DNA of 60,306 nt from a virus. The stretch is from IMG/VR virus record IMGVR_UViG_3300030406_001449, positions 1 to 60,306 of that record; one strand, written 5' to 3'. This document shows positions 1 to 60,306 of this stretch, piece after piece (position 1 is the stretch's first letter; each line of letters begins with the position of its first letter). The notes under the pieces were generated by a model. That model did no database searches. It worked only from the letters and a program-made list of their open reading frames with translations, and had not been told where the DNA came from. Both the position numbers and the translations under genes were made by a program.

Positions 1-2
1 CA

Positions 3-698
3 GGCACACGCACACGCACAAGAGACACAGATTTCTTTAGTATGTTAAAACCAGGCACAGCTGCAGATATAAATATGCCTATTGAAGGACGAAGTATAGC
101 TAATTTCAAAAAAGAAAGAGATAGGTTAAAAGAAGCATTTGGTGTATCTGATGAGTTTTTTGAAGATAGTAGAGCAGAAGCAATTAACCTAGGATTAATA
201 GAGGCAGGGCTTCGTGTCGCAGGAGGCGAATCAGATAATCCATTAGCAAACTTATCTGCAGGGGCATCTCCTGTTATGAAAGCATTTACTGAAGAACAAA
301 GAAGGCTTAGAGGTGCTCAAAGATTAGAAAATCTAGCGGCTATGCAAGCTTATTCTGATGAAGCAAAAGAAATTAGAGGATATCAAGCAGCTTTATTAGA
401 TAGGTTTTATCAAAATGAAGCAGCGAAAGCAGCAAGAAGAGGTGACGACCATGATAAAGCTCACACATTAACAATGAAATATCTTGCTGACAATGTGCCT
501 GGTGGAATACCAACAAATTATCCAGGCAGATACCCAGATGCTACAGACGATTACAGAAGAATATATGAAGTAATGTTAAGTACCGTTAGAACAGGTCTGC
601 CAATAACAAAAGAACAAGCTGAACAAATGATAATAACAGGTGGTACTGGAAAACAACAACAACTCAATAAAGGATTCAGTGATACTAAAAACCCATAG
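3..698 (+). CDS. C-terminal part of virion/ejection-type protein (gene continues from right end of window)
   Basis: The frame is open from base 3 with no stop or ribosome binding site before it; the first ATG is at 42 but has no Shine-Dalgarno. The upstream residues read Gly-Thr-Arg-Thr-Arg-Thr, matching the Gly-Thr repeat in which the right end of the window stops, so I infer this is the 3' part of the gene starting at 59540. The visible product is about 230 residues, hydrophilic, mostly helical, rich in Ala, Lys, Glu and Arg, with no catalytic motif. The stop is 8 bases before the giant ejection-protein gene, so the two are probably cotranscribed. The function is inferred only from position, at the end of the ejection-protein block. 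Confidence 0.7.
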   Translation, partial: GTRTRTRDTDFFSMLKPGTAADINMPIEGRSIANFKKERDRLKEAFGVSDEFFEDSRAEAINLGLIEAGLRVAGGESDNPLANLSAGASPVMKAFTEEQRRLRGAQRLENLAAMQAYSDEAKEIRGYQAALLDRFYQNEAAKAARRGDDHDKAHTLTMKYLADNVPGGIPTNYPGRYPDATDDYRRIYEVMLSTVRTGLPITKEQAEQMIITGGTGKQQQLNKGFSDTKNP

Positions 699-706
699 GA
701 GTTAGT

Positions 707-3700
707 ATGCCAAAATATAACATTACAGGCCCAGATGGACAATCCTACACAGTAGATGCTCCTGAAGGAGCTACTGAATCTCAAGCTCAAAATTATATAT
801 TAAATAAATATTATGCTCCTCCTGAAGATGAGGAGACTGCTGGTTTTTTTGAAGGACTTCAAAGTGGTACTAAGCGTTTTTTATCAGGCATTCAGACAGG
901 AGTAGAAGCTCCATTCACTAGCGGTGAAGAAGCTGCTATATCAGGTATTGAAAGAGGAAAAAATATAACTGGAGCTCCTGGCACAAGTCTTAAAAATGTA
1001 ACATCAAGAATAGACAGAGGTGAATATCTTGGTGCTGTAGGTGAAGCGTTATCTCAAGTACCTGGTGCTCTTGGCGAACAAACTCCTGTATTAGCTTCTA
1101 TTTTTGGAGGTACTAAACTAGGCACGGCAATCGCTACAGGCTTTGCAAGGGGTTTAGCTTTACCTTTACCTCCTCATCTTAGAATTGCTGCAGGGCTTAT
1201 CGGAGGTATGGCGGCACCATTTTTCTCTATGGCAGGTAGTAATATGGAGCGAAAAGCAGAGGAGGATATAAAAGCAGGTAGACCCGTAGATGTTGATGAG
1301 TTATCAGCTTATAGCACGGCTTTAGCACAGTCAGCTATAGAGCGAGCGGGTTTAGCGTACTCAGGTATAAGTAAAGTATTAGGTTTTTCTTTAGTAAAAG
1401 GAGGCACTAAAGCTGCTGAAAAACTTGCTAGAGAAAACATAGCTTCTGCTTTAGCAAAAGGTGCAGGTAAATTAGCAGTAGTTGAAGGTGCAACAGAGGC
1501 TACCCAACAACTACTTGAAAGGTATTATGCAGGGCTACCATTAACTGATGAAGATGCTCAAAAAGAATATATGGAATCAGCTTATGCCGCTGCTTTACTA
1601 TTTCCATTAGGCAGTTATCAACGTGCTAGTGAAAGAAGTGGAGCTAAACAAGAAATTAGACAAGAAAATATAAAAAAAGCTAAAGAAAAACTTAAAAAAA
1701 CTCAAGAAGAAGAAGAGCAAAAAGAAAAAGATGCAGATAAATCTATTAGTGAAGAAATAAATGATATTGAAAGACAAGCAAATGCTGAACTTGCAGGAGA
1801 CGTTGACTTAGGAGATATCTTCACTGTAGATGATATGAATAGAGCAAAATTCAGAAGTAGAGATACTGCTCGTAACAATTTATTAAAACTTGACCTTACA
1901 AAAATTACAGAATTACAACAAGCCGATGAAATTCTAACTGAAGCTTTACGAACTTATGATGATGCAAGAGTTAATAAAAAAGTAATCAGAAAACTAAGAA
2001 CTAAAGTTAGAAAAAGAATAAAAGAGTTAGAGACTACTGGAGATGCACCGCCGCCACCTGCAGAAGAAACTGATGTTGTTGTTGTTAGCGAAAAAAAAGA
2101 AGACGAAGAAAAAGAAGTTGTCGAGGAAAAAGACATTGTTGTTGAAAACAAAAAGAAAGATGATGAAAAAATTGTAACTGATGTTGGCGAAGAAATTATT
2201 TCTGCTGACGACGATGTTATAAATATTGTAGACGATAAAGTGGTTGAGGAAACAGCTGTTGAAACAACTGATGTAATTGAAAATGAAGAAGAAGTTTTAA
2301 ATTTTATTGCAAATACGGATAATGTAACTAAAAATAAAATAGTAACTCAACTAAATGTAACTCAAAGTGAAGCTACAAAAATACTTAAAAAAGCTCTTGA
2401 CGATGGAGTAATCAAAGCCGACACTAAAGGAAGAAGCACTATTTATACAGGAGTTCAAGATGATAGAAGAACTGGAAAAAGAGGTAGAGGAGCAGCTCAA
2501 GACGTTGACCAAAGAGGACTTGGAGTTGGCGTTGATCCTTCTGTACAACAAGCCAAGGCTAGCGACGACATTGCCGAAGAGGTTACAAAAAATGACCGAG
2601 ATGCAGTGGCTACTCTTGGATCAGATACTGGACAGCTTACTGGAAGAAAAAAACGAGTCGACACTCCATTAATACCTGCAAAACAAGCAGACGTTTTAAG
2701 AAAAAAACCAGGTGTAAAAACCACTGGAAAAATTCAAAAAAACTTTGTAGGAAAAACTGTAACTCTTGCACAAATAGACCCTGATATTCAAGGTGGATTT
2801 ACATTAAGAACAGGAGAATATATTAATAAAGAGGGCACTCCTGTTTTGCGTACTAGAGATAGAAATTTTAAACCAAAACAAAAACAACAAGGGATTGAAG
2901 AGTCTGCACCAGGATTAGTTTCAGAATTTGTAATTAATGACAATGCAATAATAAATCCTAACTCGCAACAATTTACGAAGTTAAAAAAACTAGCTAAAAC
3001 TGCTAGAGAAAAAAATACAAAAACTAATGTTTTTTTTGAAGGGCAGGTAACAAATTCAAAAGGACTTATTGAATCTTTTCAAAATGAATTAAAACAAATA
3101 AGAGCCATTGAGGCAGGAGATACAACAGGAGGGTTTGTAGATAACGCTTTATCTCCCGTTAGAAATACTGCTCTAAGACGTTTGACTCAACTTAAAGCAA
3201 ATGCTAGGAAAGCTTTAGCAGACCCAGAATTCAAAAAAGACATTAATAAAGAAAGTAATAAATCGCTTAAAAATTTATTATTTTCACGCAGACCTGGTAT
3301 TGAACAAGATAAAGAAGTTATTAAAGGTTTAAAAGGAGTACAAAATTTAGGTGAGGCTTTGACAACTATAGAGAAAAAATTTGGTGATTCGTTATCAACA
3401 GTTCAAAAACAACTTCTACCAATAATTATGGGAACTCCAAGAACAAATCAAACTTCTTTTAAAATTAGTCCTAAAATGGAACAAAAAGAAGGCGGATATG
3501 GTTCTTACGAATTAAAAACAGATACAATTAAAATATCTGACAATGCTGATTTGGAAACTATATTTCACGAAGGCACGCACGCAGCTACTGCAAATGAAGT
3601 TAGTAATCACGTTAATGAAGACGGCGTAGGTATAACTAGAATAGGAAAGCGTTTAGTAGAACTTTATAATGATGCTAAAAGAGCTGATGTTGATAATGAG

Positions 3701-6700
3701 TTTAGTATAGAGTTAGAAAATGTAGATGAATTTGTAACAAATGCCCTTAATAATGGGCAGTTTCAAGAATATTTATCTAGTATACCTGCCAGTGAATCTA
3801 ATTTTAAGGCACCTCCACCCCCTCCTACAGGTCAAGACGCAATACAAGAAGAAAATTCTTATATAAGAGATTTAGAAAGAAAAGGAGCTACTGAACAAGA
3901 GATTATTGGTTTAGTAAGAATTAGACGTGCTGGAAATAATACTGTGTGGTCTAAATTTGTAAACACAATAAAAGACATGTTTCGAGCTAATGATACGCCT
4001 CATAATGTTTTGAATGATGTTTTAGCCATATCTCCTAGTTTGTTTTTTGGTCCTAATGCAGAGCAGCAAATAGGAAGTGATAAAATATTATATAACAAAA
4101 ATGAAAGTTATACTGATGAGGAACTTAAAGAAGTAAACGAACGTTTAAAACAACCATCAGAAGTTGCAGCTGACCAAGAAGATAAAATAAAAAAAGAAAT
4201 CGGTGACAGTGATAGTTTAGTTTCTATCTGGGATAAAATTGCGACCTCTGTATTTTCATTTGACGCAGCTTTAAATAATAAAGTAAGAAGAGAATTAGAA
4301 AAAGATCAAGACACAGATTGGGAAGTAATATCAAAAACTCTTAATGAGATGTCGGTGTCTCAAGTTTTACATGTTGAAAACGTGGTAGAAGAGTTTTTAA
4401 AGTTTGGAAAAATTAAATATAACACTGACACAGATAAATTTGTGGTTGTAGATGAAGGAAATGCTAGTTTTCAAAGAGTTATGGATTCTTTAAAAGAACT
4501 TGCTGCTAAAGCAAATGTGCAATATCAAACAATGCGAGAAGCCGCAGATAAAAATTTTAAAGCAAGACGAGCTCAAGAGCTTATAAATAATAACAATATA
4601 ATAAAAGCTCAAATGAAAGCTTTATTTAAGCAAGGTAAAAAACAACAAGCAAAAGATTTAGGTAAAGCAAATTTAGTCAAAGTTTTGTTAACTCAGGATC
4701 AAATAGATGAGGCCTTAACTTTAAGTAAAACTTACCCTGAATTAAATGATATACACAATATGTGGATAGAAAGTAAAAATGATGCTATACAATTTTTAGT
4801 TGATACAGAAATAATGACTCCAGAACAAGCTAAAGAGTTTTCTATGGTGGTTGACACTGAGGGGGCCCCAGAGCAAATGATTGAAAAAGATGAGAATGGT
4901 AATTTTCTAGATACTTATGTGCCTTTTTATGGAAAAAATACAAAGAAAAAACCTAGTGCTCGTCAAAAAACACGTTTAGGAGATAGAGGAAAGTTTTATA
5001 GATTGAAAGGTACATATGAACCTGTTGATGATGTATTTACAAATATGGAACTTTGGATGCGTAGCTCATTAAAACGAGGTATGCTAAACAAAAAAGCTTT
5101 AGATAAAATAAAAGCAATAGAATCTTTACCTCAACAAGCTCAAGATACCATAATGAAAACAGGAGAGGACGTTGACCGTGCTAGTGCTAATACTGTAGCT
5201 ATGAGTAGAGTAAGAGACGGAGTTCGTAGAGTAGAATATTATCAGTTTTCTGATCCTTTTTTTGCACAAGCTTTTAGTGGAATGGAAAGAGCTCAAATAG
5301 ATGGGCTAGGTTTTATTACTAATATTTCAAACTTTTTAAGAAGTAACGTGGTTTTATATCCGTTATTTTCTTTAGCTCAGTTACCACAAGATTCAGTATC
5401 TGCTATGTTCAGCTCAGGTGTTAAAAATCCTTTTATGATTCCATTAAGAGTCCTAAAAGAATTTCCAAAGACTTTGCTTAATATGAGTCAAACTCACAAA
5501 GACATGAAAAAATATGGAGCAGTAGGATTTGCAGGAACTTACTCACAAGCAGATGTTGATGCTAAAGGTGAGATAATGGATGATGGATTTTATAATAGAT
5601 GGTCTTCTAGTATAAGAGCTAACCCTGTCGGAGATGCAGCTTTAACTTTTTTAAATCGTATAGCCATGGCATCAGACAACGCTGTAAGACAAGCTGTTTA
5701 TGAACAAACTATGAAAGAAACAGGTAATGAAAGATTAGCTATAGAAAGAGCTTTTGAAGTTATAAATTTTAAACGAGCAGGTTCTAACGCAGCTGTAACA
5801 ATGTTGCGTCAAACTGTGCCTTTCTTTGGTGCTTATTTACAAGCAGCTTCTGTACAAGGTAGAGTATTAACAGGTAGGGGTATAACACCAACACAAAGAG
5901 CTCAAGGTATGCAGCAATTACTTTTAACAGGAACACAGTTAGCAATGTTAACTTTGGCTTACACACTTATGGCAGATGACGATGAAGACTCAGAATATGA
6001 AAAACTTGATCCTACAATAAGAGATAGAAGATTTTTATTAGGAAACGGTGCATATATAACTTTAAGACCTGACTTATTTACTTTCTTATTTAAAATAATG
6101 CCAGAGCAAGTTATAAATACTATGAATGAAGAGCAAGATAATAAAAAGACTTTTGATTCTATGAAAAGAAATTTAGGTGAAATTTTTAACGCAAACATAG
6201 TTCCTCAAGCAGTTAGACCTATAGCAAACGTTTTATCTAATCGTGATGCTAGAACAGGAAGACCAATAGTTCCACAATCAATAGCTGATTTAGAAAAAAG
6301 AGACCAGTACACAGCGAACACAAGTGAGTTAGCAAAAATACTTAGCGATATGACTGGAAATGTTAGACCTACTGCAGAGTACGATTACTATTTACGACAG
6401 TATTTAGGGTACACAGGAGGCTTATTAATGATGTTTGCGGATAAAATAATTGATGATTTAGATGTATATGATTATGACAGAGCAACAAAATCTGATAGAG
6501 ATTTACTTGCGAGTATTCCTGGTATGAGTAATTTTATAGCTAGAGAATATGGTAATAGACATACTACCGATTATTACGAAGCAAAAGCTGAAATTAGTAA
6601 AATATATAATTCTTATAAAAATTTAGAGAAAAATGAATTTGACAGAAAAAGAGTGGAGGACTACGCAAAAGATAATTATTCTGTTATTCAAGCAAAAGGA

Positions 6701-6913
6701 GCAATAAATGCGAGAGTCAAAGCATTACAAGGTATAAGAAAAGAAAGAAGAAGATTAATTGAAGCACCTAGGACAATAATATCAGCAGACGGTAAAAAAG
6801 AATTATTAGATGCTTTTTATAAAGAAGAACGAGAAATATTACGAGAGATAAGAGACCTCCGTAAAGTCGTGTTTGGAACAGGCTTTGAAGACCCACCTGA
6901 AACTATACGTTAG
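707..6913 (+). CDS. Giant polyvalent internal/ejection protein with HExxH metallopeptidase motif
   Basis: A 2068-residue protein with a strong AGGAG ribosome site. It is the largest gene here and the last of the rightward block, the place where podoviruses encode internal proteins ejected with the DNA. Seen in order: hydrophobic Ala/Gly-rich segments around residues 120-230; a Lys/Glu coiled coil near 325-350; a Val/Glu/Asp-rich low-complexity stretch near 450-560; HEGTH at 954-958, followed by Glu1008 in VDEFVTNAL, which fits a gluzincin-type zinc site; and a C-terminal part (about 1650-1950) with VINFKRAGSN and VPFFGAYLQ, which resembles the LPD38-type domain of large polyvalent phage proteins. 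Family knowledge: such proteins are packaged and delivered into the host. That the zincin cleaves a host or virion protein is inference. Its stop overlaps the convergent gene by 4 bases. Confidence 0.85.
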   Translation: MPKYNITGPDGQSYTVDAPEGATESQAQNYILNKYYAPPEDEETAGFFEGLQSGTKRFLSGIQTGVEAPFTSGEEAAISGIERGKNITGAPGTSLKNVTSRIDRGEYLGAVGEALSQVPGALGEQTPVLASIFGGTKLGTAIATGFARGLALPLPPHLRIAAGLIGGMAAPFFSMAGSNMERKAEEDIKAGRPVDVDELSAYSTALAQSAIERAGLAYSGISKVLGFSLVKGGTKAAEKLARENIASALAKGAGKLAVVEGATEATQQLLERYYAGLPLTDEDAQKEYMESAYAAALLFPLGSYQRASERSGAKQEIRQENIKKAKEKLKKTQEEEEQKEKDADKSISEEINDIERQANAELAGDVDLGDIFTVDDMNRAKFRSRDTARNNLLKLDLTKITELQQADEILTEALRTYDDARVNKKVIRKLRTKVRKRIKELETTGDAPPPPAEETDVVVVSEKKEDEEKEVVEEKDIVVENKKKDDEKIVTDVGEEIISADDDVINIVDDKVVEETAVETTDVIENEEEVLNFIANTDNVTKNKIVTQLNVTQSEATKILKKALDDGVIKADTKGRSTIYTGVQDDRRTGKRGRGAAQDVDQRGLGVGVDPSVQQAKASDDIAEEVTKNDRDAVATLGSDTGQLTGRKKRVDTPLIPAKQADVLRKKPGVKTTGKIQKNFVGKTVTLAQIDPDIQGGFTLRTGEYINKEGTPVLRTRDRNFKPKQKQQGIEESAPGLVSEFVINDNAIINPNSQQFTKLKKLAKTAREKNTKTNVFFEGQVTNSKGLIESFQNELKQIRAIEAGDTTGGFVDNALSPVRNTALRRLTQLKANARKALADPEFKKDINKESNKSLKNLLFSRRPGIEQDKEVIKGLKGVQNLGEALTTIEKKFGDSLSTVQKQLLPIIMGTPRTNQTSFKISPKMEQKEGGYGSYELKTDTIKISDNADLETIFHEGTHAATANEVSNHVNEDGVGITRIGKRLVELYNDAKRADVDNEFSIELENVDEFVTNALNNGQFQEYLSSIPASESNFKAPPPPPTGQDAIQEENSYIRDLERKGATEQEIIGLVRIRRAGNNTVWSKFVNTIKDMFRANDTPHNVLNDVLAISPSLFFGPNAEQQIGSDKILYNKNESYTDEELKEVNERLKQPSEVAADQEDKIKKEIGDSDSLVSIWDKIATSVFSFDAALNNKVRRELEKDQDTDWEVISKTLNEMSVSQVLHVENVVEEFLKFGKIKYNTDTDKFVVVDEGNASFQRVMDSLKELAAKANVQYQTMREAADKNFKARRAQELINNNNIIKAQMKALFKQGKKQQAKDLGKANLVKVLLTQDQIDEALTLSKTYPELNDIHNMWIESKNDAIQFLVDTEIMTPEQAKEFSMVVDTEGAPEQMIEKDENGNFLDTYVPFYGKNTKKKPSARQKTRLGDRGKFYRLKGTYEPVDDVFTNMELWMRSSLKRGMLNKKALDKIKAIESLPQQAQDTIMKTGEDVDRASANTVAMSRVRDGVRRVEYYQFSDPFFAQAFSGMERAQIDGLGFITNISNFLRSNVVLYPLFSLAQLPQDSVSAMFSSGVKNPFMIPLRVLKEFPKTLLNMSQTHKDMKKYGAVGFAGTYSQADVDAKGEIMDDGFYNRWSSSIRANPVGDAALTFLNRIAMASDNAVRQAVYEQTMKETGNERLAIERAFEVINFKRAGSNAAVTMLRQTVPFFGAYLQAASVQGRVLTGRGITPTQRAQGMQQLLLTGTQLAMLTLAYTLMADDDEDSEYEKLDPTIRDRRFLLGNGAYITLRPDLFTFLFKIMPEQVINTMNEEQDNKKTFDSMKRNLGEIFNANIVPQAVRPIANVLSNRDARTGRPIVPQSIADLEKRDQYTANTSELAKILSDMTGNVRPTAEYDYYLRQYLGYTGGLLMMFADKIIDDLDVYDYDRATKSDRDLLASIPGMSNFIAREYGNRHTTDYYEAKAEISKIYNSYKNLEKNEFDRKRVEDYAKDNYSVIQAKGAINARVKALQGIRKERRRLIEAPRTIISADGKKELLDAFYKEEREILREIRDLRKVVFGTGFEDPPETIR

Positions 6914-7116
6914 CCTACTCGCCAAGTTCTAACTCCTAAATGATTATCCTTAGAAGTAACAAAAGTCTTGACTCTAACCCCTGCACGTTTAGCACCTGAC
7001 TCTATTGCATATATCATATGCGAAGTTTTAAGAGTAGGCACAAAAAAACTTTCTCCTACTGCCATACCCTCAAACGGGAATATCCACTCTATTTCTTCAT
7101 ACAAGTTCAGGGTCAA
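6910..7116 (-). CDS. Small conserved phage protein, 68 aa
   Basis: Last gene of the leftward block. It overlaps the primase/helicase gene by 20 bases and, tail to tail, the giant ejection gene by 4. The product is compact with no membrane segment or Cys cluster; the central part reads FEGMAVGESFFVP, then a helix and a basic segment ending in RTWRVG, suggesting a small single-domain fold. I recognise the general pattern as recurrent beside phage primase/helicase genes but know no function. Coupling to the upstream gene suggests a replication accessory role (inference). Confidence 0.75.
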   Translation of the reverse strand: MTLNLYEEIEWIFPFEGMAVGESFFVPTLKTSHMIYAIESGAKRAGVRVKTFVTSKDNHLGVRTWRVG

Positions 7117-9946
7117 TCTCCTTAATAATATCTGGTGGTAGTGTGTCTGTGCTAATTATATAAGCATTAGTATTAAACTCATCTAGGCCAGGCTTCCAAT
7201 TAGCCGCCATCTTTTTACGTTTATCTACAATCTCTATGCCGTGCTGTTGCATTTGATATACAAACTGCTTAGGTGATACGCTGTTTTCCTCTATCAAGAA
7301 CTTCCTAAATACTGACTTAGTAATACACAGTTCTTTCTTATCCGTGTCTAGGCGTACATACAATGAGTTTCTTGGTTCTATAATTACTTTACCATCGTGA
7401 ATCTCTAGTATAGAGTTATTGTGCTGTGATATAAATTCTCCTATGAGAGAAAGGTAGTTAACATTGTTAGCTTTTACTACGTTATCTCTTATGTCTATCA
7501 TCTCTCCAACAATCTTACTGTATACTCGGTCTACATCTATATGCATAATACTAGCTTCATCACATATCTCTCCTGCTACCATAGTAACTGCCACTAAGTT
7601 TTCATAGAATCTAAACGCTGTATCATCACCAAAGTCTTTCTTAAATTTAGCTACCCAACGGTCAATACGAGTGTCAATCTCACTTCTCTCATACCCCATC
7701 AAAGCTTTGATAAACTCAGGTCCTGCCCACCCATGATTAGTCAATAGTGGGTTAAACATCTTACGCCCTTCTGCAGGTTTGTCCTTAAGTAGCTGAGGTT
7801 TGTGTAGATAGAACTCTATTAACCTGGCTATCTCACCGTTAGGGTCTTTCTTAGTGATGGTTAGCTTATCAATTAAAGAGTGGTTAGTAGTAAAGATACC
7901 TACTAATGACGCTGACATCTCATGCTCTCTTTCAGCGTTAATAGAGGCCTGCATACGTATCTTAGCTTTACCTTGTGATATCTTATGCACCATCTGAGAT
8001 AACAGACGACCGTGCATATTACCCACCTCATCTAACCCTAGTGGCAGGTTATGTAGCCCCAAGAATCGCCCTGTGAGGGCATTATCGGTGGTTTCTAACA
8101 CAGACATATCCTTAGGGTGCCCCCACATGCTTAACGCTGCATATAGAGCTCCTGTCTTACCAGCACCTGTATCTCCTGTCAAAGATATACTAACACCAGA
8201 AGTAGAGGTATAGCACATCAAAGCAGAGCTAAGACCTGTTAACGCTACGAAAGCATGTACCTCTAAGCCCTCTTGATTGAGTTTATTAGCTACCTCTTTC
8301 CATTTATCAAAGCTACCTGCTCGTACAATATGCCTAGCTATGTTACGACATAAGGCAGATGTAGGACTGCTGACCTCTTTGCCATTACTCTTGATTTCTA
8401 AATCGCCAATAACAAAAGCGTCTTCTTTGGGTGTCCAACCCATCTGAGTTCTCATTCTTGAAGCTGCCTTATCGGCTTGTAGATAAGAACCCCATGCAAC
8501 TAAATAATCCATAATAAGTTTCCATTGGTTGTTTTTAGGGTTAAATAATACCCCATGACTAGATATTAACTTCCTCAGCTCATTACCATCATAGATTGCA
8601 CTAAATGGCACATAGAACTCTTCAGGCTCATCGTGAGGAGGGTCTACTTTCATTAGCATACAATTACCATCGTGTGCACTAATGACTCTCTTCAAAGAAT
8701 AGAAATCATAAGTAGATACTAGATGTGTCTTTTGCTCTACTAAGTCTCCGTTCTCATCAAATACTGGTTTAGGTTTAAAATATATGCCACCCTCTTGCCC
8801 TCTGTAAAATCCTTCTCTTTCTATTTCTGCGGGTAGTCCTTGTAAGCTAGTGACTACTAAGGGTTTGCCATTCGGTAGTATCTGTACTTCAGTCTTCACA
8901 GGATTCATAGTGGTGGGTGCAGGTACAAACACCTTACCTAATATTAAAGGATTAGTTATCTTACCAAAATGAGGACAGCTTGGACAGACATCAGGGTTTA
9001 AGTTGTTAAACACCGTGCATGACTGTGGTTTATCTTGTGTTTGTGTAGCTTTTCTCTCTGTGCCCTCTTTACTATAACCTGGGTAGTCTTCAGATAATGC
9101 ATGTATAGCTCTGTCCCTGTCTACACAATGTTGAGCAATAGACAGTCCTGCGTACCATAAAGGCTCAGGCAGTGATGCTCTATTTCTAATTATATGTCTT
9201 ATCTGAAGACATCCTTCATTAGATGCCTCATCTAAACTTTTGTCAGCAATCGTACTAAACTTAGAAGAGTAATTACTTAAACCATTCATCTGTTTAGTTA
9301 GCTCAGTCATCTTAGGACTTTTTAATATATCTTCAAATGATTTTGTGATTGTACCTAAAAACTCTTTAAACATATCGAACTTATATATCTTTATGTCCCC
9401 GCTTATTATTTTTGTTGGTGTTGGTGGATTAGATTTAAAGTTAAATGTATTAGGACATCTAAGTATCCTAGATTTATCTGCAGTTACAGCAGGGTCTATT
9501 TGTAACCCATTATCAATACATAGTTGTTTGAATTTGTCTGCATACAGTTTCCACTCTTCTACAGGAACTGCAGTATCCAACATCCAATATGCGTGTATAC
9601 CATTACCACTATCTACGACCACAGGCGGTGGTAGCTGTTGTGATTGTATAAATTTTCCTAAGGCATTAACAGCTTCTTCCTGACTGCTAAACTCCTTAGT
9701 GTCCCCTACATCTAAGTCTACAAAGAAAGACTTCAAAGACTTTGCATTTTTTCTACTGTGTCCATCAAAATTAGCCATACCAATAAACACATGGCTATCA
9801 TGCTTTCTCTCCTCAACTCTATCAACAAGTTCGTCAATAGAATCCACAAAGATATGTCGCATACGCTGTCCTTCACCCGCAGGTAGTACAGCTACACAGT
9901 AAGTACCTTCATCAGGTAATACTTTACTGTAGAATTCTACACTCAT
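7097..9946 (-). CDS. Primase-helicase (PrimPol domain + DUF927-type ATPase)
   Basis: A 949-residue replication protein. The N-terminal part carries archaeo-eukaryotic primase-like signatures: DLD at 77-79, SGNGIHAY at 113-120, and DKSRILRCPNT at 157-167. A Cys-rich stretch (CPSCPHFG, near residue 315-325) follows. The C-terminal half is a DUF927-like ATPase with a Walker A GDTGAGKT at 591-598 and a Walker B LGLDEVG about 40 residues later. Family knowledge: such fusions make primers and unwind the fork. The gene starts with ATGA overlap with the HTH gene upstream (9943-9946) and ends overlapping a 68-residue gene, so all three are in one leftward operon. It should work with the family A polymerase encoded at 15028-16893. 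Confidence 0.9.
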   Translation of the reverse strand: MSVEFYSKVLPDEGTYCVAVLPAGEGQRMRHIFVDSIDELVDRVEERKHDSHVFIGMANFDGHSRKNAKSLKSFFVDLDVGDTKEFSSQEEAVNALGKFIQSQQLPPPVVVDSGNGIHAYWMLDTAVPVEEWKLYADKFKQLCIDNGLQIDPAVTADKSRILRCPNTFNFKSNPPTPTKIISGDIKIYKFDMFKEFLGTITKSFEDILKSPKMTELTKQMNGLSNYSSKFSTIADKSLDEASNEGCLQIRHIIRNRASLPEPLWYAGLSIAQHCVDRDRAIHALSEDYPGYSKEGTERKATQTQDKPQSCTVFNNLNPDVCPSCPHFGKITNPLILGKVFVPAPTTMNPVKTEVQILPNGKPLVVTSLQGLPAEIEREGFYRGQEGGIYFKPKPVFDENGDLVEQKTHLVSTYDFYSLKRVISAHDGNCMLMKVDPPHDEPEEFYVPFSAIYDGNELRKLISSHGVLFNPKNNQWKLIMDYLVAWGSYLQADKAASRMRTQMGWTPKEDAFVIGDLEIKSNGKEVSSPTSALCRNIARHIVRAGSFDKWKEVANKLNQEGLEVHAFVALTGLSSALMCYTSTSGVSISLTGDTGAGKTGALYAALSMWGHPKDMSVLETTDNALTGRFLGLHNLPLGLDEVGNMHGRLLSQMVHKISQGKAKIRMQASINAEREHEMSASLVGIFTTNHSLIDKLTITKKDPNGEIARLIEFYLHKPQLLKDKPAEGRKMFNPLLTNHGWAGPEFIKALMGYERSEIDTRIDRWVAKFKKDFGDDTAFRFYENLVAVTMVAGEICDEASIMHIDVDRVYSKIVGEMIDIRDNVVKANNVNYLSLIGEFISQHNNSILEIHDGKVIIEPRNSLYVRLDTDKKELCITKSVFRKFLIEENSVSPKQFVYQMQQHGIEIVDKRKKMAANWKPGLDEFNTNAYIISTDTLPPDIIKEIDPELV

Positions 9947-10254
9947 ATCTGTATGCGGCCATCAGATTCTACAAACACTATAGCAGAAGCTATGTCATTA
10001 GCAGGAAGCACTCCATCTGCTAATCCTTGCTCTACTGCGTCCATAAATTTTATTACTTTCTGATGGTTTTGGTGCTTCATAGGTCCACCCCTGAACCATG
10101 AATGCACTGTCATACGAGATGTGCCCACTCCTTGAGCTACATATTTAATTGGTAAGTTTGCTTTTAAACATAATTTAGCTAACTGTATTCCTAGAATACT
10201 ATCATCAGCTTTATCTAATCCTAAAACAAATCTATCACTATATGGTCTTGGCAT
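9943..10254 (-). CDS. Small helix-turn-helix DNA-binding protein
   Basis: A 103-residue protein. I chose the second in-frame ATG (10254) because GGAGG lies 6 bases before it and it overlaps the upstream stop as TAATG. The central part (YVAQGVGTSRMTVHSWFRGG) has helix-turn-helix character like Cro/XRE or transposase-type DNA-binding domains, flanked by helices. It sits between the ssDNA-binding-like gene and the primase/helicase with overlaps at both ends, so it is translated with replication genes. It may regulate the early operon or recognise an origin; neither is shown. The earlier ATG at 10266 would add four residues. Confidence 0.75.
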   Translation of the reverse strand: MPRPYSDRFVLGLDKADDSILGIQLAKLCLKANLPIKYVAQGVGTSRMTVHSWFRGGPMKHQNHQKVIKFMDAVEQGLADGVLPANDIASAIVFVESDGRIQI

Positions 10255-11087
10255 TATTTCCTCCATTTATCCATTATTTTATTAACATCGTCAGCCTCTT
10301 GAGCTGTATTCACTTTTACTTGTTCTTTATCTGAAGCCTCAAATGCTTCAAACTTAACAGGCTCTTTATCCTCTTCATCGTCAACTTGATACACAGTTAA
10401 CTTAATAGCATTGTAAGCCGCTTGATTCTCTGCTTGGTCTTTTATAACTTCTAATACCCAATCTTCTGCCGCCTCTACAGGCGAGAATAATGCTCTGGGT
10501 TTAGCTGAGTTGGGGTCGAACTGCATCTTAGTAACAATTCTACCCGCACTCACATTGTTGTTTGCTAACATTTGGATATATGTTTTAAATGGCCACTTAC
10601 CTTGTTCCTCTTTCCCAAAACAAGAGTTAGAAGGAAGAACTAATTCTAAAATATCACCCTCTGGGTCATTAGCTAAAACGATAGCTACTCTCCATGATAG
10701 TCTGCAAGAAGTTCCAACACCACCAAAGCCAGAGCCTCGCACACTGTTAGGACAAGTATGACAAGACTTAGCTTGGGGTTTTCTCACTTCTTCATCTGGT
10801 TTTTTAGAATCATTTGACCAACATATAGGACTTACTCTTTTACCCTCTTCGTATGAATCTTTATAATATACTCTTGATGGATTATGTGCCATCTTGATAA
10901 TTATAATACTCATTACAGCAGAGTCGGCTGTGCTGACTTCCTTGCCCCCAACTATTTTTCTAAACACACCACCTCTTAAAGATATGCGTTTTGTCTGGTT
11001 AGAGAAGCTACTATTAGCAACAGCTATAGTATCTTCATCTAACCCGATATTAGGGTTTCTCTCCAGTATGCCCTTGAGTTTATCCAC
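10254..11087 (-). CDS. Putative replication accessory / ssDNA-binding protein with DKW tail
   Basis: A 277-residue protein, not confidently assignable. It has a Cys-containing segment (SCHTCPNSVRG, later TSCRLSW and NSCFG) that could bind a metal, mixed beta-rich regions, and a very acidic region after residue 225. The last residues (VNKIMDKWRK) resemble the C-terminus of the next gene's product (ADIVDKWGAKD), the probable SSB. An acidic tail with an aromatic residue near the end is typical of phage single-stranded DNA-binding proteins that recruit partners, so I infer a role on ssDNA. It is separated from the SSB gene by only 3 bases and overlaps the HTH gene. Confidence 0.7.
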   Translation of the reverse strand: MDKLKGILERNPNIGLDEDTIAVANSSFSNQTKRISLRGGVFRKIVGGKEVSTADSAVMSIIIIKMAHNPSRVYYKDSYEEGKRVSPICWSNDSKKPDEEVRKPQAKSCHTCPNSVRGSGFGGVGTSCRLSWRVAIVLANDPEGDILELVLPSNSCFGKEEQGKWPFKTYIQMLANNNVSAGRIVTKMQFDPNSAKPRALFSPVEAAEDWVLEVIKDQAENQAAYNAIKLTVYQVDDEEDKEPVKFEAFEASDKEQVKVNTAQEADDVNKIMDKWRK

Positions 11088-11090
11088 CTG

Positions 11091-11762
11091 TTAATCTTTA
11101 GCTCCCCACTTATCTACGATATCAGCAATATCTGTGCTTCCATCATCTTCTGGTTTGCTTTTGACAACTTCTGGTTCAACTACTTTGATATCAGGAACCG
11201 CTGTAGTCTCATTAAAAACTTCTGCTCCCTCATCTTTTTCTTTCTGAACATAGCCTGTGGTTTTTTCAAAACCAAAACGACCTGCACCTTCCGAACCTTC
11301 AACAAGGGCAATAACTTGTACTGCTCTTAGTTTTAAAGATACCCCTGCTCCTATACTAGAAACAAAATACGGATATAATGCTGCGTTTACTCTGATTTCA
11401 GAGCCACCCCATATTTGTGTATCAATCAAAGTCTCTCCGTTTGCATCAAAGATAGCAGGTTTATATGCTGCTTTTGATTTAAACTTAAAGATAACATTCC
11501 CTGTCGGTTTACCATCATCATCTAACTCATCTGCATAAGGTGGGTTAGCTGTCTTAAGGGTTTTCTTTTTTTGTTTTTTCATCTCATCTTTTAGATTCTC
11601 TGAAAAAACTTCATTGATAGTGTCAATGATAGGCTGTGCCTTTTCTTTAGAAAGCACAAGATTAACTTTGTACTCTCCGTCTTTATTGTACTCTGTATCT
11701 GGTTTACTCAACCATGGATATAGAGCTACACCTTGCGGTGTGGTTATGGTTTGTTTTGCCAT
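11091..11762 (-). CDS. Single-stranded DNA-binding protein, DUF2815/gp2.5-like
   Basis: A 223-residue protein. The N-terminus (PQGVALYPWLSKPDTEY, then EYKVNLVLSKEKA) and the central beta-rich region (GSEIRVNAALYPYFVSS, then GVSLKLRAVQVI) match the pattern of phage OB-fold ssDNA-binding proteins of the DUF2815 / T7 gp2.5 type. Its C-terminal 45 residues are acidic and end IADIVDKWGAKD, as expected for a tail that contacts polymerase or helicase. It is placed among primase, helicase and nuclease genes. The same DKW ending occurs in the next protein downstream. The exact family is inferred from pattern; the SSB role is fairly likely. Confidence 0.75.
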   Translation of the reverse strand: MAKQTITTPQGVALYPWLSKPDTEYNKDGEYKVNLVLSKEKAQPIIDTINEVFSENLKDEMKKQKKKTLKTANPPYADELDDDGKPTGNVIFKFKSKAAYKPAIFDANGETLIDTQIWGGSEIRVNAALYPYFVSSIGAGVSLKLRAVQVIALVEGSEGAGRFGFEKTTGYVQKEKDEGAEVFNETTAVPDIKVVEPEVVKSKPEDDGSTDIADIVDKWGAKD

Positions 11763-11774
11763 AATATATACTCC

Positions 11775-12218
11775 TTATTTACTTGGTTTACGAACTACTA
11801 TACTGAACGCCCTCATAGAACTAATTCCTGGAGGCAGTCCTTCTTCTGTACGACTAGATAAAAACTCTTTAAAGTTTGCCTGATGTATACGCTGTTGTAA
11901 TAATTCTGGTGCTTCATTTTCTAAAATAAAGTCCTTAAAATTACTCCAGTCAGAACATACATAGTTCTCTTTAAGAGATTTAATAATCGTACCCCTTGAA
12001 GTTTTAATGCTATCTGCATTTACTTCATTACAAGAGTTAAGCATCACTTGCTCTAACTGCTCAAGGTCATTCTTCAACTCTTGGTCTTTCTTCTGAAACT
12101 CTCTAGCTCGTCTCTCTTTCTCGTTACGAATCGTTATATAAGTGCTTACCACTTCATCTAACGGAATCTTCTCGTGTTCAACAGACTTCTCTAGAACTTC
12201 ACTTACTTCATCACTCAT
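11775..12218 (-). CDS. Coiled-coil protein of the replication block, 147 aa
   Basis: The N-terminal half is charged and heptad-like (NEKERRAREFQKKDQELKND, about residues 32-51), followed by a small folded part ending in LPPGISSMRAFSIVVRKPSK. Phages often carry proteins of this organisation next to recombination or SSB genes, but I cannot name the family with certainty. The start overlaps the SNF2 helicase stop by 4 bases (ATGA type), and the stop lies 12 bases before the SSB gene, so all three are translationally linked. A role as mediator or adaptor in DNA replication or recombination is inference. Confidence 0.75.
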   Translation of the reverse strand: MSDEVSEVLEKSVEHEKIPLDEVVSTYITIRNEKERRAREFQKKDQELKNDLEQLEQVMLNSCNEVNADSIKTSRGTIIKSLKENYVCSDWSNFKDFILENEAPELLQQRIHQANFKEFLSSRTEEGLPPGISSMRAFSIVVRKPSK

Positions 12219-13780
12219 AGGTCTAATTCCTCCCTATATAAGTCAACTAATTTAGTATGCTGGTCTACTTTACCTTGTAGCATGGCATACATCCTTTTTT
12301 CAATATCAGAACCCTGCAGATGAACAACTGTCATTTTATTCTTCTGCCCAACCCTATCTATTCTAGCTACACACTGTAAGTAAACCTCTACTGACATTAC
12401 AGGAGACCAAAACACTACTGTGTCTGCCGCGGTCAACGTAACTCCATGAGAGGCTGACTGTGGTTGTATAATTAAAACTTTAGGTTCGTTCTGAGTTTGA
12501 AACTTGTTAATGATGTTTGCTCTACGACTTGGAGTTACATCTCCATTGATAACATCATTACTAATATTTTTTTCTGTTAAATATTCTGCTAAAAATTCTA
12601 TAGTGTGTCTATATGGAACAAACAAAAGAATTTTATGGTCGGTGTCCCCTAAAACTTCCATCAAAGCATTTAACCTAGGTTTGACATCAAACTTAATTGT
12701 TTCATGTTCGTCTGTATAAACTGCACCACCAGAAATTTGTAACAACTTTTGCATGCCCGCAGCTGCGTTTACTGCTGTTACTGACTCACTGGCTGTAGCT
12801 ATAATCATTTGTGTTTTTAGTTGTTTGTAATATTTTTCTACTTGTTTAGTCAAAGGCACAACTCTAGTTTGATAAGTAACTTCTGGTAAATCTAAACATT
12901 GGTCTTTTGCAAATCTTATAGATGGTTGTAATGCTTTAAACACAGAATCTTTTGAGTCAGGTTTAGGTAGCCATTTAAATCTAGATATCTGGTACATTAC
13001 TTTTTCTCTCCATGCGGCTGACAATCTAGGTAATCTATCAGGACATATTAACTTACCAAGACCAAAAGCATCTACAGGAGATTGACACGCAGGTGTTCCT
13101 GTCATCATCCATACTCTAGTGTTAAGACTTAATATTTTATTAAGAGTTTTCCACCTTACTGTAGTATGAGATTTATATGCATTACATTCATCAACTATAA
13201 TTAAATCAAAGTTTTCGTTTTTAATTTCATCTTTAATAATTTTAACTCCATCATAGTTTATGATAGTAAAATCATAATCTCCTTCAATAATTGTCTTTCG
13301 TTTGTGTGATGTACCATAACAAACAACTGAGCTTCTATGCATACAAGTGTTAAATACATCTCCTTGCCATGCAGAATACATAATAGATAGAGGACATATT
13401 ATTAATACCCTTTTAATTTTTCCTTGCTCCATTAAATAATCAGCTGCCCAAAGAGCAGATGATGTTTTCCCTGTACCTGCTTCGTTAAAACAAAAAGCTC
13501 TTCTGTTTATACTTAAAAACTCAGCAGTAGCGGCCTGATGCTTAAACGGTTTATATAATCCTGGATATGAATAGTCTCTTCTCATAGGAGAAGGAAGGTA
13601 AGATTTTAGTCGTATAAGTGTATTGAGTTTAGTCATTTCATCTAAACCCCAATAAACTAGTAAGTCTGAGACTTTATCTTTTTTATTTATAATTTTGCTT
13701 TGTGAAATATGGTCTTTAACTAACTCACCTAATTGATTAGGCAAAGTAAGCTTGACAGCTTTCTCTCCAACTAATTCCAT
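12215..13780 (-). CDS. SNF2/DEAD-type superfamily 2 DNA helicase
   Basis: A 521-residue protein with the superfamily 2 motif order: Walker A EAGTGKT near residue 100, motif II as VDECN (a DEAH variant), motif III MTGTP, and C-terminal motif V/VI region with SASHGVTLTAADTVVFW and QCVARIDRVGQ. This is the SNF2-related layout common in phages, where such proteins remodel DNA-protein complexes or drive branch migration during replication or recombination. A good promoter lies 52-81 bases upstream (13832-13861), so this gene heads a transcription unit running to 6910. The intergenic leader also holds a near-perfect inverted repeat of GTAC plus an A/T run. Confidence 0.92.
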   Translation of the reverse strand: MELVGEKAVKLTLPNQLGELVKDHISQSKIINKKDKVSDLLVYWGLDEMTKLNTLIRLKSYLPSPMRRDYSYPGLYKPFKHQAATAEFLSINRRAFCFNEAGTGKTSSALWAADYLMEQGKIKRVLIICPLSIMYSAWQGDVFNTCMHRSSVVCYGTSHKRKTIIEGDYDFTIINYDGVKIIKDEIKNENFDLIIVDECNAYKSHTTVRWKTLNKILSLNTRVWMMTGTPACQSPVDAFGLGKLICPDRLPRLSAAWREKVMYQISRFKWLPKPDSKDSVFKALQPSIRFAKDQCLDLPEVTYQTRVVPLTKQVEKYYKQLKTQMIIATASESVTAVNAAAGMQKLLQISGGAVYTDEHETIKFDVKPRLNALMEVLGDTDHKILLFVPYRHTIEFLAEYLTEKNISNDVINGDVTPSRRANIINKFQTQNEPKVLIIQPQSASHGVTLTAADTVVFWSPVMSVEVYLQCVARIDRVGQKNKMTVVHLQGSDIEKRMYAMLQGKVDQHTKLVDLYREELDL

Positions 13781-13831
13781 AACTTCCTTACTATATTATT
13801 AACTATGTACTTTTTACTTTACTAAAAAAGC

Positions 13832-13861
13832 ACTATACCATTATTTTTAAAAATAGGTCAA
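13832..13861 (-). promoter_or_regulatory. Sigma70-like promoter upstream of SNF2 helicase gene
   Basis: On the minus strand, TTGACC (13861-13856), an 18-base spacer and TATAGT (13837-13832). The -35 overlaps the stop codon of the 45-residue gene. It points into the helicase gene at 13780 and would drive the replication block down to 6910. Use of the host sigma70 is inferred because no phage RNA polymerase is encoded. Confidence 0.55.
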
Positions 13862-13995
13862 GTTTTTCTTTTTCTTTTTTTACCTGCTTTTGATAATGCA
13901 ATAGCAACTGCTTGTTTCTGAGGCTTTCCTGCTTTTATTTCTTTTCTAATATTTGATGATATTACTTTTCTAGACTTTCCTTTTTTTAGTGGCAC
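13858..13995 (-). CDS. Small basic protein (GTG start), 45 aa
   Basis: Read on the minus strand from GTG at 13995-13993, preceded by GAGAGAGGA, overlapping the end of the HNH-like gene in another frame. The product begins [16 protein letters not shown], contains the segment [19 protein letters not shown], and ends in a Lys/Arg run. The middle segment recurs in many small phage proteins, which supports a real gene despite the rare start. Nearly a third of the residues are Lys or Arg, so nucleic-acid binding is likely, but no role is known. The helicase promoter starts on its stop codon. Confidence 0.7.
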
Positions 13996-14278
13996 GTTTT
14001 TTCCTCTCTCTTGTACTTGTTTCTGATATCAACTTACGACTTGAGTTCCTTTTAAAAGAACGATTTTTAGATTTAGATTGTACTACTAGACCATCAGAGT
14101 TTTTACCGCCTTTGGATAGAGCTTTTTTATGAGATACATCTTTACCCTTTCGATCTATGCCTTTTGCATCTATTTTTCTTCGGGCTCTAGCACGGGCAGC
14201 CCTAGCTTTTTTTTCATTTCTAGCTTTTTGCTGTTGATATTCCTTTTTATAAGGTCTTGGTTTGTTCACATAAGGCAT
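13970..14278 (-). CDS. HNH-like basic protein, 102 aa
   Basis: Strongly basic. The first half is an Arg/Ala/Lys helix; then [19 protein letters not shown] resembles the core of a small HNH nuclease (the His of [12 protein letters not shown] is the usual catalytic one), followed by [10 protein letters not shown]. Similar short proteins occur in many phages and are usually called HNH endonucleases, though the domain here is short and may be degenerate. Phage HNH proteins can nick DNA, help packaging or be homing remnants. The gene lies between the RecB-like nuclease and a 45-residue basic gene that overlaps its 3' end by 26 bases. Confidence 0.75.
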
Positions 14279-14296
14279 AATGCAAATATTATCACA

Positions 14297-14968
14297 TTAA
14301 AATGGTGATGTCTTGGGGCGATTAAATTCACAACTATCCACAGAACACCATCCACATAGGGGTGTAGGGTTAGGTTGCCATTGGTCATAATCATAACTTG
14401 TCTCTAATCTACTCAGAGGAGCTTCAAAAGACTTCCATAATTTATCCATATCGCTTCTATGATACTCTTCATCTAAAAAACTATTCTTCAGTATAAACAA
14501 TAGTCCTGCTTTAATTTTTATTATATCTGGCATTTGTGTGAATAACATAATAGCCATAAGTTTTAACTGTTTTGGATCAGGATATTTATTACTGCCTGTC
14601 TTATAGTCAACAATATATGCTTGTTCGCCATCTATGATAACTAAGTCAGCAATACCTCTAACCCATCTATTTTTATCATGAAAGTCGCAAGGCTCTCTGT
14701 TGTAGTTGAGTGCCATTTCATATTCACAAAATTTCTCACCATCTATGTTTATTAATGAATCAACTACAGGTTTAAATCTTAAATAGTTCTTTGCTAAGGG
14801 TTTACCATCTCGCACATACTCTTCTAATGCTGTATGAACTTCCTTACCATAAAGCATGGCTTGATTTTCTTTTACAGTATAGTTTTTTGCAACACGGATT
14901 TCGTAATATTGCTTGGGGCAGTTTTGATATTGTTTTAAGGAAGAGTAGCTCCACGTAAACTGCGTCAT
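14297..14968 (-). CDS. RecB/Cas4-like PD-(D/E)XK nuclease with probable Fe-S cluster
   Basis: The start at 14968 is chosen because AAGGGGAAAGA precedes it; an earlier ATG at 15034 would overlap the polymerase gene. The 223-residue product begins WSYSSLKQYQNCPKQYY (Cys17), has GKEVH near 41-45, Asp108 in RGIADLVI, and Asp121-x-Lys123 in IVDYKTG, the RecB-family catalytic set, with QL about ten residues later. Near the C-terminus CGWC and DSCEF add three cysteines, matching the one-plus-three Cys pattern of Cas4/AddB iron-sulfur nucleases. Likely a DNA end-processing exonuclease in replication or recombination. It lies directly downstream of the DNA polymerase. Confidence 0.88.
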   Translation of the reverse strand: MTQFTWSYSSLKQYQNCPKQYYEIRVAKNYTVKENQAMLYGKEVHTALEEYVRDGKPLAKNYLRFKPVVDSLINIDGEKFCEYEMALNYNREPCDFHDKNRWVRGIADLVIIDGEQAYIVDYKTGSNKYPDPKQLKLMAIMLFTQMPDIIKIKAGLLFILKNSFLDEEYHRSDMDKLWKSFEAPLSRLETSYDYDQWQPNPTPLCGWCSVDSCEFNRPKTSPF

Positions 14969-15027
14969 TCTTTCCCCTTGTTTATTATAGTTAAATAATA
15001 TTCCCATAAATTTATTTAGTTTGCAAC

Positions 15028-16893
15028 TCAACAATCTCCATAACTATTTCCATACCCGCCCTCACAAGTGATAGGACAATCCTTTGCCCAGGCTGGAGGC
15101 TTAGACATTTCTGTCATGATATAATTTAAAGCATCATCTTTATCCTTATCTGCAGCGACACACACAACAGCGTCATGCACTGTTAGTGCGGGTCTGTACT
15201 TATCACTTATGTTTACCATTTGTTCTCCAATAACTATTCGAGCTAACGCTTGTACTATATTTTCAACCATGCCTCCACCCCAAATACCTACTCGTCCATG
15301 TCTCCTTTTATACGTGAACTGACTTCTAGTATCAGAAGTGTCCCACTTTAGTTCTGGGTAATAAATATATAAACCATTCGGTAGCTTTATACCCATAGGT
15401 GTAATCATTACACACTCACCCTGACCAATGTAGTACGGTGCTTTACCTTCAGGCCATGACGCTATGTCTGCTAGTGCACTATCACATTCTTGCCACAGCT
15501 CAATTACTTTATTGTTAACTTCTCTGTAAACTCTTACTAACCTTTTACATTCATCTTCACTAAAGTCAACACCCGCACCTAGCTTTAAAACATTCTGTAG
15601 TTTCATAGCACCTGTGCCATAACCTAAACCAAGAATACAAGTCTTACCTACAGCTCGTTCTGTTTTTTCTTTTTTAGTAATTTTCTTGTTATAAACTTTA
15701 CTAGCAAACTCACAGTACACATCTCTTCCCTCACGATACCACTGTAGGACATCTTCTTGACCTGCTAACCAAACTAATATTCTAGCCTCTATCTGTGAAG
15801 AATCTACATTGATACAAACATAACCCTCAGGCGGCACGACGGCTTTCTTTAACGCTTTCTTTTTAGCGTCTCTTGACGGCAAGTTTTGAAAGTTAACTTT
15901 ATCTGCACCACTCCACCTACCTGTATGTGCACCATAATACTTCAAAGGTATAGGGAGTTTGCCTTTGTTTCTTGCTCCTATGTCAATAAAACGTTCTATG
16001 CGAGACTCTTCTATCGTTGACTTTGTACCTAGACGTACTGCACATAAGTCTTGAATTAAAGGGTCTGCATGGTTTTGTAGGGCAATAAATCCCTCGTCTG
16101 TCTTTGCTAAAGCAAACGTTGGTTTGCCTGTGGTAGGACTTTCTTTCATAGGTACAGGAACATTAAGTTCCTCAAGTAATTCTGCAAATTGTTTGTTACT
16201 TGCTAATTTTTTACGAACTTCCTCTGCCGACTCACAGTTTAATTTAGCTTTCAATCCATCTAATAAAAGTTGTTTTTCTTCTTTAACTTCTGCAAGTCTA
16301 TCTATTAACAAAGCGTCATCTACTTTCAACTGTGGTTGTGTAAACATTCTTATGGTTAAATCAATAAGCAGCAGCTCTCCTGGCGGATAGTGTCTCTTCA
16401 AAATATCAAACAGTTTGTAAGTTAGTTCCACATCATTAATACAATATAATCCATATTGATGTAGCTCCTCACCATCAAAATCCTCTAAACGTTTGCCCTT
16501 TGCATCTAAGACTTCTGTGCCTTTCTCTCCTAGCTGATAACGTTCTGCAAGTGCTTTTAAAGAGCCACCAGCATTAGTGCCATGATAAGCACGAGCCATA
16601 GACAAGGTATCAAAATATACTTTAGGAGATATATTAAAAATAAATGATAGGATTGCTCCATCAAACATCATGTTATGACACACTAACGCAGTGCTGGCCC
16701 AGTCAATAGTGTCTAAGACAGCTTGAATTTGTTTGTGTGTCCCTGTATGCCAATGGGTAAGTCCATCATCAATCTTGATACCTACGCCTATAACCTGAAA
16801 ACGTGGGTCTCTTATGTATTCTTCTGTTGTGAGTTTATTAAGACCATAGCCAACATCATAAAAGGTCTCAAAATCAAGTGTTACTAACTGCAT
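15028..16893 (-). CDS. polA: Family A DNA polymerase with 3'-5' exonuclease domain
   Basis: The start at 16893 (GAGAGATAGAAATT before ATG) gives 621 residues beginning MQLVTLDFETFYD; the DFE (7-9) is exonuclease motif I. Polymerase motif A is VDSSQIEARI with Asp364; motif B has Arg413, Lys417 and Leu421 in RAVGKTCILGLGYG; motif C is TVHDAVV with Asp574. Leu421 aligns with E. coli Pol I position 762, where Phe is the cellular residue, and motif C has HDA rather than the usual HDE. Leu at this position has been linked to slower, more accurate synthesis and to temperate lifestyles in marine phages, yet no integrase is present. It should act with the PrimPol-DUF927 protein and SSB. Confidence 0.95.
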   Translation of the reverse strand: MQLVTLDFETFYDVGYGLNKLTTEEYIRDPRFQVIGVGIKIDDGLTHWHTGTHKQIQAVLDTIDWASTALVCHNMMFDGAILSFIFNISPKVYFDTLSMARAYHGTNAGGSLKALAERYQLGEKGTEVLDAKGKRLEDFDGEELHQYGLYCINDVELTYKLFDILKRHYPPGELLLIDLTIRMFTQPQLKVDDALLIDRLAEVKEEKQLLLDGLKAKLNCESAEEVRKKLASNKQFAELLEELNVPVPMKESPTTGKPTFALAKTDEGFIALQNHADPLIQDLCAVRLGTKSTIEESRIERFIDIGARNKGKLPIPLKYYGAHTGRWSGADKVNFQNLPSRDAKKKALKKAVVPPEGYVCINVDSSQIEARILVWLAGQEDVLQWYREGRDVYCEFASKVYNKKITKKEKTERAVGKTCILGLGYGTGAMKLQNVLKLGAGVDFSEDECKRLVRVYREVNNKVIELWQECDSALADIASWPEGKAPYYIGQGECVMITPMGIKLPNGLYIYYPELKWDTSDTRSQFTYKRRHGRVGIWGGGMVENIVQALARIVIGEQMVNISDKYRPALTVHDAVVCVAADKDKDDALNYIMTEMSKPPAWAKDCPITCEGGYGNSYGDC

Positions 16894-17041
16894 AATTTCT
16901 ATCTCTCTTTTCGTGTTTACATTTACCAACTATATTATACGCACCTTTTTTTTGCTCCCATGCACACCACCAAACTCCTCTATCAAGAAACTTAGCTTTT
17001 TCTTTACACTTATTGCAGACATTCTCATTTAATTTTTTCAT
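16874..17041 (-). CDS. Small Cys-containing protein, 55 aa
   Basis: I take the start at 17041 (MKKLNENVCNKC); the frame is open upstream to 17143 but that would overlap the neighbouring gene fully. Two Cys pairs or singles (CNKC, WWCAWE, GKCKHE) and Trp residues suggest a small zinc-binding knuckle. It overlaps the start of the polymerase gene by 20 bases and the zinc-ribbon gene upstream by 17, so it is translated with both. Function unknown. Confidence 0.65.
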   Translation of the reverse strand: MKKLNENVCNKCKEKAKFLDRGVWWCAWEQKKGAYNIVGKCKHEKRDRNYAVSNT

Positions 17042-17210
17042 AGTTATCTCTGCAATCTGGACTACACCATCTTCTCTCATCACTAACAGATTGTCCACAT
17101 GATAAACATTTACCTGTAATATTTTTAGGTATAGTGGTATCAATCTTTTTTAATGTAGCTTCTATACTTTTTTGTATTTGTTCGTTAGCTCTATCTACTT
17201 CGTCTACCAT
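17025..17210 (-). CDS. Small zinc-ribbon protein, 61 aa
   Basis: An N-terminal helix is followed by CLSCGQSVSDERRWCSPDC at residues 35-53, a C-x2-C ... C-x3-C zinc finger with the RWC-x2-xCR pattern seen in many small phage proteins and in DksA-like or treble-clef fingers. The end is CRDNYEKIK. It overlaps both neighbours in the leftward operon. Such proteins may bind RNA polymerase or DNA; neither is shown here. Confidence 0.8.
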   Translation of the reverse strand: MVDEVDRANEQIQKSIEATLKKIDTTIPKNITGKCLSCGQSVSDERRWCSPDCRDNYEKIK

Positions 17211-17445
17211 CTAATCTTCCTAGTGATTTAGCCCAGTCTATTCTTTTTCTTTGTTGTTGGCGAGTTATGGGTTTTGGAAGTTTTAGTTTGCCTTGTTTTT
17301 CTAATCGTTTCAATACTGATATGTCAGCTCCAGAATATCTAACAAGACTAGCACGAGTTGCATCAGGGTTTTCTGTTTTGTACTGTTGTACTCTTTCTAC
17401 TATGACATCTAACTGTTCTGGCGTATACATTGACCCTCTAGGCAT
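17191..17445 (-). CDS. Predicted small DNA-binding protein, 84 aa
   Basis: Starts MPRGSMYTPEQLD and contains two helices separated by RYSGADISVLKRLEKQGKL, which could form a helix-turn-helix, then a very basic tail (ITRQQQRKRIDWAKSLGR). No family could be named. It overlaps the 97-residue gene upstream by 8 bases and the zinc-ribbon gene downstream by 20 bases. A DNA-binding role is inference from the HTH-like spacing and charge. Confidence 0.7.
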   Translation of the reverse strand: MPRGSMYTPEQLDVIVERVQQYKTENPDATRASLVRYSGADISVLKRLEKQGKLKLPKPITRQQQRKRIDWAKSLGRLDGRRSR

Positions 17446-17731
17446 TTTTACCTCTGGCTTTTCTCAATGACTCTTTACCTTTCTTAAATATAGAGGCAAC
17501 CTCTGTTTTACCCATAACTTTAGCTCGTTGCTCACCAACTGTTAGAATTTGTATTTTACGAGCATAAGGTTTATTTATCTTTTTAACTTTAGCTACAGTT
17601 TTTCTTGCGTCTGTCGGAGTCGCAAACTTTATTGGCACTGTGTCCTTTGGGTTTTCATCAGTATACAGTCTACGACCACTACCTTTTGGTTTTTTACCTG
17701 TGCCTACTTTTGGGTCTCTTTTCTTTCTCAT
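17438..17731 (-). CDS. Conserved basic phage protein (KPKGSGRRLYTDENPKDTV type), 97 aa
   Basis: The N-terminus is KKPKGSGRRLYTDENPKDTV, followed by a compact domain with PYARKIQILTVGEQRAKVMG and a basic end. I recognise this N-terminal signature as frequent in marine phage proteins. It is strongly basic overall. The start codon has GTGAGGACAA in front. A frame ending at 17738 just upstream may be the true end of the previous gene (see findings). No experimental function is known to me. Confidence 0.8.
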   Translation of the reverse strand: MRKKRDPKVGTGKKPKGSGRRLYTDENPKDTVPIKFATPTDARKTVAKVKKINKPYARKIQILTVGEQRAKVMGKTEVASIFKKGKESLRKARGKNA

Positions 17732-17769
17732 TTGTCCTCACTGTCCAAGTCGCCATTCATAACCAGTTC

Positions 17770-17967
17770 TCAATGCGTTGATGAAAACTTTTTGTCAACT
17801 CTTTCAATTACTTCTATATGATGATGAACGTTTAAATTTTTATTCTCTTGTACATACATCATAAGATACCTAAATCTATCCTCTGTGTTTAAGCTGTTGT
17901 AGACAGAACTATCACGCTTCGGGTTGATAATGTCATTCAAGGTTGTAGGTTTTTTACTATCAGTCAT
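17770..17967 (-). CDS. Hypothetical protein, 65 aa, possible frameshift at its 3' end
   Basis: Reads MTDSKKPTTLNDIIN, then a helical part with LMMYVQENKNLNVHHHIEV. As read it ends KKFSSTH and leaves a 38-base gap. A slip back by one at GAC-AAA-AAG near 17788 would replace the end with VFINALRTGYEWRLGQ and stop at 17738, 6 bases before the next start. Either a programmed -1 shift, an assembly indel, or chance. Function unknown. Confidence 0.6.
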   Translation of the reverse strand: MTDSKKPTTLNDIINPKRDSSVYNSLNTEDRFRYLMMYVQENKNLNVHHHIEVIERVDKKFSSTH

Positions 17968-17978
17968 GTTAATCTCTC

Positions 17979-18278
17979 TTACTTAATATTGCTTTCGCCT
18001 GTTTTAATAAATAACTCTAGCATGTCTACGTTCTTTTCGTCAATAACTAATGATTGACCTAGTGAATTTTTTATATCGTTGAGATTTTTTTCTTGAAGTG
18101 CTGTGGGTTTGTTGCCATTGGCTTTACATTCAATACCAATAAATTTCCCACGATAAGAGGCGATGATGTCTGGCACACCACTTGAGCCATAACCACCTGT
18201 TGAGGGCATACAATAATAACAACTAAGTTCTTTGAGTATGTGCTTGACTTTCTGCTTGACTTTCTTTTCTGGTGTCAA
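17979..18278 (-). CDS. VRR-NUC domain nuclease
   Basis: A 99-residue protein, about the length of stand-alone phage VRR-NUC enzymes. It has the family pattern: GYGSSGVPDIIASYRGKFIG, then IECKANGNKPTALQ, giving the Asp of GVPD and Glu-x-Lys of IECK as the PD-(D/E)XK catalytic residues, and a conserved Gln in TALQEKN. Family knowledge: such proteins are structure-specific nucleases that can act on Holliday junctions or flaps. The N-terminus overlaps the upstream gene by 56 bases in another frame. It lies 11 bases before the 65-residue gene and near the replication block. Confidence 0.9.
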   Translation of the reverse strand: MTPEKKVKQKVKHILKELSCYYCMPSTGGYGSSGVPDIIASYRGKFIGIECKANGNKPTALQEKNLNDIKNSLGQSLVIDEKNVDMLELFIKTGESNIK

Positions 18279-18660
18279 TGCTAATTCCTTTTAGTTCGGA
18301 TAGTTCATCTTCGGACATGATTATAACATATATACTATCAGATACATACCAACCAATATTTTTAAACTCTGGATTATTTTTAGTGTATCTGTAATATGTA
18401 TAACAATCTAATTCATTGAATGCGTCATCATGTTCAAAAGAGTTCCAATCTTCTTTAGGAATAGAATTAATCATAGCTAACTTTGATTGAATAAACTTGG
18501 GTAGTGTTGTCGCCTGGAAAATTCTTTTAGTGTTGTCGCCAACATAAAAATTATATTGTGGTGTATCTCGTCGTGAGCTTACGACGAAATCCATTTGAAG
18601 AAGCACCATATAGTTTTCTTCAAATGGATAGGGACTGTAGATTATTTCATCTGTTCTCAT
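18223..18660 (-). CDS. Hypothetical protein, 145 aa, carrying a palindromic repeat
   Basis: No family recognised. It is Tyr- and acid-rich with a short Gln/Ser-rich tail (ESQAESQAHTQRT). The 20-bp palindrome at 18568-18587 lies inside the gene and encodes FVVSSRRD, so the repeat adds a short polar linker. The start ATG is inside a 15-base inverted repeat (GTTCTC-ATA-GAGAAC, 18653-18667), which could hide or expose the start. The 3' end overlaps the VRR-NUC gene by 56 bases. Confidence 0.7.
   Translation of the reverse strand: MRTDEIIYSPYPFEENYMVLLQMDFVVSSRRDTPQYNFYVGDNTKRIFQATTLPKFIQSKLAMINSIPKEDWNSFEHDDAFNELDCYTYYRYTKNNPEFKNIGWYVSDSIYVIIMSEDELSELKGISIDTRKESQAESQAHTQRT
18568..18587. repeat. 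Dispersed palindrome, copy R1
   Basis: TCGTCGTGAGCTTACGACGA, the exact reverse complement of copies R2 and R5. Inside the coding sequence of the 145-residue gene. Confidence 0.85.
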
Positions 18661-18706
18661 AGAGAACTATCATAACTTTTTCTCTATGAATTTTGCAAGT
18701 GTTAAA

Positions 18707-19441
18707 TTAATACTCGCCCTCACTTACAATCCACTTTCTTAGTTTAGTAATACCTACTTCTTCTTTAGTGGGTCTTTTTTTTGGGTTAGGATTTTTAAGA
18801 CCATTCTCATAAATGTGCACTACCATTTTCATAGTTTCTGGTGGTAAATCTCTTTTTGCTGTATTTGCACCCCATGTACAGAATACAATGTTACTTCTTT
18901 TTCTACCTTTTGTTTTAGTATAACCTTTTTTGGGTACTAATTGGTCGCAAGATACATTTCCAAGAGGTCGTTGATTTCCCATATCATAGTTCCAACGTAT
19001 CCAAGTAAATTCATCACCTGTATAAGGACAGTAGTAACCAAACTCTTTTTTCTGTTTTACCCACAAATTCCAAAAAGTTTTAAAGGTTGGGTGTTCGTGA
19101 GGTAAGTCGTGCTTTTTTGCATTGTTTACTGTGCCTCTCCATAGTTCATAAATGTATAGAGTTTCATCGCCTTGTTCTTTAAGTGCTATTCTTTTTTGTT
19201 TAAGAAGTTCATCATTCGCTTTTGCTGTAGCTGACTGCCTATTCTTTTTTCTAGTCGCTTGTCCTTTGGGACTATTTCTATATGTTTGTCTAGTTTTTTT
19301 TCCCTTAGGACTTTGATTATATTTCTTCGTACTTGCTTTTCCTTTAGGACTTGTGTCATACTTCTTTTGACTAGCTTTACGATTAGCTTTTTTCTGTTTT
19401 TTAGTTAATAAATCTTTTTTCTTTGTATATTGATTTGCCAT
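18707..19441 (-). CDS. HNH-type endonuclease with basic SPKGK repeats
   Basis: The first 75 residues are Lys-rich with four or five SPKGKA/TSPKGKA-like units, probably a DNA-binding arm. The C-terminal part has YYCPYTG, then VSCDQLVPKKGYTKTKGRKR and NIVFCTWGANTAKRDL, matching the layout of phage HNH nucleases (the S-x-D ... GY ... N pattern), with Cys in CPYTG. This makes a homing or strand-nicking endonuclease the best guess. The gene is preceded by a 52-bp repeat (19469-19520) and by GGAGAAAAACT before the ATG, the leader shared with other early genes. Confidence 0.75.
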   Translation of the reverse strand: MANQYTKKKDLLTKKQKKANRKASQKKYDTSPKGKASTKKYNQSPKGKKTRQTYRNSPKGQATRKKNRQSATAKANDELLKQKRIALKEQGDETLYIYELWRGTVNNAKKHDLPHEHPTFKTFWNLWVKQKKEFGYYCPYTGDEFTWIRWNYDMGNQRPLGNVSCDQLVPKKGYTKTKGRKRSNIVFCTWGANTAKRDLPPETMKMVVHIYENGLKNPNPKKRPTKEEVGITKLRKWIVSEGEY

Positions 19442-19468
19442 AGTTTTTCTCCGAATTTTTCTTCGTTA

Positions 19469-19520
19469 TTTGCGATTTAAGGTACTTAAAAAAACTTTTG
19501 CTTATCTAAGTACCCCCCAA
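19469..19520 (-). repeat. 52-bp direct repeat, copy D1
   Basis: Matches 21001-21052 at 49 of 52 positions by eye. On the minus strand it can fold as GGTACTT ... AAGTACC with a loop of about 18. It sits just upstream of the HNH-like gene, after the stop of the 416-residue gene. It may be a regulatory leader or a recombination site. Confidence 0.85.
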
Positions 19521-19521
19521 A

Positions 19522-20772
19522 TTATTGTGGTTTAGGCATTAGTAACCAATCTACTAAGAAAGGATTACCTTTTAGTGAATGATGCCTAGAGTTTAGTTGA
19601 TAATAACAACCCAAATCCTCAAACCAATTAGAGCTGTCATTATAACTATGTGTCTTAAAGTATTCTTCAGCAACAGTTGCTCCAGCTCCTTTATTTTCTT
19701 CTGACCATTGTTCCAGCTTAAGTTTTAGCATAGCAAGTGTAGGTTTTATACTATCATAGAAACTTAGTTGTTCTAGGTTACGTACCACCTGTGTATTTTG
19801 CATTATTAAATTACCCAACTTTATATCTAACTGCTCTGCCTTCTCAAATGTGTGTAGGTCGTGAGTTCCTATTTTACCATTAGGTAATTTATAACAAAAC
19901 TGCCTTTGATATCTTCCAGTTGTTACTTCTGGAAAATGCTCAAAAACTTCACCGACTAAAAAGCCACCCATGTTCATTCTACCAATACTAATAAAGCCAT
20001 TTTCAAACTCTTCCTTTAGGTCGCCAATCACTTTCTTAAGATGATTTTTGTCATTATCAAGAGTTTTGATAACGTTCTCATAGTATTCATTGGTTTTATG
20101 AGAAATAGGTTTTTTAGTACCATACAAACTATCTATCAATTCTCCTAGCATTTCTCTGTTGTCGTAAGTTAACTCACTTAACTTTCTATCATAATCTGAT
20201 ATAAGACTTGATATAGTTTTGTTTCCATCAAAATAGCTTGAAACAACATCTTGAGTTTGTATAAGAATAGGTTTCCAAGTTGGTGTAGGAGCTGATGTAT
20301 CAGCAAGAGGCGACCATTCTTTTTTTCTTAATGATTTTAATACTTGTGATACTTTTATAGACTTAATAGTTTTTCTATCCCAACTATCACGACCTCTATC
20401 TTTGATATAATAGTTTGCTTGGAAACAATAATTATCTTCATTATCATAGTATACAACAGCTTGAGGAATACCATCATAAGTCATCACGAATGCCTCATCA
20501 TACCACATAGTTCTACCTTCACTTGCTTGTTTCTTAATCTCCTCATCTAACATAGGGTTATAATTAATATCATTAAATTTATCAAAATCCTCTGCCTCTA
20601 AATAATTTATATGCCATTGAGTGTCATACTTATGCCTCGCTAGAAATAGTCTTTGACTTACACGCATGTCATACCTATGACATAAGTCTTTTACCATAGG
20701 AAAAACTTTACTCTCATTCAAACTTTGTTCCAGCTCTGCTGTGTGCATATTGTCGCTTATATATTTATTCAT
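19522..20772 (-). CDS. Hypothetical protein, 416 aa
   Basis: I do not recognise a family. The N-terminal 160 residues are mixed alpha/beta with many Tyr and Asp (YDGIPQAVVYYDNEDNY); the middle, 190-270, is helical and polar; the C-terminal part has charged coils and LGCYYQLNSRHHSL. No transmembrane segment, signal peptide or clear catalytic motif. It overlaps the 71-residue gene upstream by 4 bases, and the pair is bracketed by the 52-bp repeats D1 and D2, so they may move or be controlled as a unit. Confidence 0.8.
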   Translation of the reverse strand: MNKYISDNMHTAELEQSLNESKVFPMVKDLCHRYDMRVSQRLFLARHKYDTQWHINYLEAEDFDKFNDINYNPMLDEEIKKQASEGRTMWYDEAFVMTYDGIPQAVVYYDNEDNYCFQANYYIKDRGRDSWDRKTIKSIKVSQVLKSLRKKEWSPLADTSAPTPTWKPILIQTQDVVSSYFDGNKTISSLISDYDRKLSELTYDNREMLGELIDSLYGTKKPISHKTNEYYENVIKTLDNDKNHLKKVIGDLKEEFENGFISIGRMNMGGFLVGEVFEHFPEVTTGRYQRQFCYKLPNGKIGTHDLHTFEKAEQLDIKLGNLIMQNTQVVRNLEQLSFYDSIKPTLAMLKLKLEQWSEENKGAGATVAEEYFKTHSYNDSSNWFEDLGCYYQLNSRHHSLKGNPFLVDWLLMPKPQ

Positions 20773-20984
20773 AGTTTTTTACTCCAGTTTTTGTTTTTAG
20801 GATTAATCTCTGTTGGTTTACTTTCATAAATACCAACTGCTAACACTTCAACACTACTTGGCTCTCCCCAAGTGTAATGATTTTGCACTAAACTCTCTGC
20901 CTCTTCACTACTATTAGCCATTACAGAAATCGGCTTATAATGTTGTGTAATGTATACTTCGTACTTTTTCTTCTCTTCATTCAT
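20769..20984 (-). CDS. Small protein resembling DpnD/PcfM-type domains, 71 aa
   Basis: Begins MNEEKKKYEVYITQHYKPIS, then VMANSSEEAESLVQNHY, a strand-strand-helix pattern as in DpnD/PcfM C-terminal-like domains. The resemblance is by eye. The stop overlaps the 416-residue gene. It follows repeat D2, and AGGTAAAAATT precedes the start, a variant of the shared early-gene leader. Function unknown. Confidence 0.7.
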   Translation of the reverse strand: MNEEKKKYEVYITQHYKPISVMANSSEEAESLVQNHYTWGEPSSVEVLAVGIYESKPTEINPKNKNWSKKL

Positions 20985-21000
20985 AATTTTTACCTCGTAG

Positions 21001-21052
21001 TTTGCGATTTAAGGTACTTAAAAAAACTTTCGCTTATCATAGTACCCCCCAA
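21001..21052 (-). repeat. 52-bp direct repeat, copy D2
   Basis: Same element as D1 with three differences. Lies directly upstream of the 71-residue gene and directly downstream of palindrome copy R2. With D1 it flanks a segment of about 1.5 kb. Confidence 0.85.
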
Positions 21053-21054
21053 TT

Positions 21055-21074
21055 TCGTCGTAAGCTCACGACGA
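21055..21074. repeat. Dispersed palindrome, copy R2
   Basis: TCGTCGTAAGCTCACGACGA, identical to R5. Starts 3 bases past the stop codon of the DUF3150-like gene. Confidence 0.85.
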
Positions 21075-21077
21075 CTA

Positions 21078-22016
21078 TCAATTAAACTTAGATAGTATGT
21101 CATCAATACCTTGCTTAACTTCTGCTCTAGTGCTATCACTATCTCTTAGTAAGTCAGTAGATACTCCGCCAATCACTTTTTCCAAGTCATCAACTGCCTC
21201 TTGCAACATATCACTTTGCTCATTGTCTATTGGTTTAAAGTTCTTAATAGTATTTACCAATGCTTTAGCTCGTTGAAATGTAGTATCATAGATAGCTCGT
21301 TTCTTAAAAGTAGGTTGTCCCTCTTTGTCAACACCCTCTATCATTCCACAGCAGTGTGAAATACTCCTCATCACATCAACGATACGATTACATTGGTCAT
21401 TGATTACTGTTCTCACAATATCATCTGCTTGTTGCTGGTACTCTGCTTTCAAGTCATTTGCTGTATCTTGCGACACTTGACATCTGAAATCTTGGCTCGG
21501 TACTTCTGCTACAAACAATCGCATGTTAAACTTGTGTCGTAGTTCTTCAACACTTGGATAGTCGCTTTTGTCAAACATATCACCTTGTTTAAATGCCTCA
21601 TCACTTACAAGAGTTTGATAGTTCTCAAGGAAGTCCTCTACTGCTGTATTAAACTCACTTTCATACTTATCATACTCTGTCTTAAATTTCTCAAGGTCAA
21701 CTGTTGGTAACAAGTGCTGTGAATTGTTCCACCTGTATGTAGAATGTCTAAGCCATTTAAGTATCAACTGTCGTAACTTCACAATCCTATGGTGTTTAGG
21801 ATTTTTAGCAAAGAGATACTTAGTAAACTTACCTGTACCCAACTCTGCTTTTTTCATAGTGGTTACTTCATCTGAAATACCTCTGTCTTGCTTGGTTGCA
21901 GTCCAGACATTCACATCAACTGACACCAACATACTTGATGTTGCCAACGACACAATGTGTTCTGGTTGTTGTAGCTTATAGCTATCGGTGGTTACACCAC
22001 TTTTTTCTAATAACAT
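21078..22016 (-). CDS. DUF3150-like protein of the MoxR/VWA module
   Basis: A 312-residue helical protein. The N-terminal VSVDVNVWTATKQDRGISDEV, then HLLPTVDL and YQTLVSDEAFKQGDMFDKSD followed by YPSVEELRHKFNMRL resemble phage proteins assigned to DUF3150, usually found next to CobS/MoxR-like ATPases and CobT/VWA-like proteins. Here the same partners follow the neighbouring order (22279-24708). I infer it is a component or substrate of that AAA+ machine. The gene has the shared leader GGAGTAAAAACT before ATG. Its 3' end abuts palindrome R2. The family call is from pattern memory and should be tested. Confidence 0.7.
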   Translation of the reverse strand: MLLEKSGVTTDSYKLQQPEHIVSLATSSMLVSVDVNVWTATKQDRGISDEVTTMKKAELGTGKFTKYLFAKNPKHHRIVKLRQLILKWLRHSTYRWNNSQHLLPTVDLEKFKTEYDKYESEFNTAVEDFLENYQTLVSDEAFKQGDMFDKSDYPSVEELRHKFNMRLFVAEVPSQDFRCQVSQDTANDLKAEYQQQADDIVRTVINDQCNRIVDVMRSISHCCGMIEGVDKEGQPTFKKRAIYDTTFQRAKALVNTIKNFKPIDNEQSDMLQEAVDDLEKVIGGVSTDLLRDSDSTRAEVKQGIDDILSKFN

Positions 22017-22021
22017 AGTTT

Positions 22022-22252
22022 TTACTCCTGTTGTAGTTTATAATCAATTACTTCAAATTCTTCGTTTAATGCTTTGAGTTCCTCTTCATCTTTTACATAG
22101 AAAAACACATCATCATCATTGATTGGGTCGTGGTATAAATCATTCTCTCTACAATATTTATCCTTACCAAACTTAATGTAATACCCCTCTAGTACTTCTT
22201 GAGTATCTTTCCATTTAATAGTGCAAACTGCACCTACACTTTCTTCTGCCAT
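22022..22252 (-). CDS. Small acidic protein, 76 aa
   Basis: Acidic, with a beta-rich start (GAVCTIKWKDTQEVLEGYY) and an acidic helix (DEEELKALNEEFEVIDY). No family recognised. It sits 5 bases upstream of the DUF3150-like gene and 26 bases after the VWA gene, in the same operon, with GGGAGAAAAACT before ATG. Likely an accessory of the module by context only. Confidence 0.7.
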   Translation of the reverse strand: MAEESVGAVCTIKWKDTQEVLEGYYIKFGKDKYCRENDLYHDPINDDDVFFYVKDEEELKALNEEFEVIDYKLQQE

Positions 22253-22278
22253 AGTTTTTCTCCCATAGTTTAAATTAT

Positions 22279-23457
22279 TTAATCATACTGAACGACAACA
22301 CTTCCAGTCGTTCCCTTAAAGTCTTTCCTGTCTGTTACAACATACAATGTAGGTGTAGACATACTCCATTGAATATCATGCTCAACCCAACCATCAGTAA
22401 ACACAATGATTGCCTCAGCTTTTATTCGTTCCTTTGTGATGTATTCACTCACACAGGATAGTCTAGTGCCACCACCACCTGCCACCTTGAGTAACTTATG
22501 TAGCTCTTGATATTGGTCTGGTCTGAACATCTGTTCACTACATACCTCATAGTCCCACCACAATATGCGTATCAAGTCTGGTGTAACTGTGTTCACGATA
22601 CTCTGCAACTCGGTAGCAAAGATTGTCAGTTCTTCTTGACCAATACTTCCAGATGTATCACATGCAATCACTAGCTCACCTACACTCTCGTTTTCCATAG
22701 AGGGTAGATATAAGTCATTAGGTAACATTCGCTTGTTAAACTTTCGCCAAGTGAACTCATCATTACCCTTACAGGTTGATGATACAAACTCTCTCATCAT
22801 TTCTCGCCAATCAAGTTTTGGCTCAAAGAGTTCGTCAATGGCTCTAGGTATCTTGCCACCAACTTTCCCAGCAAGTATGCTACCCTCTTTGAGTGCGTTC
22901 TCAATCTTCTGTGCCATCTCTTTTTGCTCTTGAGGTGTCATCTCTTGACCACTACCCTCAAAGTCATGCTCATCAAGAGGTTGTAAATTTGATTGACCTT
23001 CGTCGTCGCTTGACGACGATTGTTCTTCCATATCTTTAAGTATCTCGTTGACTGACCAATTATGATACTTCTCTTCATATAAACAACCCTTTGGTAATTG
23101 ACATAAGTCCTTATCTTCCAAGTGATTGATAACATCATTGACTACATAATCAGCACACACATTCATATGGTGTGGATTTTTGTAATACTCTTTCTTAAAT
23201 CTACCGACATGATTAAGTGCCACATGTAAATTCTCATGCAATATCAATGCTCGTAACTCCAAGTCTGATAGTCCCTCAATAAACTTTCTACCATAGTATT
23301 TATTAAAGCCATCAGTCTTAGCAGTTGGACAATCATCAACCACCTCTGACTTACCCAACATCATCACTCCACTATATAGAGCAGTTTCTGGGTGTTTCAT
23401 CAAAGCAATATGAGCTTTCTTAATTCTATCCTCTGGGGATAGCTTGTGTGTTGTCAT
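22279..23457 (-). CDS. Metallopeptidase-like/VWA-like protein (DUF2201 type)
   Basis: A 392-residue two-part protein. The N-terminal part has LILHENLHVALNH, an HExxH site at 74-78, with CADYVVNDVIN (99-109) as expected for the DUF2201 N-terminal putative metallopeptidase domain. A polar linker (SSSSDDE, 147-153) is encoded by palindrome R3. The C-terminal VWA-like domain has the MIDAS motif DTSGS at 267-271 and IIVFTDG later. Family knowledge: such proteins pair with MoxR ATPases, which remodel or load metal onto targets. The ATPase gene lies just upstream (23650-24708). Whether the peptidase is active is unknown. Confidence 0.88.
   Translation of the reverse strand: MTTHKLSPEDRIKKAHIALMKHPETALYSGVMMLGKSEVVDDCPTAKTDGFNKYYGRKFIEGLSDLELRALILHENLHVALNHVGRFKKEYYKNPHHMNVCADYVVNDVINHLEDKDLCQLPKGCLYEEKYHNWSVNEILKDMEEQSSSSDDEGQSNLQPLDEHDFEGSGQEMTPQEQKEMAQKIENALKEGSILAGKVGGKIPRAIDELFEPKLDWREMMREFVSSTCKGNDEFTWRKFNKRMLPNDLYLPSMENESVGELVIACDTSGSIGQEELTIFATELQSIVNTVTPDLIRILWWDYEVCSEQMFRPDQYQELHKLLKVAGGGGTRLSCVSEYITKERIKAEAIIVFTDGWVEHDIQWSMSTPTLYVVTDRKDFKGTTGSVVVQYD
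23000..23019. repeat. Dispersed palindrome, copy R3
   Basis: TCGTCGTCGCTTGACGACGA, inside the VWA gene, encoding the SSSSDDE linker between the two domains. Confidence 0.75.
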
Positions 23458-23627
23458 AGTTTTAACTCCTGTTGTTCATTTACTTCGTATGTTCCGTCAA
23501 ACCTATATCTTCCTTGAACAATATCTTCTATGTTATCCATTAGCCACTTGTGAATATGCGACATAGGTACAGAGAAGTCCTCGCCCTCTTTGAAGTCTGT
23601 AATTATACATCTAGTTTTAAAGTCCAT
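23454..23627 (-). CDS. Small protein between ATPase and VWA genes, 57 aa
   Basis: Minus-strand frame starting MDFKTRCIITDFKEGED and ending VNEQQELKL. The stop TGA overlaps the VWA start as ATGA, and GGGAGAAATACT precedes the ATG, so it is very likely translated. No family recognised; no membrane segment. By position it belongs to the MoxR/VWA module. Confidence 0.7.
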   Translation of the reverse strand: MDFKTRCIITDFKEGEDFSVPMSHIHKWLMDNIEDIVQGRYRFDGTYEVNEQQELKL

Positions 23628-23649
23628 AGTATTTCTCCCATAGTTTAAA

Positions 23650-24708
23650 TTACATAATGTTAAAGTTCTCTACTGCCCAATCTGCTATCTCTTTATTACC
23701 CCTAGCAATCTTGACTGACTTAGTATTTCTCATCATCATAGTAAAGAAAATAGCTTGTATCTCACTACTATTAATCCTATTGATGTACTTCATAAATGCT
23801 GTTAAGTCGCTTTGCTGTTTAATTTTATCAACAGCTTGGAACATCAACATCAGTTGAGCTGAAATACTATCTGGCATATTGGTTGTTTCTGGTTTCTCGA
23901 GTATCTCGGTAAAGGTCGGTAACTCTTTCTCAAGTCGCAAGAATGCTGACATATCCGCACTTGCACTTGCACCAATCGTCCCACTCAATGCCACCATAGT
24001 TGCGTTTTCGCCTAGCTTATCCCTGTTATCCACAATCACACTAGCTTTTTCTAGTGAACGAGGACTGACAAAGGATAGCATTGGTTTCTTAGGATTAAAG
24101 ATGTATGGATTATCTTCCTGTCCGCTATCCCTGTAACTCGCAAGAACTCTAGGAAAGGTATGTACGAATGCTCGTATCAAAGGATTTACTCCATTTTCAG
24201 TCGCCCATACTAGCCAATCCTCTACATTTGGTTTTTCCATTTCTAATATACACACTCTGTTACCAGCATGTGCTAACATAGTGTCGCCCAAGCCATCAGC
24301 TTGATTGTTAGATGTACCAAATACAATACTTCCCTCTGGTAGAGGTGTATCACCTACAGTTCTCTCAAGCATAAGTCTAGTAAAGATAACTTGTAGTAGC
24401 TTTGGTGATTTCATAAACTCATCTAGCAAGATAACTTTAGGTTTATCGTTATCAAGTTTAAACAATGAGCCAACATAGTTCTCTAGTGTTTTAGTTTCAT
24501 GGTTGGGGATAGTCATAGCAATATCTGACATATCCTTGACTGGACAATCTACATAGATGTAATCGTATTTGTCCCCTAGTTTTTTCTCAATCGCTTTGAG
24601 TAGACTAGTCTTACCACACCCAGCTTCACTCTGTATGATTGGTGTTAGAGTTTCTCCTATCGTAGGGATAAGAGTTTCTAACTCTTTTATGGTTACTCTT
24701 TGTTGCAT
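23650..24708 (-). CDS. MoxR/CobS-like AAA+ ATPase
   Basis: A 352-residue AAA+ protein. Walker A is SEAGCGKT at 27-34, Walker B VILLDEF at 92-98, sensor 1 in VFGTSNNQ near 129-136, and RLMLERTVGD (111-120) fits the region before sensor 1 in MoxR-family proteins. MoxR ATPases act with VWA proteins as chaperone-like or chelatase-like machines. Here the VWA/peptidase and DUF3150-like genes follow directly. It has GGAGTAAAAACT before the start. In phages such sets have no agreed function. The C-terminal lid domain is helical. Confidence 0.9.
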   Translation of the reverse strand: MQQRVTIKELETLIPTIGETLTPIIQSEAGCGKTSLLKAIEKKLGDKYDYIYVDCPVKDMSDIAMTIPNHETKTLENYVGSLFKLDNDKPKVILLDEFMKSPKLLQVIFTRLMLERTVGDTPLPEGSIVFGTSNNQADGLGDTMLAHAGNRVCILEMEKPNVEDWLVWATENGVNPLIRAFVHTFPRVLASYRDSGQEDNPYIFNPKKPMLSFVSPRSLEKASVIVDNRDKLGENATMVALSGTIGASASADMSAFLRLEKELPTFTEILEKPETTNMPDSISAQLMLMFQAVDKIKQQSDLTAFMKYINRINSSEIQAIFFTMMMRNTKSVKIARGNKEIADWAVENFNIM

Positions 24709-24713
24709 AGTTT

Positions 24714-24860
24714 TTACTCCTGTGGTTTCCCACTATTTGAGGCATATCTGCCTGTTCTATTTTCTAAGTCTTTCATATCTTGGTGTTGCAGTATCATTAG
24801 TAACCCAATAGCTGTTACTATCAATCCTAACGCAAACCCTATTACAAACATCATTATCAT
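24714..24860 (-). CDS. Small single-span membrane protein, 48 aa
   Basis: A short minus-strand frame starting MIMMFVIGFALGLIVTAIGL with one transmembrane helix (about residues 3-24) and a polar tail ending SGKPQE. GGAG lies 8 bases before the ATG (GGAGTAAAACT), the same leader as other early genes, and the stop is 5 bases upstream of the MoxR start. This strongly suggests translation. It may anchor the MoxR complex at the membrane (inference). Confidence 0.7.
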   Translation of the reverse strand: MIMMFVIGFALGLIVTAIGLLMILQHQDMKDLENRTGRYASNSGKPQE

Positions 24861-24882
24861 AGTTTTACTCCTGTGGTTGTTG

Positions 24883-24902
24883 TCGTCGTGAGTTCACGAC
24901 GA
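24883..24902. repeat. Dispersed palindrome, copy R4
   Basis: TCGTCGTGAGTTCACGACGA: perfect 9-base arms and a 2-base centre. Between the stop of the 150-residue gene (24905) and the start of the membrane-protein gene. Confidence 0.85.
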
Positions 24903-24904
24903 GG

Positions 24905-25357
24905 TTATTCAATTAATTTATTTTTTTCGTCAAATGCGACATCTATAACATCAATTCTAGGTTTTGTTAGATAAGCCAACTCATAACCCAACTCGCCATA
25001 GTATTCTGAGTTTATATCATCATCATCTTCGCCTACTCGCAGAAAACAAGCCGACATTCCAAACTTAGTGTCATTACAATAATGTGTTGACATACCAAAA
25101 AGATAATTAAAACTAGCTACCCATTTATCGGAGTCATACCACTTGACATCATTAAAACTAACATACAAAGAGCAGTTTTTCATATCAATACCCCCATAAT
25201 CCAGTTGAGTATCTTTTTTTGTAAGTTCTCTCATAGCAATATCACATTTAGGATTAGCTTTGAGTTCAGCGATAAACAAGTGCCAATTCTTAACACTTTC
25301 CTCATCTTCATGGTCGTCCATTTGTATGACCATAACAACTTCACTACGATAACCCAT
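24905..25357 (-). CDS. Conserved MGYRSEV-type phage protein, 150 aa
   Basis: Begins MGYRSEVVMVIQMDDHEDEE, a start pattern seen in many phage proteins of unknown function. Mixed alpha/beta, acidic, Tyr- and Asp-rich; no catalytic signature. Its stop is followed after 2 bases by palindrome R4. Function unknown. Confidence 0.75.
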   Translation of the reverse strand: MGYRSEVVMVIQMDDHEDEESVKNWHLFIAELKANPKCDIAMRELTKKDTQLDYGGIDMKNCSLYVSFNDVKWYDSDKWVASFNYLFGMSTHYCNDTKFGMSACFLRVGEDDDDINSEYYGELGYELAYLTKPRIDVIDVAFDEKNKLIE

Positions 25358-25358
25358 A

Positions 25359-25466
25359 CTAACCCCCTATGCTACGCATGTATACTGTTACAGCACAAGA
25401 TACCACTACTAACAATGGTATGAGTGCTACAATCGTTAATTTAAAATATAGTATCAGCTTATTCAT
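25359..25466 (-). CDS. Very small membrane or lipoprotein-like peptide, 35 aa
   Basis: Minus-strand frame MNKLILYFKLTIVALIPLLV, then VVSCAV; one hydrophobic span, with VVSC fitting a loose lipobox. It overlaps the upstream gene's 3' end by 8 bases and ends one base before the 150-residue gene start. GAGAGGGGG lies upstream. It may be a membrane peptide, a small lipoprotein or chance, but spacing argues for a gene. Confidence 0.5.
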   Translation of the reverse strand: MNKLILYFKLTIVALIPLLVVVSCAVTVYMRSIGG

Positions 25467-25644
25467 TTGACACCCCCTCTCGTTCTTCAGCTTTCTTGTC
25501 TACAAGTTCAAGCATAGCACCATCAATGTCAGTCGTAATATCTACCCCATACTTCTCGCACATGGTACAAAACTCATTGACTGAAAGTTCGCCTAGCTGT
25601 GTGAATATATCTTCTCGTACTTCGTCATTACTCATATTACTCAT
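25459..25644 (-). CDS. Small acidic protein, 61 aa
   Basis: MSNMSNDEVREDIFTQLGEL, then CTMCEKYGVDI and an acidic end. Helical with one CxxC. It overlaps the upstream gene by 8 bases and the 35-residue gene by 8. Function unknown. Confidence 0.65.
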   Translation of the reverse strand: MSNMSNDEVREDIFTQLGELSVNEFCTMCEKYGVDITTDIDGAMLELVDKKAEEREGVSNE

Positions 25645-25858
25645 TTTTTATTACCTCTCTATATAGTTTATTTACATACTTCTTACGATACATACAGTTA
25701 TTATCAATACAAAACTGTATGAACTTCTTGTTCAATCGTGCCACTTTCATAGTCTTTTTATCTCTAAGTATGGCTCTCATAAACACTTCCTTTGCTATTG
25801 TGTCTTGCTGTTGCATACACATCACAGCATAATTTATATCATCATGTGTTCTTATCAT
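25637..25858 (-). CDS. Small basic protein, 73 aa
   Basis: MIRTHDDINYAVMCMQQQDT, helical, basic in the second half (KKTMKVARLNKKFIQ). Overlaps both neighbours, as usual in this operon. No family recognised. Confidence 0.65.
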   Translation of the reverse strand: MIRTHDDINYAVMCMQQQDTIAKEVFMRAILRDKKTMKVARLNKKFIQFCIDNNCMYRKKYVNKLYREVIKNE

Positions 25859-26018
25859 CTTTATCCCCCTGCATGTAATCGTGCAATACTTTGATTTGTT
25901 GCTCCCGTGTAAGACTTCTATCTATGTACTTCTTGAGTGCTATCTCGTACTCTTCTTTAGTTACATTAGGTCTATTCATTTCCCACCATAAATATGCAAA
26001 GTCTGTAAAGTTTGTCAT
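25842..26018 (-). CDS. Small acidic helical protein, 58 aa
   Basis: Minus-strand frame from ATG at 26018: MTNFTDFAYLWWEMNRPNVT, then KEEYEIALKKYIDRSLT. Mostly helical. It fills the gap exactly, overlapping the downstream gene by 17 bases and the zinc-ribbon gene by 4 (ATGA type), which supports it. Function unknown. Confidence 0.65.
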   Translation of the reverse strand: MTNFTDFAYLWWEMNRPNVTKEEYEIALKKYIDRSLTREQQIKVLHDYMQGDKDDKNT

Positions 26019-26230
26019 CTGTGAAATCCCCCTTTGTTGTTAATGCCTTTCAAGTCTGCTTTGTCGCTGACCACGACATAGTTTGATTTGTGCATTGGTA
26101 CGATTGTGTGCTTTACTTTTCTGGCTTGATGTTCGCCACAGTCAAGGCAAGTGTTGAAACCTGCCTCTAATCGTTTCTTGCTGTAATATGCACCACAGCT
26201 CGAACAGATTGCCTTCATTGATTTAGTCAT
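26015..26230 (-). CDS. Two-pair Cys zinc-ribbon protein, 71 aa
   Basis: MTKSMKAICSSCGAYYSKKR, then NTCLDCGEHQARKVKH: C-x2-C and C-x2-C spaced about 16, a zinc ribbon near the N-terminus. The rest is basic with Gly/Asn-rich end. GGGAGTAAAAACT precedes the ATG. Likely a nucleic-acid or protein-binding adaptor; unproven. Confidence 0.75.
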   Translation of the reverse strand: MTKSMKAICSSCGAYYSKKRLEAGFNTCLDCGEHQARKVKHTIVPMHKSNYVVVSDKADLKGINNKGGFHR

Positions 26231-26381
26231 AGTTTTTACTCCCTTGCTTTTCTTTTAGAATGGCTCTAGCTTTATCTATTGTTTCTTGACTAGCACCACC
26301 TAAAAAATAATTCATTGTAGAATTAGTATTGTCAAAAGTTTTGAGCCATTTTCTTAGTTCTTGTATAGTCCAGTTTTCCAT
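26223..26381 (-). CDS. Small helical protein, 52 aa
   Basis: Minus-strand frame from ATG at 26381: MENWTIQELRKWLKTFDNTN and a second helix SQETIDKARAILKEK. CAGGAGAAAAAACT precedes the ATG, the shared leader. It overlaps the zinc-ribbon gene by 8 bases. The palindrome R5 lies 15 bases upstream. Function unknown. Confidence 0.7.
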   Translation of the reverse strand: MENWTIQELRKWLKTFDNTNSTMNYFLGGASQETIDKARAILKEKQGSKNYD

Positions 26382-26395
26382 AGTTTTTTCTCCTG

Positions 26396-26415
26396 TCGTC
26401 GTAAGCTCACGACGA
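26396..26415. repeat. Dispersed palindrome, copy R5
   Basis: TCGTCGTAAGCTCACGACGA, identical to R2. The stop codon of the 120-residue gene (26407) lies inside this palindrome, giving the protein a Ser-Ser-Ser end. Confidence 0.85.
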
Positions 26416-26769
26416 ACTGTTAGTTAAGAATGCGACTTCTCGTTTTGCTTTGCGTTCCATATACCTCATCAAAGAGCCACATCTTATATACTCTTTCATA
26501 TCATCAGTATATAACCAACACTCAACTGGCTCACTAGGTCTGCATTGTGATTGATGTTTTGATGTTGACATTGAGTATCTACCTTTATTCCCTATCCACA
26601 TTCCAGCTTGTCTATCATAGATATACATTGGGAAGTGGTAGCCATAGCTGTATACGACATATAACCCGTCGTCATCAAATGACACTTTATTTTCTGCAAA
26701 GGTATTGCTACCCTCAAAGACTTTTAGTTCGTCAACATATTGACTTGCGTTTTTGTTTGCTACTTTCAT
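26407..26769 (-). CDS. Hypothetical protein, 120 aa, first gene of main early operon
   Basis: I start it at 26769 because GGAGCAAAACT lies just before that ATG, as in neighbouring genes; the frame is open to 26862 but that region reads as leader with palindrome R6. The product MKVANKNASQYVDELKVFEG has a beta-rich middle (SFDDDGLYVVYSYGYHFPMY) and a basic end. Promoter at 26870-26898 lies about 100 bases upstream. Function unknown. Confidence 0.75.
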   Translation of the reverse strand: MKVANKNASQYVDELKVFEGSNTFAENKVSFDDDGLYVVYSYGYHFPMYIYDRQAGMWIGNKGRYSMSTSKHQSQCRPSEPVECWLYTDDMKEYIRCGSLMRYMERKAKREVAFLTNSSS

Positions 26770-26797
26770 AGTTTTGCTCCATAGTTTTATTAGTTGC

Positions 26798-26817
26798 TCG
26801 TCGTGAGATGACGACGA
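26798..26817. repeat. Dispersed palindrome, copy R6
   Basis: TCGTCGTGAGATGACGACGA. In the 5' leader of the main early operon, between its promoter and first gene. Confidence 0.8.
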
Positions 26818-26869
26818 GAGTACATTAGTGCTAGATACAAAATTTAGATATGTTTCTACCACTATGACT

Positions 26870-26898
26870 ATTATACTATATGTAAAGTAATAGGTAAA
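26870..26898 (-). promoter_or_regulatory. Putative main early promoter (minus strand)
   Basis: Minus strand: TTTACC (26898-26893), 17-base spacer containing CTTTACATATA, then TATAAT (26875-26870). Predicted start about 26863, a leader of about 95 bases with palindrome R6, then the first gene at 26769. It would serve the leftward block. Confidence 0.6.
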
Positions 26899-27014
26899 GT
26901 TTGTAATCCATTTATTTACAACTAAATGAATTGAGATAAAACTACCATTACTAACACTACCACCACATCAACTAGAAACATATGACCAAAAATTACACGC
27001 AGTCTACGTTATTT

Positions 27015-27036
27015 TCACTATCTAAATCTCACTATC
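27015..27036. repeat. 22-bp direct repeat, copy 1
   Basis: TCACTATCTAAATCT-C-ACTATC; one mismatch to the copy at 27153-27174. The shorter word CACTATCT also occurs near 27688 and 27913. Confidence 0.75.
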
Positions 27037-27152
27037 GCACGAAAGATAAAGGATATCTGACGACCTGCACTTTAAGTTTTTTATTAGGATATAAACTTCA
27101 TTATCATTTGAAACTTAACTCTCTGCCTAGCGGGACAGCTTTGACTTTTATA

Positions 27153-27174
27153 TCACTATCTAAATCTTACTATC
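27153..27174. repeat. 22-bp direct repeat, copy 2
   Basis: TCACTATCTAAATCT-T-ACTATC. Spacing to copy 1 is 138 bases. Similar AACTTNA words follow both copies. Confidence 0.75.
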
Positions 27175-27416
27175 ATCTAAAAGTTAACTTCCAGCTCCCT
27201 GTACAGGCACAGAGTATTTTATGGTAGTGTATGACGCACAGCGATAAATACATTGTGATTAGAGTCCCGAGATGCTAAATCATCTTACTGTACATATTAT
27301 GGTATAAACTTTACATATAGAAAAACATAAGTAGCTGAGCTTCGGACAAATAGTGTACTTTTTGAGTTCAAAAAACTGGTTATTCCAAAATGGTAACTTG
27401 TTGTTTTTATTGTAGT

Positions 27417-27436
27417 TCGTCGTCAGTCGGCGACGG
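27417..27436. repeat. Dispersed palindrome, degenerate copy R7
   Basis: TCGTCGTCAGTCGGCGACGG; arms imperfect compared with other copies. In the non-coding region. Confidence 0.6.
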
Positions 27437-27505
27437 TTCTCGGTTCTAACTGGGTGTAGCTTTACATATAATACTGGAACTGGACTTATTGTTTTATGTA
27501 AAGTA

Positions 27506-27542
27506 AACCTAAGTGATTGTAATTATAAGAGATACTTAGGTT
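27506..27542. repeat. 9-bp inverted repeat beside an A/T tract
   Basis: AACCTAAGT (27506-27514) and ACTTAGGTT (27534-27542), perfect arms, 19-base loop. Followed at once by a long A/T-only stretch. Possible origin hairpin or operator. Confidence 0.6.
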
Positions 27543-27871
27543 ATTATTATATTATATATTATGTTTTTTACTTATTATTTCTTCAGTTCTTAAGTTCCTA
27601 GTTTTTTGATAGGACGATACCTTTCTGCAACGAATAATTACACCGCAAAAACAAGACGAAAGACCACAGAAAAACGAAAAGTTGCTCACTATCTAAAAAA
27701 AGAGGGAACTATGGAACTGGTTTTACATATCAAATACTTAAGTAGGAACTAAAATAGGAACTGAAGAGAACTTAAAATAAAAAAAATAGGAACTGAACTG
27801 ACTATCAAAGTAAATAGCCGATTTGAAAACTGGTTACACAAAAAAAACTGGCTATTAAATTTAAAAACAAC

Positions 27872-27899
27872 TTGACATAAACTTAAGTTTACATATAGT
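27872..27899 (+). promoter_or_regulatory. Sigma70-like promoter on the plus strand, antisense to early genes
   Basis: TTGACA, 16-base spacer, TATAGT. The -10 overlaps a TTTACATATA motif. It points toward genes that are on the minus strand, so the product would be an antisense or small RNA, a replication primer, or a long 5' leader for the structural block at 29841. Confidence 0.5.
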
Positions 27900-27957
27900 T
27901 TACTCTCTATGTACTCACTATCTTAGTACATTCGGAACTGGCGACAAAATTTGAGCC

Positions 27958-27991
27958 AAAAAAAGGGCGGTTAGATTTCTCTAACCACCCT
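27958..27991 (-). terminator. Rho-independent terminator for the 214-aa gene
   Basis: On the minus strand AGGGTGGTTAG (27991-27981), loop, CTAACCGCCCT (27974-27964), one G-T pair, followed by seven T (27964-27958). Begins about 25 bases after the stop at 28016. Confidence 0.8.
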
Positions 27992-28015
27992 AAAAACGTC
28001 CTTGTCAAGTCCTAA

Positions 28016-28660
28016 CTATTTCATATATTTTTTATTAATCTCAATTGCTTTATTATACATATCTAGCATTTCGATTGCATAGCCCTTATCACAAGCACCT
28101 TTTTTCATAGCATTCGACATTCTCTTATGTTCTCGCATAATATTAATTTCTGTTTGCTGTTCAAAGGTTTTACCCTCGTCGTCAGTTGACGACGGTGCTT
28201 TAGGTTCTACGGCAAGTTTTACCCAAGTCTTAAAACGTCCGCCTATAAACTTGAATAACTCACGACGAACACCCGAAAAACCCACCTCGTCGGACATTAT
28301 AGCCGAGTATATTTCCTCACCATGCGGTTGAGTTTTCCATTTTTTCTCATCCCATAATACCTTAGTAACCGTCAAATCGATTTCAGTATCACCGATTTTC
28401 TGTTTACCGAATTTAGGCATATGTTCGTCTTTATTAGCCCACTCAACGGCTAACAATTTAGTTACATCATTATAAAATGATATGCTTTCCTTGTTACCGC
28501 CTTTAGCTATGGGTTTAGAGTGTTGGTGCAAAGTCTTCTCGTACCATTTTGGCATTAAAGTATTTAGCACACGAACAGCACTTGTAACACTCATATTGAT
28601 TTCATGCTGTTTATTTTCCGCCGATAATATATCGGATATAGCTTTTTTTACTGTAGTCAT
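28016..28660 (-). CDS. Hypothetical early protein, 214 aa, monocistronic
   Basis: MTTVKKAISDILSAENKQHE, helical N-terminal region, a middle with VGFSGVRRELFKFIGGRFKTW, a polar linker SSTDDEG encoded by palindrome R8, and a helical end (INKKYMK). No family recognised. It has its own promoter (28776-28804) and terminator (27958-27991), so it is expressed apart from the other early genes, perhaps as a first-expressed host take-over or control protein (inference). Confidence 0.75.
   Translation of the reverse strand: MTTVKKAISDILSAENKQHEINMSVTSAVRVLNTLMPKWYEKTLHQHSKPIAKGGNKESISFYNDVTKLLAVEWANKDEHMPKFGKQKIGDTEIDLTVTKVLWDEKKWKTQPHGEEIYSAIMSDEVGFSGVRRELFKFIGGRFKTWVKLAVEPKAPSSTDDEGKTFEQQTEINIMREHKRMSNAMKKGACDKGYAIEMLDMYNKAIEINKKYMK
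28176..28195. repeat. Dispersed palindrome, copy R8
   Basis: TCGTCGTCAGTTGACGACGG, inside the 214-residue gene, encoding a Ser-Ser-Thr-Asp-Asp-Glu linker as R3 does in the VWA gene. Confidence 0.75.
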
Positions 28661-28677
28661 AGTCTTTCCTATAGTTG

Positions 28678-28697
28678 TCGTCGTGACCTCACGACGA
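28678..28697. repeat. Dispersed palindrome, copy R9
   Basis: TCGTCGTGACCTCACGACGA: near-perfect 9-base arms. In the 5' leader of the 214-residue gene, 18 bases from its start codon. Confidence 0.85.
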
Positions 28698-28707
28698 GGA
28701 CGACGAG

Positions 28708-28776
28708 GTTAGTATAAGCACATCTATATAAGCATGTGCGGTTTATGGTTATATAATGTTGCTAACCATGCTTATA
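28708..28776. repeat. Nested inverted repeats in leader of the 214-aa gene
   Basis: TATAAGCATG (28727-28736) pairs with CATGCTTATA (28767-28776), 10 perfect bases; GGTTAG (28708-28713) pairs with CTAACC (28762-28767); TATAAGCA occurs again at 28713-28720. The set lies just downstream of the promoter -10, where a repressor or RNA structure would act. Confidence 0.6.
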
Positions 28777-28804
28777 ATATAACAAATATAGATATATATG
28801 TAAA
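28776..28804 (-). promoter_or_regulatory. Putative promoter of the 214-aa gene
   Basis: Minus strand: TTTACA (28804-28799), 17-base spacer, TATATT (28781-28776). The -35 is part of an ACTTTACATATA motif. Confidence 0.55.
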
Positions 28805-28851
28805 GTTTTAAATACATTTAGTTGTAAGTTATTGATTTTATTAAGAAATTC

Positions 28852-28871
28852 ACGTCGTAGATTGACGACGA
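28852..28871. repeat. Dispersed palindrome, copy R10
   Basis: ACGTCGTAGATTGACGACGA; arms slightly degenerate. Intergenic, upstream of the promoter for the 214-residue gene. Confidence 0.65.
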
Positions 28872-29086
28872 TACCCTAAAAAACTGGTTATTTTTAGCCC
28901 ACCCCGCCCCGATACCCCAAAAATTACACACGCACACACTATCCTATATACATAGTAATTTACTCAAATAATTGGCAAAATATGTAAAGCCAAAGACCTA
29001 CCCTCGTTATATGTAAAGTAGCCCCCTATGAAATAAAAAGGCAAGTGCAAAAAAATTTTCTGCAAAATTTTGAAAAACCACTGGAC
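28872..29086. other. Intergenic stretch, no gene seen
   Basis: Contains AAACTGGTTA at 28881-28890 and two TATATGTAAAG motifs (28979-28990 and 29008-29019), both in the same orientation, plus A-rich runs. No credible coding frame. Confidence 0.6.
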
Positions 29087-29116
29087 AAAAAAACCCCCAG
29101 CAAATGTGGGGGAAAA
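29087..29116 (-). terminator. Rho-independent terminator after the 86-aa gene
   Basis: Minus strand: CCCCC (29112-29108), loop, GGGGG (29098-29094), then seven T. Lies about 70 bases downstream of the stop at 29181. Confidence 0.8.
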
Positions 29117-29180
29117 GAAAGTAACGACAATAAATAAATTAAACAACTCGAGGGGAGTATAAATCGCTACTATGTGAAAT

Positions 29181-29441
29181 CTATTCTAATATCTCTACCT
29201 CGTACATATCCACTATACATGATTTAAGTATTAAGTCTAGCCCACCCCAGCCATCATCTGAGGTGTAAGTATTACATAGTTTTACGCATTCTCTATCTTG
29301 ATGCAGTAAATATCCTATACTGTAAGCCAGGATATATTTTTCTTTTGTTATCTCTTCTATACTTTTCCATGAACTATCAGCCGTATGGTCTTTCCAAACT
29401 ATAATATATAATGGATAATTTGGTTTTTTATTCGTTTTCAT
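29181..29441 (-). CDS. Hypothetical early protein, 86 aa
   Basis: MKTNKKPNYPLYIIVWKDHT, compact alpha/beta, with CVKLCNTYTSDDGWGG and an acidic end. No family recognised. Overlaps the 102-residue gene by 14 bases and is followed by a terminator. With it forms a two-gene unit under the promoter at 29773-29800. Confidence 0.7.
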   Translation of the reverse strand: MKTNKKPNYPLYIIVWKDHTADSSWKSIEEITKEKYILAYSIGYLLHQDRECVKLCNTYTSDDGWGGLDLILKSCIVDMYEVEILE

Positions 29442-29736
29442 TTTCTACGACAACTTCTCCTGCTAATGTTTGTTTTATCATTCTCAAGTTTTTTAGTATG
29501 TCGTTAGGGTGAACTTCAATATGAGTTATACCATTTAAATCTGTGTGGATAATTTGTGCTTCTGAGTCAGATAATAAGCCTCTGTGATATAAACTATAAT
29601 AAGCATTTTCAAACTTCTTTTTAGCAGGACGAGATAGACCTAAGTAATAATATATAAATTGGTCTTGGTCTTCCTGAGTTTCTACATCAAATAAATCTAG
29701 ATGCAAAATTCCCTCTTTATTTAATTCCATTCTCAT
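29428..29736 (-). CDS. Hypothetical early protein, 102 aa
   Basis: MRMELNKEGILHLDLFDVET, then helical part FENAYYSLYHRGLLSDSEAQ and an acidic tail (VVVENENE). AGGATTTATT precedes the ATG. The first leftward gene next to the divergent promoter region, so probably expressed very early. Function unknown. Confidence 0.7.
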   Translation of the reverse strand: MRMELNKEGILHLDLFDVETQEDQDQFIYYYLGLSRPAKKKFENAYYSLYHRGLLSDSEAQIIHTDLNGITHIEVHPNDILKNLRMIKQTLAGEVVVENENE

Positions 29737-29758
29737 AATAAATCCTCATAGTATTTTG

Positions 29759-29787
29759 TTGTCAACCCCTACATTATATATTATACT
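29759..29787 (+). promoter_or_regulatory. Promoter of the rightward packaging/structural block
   Basis: TTGTCA (29759-29764), 17-base spacer, TATACT (29782-29787); predicted start about 29794, 47 bases before the terminase small subunit gene. Overlaps the leftward promoter. Confidence 0.6.
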
Positions 29788-29800
29788 CAGATTAAGTAAA
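29773..29800 (-). promoter_or_regulatory. Divergent leftward promoter for 102-aa and 86-aa genes
   Basis: Minus strand: TTTACT (29800-29795), 16-base spacer, TATAAT (29778-29773). It shares bases with the rightward promoter, so the two probably compete. Confidence 0.5.
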
Positions 29801-29840
29801 GTAAGCTGCAATTAATGTACATAGGTGTAAACAGCGACAC

Positions 29841-30431
29841 ATGCAAGAACATTCTGACCATCCAGTTATTGTGCCTCATATCGAAGAGGACATAGCATTA
29901 CCTAAAAATGCTCGTGAGGCTTTACCCGACATGTCTCCCGAGGAAGAACTTACCATGAGGTCTAACACTGTAAAGCTTATATCTGACTTAGCAGGTGAAA
30001 CTATAAAACCATCTCAAGAAAATATGGAAGAAGCAGAGGAAGTTGCTAAACAAATGATGGAAAAACCAGAGCTCAAACCAGATTTTGGCACTTATCCGAA
30101 TGAAACTATAGCGTATCTTGCTGGAATGGTAGCACAAACTAGCCATATGGTAGCTAAAGACCTTGCAGATATAAAATTATCAGTCTTAAATGGACTGCTG
30201 CAAGAAGCAACTCTTGCAAAATCATCAAGAGAACGCATAGCTGCGTGGAAAGCTATAGGTGAGGTAGATGGAGTTGACGCATTCAAGAAGAAAACTGAGG
30301 TAACACATATCAATAAGTCTGGTGAAGAGTTAGAAAAAGAACTTTTAGCTACGATTAATGAGCTAAAAGGCAAAGTTATCCACACTAAAGAGGTAGTTGA
30401 AGTCCAAGATGTGGAGTTTGAGGATGATTAG
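29841..30431 (+). CDS. terS: Probable terminase small subunit
   Basis: A 196-residue acidic helical protein directly before and overlapping the large terminase gene, where the small subunit lies in most tailed phages. The middle has helices suited to oligomer formation (DLADIKLSVLNGLLQEATL) with SSRERIAAWKAIGEV. The end is acidic. The small subunit would recognise phage DNA and regulate the large subunit. The start has no good Shine-Dalgarno, so the exact start is uncertain. The assignment rests on position and size. Confidence 0.7.
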   Translation: MQEHSDHPVIVPHIEEDIALPKNAREALPDMSPEEELTMRSNTVKLISDLAGETIKPSQENMEEAEEVAKQMMEKPELKPDFGTYPNETIAYLAGMVAQTSHMVAKDLADIKLSVLNGLLQEATLAKSSRERIAAWKAIGEVDGVDAFKKKTEVTHINKSGEELEKELLATINELKGKVIHTKEVVEVQDVEFEDD

Positions 30432-31947
30432 CCCCAAAGATTTAGAGTTATTAGAACAAGCACTCCCTCAAATGACTGAATCGGAGCGACAACGCAACTT
30501 AAAACTGTTATTAGACTACAAAGCAGAGCTTGTTAAGGAAGCTGGGGGTAAAACTTTCTTAGAATTTATTAAACATGTCTATCCAGACTACAAAGTAGGA
30601 GCACATCATGCAAAACTTGCTAAATTATTTGAAGAAATTGCTGAAGGGAAACGCAAAAGAGTCATTGTTAATATTGCACCACGTCATGGGAAGAGTGAGC
30701 TTATATCTTACCTCGCTCCTGCGTGGTTCTTGGGGAAACACCCAGCTAAGAAGGTCATCATGGCTTCGCACACTGCAGATTTGGCTGTCAACTTTGGTCG
30801 TAGGGTTCGAAATCTGGTTGGTTCGGACTCGTACAAGGATATTTTTCCGAATGTCTCGTTACAGGCGGACTCTAAGTCAGCATCCCGTTGGGGTACGAAC
30901 TTTAATGGCGAGTATTTTGCTATTGGTGTGGGGGGTGCTTTGGCTGGTCGTGGTGCCGACCTATTCATTATTGACGATCCTCACTCGGAGCAAGACGCTA
31001 AGTTAGGAAAACCTGATGTTTTTCTACCAGCATGGGAATGGTTTCAATCAGGACCCCTACAACGTCTAATGCCAGGAGGTGCTATCATTGTGGTGATGAC
31101 TCGTTGGTCGAAACTTGACCTAACAGGGCAGATTGTTAACCAAATGATAAAGAATGATGAGGTTGATGATTGGGAAGTAGTAGAGTTTCCAGCGATACTA
31201 GAGAAAGAAGGAGAAGAAGTAGCTTTGTGGCCTGAGTTCTGGCCATTAGAAGAACTTACAGCTAGACGTGCAGCTTTAGATATAAGATATTGGAACGCAC
31301 AGTATATGCAAAATCCAGTGTCTGAAGAAGGAGCTCTAATAAAAAGAGAGTGGTGGAATATGTGGGAAAAAGAGAACCCACCTAGCTGTGAATTTATTAT
31401 AATGACGCTTGATGCTGCTCAAGAAAAAAACAATCGTGCTGACTATAATGCTCTAACGACATGGGGGGTCTTTATGAATGAAGAGACTAACAATTACAAC
31501 ATTGTGTTACTGGATGCAATCAAACAAAGACTAGAGTTTCCAGAGCTCAAAGAGTTGTGTTTAGATGAATATAAATCATGGGAGCCAGATGCGTTTGTGG
31601 TAGAGAAGAAGTCTAATGGTGCTGCACTTTATCAAGAGTTTAGACGTATGGGGATTCCTGTAGGAGAGTTTACACCAAGCAAAGGACAGGATAAAATTAG
31701 TAGAGTGAACGCTGTATCTGACTTATTTAGTTCAGGTATAGTATGGGCACCAGACAGAAGATGGGCACATGAAGTAATTGAAGAATGTAATGATTTTCCA
31801 TCAGGTGCGAATGATGACCTAGTAGATGCGACAACGCTTGCCTTGATGAGATTCAGGCAGGGCGGATTTATTAGGTTGCCTAGTGACGAAGAAGATGACA
31901 TTCGAAGTTTAAGAAGGTACAATCAGAAACGTCTGTATGTTATTTAA
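30424..31947 (+). CDS. terL: Terminase large subunit
   Basis: I start at 30424 (overlap with the terS stop, GGAG upstream) rather than 30397, giving 507 residues. Walker A variant APRHGKSE at 85-92, Walker B LFIIDDPHSE about residue 180, and the nuclease Asp in IIMTLDAAQEK near 325, with the C-terminal pattern EKKSNGAALYQEFR, SKGQDKISRV and DDLVDATTLAL typical of phage terminases of the TIGR01630 type. It is the ATP-driven DNA packaging motor and headful or end-cutting nuclease, and works with the portal encoded at 32085. Confidence 0.95.
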   Translation: MISPKDLELLEQALPQMTESERQRNLKLLLDYKAELVKEAGGKTFLEFIKHVYPDYKVGAHHAKLAKLFEEIAEGKRKRVIVNIAPRHGKSELISYLAPAWFLGKHPAKKVIMASHTADLAVNFGRRVRNLVGSDSYKDIFPNVSLQADSKSASRWGTNFNGEYFAIGVGGALAGRGADLFIIDDPHSEQDAKLGKPDVFLPAWEWFQSGPLQRLMPGGAIIVVMTRWSKLDLTGQIVNQMIKNDEVDDWEVVEFPAILEKEGEEVALWPEFWPLEELTARRAALDIRYWNAQYMQNPVSEEGALIKREWWNMWEKENPPSCEFIIMTLDAAQEKNNRADYNALTTWGVFMNEETNNYNIVLLDAIKQRLEFPELKELCLDEYKSWEPDAFVVEKKSNGAALYQEFRRMGIPVGEFTPSKGQDKISRVNAVSDLFSSGIVWAPDRRWAHEVIEECNDFPSGANDDLVDATTLALMRFRQGGFIRLPSDEEDDIRSLRRYNQKRLYVI

Positions 31948-31961
31948 CAACGGAGATAATT

Positions 31962-32075
31962 ATGTTATATCAATTTATAAAAGAAAAAGCAGAATGGTTG
32001 ATGGCAAAGCAACAACAACACTGCCGCACAATTAATATTGTGTTATTAGTATTATTAATTATTTGTATATTATAG
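31962..32075 (+). CDS. Small membrane protein, 37 aa
   Basis: A short plus-strand frame, MLYQFIKEKAEWLMAKQQQH, then one transmembrane span INIVLLVLLIICI to the end. CGGAG lies 7 bases before the ATG. It fits exactly between terminase and portal. A tail-anchored peptide; could help lysis or membrane attachment, but no evidence beyond topology. Confidence 0.55.
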   Translation: MLYQFIKEKAEWLMAKQQQHCRTINIVLLVLLIICIL

Positions 32076-32084
32076 GAAAAAATT

Positions 32085-34532
32085 ATGGCAGATGTTGATA
32101 AGGGTTTATATGAAGCTCCAAAAGGTATGGAAGAAAGAGCTCAAGACGAGCCTGATTTAGAGATAGAAATTGTAGACCCAGAAGAAGTTAACATCAGTGT
32201 TGACGGTATGGAGATTAATATTGATCCAGACCGTATGGATGATGATGAGTTTAATCAAAATCTTGCTGAAGAAATTGATGATGATGACTTAGAAAAATTA
32301 GCAAGTGATTTAATTGATGATTACTCAGGTGATGTAAATTCAAGAAAAGATTGGCTTGATACTTATGTAGAGGGGTTAGACCTTTTAGGTTTAAAACTAG
32401 AAGACAGAAGTGAGCCGTGGGAAGGAGCATGTAATGTTTATCACCCACTAATGACAGAAACACTTGTTAAGTTCCAAGCTGAAACTATGACCGAAACATT
32501 TCCAGCAGCGGGTCCAGTAAAAACACAAATTATTGGAAAAGAAACTGAAGAGTGTAAAGATGCAGCGGCTCGTGTTCAAGAGAACATGAACTATCAGTTA
32601 ACAGAGAAGATGACAGAATATAGACCTGAGCATGAGAGAATGTTATGGGGATTAGGTCTTGCAGGTAACGCATTTAAAAAAGTTTATTATGACCCTAGTT
32701 TAGAACGCCAAGTATCTATGTATGTTCCAGCTGAAGACATTGTTGTACCGTATGGTGCTTCGGATTTAGAAACAGCAGAACGTGTAACTCATGTTATGCG
32801 TAAGACAGGAAATGAACTACGTAAGCTACAGGTTGGAGGATTTTATAGAGATATAGATTTAGGTGAGCCTACTTACGACCTAGATGATGTAGAAAAAAAG
32901 ATAGCTGAAAAGATGGGCTTTAGTGCAACTACTGACAGTCGTTTTAAGATATTAGAAATGCATGTTGACCTAGATTTAGAGGGTTATGAAGATAAAGATA
33001 AGGATGGAAAAGTTACAGGAATAGCTTTACCATATGTGGTAACTATAGAGAAAAGCACAAACACAGTTTTATCTATTAGACGTAATTATAGTCAAGACGA
33101 TAAGACTAAGCAGAAACGCCAACACTTTGTGCACTATGGTTATGTCCCTGGTTTTGGTTTTTACCACTTTGGTTTAATACACCTAATAGGTGCGTTTGCT
33201 AAATCAGGTACTATGATATTAAGACAATTAGTTGATGCAGGTACACTATCTAATTTACCAGGCGGGTTTAAGTCTAGAGGACTTAGAATCAAAGGTGATG
33301 ATACTCCTATTTCTCCTGCAGAGTTTAGAGATGTGGATGTGCCATCAGGTAGCATTAGAGATAATATATTACCACTCCCTTATAAAGAACCAAGTCAAGT
33401 ATTAAATTCACTTATGAACCAAATTATTGATGAGGGTAGAAGATTTGCAAGTGCTGCTGATTTAAAAGTATCTGATATGTCAGCTAACTCACCTGTAGGT
33501 ACAACCCTTGCGATATTAGAAAGAACACTTAAGGTGATGTCTGCAGTACAGAGCCGTATTCACTATGCTATGCGACAAGAGTTTAGATTACTCAAAGGCA
33601 TTATTAGAGATTTTACACCACCAGATTATAATTATACCCCTGATGTTGGTTCTAAGATGGCAAAACAAAGTGATTATGACAAGGTAGAAGTAATACCTGT
33701 AAGTGATCCTAATGCTGCAACCATGTCACAAAAGGTAGTGCAATATCAAGCGGTAATGCAACTAGCTCAACAGAATCCAGATATTTATGATTTAGTAGAA
33801 CTTAATCGTCAAATGTTAGATGTTTTAGGTGTTAAAAATGTAAATAAGTTAGTGCCTAATAAAGATGATATAAAACCTATGGACCCTGTTACAGAAAATA
33901 TGAATATTATAAATGGAAAGCCTGTAAAAGCATTTGCTTATCAAGACCATGAGGCACATATTAAAACTCACTTAGCATTTATCAATGACCCCAAAGTTAG
34001 AGAACTTATAGGACAAAGTCCAAACGCTAACAAGATATTTGCAGCCATGGAAGCACATATTGCGGAACATATTGCCTTTGCGTATAGAAATAAAATTGAA
34101 GAAGAACTTGGAGTTCCTTTACCTCCAATAGGTGAACAACTACCTGAGGATGTAGAAGTAGAACTATCTAGACTTGTTGCTAAATCAGCTGACCAGCTGC
34201 TACAGAAAAATACTACTGAAGCTAAACAAGAGCAAATTGCTCAACAACAACAAGACCCATTAATACAGATGCAACAACAAGAGTTACAAATTAAACAAAT
34301 GGAAGCTCAAGCAAAAGCTAAGAAGATGACTGATGATTCAGCTCTTGACCAAGCAAGATTACAGTTAGAGAAGATGAAGATTGAGTCACAAGAAAGAATC
34401 GCTGGTGCCAAGATTGGTGCTGACGCAGTCAACCAACAAAAAGAGTTGGATGCAAAAGAATTTATGGAAGGCACTAAGTTAGGTGCTGAAGCCGTAAAGC
34501 AAGAGAAGGAACGTAATAATACGCAAACTTAA
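32085..34532 (+). CDS. Portal protein
   Basis: An 815-residue protein, the size of P22-class or other podovirus portals, immediately after the terminase. The acidic N-terminus (1-90) is followed by PWEGACNVYHPLMTETLVKF and a large helical/beta core; the C-terminal 120 residues form a Gln-rich coiled coil (QQQQDPLIQMQQQELQIKQM). Forms the dodecameric DNA entry ring at one capsid vertex and docks the terminase and connector proteins. The assignment is by position, length and characteristic segments. Confidence 0.9.
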   Translation: MADVDKGLYEAPKGMEERAQDEPDLEIEIVDPEEVNISVDGMEINIDPDRMDDDEFNQNLAEEIDDDDLEKLASDLIDDYSGDVNSRKDWLDTYVEGLDLLGLKLEDRSEPWEGACNVYHPLMTETLVKFQAETMTETFPAAGPVKTQIIGKETEECKDAAARVQENMNYQLTEKMTEYRPEHERMLWGLGLAGNAFKKVYYDPSLERQVSMYVPAEDIVVPYGASDLETAERVTHVMRKTGNELRKLQVGGFYRDIDLGEPTYDLDDVEKKIAEKMGFSATTDSRFKILEMHVDLDLEGYEDKDKDGKVTGIALPYVVTIEKSTNTVLSIRRNYSQDDKTKQKRQHFVHYGYVPGFGFYHFGLIHLIGAFAKSGTMILRQLVDAGTLSNLPGGFKSRGLRIKGDDTPISPAEFRDVDVPSGSIRDNILPLPYKEPSQVLNSLMNQIIDEGRRFASAADLKVSDMSANSPVGTTLAILERTLKVMSAVQSRIHYAMRQEFRLLKGIIRDFTPPDYNYTPDVGSKMAKQSDYDKVEVIPVSDPNAATMSQKVVQYQAVMQLAQQNPDIYDLVELNRQMLDVLGVKNVNKLVPNKDDIKPMDPVTENMNIINGKPVKAFAYQDHEAHIKTHLAFINDPKVRELIGQSPNANKIFAAMEAHIAEHIAFAYRNKIEEELGVPLPPIGEQLPEDVEVELSRLVAKSADQLLQKNTTEAKQEQIAQQQQDPLIQMQQQELQIKQMEAQAKAKKMTDDSALDQARLQLEKMKIESQERIAGAKIGADAVNQQKELDAKEFMEGTKLGAEAVKQEKERNNTQT

Positions 34533-34544
34533 AAACAGGAGAGA

Positions 34545-34739
34545 ATGATGGATGAAACGTTAAAAGTTCTCGCTAGTCAATTAGGCGAGGAAGAGCAACG
34601 CATAAAAGATGATATGGCACAAGGTAGAGCTGAAGAGTATGCACAATACATGCACGCATGTGGTATTATCAGAGGCTTTCAAATAGCTCAAGGTCTTATT
34701 GCTTCTATGATGAGAAACATGGAGGAAGACGATGAGTAA
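34545..34739 (+). CDS. Small helical protein, 64 aa
   Basis: MMDETLKVLASQLGEEEQRI, a helical acidic protein with GIIRGFQIAQGLIASMMRN. GGAGAGA precedes it, and its stop overlaps the GroES-like gene by 8 bases. Such small genes after portals are frequent; possible head or scaffold accessory. Confidence 0.7.
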   Translation: MMDETLKVLASQLGEEEQRIKDDMAQGRAEEYAQYMHACGIIRGFQIAQGLIASMMRNMEEDDE

Positions 34740-35154
34740 TATACAAACCCCTAATCAAAAAATAGTATCTACATCTGGTGCACCTATAGGTGTTCCTAAG
34801 CCAGAGGTAGATGAAACTAAACCCACTCAGTTACCTGATGTTCAAGGCTATCGCATATTATGCATGGTCCCGCAGGTAGATGAAGCATATGACAGTGGGT
34901 TAATTAAATCTGATAAAACCAAGACTATTGAAGAACATTCAACTGTGGTTTTATTTGTAATGAAGTTAGGAGATATGGCTTATAAAGATGAACAGCGATT
35001 CCCTACAGGTCCTTGGTGTAAAGAAGGAGACTTTGTTATAACAAGGGCATATTCTGGAACTCGAATCAAGATACATGGACAAGAGTTTCGCATTATTAAT
35101 GACGACACAGTAGAAGCTGTAGTGGATGACCCACGTGGCTACGAACGTGCATAA
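34732..35154 (+). CDS. Phage co-chaperonin, GroES/Cpn10-like
   Basis: 140 residues, with a GroES-type arrangement after a 36-residue extension: GYRILCMVPQVDEAYDSGLI (first strand and mobile loop), a middle with FPTGPWC, then KEGDFVITRAYSGTRIKIHG and EFRIINDDTVEAVVDD, which follows the GroES pattern of GD-x-V-x3-Y-G-T-x-V-K ... Y-x-I ... D-I-L-A. T4 gp31 is an example of such a phage chaperonin partner. It probably works with host GroEL to fold the capsid protein; it lies between portal and scaffold/capsid genes. Family assignment is strong; substrate is inference. Confidence 0.85.
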   Translation: MSNIQTPNQKIVSTSGAPIGVPKPEVDETKPTQLPDVQGYRILCMVPQVDEAYDSGLIKSDKTKTIEEHSTVVLFVMKLGDMAYKDEQRFPTGPWCKEGDFVITRAYSGTRIKIHGQEFRIINDDTVEAVVDDPRGYERA

Positions 35155-35168
35155 CATGGAGAGCAAAC

Positions 35169-36218
35169 ATGGCAAAGATAATCAATGAAATCCCTAATGA
35201 ATTAGAAATGGAGGGAGAGGAAGTTGAGGTAAAGGCTAGCAAAGCTGAAAAAGTTGCTTCTGAGGAGAGGACAGGTGAGGTAGAAGTGGCTAAAAAAGAA
35301 GCCGAACCTGTGCAAGGAGAGTTAGATTTTGAAATTGAGATTGAAGATGACACTCCAAAAGCTGACAGAAATAGAGACCCTTTACCTGAGGATATTAAAG
35401 AAGAGCTTGAAGCTGATAATTTAGATGAATATTCAGATAGAGTAAAACAACGTATGGCTCAACTTAAAAAAGCTTATCACGATGAAAGACGTGAAAAAGA
35501 AGCTTCTCAAAGACGTGAAAAAGAAGCTGAAAGAATAGCTGCACTTCAAATGCAAGAAAACAAAAAGCTTAAAGAGACACTTTCAACAGGTGAAGAAGAT
35601 TATCTTAAAACTCTTGAAGCAAGATATCAAAGTGATTTGACTATTGCTCAAAGAGAATATAAAGATGCTTATGATATGGGTGATAGTGAAAAGTTAATGC
35701 AGGCTCAAACTAAAATGAATGACGCTCAATTTAAGTTAGGTCAAACACAAGAAAGAAAACCTTTATATACTAAAGAGACTTTACAAACTGGAGAAAATGC
35801 GGTATCTTCAGGGCAAGATACAGTTAGACCAACAGCTCCACAGCCAGATGCAAAAGCTCTTGCATGGCAAGAGAAAAACAAATGGTTTGGGCAGGATGAA
35901 GAAATGACTTCATTGGCATTAGGACTGCATGAAAAATTAGTCAAAAGTGGGGTAGACCCATCTTCTGACCAATATTATCGTAGTATTGATAGTACTATGC
36001 AAAAACGATTCCCTGAAAATTTTGGGGGAGATGATTCGTTGGAAGAGGCAAAACCTGCCCAACGCAAACCTTCAACTGTAGTTGCTCCAGCAACAAGGTC
36101 AACTGGCCCAAAAAAGGTTAGATTGACAAAAACACAGTTAGCTTTAGCAAAGAAATTCAAGCTAACACCAGAGCAATATGCACGCGAACTAATTAAAACG
36201 GAGAATACAAATGGATAA
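35169..36218 (+). CDS. Probable scaffold protein
   Basis: 349 residues, highly charged and helical. Acidic N-terminal 80 residues, then a long Glu/Lys/Arg coiled coil (RVKQRMAQLKKAYHDERREK), Pro-rich linkers, and a basic C-terminus (KKVRLTKTQLALAKKFKLTP). The layout and position between portal and capsid match phage scaffolding proteins, which organise procapsid assembly and leave before DNA entry. The next gene overlaps by 8 bases. Confidence 0.8.
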   Translation: MAKIINEIPNELEMEGEEVEVKASKAEKVASEERTGEVEVAKKEAEPVQGELDFEIEIEDDTPKADRNRDPLPEDIKEELEADNLDEYSDRVKQRMAQLKKAYHDERREKEASQRREKEAERIAALQMQENKKLKETLSTGEEDYLKTLEARYQSDLTIAQREYKDAYDMGDSEKLMQAQTKMNDAQFKLGQTQERKPLYTKETLQTGENAVSSGQDTVRPTAPQPDAKALAWQEKNKWFGQDEEMTSLALGLHEKLVKSGVDPSSDQYYRSIDSTMQKRFPENFGGDDSLEEAKPAQRKPSTVVAPATRSTGPKKVRLTKTQLALAKKFKLTPEQYARELIKTENTNG

Positions 36219-36666
36219 AGCTAAAAGTCGTACAAGTAGAGAAGCGGTAAAACGTGAAGAAACTGATGTTCGAAATAAAGTGTGGGAACCTCGTTCAACT
36301 TTACCAGAAATCAACCATGAACCTGGTTGGGCGTATCGTTGGGTTAGGACTTCTATAGTTAATGAGGCTGATAATCTAAATGTGTCCTCACGTATGCGTG
36401 AAGGCTGGGAGCCTGTGAAACATTCAGACCACCCAGAAGTAAATTTACCAGCAGACCCTAACTCAAGATTCAAGGACGGTATAGAGGTTGGTGGACTGCT
36501 ATTATGTAAAATGCCACAGGAAATGGTAGACCAGAGAAATGAATATTACAGGGAAAAAGCCAAAGCTCAGGAACAGGCTGTAGATAACAACCTGATGAGA
36601 CAGAATGACCCTAGAATGCCGTTATTCTCTGATAAAAAATCTACTACGTCTAAAGGCAAAAGATAA
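36211..36666 (+). CDS. Conserved head-region protein, 151 aa
   Basis: Soluble, charged and without membrane segments. WAYRWVRTSIVNEADNLNVS and GWEPVKHSDHPEVNLP then GGLLLCKMPQEMVDQRN. This last part looks like a small beta domain seen in phage head-region proteins, but I cannot name the family. It overlaps the scaffold gene and precedes the decoration-like gene with AAGGAG. Confidence 0.75.
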   Translation: MDKAKSRTSREAVKREETDVRNKVWEPRSTLPEINHEPGWAYRWVRTSIVNEADNLNVSSRMREGWEPVKHSDHPEVNLPADPNSRFKDGIEVGGLLLCKMPQEMVDQRNEYYREKAKAQEQAVDNNLMRQNDPRMPLFSDKKSTTSKGKR

Positions 36667-36686
36667 TTTTTTAAGGAGATATTATT

Positions 36687-37289
36687 ATGGCATCAACAGC
36701 CGCACCTTACGGTCTAAAACCCGTAAATTTGATTGGTGGACAGCCTTATGCTGGTTCTACTCGTCAAATTAAAATAGCGTCTGGGTATGACACAAACATC
36801 TTCAACGGGAGCGTTGTATCTATCGTTACAGCAGGAACACTTGAGATAGTAACCACAGTTGGTTCTAACTCTTCAGTTTTCCCTGCAGGAACAATAGGAG
36901 TATTCGTTGGATGTTCGTATACAGACCCAAACTCAAATCAAAAGGTTTTCGCTCAGTATTTTCCAGCAAACACAGTAGCATCTGATGCTGTTGGATATGT
37001 TGTCGATGACCCTGATGTAGTATTTCAAATACAAGCTGATGCATCTATTGCCCAAGCTGGTCTTGGTGCAAATGCTCCATTAGCTGCAGTGCAATCTACA
37101 TCAACTGGTTCAACTGTGACAGGTAACTCTACAACTGCATTGGATGCAACAGTAGCGACTACCACACAGGCTTTCAGAATTGTTGATTTTGTTGACTCAC
37201 CAAATTCTTCAGTAGGCGATGCGTTTACTGACGTGTTAGTGAAGTTCAATATTGCTCAACATTCTTACACTAACGCAACAGGTATTTAA
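36687..37289 (+). CDS. Putative head decoration protein, 200 aa
   Basis: AAGGAG before the start. The product opens MASTAAPYGLKPVNLIGGQP and is beta-rich, Ser/Thr/Ala/Gly-rich, with a C-terminal IVDFVDSPNSSVGDAF and FNIAQHSY. Directly before the major capsid gene, the usual place of decoration or stabilising proteins. Function is by position and composition. Confidence 0.75.
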   Translation: MASTAAPYGLKPVNLIGGQPYAGSTRQIKIASGYDTNIFNGSVVSIVTAGTLEIVTTVGSNSSVFPAGTIGVFVGCSYTDPNSNQKVFAQYFPANTVASDAVGYVVDDPDVVFQIQADASIAQAGLGANAPLAAVQSTSTGSTVTGNSTTALDATVATTTQAFRIVDFVDSPNSSVGDAFTDVLVKFNIAQHSYTNATGI

Positions 37290-37302
37290 AGGAGAATAAA
37301 TC

Positions 37303-38211
37303 ATGGCAATTTCAAGAGCTCAGTTATTAAAAGAGTTGCTCCCAGGCCTTAATGCTTTATTCGGAATGGAATACAGTCGTTATGGAGAAGAGCACGCTGA
37401 AATCTACGAGTCTGAAACATCAGAACGTAGTTTCGAAGAAGAAACAAAACTATCTGGCTTTGGTCAGGCTCCCGTCAAAGACGAGGGTGCTGCTATCGCT
37501 TACGACAATGCTCAAGAAGCGTTCACAGCTAGATATAATCACGAAACCATAGCTTTAGGTTTCTCACTAACAGAAGAGGCTGTAGAGGATAACCTTTACG
37601 ATACTTTATCTGCGAGATACACAAAAGCTTTAGCACGTTCAATGGCTAATACTAAACAAGTAAAAGCTGCTAACGTATTAAACAATGGTTTCTCAGGTGG
37701 TCCTACAGGTGGAGATGGTAAAACATTATTCGCTACAGACCATCCGTTAGTATCAGGTGGTACAAACAACAATACTCAATCAACAGCTGCTGACTTAAAC
37801 GAGTCATCATTAGAAAATGCGGTTATTCAAATAGCTGCTTGGACTGATGAAAGAGGTTTATTGATTGCTGCTAAACCACGTAAACTAATAATCCCACCAG
37901 CGTTACAATTTGTTGCTACACGTCTATTAGATACTGACCAAAGAGTCGGTACATCTGATAACGATATCAACGCATTGAAAAATAACGGTGCGATTCCTGA
38001 AGGATATGCTATCAATCATTACTTAACTGATACTGATGGCTACTTCTTAACAACAGATGTACCAAATGGTATGAAATACTTTGTAAGAACACCATTAACT
38101 ACATCTATGGACGGTGACTTCGACACAGGTAATGTAAGATACAAAGCCCGTGAAAGATATTCATTCGGTTTCTCCGACCCATTAGGAATGTGGGGCTCAC
38201 AAGGTGCTTAA
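37303..38211 (+). CDS. Major capsid protein, Mu gpT-like HK97 fold
   Basis: 302 residues, the usual length of a small HK97-fold capsid protein. GGAG precedes the start. N-terminal helical part (QLLKELLPGLNALFGMEYSR), then FTARYNHETIALGFSLTEEA, LFATDHPLVSGGTNNNTQS, a pattern shared with Mu gpT-type head proteins, and a C-terminal RYSFGFSDPLGMWGS. A strong terminator follows, which fits an abundantly made protein. Order scaffold, decoration, capsid supports the call. Confidence 0.9.
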   Translation: MAISRAQLLKELLPGLNALFGMEYSRYGEEHAEIYESETSERSFEEETKLSGFGQAPVKDEGAAIAYDNAQEAFTARYNHETIALGFSLTEEAVEDNLYDTLSARYTKALARSMANTKQVKAANVLNNGFSGGPTGGDGKTLFATDHPLVSGGTNNNTQSTAADLNESSLENAVIQIAAWTDERGLLIAAKPRKLIIPPALQFVATRLLDTDQRVGTSDNDINALKNNGAIPEGYAINHYLTDTDGYFLTTDVPNGMKYFVRTPLTTSMDGDFDTGNVRYKARERYSFGFSDPLGMWGSQGA

Positions 38212-38225
38212 TAGGCACACTTGAG

Positions 38226-38255
38226 AGTGTTCAGTTTTTCATAGTTCTGAACACT
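38226..38255 (+). other. Hairpin after capsid gene
   Basis: AGTGTTCAG (38226-38234) and CTGAACACT (38247-38255), 9 perfect bases, 12-base loop. Just downstream of the capsid stop and before the terminator; may stabilise the 3' end of the transcript. Confidence 0.7.
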
Positions 38256-38261
38256 TACTCT

Positions 38262-38297
38262 GAAAACCCAGCTAATCTCTCGCTGGGTTTTCTTTTT
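38262..38297 (+). terminator. Rho-independent terminator after capsid gene
   Basis: GAAAACCCAGC (38262-38272), loop, GCTGGGTTTTC (38282-38292), then TTTTT. 11 paired bases. Divides the head operon from the following genes. Confidence 0.9.
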
Positions 38298-38327
38298 GCT
38301 TTTAATTATTCTCAAAGTAGGTATAAT
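38296..38327 (+). promoter_or_regulatory. Possible promoter for post-capsid genes
   Basis: Clear TATAAT at 38322-38327; the -35 is weak (TTGCTT, 20 bases upstream). Lies after the terminator, before a gene block with no other visible promoter. Confidence 0.4.
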
Positions 38328-38347
38328 TTACTTATCGGGAAACATAG

Positions 38348-38394
38348 AACTTATCTAACTGCCCCCGAACAGACGCATACACGATAGATAAGTT
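38348..38394 (+). promoter_or_regulatory. Leader stem-loop before the 179-aa gene
   Basis: AACTTATCTA (38348-38357) pairs perfectly with TAGATAAGTT (38385-38394), 27-base loop rich in C. In the predicted 5' leader, 23 bases before the start codon. Confidence 0.6.
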
Positions 38395-38417
38395 TTAACT
38401 TTGTATGGAGATATAAG

Positions 38418-38957
38418 ATGGCTACATCAACTTTTTCGGGTCCAGTAATATCCAAAAATGGATTTATTAACACAGGACCAGCTAATGTCGTAGATGCTGA
38501 CTCAAGCGTAGCTTTAACAGTCGCTACACACGCAGGCAAAATTGTACACAATGATGCTGCTGGAGCAGTAACTTACACATTACCAGCACTAAATGCAACA
38601 GCAGATGGAGCAAGTTCAGGACCAAGTTCTGATATTGACAACCTAAATAACATTGGTGCTACATTCACAATAGTAAACTCAATAACAAAAACTGGAGACT
38701 TGGTAGTTCAAGTTGCAAACGCAAATGACGTTATGACTGGTTCAGCAACAATCGTTGACACAGATACAAATGATAACATGGAAGGATTTGTAACAGCAGC
38801 TGCATCAGATACTATTACATTAAATGGAAGCACAACAGGTGGTGTAACACACGCTACAATCACATGTACAGCTATTAGTTCAACTAAATGGAGTGTTTCA
38901 GTTATCACAGGTGGTACTGGAGACTTAGCTACACCTTTTAGTGCAGCAGTTAGTTAA
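38418..38957 (+). CDS. Putative head or tail decoration protein, 179 aa
   Basis: Ser/Thr/Ala/Asp-rich beta-type protein: MATSTFSGPVISKNGFINTG, GKIVHNDAAGAVTYTLPALN and GATFTIVNSITKTGDLVVQV. Such composition and order after the capsid gene suggest a surface-exposed head protein. TGGAGATATA precedes the ATG. No defined family recognised. Confidence 0.75.
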   Translation: MATSTFSGPVISKNGFINTGPANVVDADSSVALTVATHAGKIVHNDAAGAVTYTLPALNATADGASSGPSSDIDNLNNIGATFTIVNSITKTGDLVVQVANANDVMTGSATIVDTDTNDNMEGFVTAAASDTITLNGSTTGGVTHATITCTAISSTKWSVSVITGGTGDLATPFSAAVS

Positions 38958-38969
38958 TAGGAGAAAAAT

Positions 38970-39575
38970 ATGAGCAGTAATGGAGAAATATGGGCAGTAA
39001 CCCCTTCCACAAGTGCTACATACTATAGAGCTGCAGCATCTATATCAGGTGCTGGGGCTCTGACCCTACTCACCAATGACGCAGGCCCTAACGGGGTTGG
39101 TTATAAAGTTAGATTTACTTCAGCAGGAGACGACAGTGGAGATACCTTTACTATCGTTGGTATTACTGTGGCTGACGCACTAACAGGAAACTCAACTACA
39201 GAAGTCGTTACAGGTGCTGACACTGGGACAGCTGATTCTACTAATTTTTTTACTAAAGTTACAAGTATTACAGCATCAGGTGCTTCAGCAGGGAACGTAA
39301 GTATAGGAACCACTGGGTCCATAGCGTTACCTAGAACTAGACTGAAAGGGTTTTATTATCTAGCTAGTGGTAGTGGAGGTAGTATTAAATTAAATCTAAA
39401 TAGTACTTCAGGTACAGAATTGTTAAATATAGCAACACCAGCTAGTGCAACAGGAACACAAGATATGTTTCTTCCTGGCATGGGTATATTGACAACTTCG
39501 ACTGGTAGTAGTATTAGAGATTTTGCTATAGTTACTATAACTAATGTAACTAACACAGTGTTATTTTGTGGATAG
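38970..39575 (+). CDS. Putative structural beta-rich protein, 201 aa
   Basis: MSSNGEIWAVTPSTSATYYR and GPNGVGYKVRFTSAGDDSGD, beta-rich and Ser/Thr/Gly-rich, similar in style to the preceding gene and likely a second decoration or head-stabilising protein. AGGAG before the start, 12 bases after the previous stop. Family not recognised. Confidence 0.75.
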   Translation: MSSNGEIWAVTPSTSATYYRAAASISGAGALTLLTNDAGPNGVGYKVRFTSAGDDSGDTFTIVGITVADALTGNSTTEVVTGADTGTADSTNFFTKVTSITASGASAGNVSIGTTGSIALPRTRLKGFYYLASGSGGSIKLNLNSTSGTELLNIATPASATGTQDMFLPGMGILTTSTGSSIRDFAIVTITNVTNTVLFCG

Positions 39576-39581
39576 CTAAAT

Positions 39582-39875
39582 ATGGCTACTAGAAAAAAAG
39601 GGATGGGAATAAAGACTTCGGTTAAGTCTGGTAATTTTAGAAAGACTAAAGCTGGAGCGGGGATGACAAAGAAAGGTGTAGCAGCCTATCGTAGAGCCAA
39701 CCCTGGTAGTAAATTACAAACAGCAGTAACTGGAAAAGTTAAAAAAGGTTCTAAAGCTGCTAAGAGACGTAAATCATTTTGTGCACGTAGTGCAGGACAG
39801 ATGAAGAAGTTTCCTAAAGCAGCTAAGAATCCTAACTCAAGGTTACGTCAAGCTCGTAAGAGATGGAAGTGTTAA
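39582..39875 (+). CDS. Conserved Lys/Arg-rich virion-type protein, 97 aa
   Basis: About a third of the residues are basic. Segments KAGAGMTKKGVAAYRRANPG and SKLQTAVTGKVKKGSKAAKR, then RRKSFCARSAGQMKKF and SRLRQARKRWKC, are strongly conserved among marine phages as far as I recall. First of a run of very basic small proteins. May bind DNA in the virion or act in early infection; unknown. Confidence 0.85.
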   Translation: MATRKKGMGIKTSVKSGNFRKTKAGAGMTKKGVAAYRRANPGSKLQTAVTGKVKKGSKAAKRRKSFCARSAGQMKKFPKAAKNPNSRLRQARKRWKC

Positions 39876-39876
39876 C

Positions 39877-40104
39877 ATGGAAGATAAAGTGCAACAAACT
39901 ATAGCAGTACATTCGGCAGAGATAGATCATATGAAAAAGGATATAGACCATATCATTGTCAAAGTCGATAAAATGGATAAGTCTGTTGATGACATCAAAG
40001 AAACTCTTGCAGAAATTAGAGGCGGCAAAGCCGTTGCAATATGGTTCTTTGGTATATTTGGAGTGATTTTAGGATCACTTGTAACTTGGTGGATAGGTAA
40101 ATAA
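39877..40104 (+). CDS. Coiled-coil protein with C-terminal membrane span (XhlA/holin-like), 75 aa
   Basis: Residues 1-50 form a charged coiled coil (HSAEIDHMKKDIDHIIVKVD), then AVAIWFFGIFGVILGSLVTW spans the membrane. This is the layout of XhlA-type holin accessories. Starts one base after the previous stop. It could assist lysis or membrane contact; lysis genes proper are at 53254-54005. Confidence 0.75.
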   Translation: MEDKVQQTIAVHSAEIDHMKKDIDHIIVKVDKMDKSVDDIKETLAEIRGGKAVAIWFFGIFGVILGSLVTWWIGK

Positions 40105-40119
40105 TTTAGGAGATTAGAA

Positions 40120-40719
40120 ATGGATTATGGTAAGAAAAAGATGTACGGTGGTGGTATGACCAAAAAGAAAATGATGGATGGTGGTATGACTAGGAAACAA
40201 ACATACACTGTTGATGGTAAAAAAGTAAGTGCATCAAGCAAACAAGATGCCCTTAAAAAAGCTGCAGCACAGGGTAAAAAATCTCTTGGTCAGCGTAAAG
40301 CTGGTGGTATGATTGAAAAAATGAAAGATGGTGGTATGGCTAGAAAGAAAATGGAAATGCCAACACCAGCAGGTAAAATGAAGCCATCAAAACCAGGTAG
40401 TGGTACAGGTAAAATGAAACCTGTAGATAAAAAGAAAAATCCAGGTCTAGCTAAACTACCAACAGAAGTTCGTAATAGAATGGGCTTTATGAAGAAAGGT
40501 GGTGATGTTAAAAAAGCTGGTAAAGCAGCTATGAAAGGTGGAGAACTAGGTGCTGCTATTGCGAAAGTCAAAAAGAAACAAGGTAAGAAAGCTGGTGGTA
40601 TGGCTAAAAAGAAAATGATGGGTGGCGGTATGACTATGAAATATAAACACGGAGGTAAGACTGGTAAATGTCCTCGTGATGGTATCGCTATGCGTGGTAA
40701 AACAAAAGCGGGGCGTTAA
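40120..40719 (+). CDS. Lys/Gly/Met-rich low-complexity protein with RDGIA tag, 199 aa
   Basis: Dominated by Lys, Gly and Met with GGM-type repeats (MYGGGMTKKKMMDGGMTRKQ), strongly basic and probably disordered. It ends TGKCPRDGIAMRGKTKAGR, which resembles the tails of the genes ending at 41958, 42290 and 43676. AGGAG before the start. Such proteins are common near capsid genes in marine phages; role unknown. Confidence 0.85.
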   Translation: MDYGKKKMYGGGMTKKKMMDGGMTRKQTYTVDGKKVSASSKQDALKKAAAQGKKSLGQRKAGGMIEKMKDGGMARKKMEMPTPAGKMKPSKPGSGTGKMKPVDKKKNPGLAKLPTEVRNRMGFMKKGGDVKKAGKAAMKGGELGAAIAKVKKKQGKKAGGMAKKKMMGGGMTMKYKHGGKTGKCPRDGIAMRGKTKAGR

Positions 40720-40721
40720 TT

Positions 40722-41147
40722 ATGATGAAATCTAGAGGTATGAGTAGGATAATGAAACCCATAGCTTTAAGAGATGGTGGTCGAACTAAAAAGCCTAAAG
40801 TAAGAGATTTACTTCAAAGAGGAAAACCTAAACCACCACAAAAACCTAAGCTTCCAAAGATGGGTGATAAACCTAAATACACTCCTGCTATGAAAAAAGG
40901 TGGTCAAGCTAAAAAGACAGTCGGTAAAGTTGTGAAAGCATTAAAAAAAGCTTCTAAATCTCATGCAGGCCAAGCAAAAACTTTATCTGCTCTAAAACTT
41001 AAAAAAGGTGGTAGTACCAAAGATGCGTGCTACCATAAAGTTAAGGCTAGATATAGAGTTTTTCCTAGTGCGTATGCTTCAGGTGCCATAGCTAAATGCC
41101 GTAAGGTTGGTGCTGCTAACTACGGTAAAGGTGGGAAGAAAAAATAA
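40722..41147 (+). CDS. Basic protein with conserved DACYHKVKARYRVFPSAYAS segment, 141 aa
   Basis: N-terminal two-thirds are low-complexity Lys/Pro-rich. The C-terminal segment, residues 100-140, reads DACYHKVKARYRVFPSAYAS, then GAIAKCRKVGAANYGKGGKK. This segment recurs in many phage proteins and must be a small folded module; its function is not known to me. Ends with the last A of the stop shared by the next ATG. Confidence 0.85.
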   Translation: MMKSRGMSRIMKPIALRDGGRTKKPKVRDLLQRGKPKPPQKPKLPKMGDKPKYTPAMKKGGQAKKTVGKVVKALKKASKSHAGQAKTLSALKLKKGGSTKDACYHKVKARYRVFPSAYASGAIAKCRKVGAANYGKGGKKK

Positions 41148-41431
41148 TGGCTGTCCGTAAGACTAAAAAAGGTCTTGCTTTAAAAAGATGGTTTAAGGAA
41201 GACTGGAAAGATGTAAGAACAGGCAAAGCCTGTGGTCGTCAAAAAGGTGAGAAACGTGGTACACCTTATTGCAGACCTAGTAAACGAGTGTCAAGTAAAA
41301 CTCCTAAGACATCAGGAGAAATGACGGCAGCTCAAAAAAGGAAGCGTATTGCTCAAAAGAAAAGACTTGGGCAACCAGCTGGTAAGCCACGTAGAGTACA
41401 GGCAGTTAGAAGGAAGAAGAGGAAAACATAA
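41147..41431 (+). CDS. Basic protein with WFKEDWKDVRTGKACGR motif, 94 aa
   Basis: N-terminal LKRWFKEDWKDVRTGKACGR, then KGEKRGTPYCRPSKRVSSKT, a small conserved Cys-containing module known from several marine phage proteins; the C-terminal half is a Lys/Arg tail. Start and stop overlap neighbours by one base. Role unknown. Confidence 0.85.
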   Translation: MAVRKTKKGLALKRWFKEDWKDVRTGKACGRQKGEKRGTPYCRPSKRVSSKTPKTSGEMTAAQKRKRIAQKKRLGQPAGKPRRVQAVRRKKRKT

Positions 41432-41958
41432 TGAGAAAGAAAATTAAAAAAGCCGTTGGTGGAACTGTAGAAAGCAAAAATTACTATTCAGGTTTTAGGT
41501 TGCAAGATGGTAAACCAGTCATTTTTTCTCGAGAGGGTATGATTAGCGATATACAAGCTGATGAAATAGCTGACTTAGAATTATACAAAAAAGCAATGAT
41601 TAAGCGACATAATGATACAAACTATGAAAATCAATTAACAAAAGCAATCGGTGAAGCAAATTTAAAAGAAAGGTTAAAAAGATTAGATAGAGAAATTGAT
41701 GCTAAAAAAGCAGGTATGACAGCTACATCTATATACCCATTTGAAAACCCTATTCCAACTTTACAAGGTACTGTACAAGACAAAAAAACTAAGAAAGAAA
41801 CAGATAAATATTTAAGGAAACAAAAAAATATTAGAGCATTAAAATCATTAGGTAAAAATACTACTAAAAAGAAAGCAGGTGGTAGGGTTAAAAAAGTCAA
41901 AGCCCATCGTGGTGATGGGATTGCTAAACGTGGTAGAACAAGAGGAAGGATAGTATAA
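41431..41958 (+). CDS. Basic protein with duplicated C-terminal tail, 175 aa
   Basis: Residues 1-140 are charged and helical with SIYPFENPIPTLQ. The end VKAHRGDGIAKRGRTRGRIV is identical to that of the next gene and encoded by a 99-bp direct repeat. The two genes may have arisen by partial duplication or gained the same tail. One-base overlap at each end. Confidence 0.8.
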   Translation: MRKKIKKAVGGTVESKNYYSGFRLQDGKPVIFSREGMISDIQADEIADLELYKKAMIKRHNDTNYENQLTKAIGEANLKERLKRLDREIDAKKAGMTATSIYPFENPIPTLQGTVQDKKTKKETDKYLRKQKNIRALKSLGKNTTKKKAGGRVKKVKAHRGDGIAKRGRTRGRIV

Positions 41959-41963
41959 TGGCA
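41865..41963 (+). repeat. 99-bp direct repeat, copy A
   Basis: Runs from the tail of the 175-residue gene into the start of the next. 97 of 99 bases match the copy at 42197-42295. Confidence 0.9.
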
Positions 41964-42290
41964 TCATTAAAAAGTAGAGAAAAAGAAAATAAAAAGAAAG
42001 CTTTAAAAAAATTTGAAGAAATAGACCCAACTACTGGGAGAATGAGAGGGTATGATATGCAACGAGATGCATTTGGTCCTGGTTCATTAGTAGAATCAGA
42101 AACAAAACTTCCTAAATTTTTTAAGTTTATTCCAGATGCTTTTCAAGTAGAGAAATTTTTACAAGAAAAAGTTAAACCAAAAATTAAAAAGAAAATTAAA
42201 AAGAAAGCAGGTGGTAGGGTTAAAAAAGTAAAAGCCCATCGTGGTGATGGAATTGCTAAACGTGGTAGAACAAGAGGAAGGATAGTATAA
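41958..42290 (+). CDS. Basic protein with duplicated C-terminal tail, 110 aa
   Basis: Begins MASLKSREKENKKKALKKFE, helical and basic, with PKFFKFIPDAFQVEKF in the middle, ending in the same RGDGIAKRGRTRGRIV tail as the preceding gene. The bodies differ; only the tail is shared. Its stop overlaps the next start by one base. Confidence 0.8.
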   Translation: MASLKSREKENKKKALKKFEEIDPTTGRMRGYDMQRDAFGPGSLVESETKLPKFFKFIPDAFQVEKFLQEKVKPKIKKKIKKKAGGRVKKVKAHRGDGIAKRGRTRGRIV

Positions 42291-42295
42291 TGGCA
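42197..42295 (+). repeat. 99-bp direct repeat, copy B
   Basis: Second copy, offset 332 bases from copy A, with two base differences. One difference is silent within the tail codons by inspection, keeping the same peptide. Confidence 0.9.
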
Positions 42296-42970
42296 GTATC
42301 AGGAACAACAACGTTTGATTTAGATTTAAATAATATTGTAGAGGAAGCATTTGAAAGATGTGGTTCTGAGTTGCGTACAGGATATGACCTACGTACAGCT
42401 CGTAGAAGTCTAAATCTACTTACTGCAGAGTGGGCTAATCGTGGTGTTAATCTTTGGACTATTGAAGAGGCTAATGTATCTTTAACTGAAGGTACTATAA
42501 CTTATAATCTTCCAGCTGATACTATTGATTTACTTGAACAAGTAATTAGAACAGGCACAGGCACAAATCAACAAGACCTTACTATTAACAGAATATCAGC
42601 AAGCACTTATGCAAGTATACCTAGTAAAAATCTTACAGGTAGACCTAATCAAGTATGGATAAATAGACAAGCAGCACAACCGAATATAAATGTATGGCCA
42701 ACTCCAGAGGATGATAGTTATACATTTGTGTATTGGGCACTTAAAAGAATTGATGATGCGGGTAATGGTGTGAACACACAAGATATACCGTTTAGATTTT
42801 TACCATGTTTGATAGCAGGACTTGCTTATTATTTAAGTTTAAAAATACCTCAAGCAGGTGATAGGATTCAGTTTTTAAAAGGAGAGTATGAAGAACAGTG
42901 GGCATTAGCCTCTACTGAAGATAGAGAAAAAGCTGACCTTAGAATAGTTCCACGTAGACAACACATATAG
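42290..42970 (+). CDS. Head-tail adaptor / gp4-like connector protein, 226 aa
   Basis: MAVSGTTTFDLDLNNIVEEA, then FERCGSELRTGYDLRTARRS, LLTAEWANRGVNLWTIEE and LPADTIDLLEQVIR, the pattern of phage head-to-tail adaptor proteins (P22 gp4-like or related). Forms the ring below the portal. The end is SLKIPQAGDRIQFLKGEYEE. The position after head genes and before other connector genes supports it. Confidence 0.85.
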   Translation: MAVSGTTTFDLDLNNIVEEAFERCGSELRTGYDLRTARRSLNLLTAEWANRGVNLWTIEEANVSLTEGTITYNLPADTIDLLEQVIRTGTGTNQQDLTINRISASTYASIPSKNLTGRPNQVWINRQAAQPNINVWPTPEDDSYTFVYWALKRIDDAGNGVNTQDIPFRFLPCLIAGLAYYLSLKIPQAGDRIQFLKGEYEEQWALASTEDREKADLRIVPRRQHI

Positions 42971-42980
42971 GAGATAAGAT

Positions 42981-43148
42981 ATGAAGAAAAAAACTAAAGC
43001 TGAGGCTAATTTTAAACCACACATGATGTATGATAAAAAGTCAGGTAAAGGTGTAAGAGCAGGGACTTTTAAGAGACATTTGGACTTGAAAAAGAAAGGT
43101 TATGGTCATACTAAACCTAAGAAAAAAACTGTTAAAAAGAGGAAATAA
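42981..43148 (+). CDS. Small basic protein, 55 aa
   Basis: MKKKTKAEANFKPHMMYDKK, then SGKGVRAGTFKRHLDLKKKG and a Lys-rich end. The MMYDKKSGKG...HL pattern recurs in marine phage small proteins. GGAGATAAGAT precedes the ATG; the stop is followed at once by the next ATG (TAAATG). Fits the basic-protein run. Confidence 0.75.
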   Translation: MKKKTKAEANFKPHMMYDKKSGKGVRAGTFKRHLDLKKKGYGHTKPKKKTVKKRK

Positions 43149-43499
43149 ATGAGTAAGTACGCTTCAGCAAAATATACTATTGCCGAGTGCGACAGATGTG
43201 GCTTTCGTTATAAGTTAAACGAACTAAAAGACTTATTTATAAGAACCACAGAAACCAATATAAAAGTTTGTAAAGAGTGTTGGGAACCAGACCATCCACA
43301 GAACATGCAAGGTATGTACCCTGTAGATGACCCACAAGCAGTAAAAGACCCAAGACCTGATAGAAACCTAGAAGAACAAAGGAATTATCAATATGGGTTT
43401 GATCCAGTAGGATTAAATAATCCTTTAAATTTAGAGGGATTAGTAGATAATTTAGAAAGTAATGGCCAAATAGGGTCAGTAACTATTACAACAACTTAG
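43149..43499 (+). CDS. Zinc-finger-type protein, 116 aa
   Basis: Two Cys pairs, CDRCGFRYK near residue 14-22 and KVCKECWEPDHPQ near 43-55, make a zinc ribbon; the rest is Asn/Pro/Asp-rich. This fold with CWEPDHPQ is common near connector genes in marine phages. May be a minor virion or assembly protein; role unknown. Confidence 0.8.
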   Translation: MSKYASAKYTIAECDRCGFRYKLNELKDLFIRTTETNIKVCKECWEPDHPQNMQGMYPVDDPQAVKDPRPDRNLEEQRNYQYGFDPVGLNNPLNLEGLVDNLESNGQIGSVTITTT

Positions 43500-43505
43500 G
43501 AGTAA

Positions 43506-43676
43506 ATGATGAACAAAGATAGAAAAGGTGTAAAACCAACCTATAAACAACCAGAAAATGTACCTGTGCCTAATACAGGTGGTTATCCTGAAAAGGATGT
43601 AAAGACTGAAGGTGTGGTTACTCGTGGTAACGGAGCAGCTACAAAAGGAACTAAAGCTAGAGGACCAATGGCATAA
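43506..43676 (+). CDS. Small protein ending RGNGAATKGTKARGPMA, 56 aa
   Basis: Starts MMNKDRKGVKPTYKQPENVP; Pro/Asn/Lys-rich and probably disordered, with the tail VTRGNGAATKGTKARGPMA. The tail is a looser version of the RGDGIA...RG tail of three nearby genes. AGGAGTAA before the ATG; the stop overlaps the next ATG (TAATG). Confidence 0.75.
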   Translation: MMNKDRKGVKPTYKQPENVPVPNTGGYPEKDVKTEGVVTRGNGAATKGTKARGPMA

Positions 43677-44317
43677 TGACATATACCGAGTTAGTAGCAG
43701 CAATAAAATCATACACAGAGAATGATTATACAACCACAGATGTTAATACGTTTATTAAGAATGCTGAACAACGTATATTTAATACTGTGCAGTTACCTGA
43801 CTTACGTAAGAATGTAACAGGCACAATGACATCAGGTAACAAATATTTTTCCCTACCTAGTGATTGGTTAGCTACTTTTAGTATTGCTGTTATAAATACT
43901 GATAACGAATACACTTATCTTTTAAACAAAGATGTTAATTTTATTAGGGAAGCTTTTCCTGATACTGATTCGGGATTCTTTGGGAAACCTGAATATTATG
44001 GTATATTTGATGATGAAACAATGATTTTAGGACCAACACCTAATGCTAATTACAGTTCTGAGTTACACTATTACTATTATCCACAAAGTATTGTTACTGC
44101 TGGTAATACTTGGTTGGGCGACAATTTCGATACTGCATTGTTCTATGGTGCATTATTGGAAGCAGCTGCGTTTATGAAAGAAGAACCAGATGTGGTCACA
44201 CAGTACACAGCAAGGTATAATGAAGTTATGCAGTTATTACAAAATTTAAGTGATGGTAAGAATAGACGTGATTCTTACAGAAGCGGACAAGAGAGGATAT
44301 CAGTAAAGAATGGATAA
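43676..44317 (+). CDS. Second head-tail connector / adaptor protein, 213 aa
   Basis: MTYTELVAAIKSYTENDYTT, then DVNTFIKNAEQRIFNTVQLP, FSLPSDWLATFSI and ALLEAAAFMKEEPDVVTQY. This fits phage adaptor proteins that fill the portal-to-tail gap. It overlaps the next gene by 8 bases. Exact family is uncertain, role fairly likely. Confidence 0.8.
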   Translation: MTYTELVAAIKSYTENDYTTTDVNTFIKNAEQRIFNTVQLPDLRKNVTGTMTSGNKYFSLPSDWLATFSIAVINTDNEYTYLLNKDVNFIREAFPDTDSGFFGKPEYYGIFDDETMILGPTPNANYSSELHYYYYPQSIVTAGNTWLGDNFDTALFYGALLEAAAFMKEEPDVVTQYTARYNEVMQLLQNLSDGKNRRDSYRSGQERISVKNG

Positions 44318-44597
44318 TAGAGCAGAGATAAAACAGGGTGTTGACTATGATGTACAAACCACATCATTTGGTGGTATGACACCAGAACAAGTAGCAGAGT
44401 TAGCTCTTGCTAAAATAATTTATGTGGGTCAAGATGCTAACCCTTTATTGAAAGAACAAGCACTAGCCTACAAAGACAACATTAGGCAAGTTCTAGTGTA
44501 TTATATGAAACAGGCTATAAAGTCTAATCATACAACCATAGCGGATAAACTGCATAAGGCAGGGCATTCAGAATTAACTAAACTTTTGGAGATATAA
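44310..44597 (+). CDS. Conserved small helical protein, 95 aa
   Basis: Contains FGGMTPEQVAELALAKIIYV, LLKEQALAYKDNIRQVLVYY and AIKSNHTTIADKLHKAGHSE, a pattern common next to tail-fibre genes of marine phages. Helical, soluble. Function unknown; may be a chaperone or minor structural protein. Confidence 0.8.
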   Translation: MDNRAEIKQGVDYDVQTTSFGGMTPEQVAELALAKIIYVGQDANPLLKEQALAYKDNIRQVLVYYMKQAIKSNHTTIADKLHKAGHSELTKLLEI

Positions 44598-44598
44598 A

Positions 44599-45045
44599 AT
44601 GGCAATTTCACAAGCGATGTGTACTTCATTTAAAGTTGAGTTGTTGAATGGTATTCATGCGTTTAGCACAACAGTAGCTCGTGGTGACACATCTGCTGAT
44701 AGTTTTAAATTAGCATTATATACTTCATCAGCTTCTTTAGGTGCTGGTACCACAGCATATACAACTTCTAACGAAGTTTCAGGGACAGGATATACAGCAG
44801 CAGGTGCAGCACTTACTGCAGTGGCTCCTACATCTTCTGGAACTACAGCGATTTTAGATTTTAATGATTTGACGTTTTCAACGGCTACAATTACAGCTCG
44901 TGGTGCGTTAATTTATAACGACACACAAAGTGACAAGGCAGTTGCGGTGTTAGATTTTGGTGGTGATAAAACATCTACAGCGGGAGACTTTACCATAGTA
45001 TTCCCTACAGCTGATGCCTCTAATGCGATCATACGTATAGCTTAG
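44599..45045 (+). CDS. Beta-rich tail-associated protein, 148 aa
   Basis: MAISQAMCTSFKVELLNGIH, then AFSTTVARGDTSADSFKLAL and GALIYNDTQSDKAVAVLDFG. A widespread phage structural module rich in Thr, Ser, Ala and Gly. Starts 1 base after the preceding stop. Likely part of the tail or fibre base. Confidence 0.8.
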   Translation: MAISQAMCTSFKVELLNGIHAFSTTVARGDTSADSFKLALYTSSASLGAGTTAYTTSNEVSGTGYTAAGAALTAVAPTSSGTTAILDFNDLTFSTATITARGALIYNDTQSDKAVAVLDFGGDKTSTAGDFTIVFPTADASNAIIRIA

Positions 45046-45057
45046 AAGAGGTGTTGA

Positions 45058-45570
45058 ATGGCACTTGTTGTAAACGACAGAGTCAAAGAGACTACTACAA
45101 CCACAGGGACAGGGACAGTCACTTTAGCTGGTGCTGTATCTGGATTTGAAACTTTTGCTGCTGGTATAGGAAACAGTAATACTACATATTATTGTATTCA
45201 ACTAGGGTCAGAGTTTGAGGTAGGATTAGGTACATTATCAAGTGACAGTTCAACTCTAGCTCGTACTACAGTTATATCAAGTTCTAACAGTGATAGTGCT
45301 GTTAACTTTTCTGCAGGAGCCAAATTTGTATTCTGTACGTTACCTGCTAGTAAAACTCCTATATTAGACGCAAGCGGAGATGTTACACTTTCTGGAACCT
45401 TATCGGCTAGAGAATTAGAATCCTCTAATGGTATAATTGCAAACAATGAAACAGTTAGTGCTAATTATACTTTTCCTACAAACTATAATGCTATGAGTGT
45501 AGGACCAATAACAATAGCAAGTGGAGTAACAGTAACCGTCCCTAGTGGACAAAGATGGGTGATATTATGA
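45058..45570 (+). CDS. Tail-fibre N-terminal type protein, 170 aa
   Basis: MALVVNDRVKETTTTTGTGT, then VTLAGAVSGFETFAAGIGNS and TTYYCIQLGSEFEVGLGTL, a sequence pattern frequently seen at the N-terminus of phage tail fibres, where it attaches to the tail. Ends in a strand VTVPSGQRWVIL. The next gene could be the distal part, since the two overlap by 4 bases. Confidence 0.85.
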   Translation: MALVVNDRVKETTTTTGTGTVTLAGAVSGFETFAAGIGNSNTTYYCIQLGSEFEVGLGTLSSDSSTLARTTVISSSNSDSAVNFSAGAKFVFCTLPASKTPILDASGDVTLSGTLSARELESSNGIIANNETVSANYTFPTNYNAMSVGPITIASGVTVTVPSGQRWVIL

Positions 45571-46265
45571 CATGTAAAATTAATGCAGATACAAGTGATG
45601 GACTAAAATTAGAATCAGATACAAGTGGGTCTATAGATATACAATCAGGGGGTAATACTGATATATCTTTTTCTGCAAACGCTTTAAATATTAAATCTGG
45701 CACCACTTTAACTATTGATTCAGGTGCAACTATCACTAATAGTGGTACAGCGAATGGATTTGTAGGTAAAGTAAAACAAGTGGTACATGCTTCAGATGCA
45801 ACTTTATATGCGATTAGTGTAACAAATGCAACATCAGACCACGCAGGTAGTATTGCCTATTCAATAACACCAACATCTTCATCGAATGATATAATGATAC
45901 ATTTTACTATACCTCAAGTTAAACAAACACAACATGCAGGATTAAGGGTAAGATTGTATAGACAAATTGGTGGCGGTGGATATTCACATGTAACAGGTTT
46001 ATCTGGCACAGCTTCAAGTAATAAACAAGCTGCATTATTTGGTAACTATGATACTAATGGAGATGGCAATAGGTCAGCAACAACTATAACTGGAACAGTG
46101 GTAGATAGTCCTAGCACAACTTCACAAGTGGATTATAAATTTTATTTTGGTACTGGAGACGGTTCTTCTGCAGGACCTATTTATGTAAATCGTACACAAA
46201 ATGATACTGACCTTAGTTATACCAATAGAACAAGAACACATGTAGCTTTAGTGGAGATTGAATAA
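45567..46265 (+). CDS. Distal tail-fibre protein, 232 aa
   Basis: I prefer ATG 45567 (overlap TATGA) over ATG 45555, though either could be used. The first 65 residues have a Ser/Thr/Asp beta repeat (SDTSGSIDIQSGGNTDISFS), then a C-terminal beta-sandwich (LRVRLYRQIGGGGYSHVTG and RTHVALVEIE), like receptor-facing tips. Function: host recognition (inferred). Confidence 0.8.
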   Translation: MTCKINADTSDGLKLESDTSGSIDIQSGGNTDISFSANALNIKSGTTLTIDSGATITNSGTANGFVGKVKQVVHASDATLYAISVTNATSDHAGSIAYSITPTSSSNDIMIHFTIPQVKQTQHAGLRVRLYRQIGGGGYSHVTGLSGTASSNKQAALFGNYDTNGDGNRSATTITGTVVDSPSTTSQVDYKFYFGTGDGSSAGPIYVNRTQNDTDLSYTNRTRTHVALVEIE

Positions 46266-46573
46266 TGACAGTCAACGTAGAACCAGGAAAAGATATATTA
46301 TCAGCTATACTAGCCATAGATGCTAATGCAGTATGCACTGTAAAAAATGAAGATATTGATGACATTGAGTGGACAACTACTCCTATAGCTAAAGCTGATA
46401 TTCAAGCAAAGATAGCAGAGCTATCGACTGCTTATGATAATCTTGAGTATGCAAGAAAACGTAAAGTTGAATATCCAGCTATAGAAGAACAGCTAGATAA
46501 AATTTATAATGATGGTATTGACGCTTGGAAAGCAGACATCAAAGCAATCAAAGACAAGTATCCAAAGGAGTAG
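46265..46573 (+). CDS. XkdW-like / fibre assembly protein, 102 aa
   Basis: Ends with RKVEYPAIEEQLDKIYNDGI, DAWKADIKAIKDKYPKE, a strongly repeated pattern in phage proteins of the XkdW type found with fibres. N-terminal part has WTTTPIAKADIQAKIAELS. Possible fibre chaperone or small tail protein. One-base overlap with the preceding gene. Confidence 0.8.
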   Translation: MTVNVEPGKDILSAILAIDANAVCTVKNEDIDDIEWTTTPIAKADIQAKIAELSTAYDNLEYARKRKVEYPAIEEQLDKIYNDGIDAWKADIKAIKDKYPKE

Positions 46574-46576
46574 ATT

Positions 46577-47692
46577 ATGGCACTAACATTACATGGCACA
46601 GTAGCAGATAACACCGTAGTTTTAGATAGACAAAATTCTAAGCCTATTATCATCAATGGTGGTATGACTGTAGCTCAAAGAGGGACATCACATACTGGAC
46701 ATACTGGCTCTGATTATACCTTAGATAGAATGTATGTCAGAATGAGTAGTGCAGGTACTTGGACTATCACACAAGATACAGATGTTCCCACAGGATATGG
46801 TTTTACAAATTCTTTAAAAATGGATTGTACAACTGCGAATTCAAGTTTAGATGCTGGAGATTTTATATTTTTGAATATTCGTTTTGAAAAACAAGACATG
46901 CGTATATTTAATAAAGGAACATCTGATGCTAAAAAAATTACTGTTGCTGCATGGGTAAAATCACCAACAACTGGCACTCATGTTGTAGGACTTTATGATG
47001 CAAATAGTTCAACCAATCGTTATTGTATGCAAACTTACACAATTAGTTCAGCCAACACTTGGACAAAAGCCATAGTTACTTTTCCTGCTGATACAGGAGG
47101 TGATGAAATGGGTACAGATAATACTCATGGCATGAATTTACAATTTTGGTTTGCTGCTGGGTCAAATTATTCTAGTGGAAGTGCCGCAACTGCATGGGAA
47201 AATTATACAGCAGCTAATCAAGCTGTTGGTCAAGTAAATTGTAGCAGTAGCACAGATAACAATATATTGATTACTGGTATACAAATGGAAGTAGGCGAGT
47301 TTGATGCGGACAGCATACCACCTTTTCAACATGAGTTGTTTGGTGATAGTTTGTTTAGATGTCAAAGGTATTATTGGCAAGAATTAAATGACACAGGTGG
47401 TGATAAATATTCGTCTATTGGTTTAGCTCAAGGTTCAGGCAGAGCTTATGCAGTTTGGCAAATTAATGAAATGAGAACAGCTCCAACTGTAACAGTATCT
47501 GCTGTAGGTGGTTTTAAACCTTTGAATGGTGCTGGTGCACCTCAAGCAGCTTTTACGAGTATATTTTCAGCAACATCTACAAAAACAACGGCATTTTTAG
47601 ACATACAAGGTTCATCAGGATTGACTTCTGGACAAGCTTGTCCTGTTGGTATGACTGATGGCAATTCATTGAGGGCATCAGCAGAATTATGA
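46577..47692 (+). CDS. Receptor-binding tail fibre / adhesin, 371 aa
   Basis: Opens MALTLHGTVADNTVVLDRQN, then SKPIIINGGMTVAQRGTSHT and a beta-sandwich like carbohydrate-binding modules (WTITQDTDVPTGYGFTNSLK). Near residue 265 FGDSLFRCQRYYWQ is the CQRYY segment frequent in phage receptor-binding proteins. The end is strand-rich. Likely determines host range; no sugar is shown. Confidence 0.85.
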   Translation: MALTLHGTVADNTVVLDRQNSKPIIINGGMTVAQRGTSHTGHTGSDYTLDRMYVRMSSAGTWTITQDTDVPTGYGFTNSLKMDCTTANSSLDAGDFIFLNIRFEKQDMRIFNKGTSDAKKITVAAWVKSPTTGTHVVGLYDANSSTNRYCMQTYTISSANTWTKAIVTFPADTGGDEMGTDNTHGMNLQFWFAAGSNYSSGSAATAWENYTAANQAVGQVNCSSSTDNNILITGIQMEVGEFDADSIPPFQHELFGDSLFRCQRYYWQELNDTGGDKYSSIGLAQGSGRAYAVWQINEMRTAPTVTVSAVGGFKPLNGAGAPQAAFTSIFSATSTKTTAFLDIQGSSGLTSGQACPVGMTDGNSLRASAEL

Positions 47693-47874
47693 TTGATATA
47701 ACTAACATAAAAACAGTAAAAAAAATTCTAACCTTGAGTGGTGATGAAGCTAATTTAGAAGTTACTCTTAAAGACGATACAAAAGCGTATGTACCTAAAG
47801 TAACAGATAATACAGACTACCAAGCAATACTAGAATGGGTAGCAGACGGTAACACGATAGCGGAGGCAGACTAA
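47689..47874 (+). CDS. Small fibre-associated protein, 61 aa
   Basis: MIDITNIKTVKKILTLSGDE, ends with NTDYQAILEWVADGNTIAEA, a pattern common in small phage tail genes placed beside fibre genes. Overlaps both neighbours (ATGA and TAATG types). Function unknown. Confidence 0.75.
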   Translation: MIDITNIKTVKKILTLSGDEANLEVTLKDDTKAYVPKVTDNTDYQAILEWVADGNTIAEAD

Positions 47875-48437
47875 TGCCATTAGTAATTAAAGGAAGTAGT
47901 TCAGGACAAGTAACAGTTGATGTACCAGCAGCTGCAGGTACTAATACTTTAACTGTTCCAGCGGAAACAGGAACGGTGGTTACAAAAGATTCAAACGGCA
48001 TTATGGTAAATGCAACACAACCAGCGTTTAGCGTTACACCATCTTCAGACCAAGACAATGCTACGGGTGGAGGCACAGCTGCTACAGTAGTATTTGGTAC
48101 AGAAATTTTTGATAAAAATGGTGATTTTGCTAGCAATACTTTTACTGCTCCTGTAACTGGAACATATTTTTTAAATGCTATTGTTAAATGTCATGACCAC
48201 ACAACAGGTATGACCACAGGGCGTATGACTATTGTAACAAGTAATCGTTCATATTTACATGAGTTTGACCCAGCAGAAAATATATCTGGTTCTGGAGAAG
48301 GCACTTTTGCAGTAACAGCAGTTGCAGACATGGACGCTGCAGATACAGCAACAGTAGTGTTCCAAATATATGATGCTACAGATGTGGTTGATATTGCAGC
48401 GGCAAATACAACCTTTCAAGGATTTTTATTAGGGTAA
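47874..48437 (+). CDS. C1q/TNF-like fibre tip protein, 187 aa
   Basis: A Val/Thr/Ala-rich N-terminal part (SGQVTVDVPAAAGTNTLTVP) leads into a C1q-like jellyroll: FDKNGDFASNTFTAPVTGTY, FLNAIVKCHDHTTGM, and TTFQGFLLG at the end. C1q-like domains trimerise and bind ligands, so this is a probable receptor-binding module. Domain recognition is by pattern. Confidence 0.8.
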   Translation: MPLVIKGSSSGQVTVDVPAAAGTNTLTVPAETGTVVTKDSNGIMVNATQPAFSVTPSSDQDNATGGGTAATVVFGTEIFDKNGDFASNTFTAPVTGTYFLNAIVKCHDHTTGMTTGRMTIVTSNRSYLHEFDPAENISGSGEGTFAVTAVADMDAADTATVVFQIYDATDVVDIAAANTTFQGFLLG

Positions 48438-48441
48438 AATT

Positions 48442-48705
48442 ATGGCAATAACGTTAACAGATAAACAAACTAAAGTATTACGACATGTAGTTATAGATGC
48501 AGAAAGCTGGGTACAACACGCTGAAGCTAAGTTTGGAACAGAGATTGCAACTACTATGCTAGAACAAAAAGTAGCAAGACATGAAGCTGACTACGATGCT
48601 AAAGTTGCAGCAGGTAGTTACAAAGATAGATTAGATAGAGAGATAGACGCAGAAAATATCAGTAGCGAGAAAACTAAACTACAAGCAATAAAAGATGCGA
48701 GGTAA
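48442..48705 (+). CDS. Small helical protein, 87 aa
   Basis: MAITLTDKQTKVLRHVVIDA, then ESWVQHAEAKFGTEIATTML; fully helical and charged. Similar small helical proteins accompany phage fibre genes. No catalytic motif. Four bases after the fibre-tip gene. Confidence 0.75.
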   Translation: MAITLTDKQTKVLRHVVIDAESWVQHAEAKFGTEIATTMLEQKVARHEADYDAKVAAGSYKDRLDREIDAENISSEKTKLQAIKDAR

Positions 48706-48708
48706 TTT

Positions 48709-49215
48709 ATGCAATTTAGACATGCTTTTTTAATATTATTCACAGCGTGGCTACTTTTGTATGTTACTGATAGTTTTGGAGCAGATACAACCATACGTTA
48801 TAAAGACCAACCACCGCCTTCAGCTATAGCACCATCGTTATCTATCGGTAGTGGTAGTGATGTTTGTATAGTGGTGAGAACAGGAGCGATTGGTACAGGA
48901 ATATTCTCTGGTTCTTTTGCAACTCATGTGATTGATAAAAACTGTGAAAGAATTAAATTAAGCAGAAGTCTTGCTCAACTTGGACTTAAGGTATCAGCTA
49001 CAAGTATCTTATGCCAAGACGATAGAGTTTTTACAGCCATGCTTGCTGCAGGAAGCCCGTGTCCTATAGATGGATTAGTGGGTAAAGAAGCGAAAGCTAA
49101 ATATTTAGAACTAGGGATTATAGATGAGAACAATAATATTGTGGGCTCTCGTGATGCTCTTCGCATCAACATTAGCCAGCCACGCAGACACGACTACGGA
49201 CAACCTACTCAATAA
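48709..49215 (+). CDS. Exported protein with signal peptide, 168 aa
   Basis: MQFRHAFLILFTAWLLLYVT is a typical Sec signal, cleavage likely after DSFGA. The mature part has four Cys (DVCIVV, KNCERI, ILCQDD, SPCPID), possibly two disulfides formed in the periplasm. The gene's last 92 bases overlap the next gene in another frame. Rare to find in a fibre block; may act at the host envelope. Family not recognised. Confidence 0.75.
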   Translation: MQFRHAFLILFTAWLLLYVTDSFGADTTIRYKDQPPPSAIAPSLSIGSGSDVCIVVRTGAIGTGIFSGSFATHVIDKNCERIKLSRSLAQLGLKVSATSILCQDDRVFTAMLAAGSPCPIDGLVGKEAKAKYLELGIIDENNNIVGSRDALRINISQPRRHDYGQPTQ

Positions 49216-50638
49216 CCCAAATTTTACTACTGATACCAGTGGTTGGGAGTTGTCGGATAACAACCAAAACAAGGTTAAAAGAGACCCAATGACTTATTCT
49301 GGTTCTGCGTCTAAGAGTGTAAGATTTAGATATCAAGGTGGTAATATTAGTCAAGATGTAGACATATCAGGTGTATCTGAAAACCATTTAATAAAAGAAA
49401 TTAACATGAATTTTGACTCTATCGGTTGTGGTAATACAGGAGGTCAATGGTGCACTGCTGGTGCAGATGACACAGTTGTGTCAACCATCACTCTCGAAAA
49501 TGCAACTGAAATAGAGGTGATATCAGAATCTGTGGCTGTGCCATATGAAAATAGGTGGGAGAACTATTCTTTTACTAAAGATGTAACAGGGGATTTTAAT
49601 ACAGACGATACCTCATTAAATTTAACCATTACAGGTAATGACACAGGTAACTCTAGTAATTGGTGGGGTCCTATCATTGATAATCTAAGTTTATCTTTGA
49701 CCATAGAAGAGTATGTGGCTCCTGTAGTAGTTGAACCCGTAGTAGTTGAACCTATAGTTGAAGCTGTTATAGAACCTATTGTGGTTATTGAGGAAACTCT
49801 TATTGAAGGTCTAAGTTTAGACACAGAGATTGTTAATGATGTAATATTACAACCTGTAGCTATTGAAGTGCCTACATTACCTGACTTACCAGATTTACCA
49901 GAGGTTAGTGAAATAACTCCTGAGGTGCCTGAGATATCTGTAAATATTGAGGTACCAGAGATTTCTGTAGATATTGATATTCCTGAAATATCCATAGAGG
50001 TTCCTGAGATTGAGGTGGTTGAGGAGATTCAAGAGATTGAGGTTGTAAATGAGCCTGTGGTTGAGGAGATTGCTGAGGTTGAGTTGGAGGTTCCTGAAGA
50101 ATTAAAAGAGCAAAATATGGAAGAAGATATGAAGGAGAATCAAAATGAATCAGAACAAACGGCAGAGGCAGAGGTTGAAACAGATGTTGACAGCGAGTTA
50201 TCAGAATCTGACACATCAGAAAACACAGACAGTGAACCCACTGCAACCGCCAAAAATGATAAAAGTGATAGCAAAGATAATAAAAAAGAAAAAAAATCTA
50301 AAAAGAAAGTAAAAAAACAAGTGGTTAAAAAATCAACAGACAATAAATCTGTTGCAAAAGTAGATAAAAAATCTGTTAAAAAAACTAACAAACCTAGTTC
50401 AAATGCTAGTTCTTTAGGACAAATAGACATCACAACTATGGTTTATTTGCAAGTAATACCGCAAACAATTACAATACAAGAAACAGTGTCATTGACACAG
50501 GAGATGATATATGAGCAAGACATTGGTGCTCTCGCCAGCAGTGCTACTTACGATAATCTTATCGGTGGTGCCAGCCGCAGGTGGGTTCGTATGGTGGATG
50601 TCAGACCTAAGCACACGTTTGGTGGCTATGGAAGGTAA
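49124..50638 (+). CDS. Exported repeat protein with acidic and basic tail, 504 aa
   Basis: MRTIILWALVMLFASTLASH is a Sec signal. Residues 25-200 look like a beta-sandwich (LLNNPNFTTDTSGWELSDNN). A Val/Pro/Glu repeat (EVPEISVNIEVPEISVDIDI) spans about 250-320, then acidic (NQNESEQTAEAEVETDVDSE) and Lys-rich (KKEKKSKKKVKKQVVKKSTD) stretches. The start has AGGG before it and lies inside the previous gene; the last 128 bases overlap the next. Likely secreted or envelope-attached; function unknown. Confidence 0.75.
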   Translation: MRTIILWALVMLFASTLASHADTTTDNLLNNPNFTTDTSGWELSDNNQNKVKRDPMTYSGSASKSVRFRYQGGNISQDVDISGVSENHLIKEINMNFDSIGCGNTGGQWCTAGADDTVVSTITLENATEIEVISESVAVPYENRWENYSFTKDVTGDFNTDDTSLNLTITGNDTGNSSNWWGPIIDNLSLSLTIEEYVAPVVVEPVVVEPIVEAVIEPIVVIEETLIEGLSLDTEIVNDVILQPVAIEVPTLPDLPDLPEVSEITPEVPEISVNIEVPEISVDIDIPEISIEVPEIEVVEEIQEIEVVNEPVVEEIAEVELEVPEELKEQNMEEDMKENQNESEQTAEAEVETDVDSELSESDTSENTDSEPTATAKNDKSDSKDNKKEKKSKKKVKKQVVKKSTDNKSVAKVDKKSVKKTNKPSSNASSLGQIDITTMVYLQVIPQTITIQETVSLTQEMIYEQDIGALASSATYDNLIGGASRRWVRMVDVRPKHTFGGYGR

Positions 50639-50852
50639 AATAGCTGATAGTGATACAGGACAACTTAATGATAGATTAACCTCAGTTGAAGAGCGAGTGC
50701 AGTTTAACAATAAATCAACAGCAGAGCTGTATGAGGGACTTGAAAAACTTGATGTTGAGATGAAAGACATGGAAGATAAGTTAGCTGGTTGGGTGGAAAG
50801 AGAGTTAGCTAAAGTTTACGATATTATTAATGACAACCCACTAGGAAACTAA
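50511..50852 (+). CDS. Membrane-anchored coiled-coil protein, 113 aa (spanin-like layout)
   Basis: CAGGAG lies 8 bases before ATG. One transmembrane span near residues 8-30 (AVLLTIILSVVPAAGGFVWW), then a charged coiled coil (LNDRLTSVEERVQFNNKSTA). This is the general layout of inner-membrane spanins, though its location is away from holin and endolysin. The 5' end overlaps the preceding gene by 128 bases in another frame. Confidence 0.75.
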   Translation: MSKTLVLSPAVLLTIILSVVPAAGGFVWWMSDLSTRLVAMEGKIADSDTGQLNDRLTSVEERVQFNNKSTAELYEGLEKLDVEMKDMEDKLAGWVERELAKVYDIINDNPLGN

Positions 50853-50853
50853 T

Positions 50854-51687
50854 ATGCCATTTGGTATTACCACCTTTGCCGAAGATTCTTTTTCTGCCTT
50901 AGGTAGCACAAGTGTTGACGTATCGGTTACAGGTGTAGTTGGAACAACTGCTTTGGGATCAGAAACAGCCGCAGCTGGTGCTGATGTATCAGTCACAGGA
51001 GTGGCTGCTACAAGTGCTCTAGGTTCAGTTACTACAGTTGCAAAAGCTAATATAGCTGTTACAGGTGTAGTTGGTACAAGTGCTGTAGGGTCAGAGTCAG
51101 TAACAGCTGATGCAAATTTTGCAGTCACGGGTGTAGCTGGAACAACGGCTCTAGGGTCAGAATCAGTCACAGCTGATGCAGATGTATCAGTTACAGGAGT
51201 GGCTGGTACAAGTACTTTAGGCTCAGTAACCACAGTTGCAAAAGCAAACGTAGCAGTTACAGGTGTAGCTGGTACAAGTGCTCTGGGTTCAGAATCAGTA
51301 ACAGCAGATGCTAATGTGGCAGTCACAGGTGTAGCTGGAACAACAGCTTTAGGGTCAGAGTCAGTCACAGCTGATGCAAATGTAGCAGTTACAGGTGTAG
51401 CTGGTACAAGTGCGTTAGGAACAGTCACTCTCATAACAGTAAATAATATATTTGTTACAGGAGTAGCTGCCACAGGAGCTGTAGGTTCAGTCACTACAGT
51501 AGCAAAAGCTAATGTAGCTGTTACAGGTGTTAGTGGCACTTGTGAAACAAACGTGTTTACATTGGTATGGGGTAATATAGATACTTCACAAACACCAGGA
51601 TATTCAAACGTAACCACATCACAAACACCTAATTGGACTGACGTAGATACTTCACAAACAGCAGATTATGAGGATATAGCAGCATGA
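50854..51687 (+). CDS. Repeat-rich fibre protein with nine 22-residue repeats, 277 aa
   Basis: After 22 residues come nine full units of 22 residues with core VTGVAGTSALGS and variants (50920-51513), then a degenerate unit, then TSQTPGYSNVTTSQTPNWTD-type repeats at the end. The regular beta repeats suggest a fibrous shaft or spike. Repeats with near-identical DNA could expand or shrink by slippage. Starts one base after the previous stop. Confidence 0.8.
   Translation: MPFGITTFAEDSFSALGSTSVDVSVTGVVGTTALGSETAAAGADVSVTGVAATSALGSVTTVAKANIAVTGVVGTSAVGSESVTADANFAVTGVAGTTALGSESVTADADVSVTGVAGTSTLGSVTTVAKANVAVTGVAGTSALGSESVTADANVAVTGVAGTTALGSESVTADANVAVTGVAGTSALGTVTLITVNNIFVTGVAATGAVGSVTTVAKANVAVTGVSGTCETNVFTLVWGNIDTSQTPGYSNVTTSQTPNWTDVDTSQTADYEDIAA
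50920..51513 (+). repeat. Tandem 66-bp repeats coding for 22-residue units
   Basis: Nine units. Core word GTTACAGGTGTAGCTGG and variants recur. Units alternate two kinds of ending, ESVTADAN and VTTVAKAN, suggesting a higher-order period. Confidence 0.85.
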
Positions 51688-51887
51688 TAATAGAGGCAAA
51701 AAAATTAGATGATGGTACAATACAGTGTAAGTATGAAGTAAACTTAGAGTGTGTTCACTGTGGGATGAAAGTCGATGCAGAGGAATACGAATCAGGGACT
51801 TGCTCAAATTGTGGTGCCGCGTGGAATCAAAAGAAACACACTAAGATTCACGTAACAAGTGTTCCATTAGCAGGTGAATCAGGCTAA
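51684..51887 (+). CDS. Small zinc-ribbon protein, 67 aa
   Basis: CVHCGMKVDAEEYESGTCSN then CGAAWNQKKHTKIHV: C-x2-C and C-x2-C pairs, a zinc ribbon. Overlaps the repeat protein by 4 bases. Function unknown; small zinc ribbons of this type are common in marine phages. Confidence 0.8.
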   Translation: MIIEAKKLDDGTIQCKYEVNLECVHCGMKVDAEEYESGTCSNCGAAWNQKKHTKIHVTSVPLAGESG

Positions 51888-51899
51888 TAGGAGGAGAAA

Positions 51900-53243
51900 A
51901 TGGCTAGTTCATATTCAGATTTAAAAATAGAACTAATTGGTACTGGGGAACAATCAGGTAGTTGGGGTACAACTACTAATACTAATTTAGGTACAGCGTT
52001 AGAAGAGGCGATTGCAGAGTCAGTCGATGTATCTTTTTCAAGTGGCACAGTAACCCTTAGTTTAACAAATTCAAACGGGACACAACCAGCCCGTCATTTA
52101 AGACTTAACTTGACAGGCACGTCAGGTGGAGCACAAAACTTAGTAGTGCCAACCATAGAAAAGCCATACTTAGTTAATAATGGTTGTGCTGATGCAATCA
52201 CGGTAAAAACTTCTGGAGGTTCAGGTATTGCTGTTCCTGCAGGTAAAACTATGTGGGTTTACGTTGATGGCACTAATGTCGTAGACGCAGTTACTGCTTT
52301 ATCATCTCTAAAAGCAGATGGTGGAGTGACAGTAGATAATATAACTATTGATGGCACAGAGATTGATTTAAGTTCAGGTGATTTGACGCTAGATGTAGCA
52401 GGAGATATTGTCTTAGATGCTGCTGGTGATGAAGTTATTTTTAAAGATGGTAGTACGAATGTCGGTCATGTAAGCATGGATAGCGATAACCTAACCATAA
52501 AATCTTTGGTTAGCGACAAGGATGTCATCTTTCAAGGAAACGATGGTGGTAGTGGTATTACAGCTTTGACACTCGATATGTCAGATGCAGGAGCTGCTTC
52601 ATTTAATGGAGCTGTAACGGCAAATGCTGGTATAAATTCATCAGGAACTGTAACCTCATCAGGTACACTAGCTGTCACTGGAAACTTAACAGTAGACGGT
52701 GCTTCAGGTACATCTGGACAAGTGTTAACATCAGCTGGTAGTGGGTCAACTCCTACATGGGCTAATGCTGTACCATCAGGTGCAATTATGTTGTGGTCAG
52801 GTGCTACTGATGCTATTCCTTCTGGATATGTAATATGTGATGGAAACAATTCAACACCTGATTTAAGAGATAGATTTGTGGTTGGAGCTGGTTCAAGTTA
52901 TTCTGTAAATGCTACAGGTGGTTCAGCTACAGTAACTCCATCAGGAACTAATTCAGGAACAGCTCTTACAGAAGCACAAATGCCAAAACATTATCACTTA
53001 ATGCTTGGGCCAAATAATGTTACATCGCCTCAAGGTAGTGGTAGTTCTTCAGGAGTGTATGGAGGTGGTACTCCAGATGATAATACACAAGCTTATGGCA
53101 CTTATTCTACAGGTGGAAGTGCGGCTTCTGGTTCACAAAGCACAGGGACTTCAAATGGAGATACACATACGCACACTTTTACTGGTAACTCACAAACTAA
53201 CTTACCACCATATTATGCATTAGCATATATAATGAAGACATAA
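51900..53243 (+). CDS. Tail fibre with phage tail-collar domain, 447 aa
   Basis: N-terminal MASSYSDLKIELIGTGEQSG, SWGTTTNTNLGTALEEAIAE is a widespread fibre-attachment module. Beta-repeats follow (DLTLDVAGDIVLDAAGDEVI). The C-terminal part has PSGAIMLWSGATDAIPSGYV and CDGNNSTPDLRDRFVVGAG, the tail-collar (MTP-like) signature, and ends with HTFTGNSQTNLPPYYALAYI. Likely a receptor-binding fibre. AGGAGGAG precedes the start. Confidence 0.9.
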   Translation: MASSYSDLKIELIGTGEQSGSWGTTTNTNLGTALEEAIAESVDVSFSSGTVTLSLTNSNGTQPARHLRLNLTGTSGGAQNLVVPTIEKPYLVNNGCADAITVKTSGGSGIAVPAGKTMWVYVDGTNVVDAVTALSSLKADGGVTVDNITIDGTEIDLSSGDLTLDVAGDIVLDAAGDEVIFKDGSTNVGHVSMDSDNLTIKSLVSDKDVIFQGNDGGSGITALTLDMSDAGAASFNGAVTANAGINSSGTVTSSGTLAVTGNLTVDGASGTSGQVLTSAGSGSTPTWANAVPSGAIMLWSGATDAIPSGYVICDGNNSTPDLRDRFVVGAGSSYSVNATGGSATVTPSGTNSGTALTEAQMPKHYHLMLGPNNVTSPQGSGSSSGVYGGGTPDDNTQAYGTYSTGGSAASGSQSTGTSNGDTHTHTFTGNSQTNLPPYYALAYIMKT

Positions 53244-53253
53244 AGGAGAAAGT

Positions 53254-53631
53254 ATGATTGGACTAATAGTAAATGGATTAAGTAAAGCGGTTGGAGGGTA
53301 CTTTGAGCACTCTGCTAAAAAGTCTAAAGCTAAATCTGATTTAAAAATAGCTGAAATTGAAGCTAAGACTGCTGTCAAAAAGAAAATAGCAGAAGGTAAA
53401 GTTGAGTGGGAAAACACTATGGCTGACGCTACAAAAGATAGTTGGAAAGATGAAGCCTGGACTTTATGTTTTATCGTCCTTATCATTGTGAGTTTTATAC
53501 CATCATTACAACCTTACGTAAGCCAGGGGATCACGTTCTTAGCTACCTTCCCAGAATGGCTACAATGGTCAATTCTTGCGTCAATCGGAGCGTCCTTCGG
53601 TCTTAAATCAATAGGGAAGTTTACAAAATAA
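53254..53631 (+). CDS. Holin-like three-TM-family membrane protein, 125 aa
   Basis: An amphipathic N-terminal segment, a Lys/Ala coiled stretch (SDLKIAEIEAKTAVKKKIAE), DSWKDEAWTLCFIVLIIVSF followed by a second span LQWSILASIGASFGLKSI. The DSWKDE...FIP pattern matches the 3TM holin family also found in gene-transfer agents. Starts the lysis pair with the endolysin next. Forms inner-membrane holes (family knowledge). Confidence 0.85.
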   Translation: MIGLIVNGLSKAVGGYFEHSAKKSKAKSDLKIAEIEAKTAVKKKIAEGKVEWENTMADATKDSWKDEAWTLCFIVLIIVSFIPSLQPYVSQGITFLATFPEWLQWSILASIGASFGLKSIGKFTK

Positions 53632-54005
53632 TGTTTAAGTTATCTAAAAAATCACAGGCAAAACTTGAAGGTGTACATCCAGATTTACAAAAGTTAGTTA
53701 GAGATGCGATTGGCTTGTCAACCATTGACTTTGGTATTAGTGAAGGATTACGTAGTAGAGAAAGACAAAAAGAATTGTTTGATGATGGTAAAAGTCAAAC
53801 TATGAACTCAAGACATCTTACAGGTCATGCAGTAGATGTGTATGCTTGGAAAGATGGTGCAGTATCTTGGGAGTTTGAGGATTATGAAACAATTAATATT
53901 GCTTTTAGTCAAGCATCAAAACTTACAAACATAGATTATGTGTGGGGTGGTTCGTGGAAATCTTTTAAAGATGGACCACATTTTGAATTAAAAAGAGAGG
54001 GCTAA
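53631..54005 (+). CDS. Endolysin, M15 peptidase (VanY/L-Ala-D-Glu type), 124 aa
   Basis: SRHLTGHAVDVYAWKDG gives His62 and Asp69 and GPHFEL gives His117, the zinc ligand set of M15 peptidases; GISEGLRSRERQKELF is the usual preceding segment. Cuts peptidoglycan stem peptides at the end of infection. Coupled to the holin gene by a one-base overlap (TAATG). Length is usual for a single-domain phage enzyme with no signal peptide, so it depends on the holin. Confidence 0.93.
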   Translation: MFKLSKKSQAKLEGVHPDLQKLVRDAIGLSTIDFGISEGLRSRERQKELFDDGKSQTMNSRHLTGHAVDVYAWKDGAVSWEFEDYETINIAFSQASKLTNIDYVWGGSWKSFKDGPHFELKREG

Positions 54006-54006
54006 C

Positions 54007-56169
54007 GTGCTAAAGAAACTTGTATTTCAACCAGGAATTAACAGAGATAGAAGTAGTTACTCTTCCGAAGGAAGTTGGTACAACTGTGATAAAATAAGAT
54101 TTAGACAAGGTTACCCTGAAAAAATAGGCGGTTGGAAACCAATCAACCTTACTGCATATGTTGGCACAGCAAGTAGCATGATACAGTATGGGACTTCAGA
54201 TGGTAACCAGATAATTAGTGTGGCTACTAACGAGAAGAATTATATCATTAAGGGAACCGCCCTTACTGATGTGACTCCTCTAAGAGATACTTATACTACA
54301 TCCACGACTCCGTCAACAGACAACTGTTTTGCGACTACAGATGAGTCAACTACGGTTGTGGTGACGATTACAGGTCATGGTGCTTCAGAGGGTGACTATG
54401 TAACCTTTAGTGGCTCTGCTGCTGTTGGTGGTGTATCTGCTGCTAACTTAAATACAGAGTTTAAAATAGCCAATGTTACAAGTAACACTTTTGAGATTAC
54501 GGTTGCAGCTGCAGCTACATCTACAGTTTCTTCAGGTGGTGGCACAGGTATATCAGCAGCTTTTCAGTTTCCCGTAGGTAACGCTAATGTTGAATATGGT
54601 TATGGTTGGGGTGCAGGTGCATGGAATAGAAATACTTGGGGTTCTGCTAGTGATACACCCGTAGATTTACCACCAAGAATAACATTTCAAGACAAGATTA
54701 ATAATGATGTAATTTATAATATTGAGGATAGTGACATATTTTTCTTTGATTATGACTCCTCAATATCAAATCGAGTTGTAAAACTAAATACATTAGTTGG
54801 CTCAAGAGCAGTACCAGAACAAGTAGGTAAAGTTATGTTTGCCGCAAGTGGACACTTATTATGTTTACGTGCTACTTCTTATGCTCGTGCTCTTACTGCA
54901 GGACAGTCTATATCTAGTATTACTAGGTCTGGAACCACAGCTACAGTAACTACAGGTTCAGGGCATGGCTTGGCAGTTAGAGATTGGGTTCAGTTTGATG
55001 GACAAGCACCACAAGCATATCAAGGAGAGTTTCAAGTAGTCACCGTGCCTTCTGGCACAACTTTTACTATTACATTACCTTATGACCCAGGCGGAAGTGC
55101 AAGTCCAGTAGGGACTTATCAAAAGATAGATTACTCTGGGACTTTTGACCCAATGCTTATTAGGTGGGCTAACGTAGACCCCGACATAGGACCTCAACCT
55201 GAAGAGTGGAAACCACAGATTACTAATACTGCTGGGTTTATACGAGTAAAACAAGGTTCACAGATTATCACTGGATTTAGAACTAGACAAGAGGTGCTTA
55301 TCTTTACTGATATTGCGTTGTCAACATTACAGTTTTTAGGGACAGAAGAAGTATTTGCTATTCAAGAGATTAGTGACAGTATAAATATTATAGCTCCTAA
55401 AGTAGTAGCAGAGGCAAACAATGTTGTTTATTGGATGGGAGTAGATAAATTCTTTATGTATGATGGTAGAGTTAATACTTTGCCATGCACTGTAAAGCAG
55501 TATGTATTTGAAGATATGAACAAAGATAGTGGGTTCTTAAACTTTGCAGGTATTAACAGTGAGTTTAACGAAGTCATTTGGTTCTATTGTTCAGGTGGTT
55601 CTAATAGCATAGATAGGTATGTAATTTACAACTATGAAGAAAAGATTTGGTATTTTGGTAATTTAACTAGAACAGCATGGGCAAATGCTGGGACTATCAA
55701 GTTCCCATTAGCTACTTTCAATGGTTATGTATATAGACATGAGGATGGTAAAGATAATGTGGCTGTGCCAGGTGCAACTCCAACTGCTATATCATCATTT
55801 ATTGAATCTGGAGATATGGGTATTGATGATGGTGACCAATTTATATTAACTAAAAGAGTTATACCTGATGTAAACTTTACTAACTCTGATACTGCAACCG
55901 CACAAGGAGCAGCATTAACCCCAGAAGTACAAGTAACAGTAGGGGTTAGGAACTTCCCTGGTGCTGCTACTAGCACAACTGATGTTGTTAGTAATACCTT
56001 ATCTAGAGATGTTATAACTACGGCTACTGTTGATGAATATACTAATCAAGTTTATGTTAGAGCACGAGGTAGACAAATGAACTTTAAGATAGCTAGTGAA
56101 GATATTGGGGTGCAGTGGCAACTTGGTACAACTAGAGTAGATTTTAGACCAGACGGTAGGAGAGGATAA
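54007..56169 (+). CDS. Large tail structural protein (tail-tube/hub type), 720 aa, GTG start
   Basis: GTG at 54007 with GAGAGGGCTAAC before it. Begins MLKKLVFQPGINRDRSSYSS, EGSWYNCDKIRFRQGYPEKI, beta-rich throughout, with WMGVDKFFMYDGRVNTLPCT. Such proteins form the tubular part of podovirus tails (comparable to T7 gp12 or P22 gp10); the name is uncertain. Placed after the lysis genes, before ejection-type genes. C-terminal RARGRQMNFKIASEDIGVQW. Confidence 0.8.
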   Translation: MLKKLVFQPGINRDRSSYSSEGSWYNCDKIRFRQGYPEKIGGWKPINLTAYVGTASSMIQYGTSDGNQIISVATNEKNYIIKGTALTDVTPLRDTYTTSTTPSTDNCFATTDESTTVVVTITGHGASEGDYVTFSGSAAVGGVSAANLNTEFKIANVTSNTFEITVAAAATSTVSSGGGTGISAAFQFPVGNANVEYGYGWGAGAWNRNTWGSASDTPVDLPPRITFQDKINNDVIYNIEDSDIFFFDYDSSISNRVVKLNTLVGSRAVPEQVGKVMFAASGHLLCLRATSYARALTAGQSISSITRSGTTATVTTGSGHGLAVRDWVQFDGQAPQAYQGEFQVVTVPSGTTFTITLPYDPGGSASPVGTYQKIDYSGTFDPMLIRWANVDPDIGPQPEEWKPQITNTAGFIRVKQGSQIITGFRTRQEVLIFTDIALSTLQFLGTEEVFAIQEISDSINIIAPKVVAEANNVVYWMGVDKFFMYDGRVNTLPCTVKQYVFEDMNKDSGFLNFAGINSEFNEVIWFYCSGGSNSIDRYVIYNYEEKIWYFGNLTRTAWANAGTIKFPLATFNGYVYRHEDGKDNVAVPGATPTAISSFIESGDMGIDDGDQFILTKRVIPDVNFTNSDTATAQGAALTPEVQVTVGVRNFPGAATSTTDVVSNTLSRDVITTATVDEYTNQVYVRARGRQMNFKIASEDIGVQWQLGTTRVDFRPDGRRG

Positions 56170-56354
56170 TGTCAAATATACCATCAACTAAAGGACCTAA
56201 TTTAACTAACCCACCACAAGAGTATAATGAAGGGCAGCAGTTACAGTTAGTAAATCAGTTGCGTCTATACTTTAACCAAGTGGACGGAAACAATAACGAA
56301 GTAAAAGCTAGGATAGATGCATTAGCCACATTAAATTGGCTAGGAGATAATTAG
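56169..56354 (+). CDS. Small helical tail-region protein, 61 aa
   Basis: MSNIPSTKGPNLTNPPQEYN, then QLQLVNQLRLYFNQVDGNNN; starts disordered, then helical. Similar short proteins follow tail genes in marine phages. Overlaps the preceding stop by one base and the next GTG by one (TAGTG). Confidence 0.75.
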   Translation: MSNIPSTKGPNLTNPPQEYNEGQQLQLVNQLRLYFNQVDGNNNEVKARIDALATLNWLGDN

Positions 56355-56692
56355 TGGCATTTCAAAAGATTACACCAGCTAGATTAGCACAGGCAGCAAG
56401 TACTACAGCTTTTTTAGCTATCTATACTTGTCCGTCTAATACTCGTACTTATGTAAAAGATATCACAGTATGCAACACTACAAGTGGAGCAGTAACTTTA
56501 TTTGTAAGTTTAGTGCCTGACCAAGGCACAGCAGGAACAGCGAATGCATTATTTAGTGGAGAAAGTATAGCTGCAAATACTACTTTTCAATGGAAGGGCA
56601 CACAGATTTTAAATGCAGCAGAAACTATACAGTTTAAAGGTGGTGCAACAGGACTAACAATTCACGTATCAGGGGCAGAAGCCGTTGATTAA
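56354..56692 (+). CDS. Beta-rich tail-region protein, 112 aa, GTG start
   Basis: GTG at 56354 overlapping the preceding stop. MAFQKITPARLAQAASTTAF, YVKDITVCNTTSGAVTLFVS, then strands to TIHVSGAEAVD. A small jellyroll-type module seen in phage tail proteins. Function not defined. Confidence 0.75.
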   Translation: MAFQKITPARLAQAASTTAFLAIYTCPSNTRTYVKDITVCNTTSGAVTLFVSLVPDQGTAGTANALFSGESIAANTTFQWKGTQILNAAETIQFKGGATGLTIHVSGAEAVD

Positions 56693-56712
56693 GGACATAA
56701 AAAGGTTATAAT
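56685..56712 (+). promoter_or_regulatory. Possible internal promoter before ejection genes
   Basis: TTGATT, 16-base spacer, TATAAT at 56707-56712. The predicted start falls on or next to the ATG at 56719, so its transcript would be leaderless. No Shine-Dalgarno is placed well for this gene. Confidence 0.35.
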
Positions 56713-56718
56713 GACACT

Positions 56719-57843
56719 ATGAGTTTTGGAAATTTTTTATCAGGTTTAGCCCCAGTAGCCGCAGGATTCTTAGCAGGTCCTGGAGCAACTGCATTATTAG
56801 CAGGGGCTGCCACAGGTGCAGGTATAGCATCACTAAGAGGTGAAGACCCATTAATGGGTGCTGTTACAGGTGGTCTTGGAGGATATGGTGGTGGTCAACT
56901 TGGTGGAGCTGCTATGGGTTCAGCACCAGCTACTGCTGGAGCGGGTGGTGCAACTTCAACTACATCTGGAATAAATGCATTAGCACCTACTAAGGGAACT
57001 ATAATGGGTGGTGCAACTCCAAGTGCAACAGTAGGTCCTTTAGGTGCTGCTCAAAGCACAGCCACTCCAACATACTCAGCAACTACAGCAGCTAAAAATT
57101 TATTTACCAGTCCAGGTAATGTTATAAGTAATTTAGGTGGCGGAGACATGACCACAGGTGCTCTAAAAGCAGGAGCTATTGGCTTACCTGCAATAGGTGG
57201 AGCAATGGTACCAGACATGACTACAGCTGATATGAACAAAGAAAAGTATGACCCTACTAAACGATTAAATTTAAATAGAAACACAGGATTAAGACTTTTA
57301 GCACAAGGTGGTTACATTGAAGATAGACACCCTACTCTTTCACGTACGCCTCCTGGTGAGCTTACTGAAGAAGAAATAAATTATTTTTATGACCTTGATG
57401 AAGATGAAGTTTCTGACCGTATGTATTTAAATAGATTACATAGAGAAAAGATGCAAAAATATATTGATGAGTATGATATGTCTCCTAGAGGTCAGTTGGA
57501 AACAATTATAGAAAATTTAAAAAAGCCTCCTCGGGGAATTGAAAAATTGTTTGATTCTATGACAAAAGATAAAGAAGGTATGCGAGAAGGTGGTTACTTA
57601 GAAACAGGCATGGGTGATGGAGTATCTGATGAAATACCAGCTAGTATTGATGGTGAGCAAGATGTGTTACTATCGGAAAATGAATTTGTTATACCTGCAG
57701 ATGTGGTTAGTGGGTTAGGTAATGGCTCTTCAGATGCAGGTGCAGAAAAACTTTTTAATATGATGGATAGAGTTAGAAAAGCCAGAACAGGCACTAAAAA
57801 AATGGGCAAAGAGATAAACGCAGAGAGGTTAATGCCAGCTTGA
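56719..57843 (+). CDS. Internal virion/ejection-type protein with GDGVSDEIP domain, 374 aa
   Basis: N-terminal 200 residues are Gly/Ala-rich and hydrophobic (GLAPVAAGFLAGPGATALLA). Near 293 onward GMGDGVSDEIPASIDGEQDV, then LSENEFVIPADVVSGLGNGS and MMDRVRKARTGTK, a module strongly recurrent in marine phages, placed before other ejection-type genes. Probably a capsid-internal protein; the exact role is unknown. Confidence 0.8.
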   Translation: MSFGNFLSGLAPVAAGFLAGPGATALLAGAATGAGIASLRGEDPLMGAVTGGLGGYGGGQLGGAAMGSAPATAGAGGATSTTSGINALAPTKGTIMGGATPSATVGPLGAAQSTATPTYSATTAAKNLFTSPGNVISNLGGGDMTTGALKAGAIGLPAIGGAMVPDMTTADMNKEKYDPTKRLNLNRNTGLRLLAQGGYIEDRHPTLSRTPPGELTEEEINYFYDLDEDEVSDRMYLNRLHREKMQKYIDEYDMSPRGQLETIIENLKKPPRGIEKLFDSMTKDKEGMREGGYLETGMGDGVSDEIPASIDGEQDVLLSENEFVIPADVVSGLGNGSSDAGAEKLFNMMDRVRKARTGTKKMGKEINAERLMPA

Positions 57844-58262
57844 AGAAAGCAACGATTGTTCCAAAAGAACATATCGCAGATGTTTGGGAAGATATAGAAG
57901 AGTATGTAAGAAACTGTGCTAAATATACATACGGTAGATTTACCGAACAAGATATACTGAGAGATGTGTTATTAAAAGACCAACAACTATGGGTATCTTT
58001 TGATACTGAAACTAAAAAGATTGTGGGTTTTTTAATAACAGAGGTAATACAGTATCCTCAAATAAAAATGTTAGTTATGCATTTTACAGGAGGAGAAGAC
58101 TTTAAAAGTTGGATACCTGATGGTCTACCAAAGATACAAAAGTTTGCAAGAGACAACGGATGTATTAAAATAGAGTCACATGGTAGACCAGGTTGGGAAA
58201 AGATGTGGAAAGAATATGGCTATAAAAAACGGTTCGTATTCTATGAATTACCAGTGGAGTAG
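57840..58262 (+). CDS. GNAT-like acetyltransferase fold protein, 140 aa, TTG start
   Basis: TTG at 57840 overlaps the preceding stop (TTGA). MKKATIVPKEHIADVWEDIE, QQLWVSFDTETKKIVGFLIT is a GNAT-type strand pattern, and GCIKIESHGRPGWEKMWKEY, then GYKKRFVFYELPVE the usual C-terminal part. Such proteins lie beside internal virion genes in T7-like and marine phages. The acetyl-CoA site is not clear, so enzyme activity is unproven. Confidence 0.75.
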   Translation: MKKATIVPKEHIADVWEDIEEYVRNCAKYTYGRFTEQDILRDVLLKDQQLWVSFDTETKKIVGFLITEVIQYPQIKMLVMHFTGGEDFKSWIPDGLPKIQKFARDNGCIKIESHGRPGWEKMWKEYGYKKRFVFYELPVE

Positions 58263-58265
58263 TGG

Positions 58266-59537
58266 ATGTTGTTAAAGTTAGTACCAAATAAATTAAAAGT
58301 ATGGTTAATTAAATTACTATACAAAGACCTTGCGTCTAAAGGACGTATGGGTGATACCCGTCTAGCTCACATTAATGATTACGAAGCAGACTTATTAAAG
58401 TCAGTAGGTGGCTCAGGTACAATCAATCCCGCTACAGGACTGTTTGAGTATGGCGGTGGTGGTGGCAGTAGACAAACCACTTCAACTACAACAAATTTAC
58501 CTGAATATGCTAGACCTTTTTATGAAGAATTATTGACACAAACAGGTAAACAAACATATACCACAGACGCAGAAGGTAATGTGACTGGTGTTCAAGAATA
58601 TGTACCTTTTGAGGGTGATAGAATAGTAGGATTTACTCCAGAGCAACTAGCTGTGCAACAAGGTGTTATGAGTTTACAAACTCCTGAGCAATTTAGTACA
58701 GCTACGCAAACATTAGATGATGCTGGTACGATAGCGACAGCAGCAGGAGCACAAGGTATAACAGGAGCGTTGGGTTTTAATCCTGGTGCAGTAGAAAGTT
58801 TATCTATGGAAACTCCTGGTATGTTTGATGCTGCTGCTAGAGACCAATATATGAGTCCATTTAGTGAAGCAGTTACAGATAGAGCTATATTAGAAGCTCA
58901 AAGACAAAGAGATATAGCTAAAAGTCAAGCAGCTATGCAATCTATTGGCAGAGGCACATTTGGTAGTGGACGAGAGGCGTTATTGACTGCAGAAGCTGAT
59001 GCTCAAACTAGAGCATTAATAGCAGATTTGAGAGCTAAAGGACAACAAGATGCTTTCTTAAATGCTCAACAACAATTTGAAAAAGATAGAGCCGCTCGTA
59101 TGCGAGCTGATGAACAAACTCTTGCTGCTGAGAGAGAAAGAAGACAAATGGAGCAAGCAGGTGGTCAATTTGGTGCTAGACTACAAGCAGATTTAGGTCT
59201 TGGAGGATTAGGTGCTGGAATACAAGCAGGTACAGCTCAAAGTGGATTAGGGCGAGATACACAACTTGCTAATTTAGAAAGACTCAAAGCTCAGGCAACT
59301 ACTGCTGCTCAACAACAAGCATTAGACCAAGAGATTGCAAACTTAGAGTTTCAAAAATTTAAGGAAGAACAAGATTATCAAAGAAAATTATTGGAGTTTC
59401 AATCTAATATACTTCGTGGTCAAGCAGGTGCATTAGGCTCAACTGAAGTACAATATGCCCCTCGTCCTAGTTTAGCTAGTCAAGTAGGAGGATTAGGTAT
59501 TGCGGGTCTTGGATTATATAGAGAATTAGGTAGATAG
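58266..59537 (+). CDS. Internal virion protein, coiled-coil rich, 423 aa
   Basis: N-terminal LLKLVPNKLKVWLIKLLYKD, a Gly/Thr linker, then a long Ala/Gln/Arg helix region (EAQRQRDIAKSQAAMQSIGR and NAQQQFEKDRAARMRADEQT). A Gly-rich tail follows with GGLGIAGLGLYREL. Composition and place match internal/ejection proteins of podoviruses. Function inferred by position. Confidence 0.75.
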   Translation: MLLKLVPNKLKVWLIKLLYKDLASKGRMGDTRLAHINDYEADLLKSVGGSGTINPATGLFEYGGGGGSRQTTSTTTNLPEYARPFYEELLTQTGKQTYTTDAEGNVTGVQEYVPFEGDRIVGFTPEQLAVQQGVMSLQTPEQFSTATQTLDDAGTIATAAGAQGITGALGFNPGAVESLSMETPGMFDAAARDQYMSPFSEAVTDRAILEAQRQRDIAKSQAAMQSIGRGTFGSGREALLTAEADAQTRALIADLRAKGQQDAFLNAQQQFEKDRAARMRADEQTLAAERERRQMEQAGGQFGARLQADLGLGGLGAGIQAGTAQSGLGRDTQLANLERLKAQATTAAQQQALDQEIANLEFQKFKEEQDYQRKLLEFQSNILRGQAGALGSTEVQYAPRPSLASQVGGLGIAGLGLYRELGR

Positions 59538-59539
59538 TT

Positions 59540-60306
59540 ATGAATATTATACAGCTACAGGATAGACTAAAAACAGTACCAGATCAGGCTTTAGTTAATT
59601 ATGTTGAAAATCCTGTAGGAGAGGTGCCTATTTATTTAGCACTAGGAGAATTACAAAGACGTAGAGAAATGAAAAAAAGATTTCAAGCGTCTAAAAAAGG
59701 TTTACCTAGTGTAGCAGAACAACTTTTAGATGAAGTAAAACCAAAACCTGCTCCTTTAGGTATCGCATCAGTGGCTCCTGAAAATATGGCTCTTCCAGAG
59801 CAAGGTATAGGCACTCCACCAGAGACACCAGAAATAGACCCAAGACAAATGGCAGCGAGTGGTATAGCTGCTAACCCACAGTCAGCTGTAGGTGGTCCAG
59901 CTATGATGAAGGAAGGTGGGATTGTAGGGTATCAAACAGGTGGTAATATTGGGGATATAGACATGAGTGATTTTGAATACAGATATGGGAAATTAGGTGA
60001 TGCATTAGGTTCTCTTCGACCTAGAACGTATGGAAACGACCAATTTATACGATTTGGAGACCCTAGAACAGACCCTTTGTATTCTGCATATAGTGTAAAA
60101 AAAGCAACAGAAGAAGATAAAAAAGCTGGTGAAATGATAGATAGATTAACAGGTGTAAGTATTCCTCCAGTACCTGAAAATATAGCAGCCAAACGTGACG
60201 AATTAGCTGGAAAAACAGATGGTACAGGCGATGGCACACAAGCTGGTACAGGTACAGGTACAGGTACAGGTACAGGTACAGGTACAGGTACAGGTACAGG
60301 TACAGG
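59540..60306 (+). CDS. N-terminal part of gene running off the window into a Gly-Thr repeat
   Basis: Starts MNIIQLQDRLKTVPDQALVN, with IYLALGELQRRREMKKRFQA, then a Pro-rich stretch, MMKEGGIVGYQTGGNIG (the GGIVGYQTGG word recurs in marine phage virion genes) and a GTDGTGT...GTGT repeat at the end. No stop before 60306. The frame can continue at base 3, so the whole would be near 485 residues. Likely an ejection or internal virion protein. Confidence 0.8.
   Translation, partial: MNIIQLQDRLKTVPDQALVNYVENPVGEVPIYLALGELQRRREMKKRFQASKKGLPSVAEQLLDEVKPKPAPLGIASVAPENMALPEQGIGTPPETPEIDPRQMAASGIAANPQSAVGGPAMMKEGGIVGYQTGGNIGDIDMSDFEYRYGKLGDALGSLRPRTYGNDQFIRFGDPRTDPLYSAYSVKKATEEDKKAGEMIDRLTGVSIPPVPENIAAKRDELAGKTDGTGDGTQAGTGTGTGTGTGTGTGTGTGT
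60245..60306 (+). repeat. Hexanucleotide (GGTACA)n microsatellite at contig end
   Basis: Ten perfect copies of GGTACA plus GG, coding Gly-Thr. The left end of the window starts with CAGGCACACGCACACG, a degenerate form of the same repeat. Such repeats commonly stop assemblies, so true copy number is unknown. Confidence 0.9.

Follow-up and report, generated by a model that had tools for sequence, protein, structure and literature searches.

Palindromes dispersed over a phage early region co-vary with the gene that opens the early operon

In a 60,306-nucleotide stretch of viral DNA (the window; IMG/VR record IMGVR_UViG_3300030406_001449), copies of a 20-bp palindrome, TCGTCGT-N6-ACGACGA, lie scattered through the early region, between and within genes. 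What are these palindromes, and what might read them? A sequence-only reading had proposed three options: mobile palindromic elements, RNA processing hairpins, or sites for a phage DNA-binding protein.

Palindromes in the window and its relatives

All ten copies that had been listed were found at their coordinates between 18568 and 28871 (Table 1), and the structural half contained none. Seven have exact arms. Allowing up to three mismatches gave 11 matches in the window, of which one is 26798 again in an overlapping register, and relaxing the motif to its GTCGT-N6-ACGAC core added a single site, at 26666. Dinucleotide shuffles (n = 100) produced a mean of 0.43 copies and a maximum of 2, placing the observed count far above chance. 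As described earlier, the copies at 21055 and 26396 are each the exact reverse complement of that at 18568. The in-gene placement reported before is clear for 18568, 23000, and 28176, whereas 26798 is gene-internal only with a distant GTG start. Since the start in relatives is the conserved MKVANKN/MRVANKN, 26798 is a leader site.

Table 1. Palindromes and genes of the early region (L numbers denote related loci)
Feature	Position	Strand	Context	Related loci
Palindrome 1	18568..18587		Inside 145-aa gene, coding VVSSRR	Other sequences in same register: L120/L117, L119, L138
Palindrome 2	21055..21074		Intercistronic, after 312-aa gene	Syntenic: L120 (12145), L119 (10664), L138 (6569)
Palindrome 3	23000..23019		Inside HNH/VWA gene, coding SSSSDDE	Same place, other sequence: L117, L120, L119, L186
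Palindrome 4	24883..24902		Intercistronic, abutting stop of 150-aa gene	Syntenic: L120 (8873), L119 (7076), L138 (3121)
Palindrome 5	26396..26415		Gene junction, overlapping one gene's end, just 5′ of next gene's Shine-Dalgarno and 15 nt 5′ of its start	Syntenic: L120 (7809), L119 (5128), L138 (1565)
Palindrome 6	26798..26817		Leader of conserved MKVANKN gene	Syntenic: L120 (7396), L119 (4712), L138 (889)
Palindrome 7	27417..27436		Two mismatches; AT-rich stretch without conserved ORFs	
Palindrome 8	28176..28195		One mismatch; inside slot gene, coding Pro-Ser-Ser-x-Asp-Asp linker	Retained in L041, L084
Palindrome 9	28678..28697		Ends 18 nt 5′ of slot gene ATG; candidate autoregulatory site	
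Palindrome 10	28852..28871		One mismatch; upstream of slot gene	Conserved in L041 (2347), L084
Slot gene	28016..28660	-	214 aa, basic, pI 9.15; first gene of leftward early operon; putative palindrome reader	
145-aa gene	18223..18660	-	Holds palindrome 1	
HNH/VWA-type gene (phrog_1314)	22279..23457	-	Holds palindrome 3	
MoxR-like ATPase gene (phrog_1297)	23650..24708	-	Marker for finding relatives	
312-aa gene	21078..22016	-	Background marker in Mantel test	

The window belongs to a group of dozens of uncultured phages from ocean and lake, related to pelagiphages by terminase. Relatives that share 85-93% identity with it over much of the genome hold none of its copies, yet they carry other 20-bp palindromes, with TTGTAGT, TTCCCGT, TGTATCG, or TTGTCGA half-sites, at matching places, in two genes down to the same codons. 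In 44 of 45 related genomes, palindrome families exceeded a Markov-3 null in every trial (0/100), with 1/100 in the remaining genome. Related loci contain about 4-10 sites each, or up to ~20 with relaxed matching, and pairs 3-7 of the palindromes are 86-99% Watson-Crick. A Shine-Dalgarno sequence and start codon follow within 60 nt downstream of 64 of 120 sites, against 24.7 expected. Nine related loci (L262, L263, L277, L264, L241, L274, L199, L202, and L272) have a slot gene (see below) without a clear motif, which weighs against its protein as reader of the palindromes. The first 24 kb of HTVC023P, HTVC027P, and 023Pt_psg01 contained only chance palindromes of AT-rich DNA and no slot-protein match, and these phages were rejected as carriers.

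A fast-changing gene and the half-site

Across 43 genomes, the half-site follows a single rapidly changing gene at the head of the early operon (the slot gene), and not the genomic background. In partial Mantel tests, the correlation of motif with slot gene given background was 0.53 (0/2000 permutations, which correct only partly for phylogeny), while that of motif with background given slot gene was -0.001 (969/2000). The window's type of slot gene is confined to phages with the TCGTCGT motif (L041, L055, L084) and is replaced in the other motif classes. Slot proteins are homologous within a class and unrelated by BLAST between the close classes, unlike most other conserved genes, which can be aligned across them. 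When 2.9 million viral contigs were scanned for the TCGTCGT motif and for the slot protein, the two scans returned the identical three contigs. Scanning with the TTGTAGT-class protein recovered two new contigs, each with the TTGTAGT motif; a broad scan for TTGTAGT-N6-ACTACAA itself was too unspecific in AT-rich phages to serve as a co-occurrence test. Nor could duplicated slot genes be matched to the count of palindrome families, as two slot genes did not amount to two families.

We characterized the slot proteins, which are basic (median pI 9.2). The 214-aa protein of the window matched no Pfam or PHROG family, and neither these libraries nor a fold search revealed a recognisable DNA-binding domain such as a helix-turn-helix (HTH) or second domain. 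Two representative slot proteins had no match among 50,697 phage records, and bacterial genomes yielded no relative. An AlphaFold model of the window protein, built from an 8-row alignment, was poor (pLDDT 57) and unusable alone. The family model reached pLDDT 93, and Foldseek comparison with the PDB and viral models gave no match below E 0.3. The window protein may be homologous to this well-modelled branch: the two show weak similarity at the profile level, and their structural elements follow a comparable order.

In a distant branch of the family, bases 4 and 6 of the half-site are followed by residues 125 and 129, with A accompanied by Asn and G by Asp or Glu. The two residues ranked first (family-wise P 0.001) and second (0.01) among 190 columns, fall in a single predicted helix (110-142), and usually predict the motif in further genomes.

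What the sites may do

Of the options raised at the outset, sites for a phage DNA-binding protein gained strong support from the co-variation of half-site and slot gene. Sequence comparison also supports a residue-base code and recognition in double-stranded form. It is very likely that the slot protein recognises the palindromes directly, and on balance they are probably double-stranded DNA sites of the product of 28016-28660, which would most likely act by blocking early-operon transcription.

We infer that a symmetric dimer would read two half-sites spaced about one helical turn, and in the better-sampled branch one long helix may contact positions 4 and 6 in either half-site. Produced early, the protein would occupy the sites that precede its own gene, those at junctions, and those within genes, along about 10 kb at the start of the leftward operon. 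Transcription there would most likely be blocked by autoregulation and roadblocks, as at stoperators, with two consequences: a timed shut-off of early genes, and silencing of the early genes of any incoming phage with the same sites. Stoperator-like repression of the early operon, together with superinfection exclusion of related phages, is the likely role of the slot protein. Rivalry among related phages would favor new specificities, so that protein and sites would be swapped or drift together. Since neither an integrase nor a known repressor was found among 40 window proteins compared with PHROGs (small ORFs were partly scanned), lysogenic immunity is without support; these proteins also included no partition gene.

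The slot protein could instead be an activator or middle-gene switch that turns on early and middle genes at junctions. Sites do cluster shortly 5′ of Shine-Dalgarno sequences and start codons, and every genome holds them at the same genes. However, they abut the preceding stop and the following ribosome site, leaving little space for a downstream -10, no common -10 was found upstream of them, and mid-gene sites would be hard to account for. We consider activation unlikely. No -10 element was enriched at any offset next to the sites, which lends no support to an operator role at promoters.

Replication, partition, or DNA packing by a ParB-like or origin-binding slot protein, rather than gene control, also seems unlikely. 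The sites spread over ~10 kb with a spacing of 174 to 2487 bp that mostly widens with distance from the slot gene, and some lie in coding sequence and one (27417) in an AT-rich non-coding stretch, all of which would suit such a role. Against it, no ParA/ParB-type gene occurs among the searched proteins, and the sites are strongly associated with translation starts.

The palindromes might form RNA hairpins at junctions that a phage protein recognises, serving in processing or in the control of translation; they are GC-rich in the window and sit between stops and ribosome sites. RNA pairing should favor G-U, but in 338 sites, each read along the strand of its gene, arm mismatches comprised 81 G-U and 115 A-C, and those at positions 8-9 comprised 55 and 76. 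The lack of a G-U excess points to double-stranded DNA as the recognised form. In addition, an Rfam search of the window gave no match, and the pairing of Asn with A and of Asp/Glu with G suits base reading in a DNA groove. We regard RNA hairpins as improbable. Equally improbable is that the motif is tied to another linked gene with which the slot gene merely travels. Early-region genes recombine in blocks and same-class contigs are mostly short, but no other L120 ORF of at least 100 aa is present within the class and absent outside it, and the residue-base association within the slot protein would be left without explanation. Finally, REP/RPE-like mobile elements inserted in genes and leaders would fit the near-identity of copies within a genome and the in-gene copies, once described as if inserted, but have next to no probability, as relatives hold unrelated palindromes at identical base positions, and the 145-aa gene swaps its 20 bp in register at constant length between most classes.

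Comparison with known systems

The proposed repression by the slot protein from dispersed sites has counterparts among mycobacteriophages. In cluster A (L5, Bxb1, TipsytheTRex), a phage-coded immunity repressor is associated with dispersed stoperators, most of them away from promoters; these sites are 13-bp, asymmetric, and oriented, number up to about 30 per genome, and have a phage-specific consensus that diverges with the repressor, which binds as a monomer and has an HTH and a second domain, and motif distance also tracks genome distance (PMC6550527, PMC9283540). Like stoperators, the palindromes occur in many copies, both at gene junctions and within genes, with a consensus that co-varies with a phage protein. 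Unlike them, they are 20-bp palindromes of the early region, independent of genomic background, and the slot protein lacks an HTH or fold match in a phage where no lysogeny genes were seen. In cluster K, SAS and ESAS are repeats just 5′ of start codons; SAS are asymmetric and thought to act in translation, and ESAS are 17-bp repeats with a variable spacer that include inverted repeats. The study of these elements left their cognate factor open and described no class switching (PMC3203893). The palindromes share placement before starts with both and inverted symmetry with ESAS.

In the temperate Streptomyces phage phiC31, the c repressor reads conserved inverted repeats dispersed over the early region, and in temperate phage P1, the autoregulated C1 repressor uses many asymmetric operators across the genome. 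At the level of general description, the window resembles phiC31 in having palindromic sites over the early region with a putative phage-coded reader, and P1 in having one putative reader for many sites and a candidate autoregulatory site, although the sites are palindromic here.

Among the papers searched, none described such a co-switching palindrome and regulator. It is possible, though short of an even chance, that the slot proteins form an unrecognised phage DNA-binding family with an undescribed fold and a simple residue-to-base palindrome code, whose specificity shifts when the gene is replaced or altered by point changes and every site in the genome follows suit, giving immunity-like relations between competing, apparently lytic aquatic phages. 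A small set of synthetic DNAs would be enough to put the predicted code to the test. Dispersed-site phage repressors are known mainly from temperate phages and with standard DNA-binding domains. Here, a putative regulator without a recognised fold appears to switch together with all its sites against an otherwise nearly unchanged genome. This would provide a natural record of a specificity change dragging its sites along, and it may be one way in which lytic ocean phages exclude one another.

Palindromes in the window

All ten copies of TCGTCGT-N6-ACGACGA listed in the sequence-only reading were recovered from the window. Allowing up to three mismatches gave 11 matches, one an overlapping register. 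Shuffled sequences averaged 0.43 and never exceeded 2, so the count is far above expectation. The looser inner core GTCGT-N6-ACGAC, with one mismatch, added a single site. As that reading had noted, the structural genes lack these palindromes; so do the replication genes. The sites start upstream of the slot gene, the first gene of the leftward early operon, and extend over ~10 kb, with spacing that mostly increases (174 to 2487 bp).

Coordinates of the features discussed
Feature	Genome	Position	Description
Palindromes	window	18568, 21055, 23000, 24883, 26396, 26798, 27417, 28176, 28678, 28852	all within 18568-28871
Looser-core site	window	26666	only extra site
Slot gene	window	28016-28660, minus strand	214 aa
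Pre-terminase gene	window	29841	divergent
145-aa gene	window	18223-18660	internal palindrome
HNH/VWA gene	window	22279-23457	internal palindrome
HNH/VWA-type gene and MoxR-like ATPase pair	window	22279-24708	phrog_1314, phrog_1297
ORF	window	707-6913	2068 aa; weak similarity alone, to PHROG of unknown function phrog_18222
68-nt repeat	window	19456-19523, 20988-21055	88% identical, before two genes
69-nt direct repeats	window	27006-27187	three, diverged; AT-rich stretch without conserved ORF
Repeated TGTGGATAA sequences	L119	about 2680-2710	DnaA-box like, near first palindrome

Other repeats lie nearby. The 68-nt repeat contains an inverted repeat (GGTACTT...AAGTACC) and has no Rfam match; in four related genomes (L117, L118, L120, L138) a palindrome is followed by a comparable stretch. 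The 69-nt direct repeats could be an origin of replication.

Palindrome classes and the gene that tracks them

The window, a virus record of 60,306 bases, encodes a terminase that shares 50-53% identity with its counterparts in Pelagibacter phages HTVC027P and HTVC023P and phage 023Pt_psg01. The HNH/VWA and MoxR-like ATPase pair has distant relatives in N4-like phages, whereas the terminase is HTVC027P-like. No close relative was found in the annotated phage collection. Searching IMG/VR with window proteins yielded many relatives, some sharing 85-93% nucleotide identity across a large part of the early and replication genes. The TCGTCGT motif was absent from the latter, and each carried a palindrome family of its own, 20 bp long and with the 7-N6-7 geometry of the window. 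Half-sites were TTGTAGT in L117, L118, L120 and L121, TTCCCGT in L119, TGTATCG in L124/L138 and, more distant from the window, TTGTCGA in L125/L186, L131, L134/L160 and L158. Maps revealed equal placement relative to genes across classes.

The clearest case is the 145-aa gene, in which four classes carry a palindrome at one place (TCGTCGTAAGCTCACGACGA, TTGTAGTGAACTCACTACAA, TTCCCGTAAGCAAACGGGAA, ATGTATCGCATACGATACAC). The coding sequence on either side is conserved, whereas the residues that the palindrome encodes vary with class (VVSSRR, VVNSLQ, PVSKRE, VSHTIH). The HNH/VWA gene likewise holds class-specific palindromes at one place in four classes; the L138 gene has no internal copy, a palindrome instead lying immediately ahead of it. 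Since the same positions in both genes hold different palindromes, sequence was replaced, not inserted, which argues against the proposals that the in-gene copies were insertions and the palindromes mobile elements.

The pattern extends across a broad clade. For 45 non-redundant genomes in which a slot gene had been identified, we compared the largest palindrome family with 100 third-order Markov sequences each. In 44 genomes it surpassed every one of these sequences (1 in 100 for the remaining genome). Distant-clade half-sites include GATTCAC, GTCCCAC, ATTCCAC, GTTTCAG, TTATCGG, AAATCGG, AGCGTGG and ACCCTAG.

The slot gene, between the pre-terminase gene and a conserved MKVANKN gene, is lineage-specific, encodes about 190-265 aa and has one or two palindromes just upstream. 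The window protein matched only L041, L084 and L055 (76-86%), the AT-rich contigs having several TCGTCGT palindromes; a separate viral-collection scan with this protein recovered exactly these three. The 225-aa slot protein of L120 also occurs in L117, L118 and L121, all TTGTAGT; no other L120 ORF of 100 aa or more was both present at 85% in this class and missing from every other class. A later protein scan added two contigs lacking motifs of other classes: L409, with five TTGTAGT palindromes, and L411, with a single copy directly preceding the slot gene. Because the L409 protein is identical to that of L120, L411 counts as the more independent case. The 237-aa protein of L186 also occurs in the TTGTCGA genomes L131, L134, L151, L158 and L160, with a more distant match in L155, whose motif, ATGTCGT, is related.

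With background distance (312-aa gene) held fixed, motif and slot-protein distances had a partial rank correlation of 0.53 across 43 genomes (0 of 2000 permutations as high, although label permutation corrects shared descent incompletely), while motif and background distances, with the slot protein held fixed, gave -0.001 (969 of 2000). The window and L120 have ATPases 94% identical, unrelated slot proteins and different motifs, a near-same-background comparison less exposed to shared descent than the permutation test.

Probable DNA recognition by the slot protein

Pfam and PHROG searches revealed no family for the slot protein, structure comparison with PDB and viral models no match, and a search of 50,697 phage records with two representatives no match. 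Slot proteins are basic (median pI 9.2; window protein 9.15). Two branches, A1 and A2, are probably homologous, as they align colinearly (hhalign E 2.7e-5, probability 75) and the L148 protein matches both. For the window protein the case is weaker: profile probability is low, but structural elements are in similar order and an alignment has common landmarks.

The palindromes had also been proposed to be RNA processing hairpins. Arm mismatches, counted on the gene strand of 338 sites, showed no wobble bias, because G-U pairs (81) did not exceed A-C (115), and Rfam gave no match. Pairs 3-7 were 86-99% Watson-Crick, with positions 1-2 and 8-10 weak, as would be expected if a symmetric dimer contacted duplex DNA at half-sites separated by one turn. 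This pattern argues that recognition is on DNA, not RNA. The remaining proposal, sites for a phage DNA-binding protein, is strongly supported, as motif and slot protein covary.

We sought a residue-to-base code in the A1 branch alone (about 95 ORFs), ranking columns by how closely they followed motif distance once overall slot distance had been accounted for. Of 190 columns, 125 and 129 (L226 numbering) ranked first and second (family-wise permutation values 0.001 and 0.01); these positions lie one turn apart in a helix (110-142; model pLDDT 93). Asn129 accompanies A at half-site position 6, Asp or Glu129 G, Thr129 CAA and Lys/Gln129 CGT; Thr125 accompanies C at position 4 and Lys125 mostly T. 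In genomes with a second slot copy bearing Asp125, position 3 is C. Asn-adenine and Asp-cytosine are standard protein-DNA contacts.

Genomes without an earlier motif call were searched against a set of known cores, a test with no exhaustive null and with many genomes closely related to the training genomes. The top core was as the residues suggest for CCCAC (L230, L233, L234, L235, L250), TTCGG (L253), TTCAG (L269, L271, L273, L280) and TTCAC (L191, L266). L225 was ambiguous (TTGAC, 3 exact; CCCAC, 2 exact and 11 with at most one mismatch), and this set gave no clear motif in L262, L263, L277, L264, L241, L274, L199, L202 or L272.

Separately, the slot gene is duplicated in tandem in L224, L226, L228, L260 and others, next to only one palindrome family. 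Several of these genomes pair an Asp125 copy with a Thr125 copy, an arrangement correlated with C at half-site position 3.

Proposed role and known systems

Sites directly adjoin a stop codon on one side and the next gene's ribosome site on the other, or lie within genes. A Shine-Dalgarno sequence and start followed within 60 nt at 64 of 120 sites (24.7 expected, maximum 42); no consistent -10 element was found beside them. This placement fits a model in which the slot protein would repress the early operon, as a roadblock or in the manner of stoperators, and, as palindromes begin upstream of its own gene, would autoregulate. The speed at which specificity changes is consistent with related phages competing, which may drive it. 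We infer the early status of these genes, repression and exclusion.

Operators are dispersed in phiC31 and P1. The SAS/ESAS of Cluster K are similarly placed (PMC3203893). Closest in working are the Cluster A stoperators (PMC6550527, PMC9283540), but the form of the sites, the protein and its evolution are different: stoperators are defined by an asymmetric 13-bp site in one orientation and a protein with an HTH plus a second DNA-binding domain, whereas the sites here are 20-bp palindromes and Pfam, PHROG and fold searches recognized no such domains in the slot protein. The window system probably works like a stoperator system but should not be filed as one.
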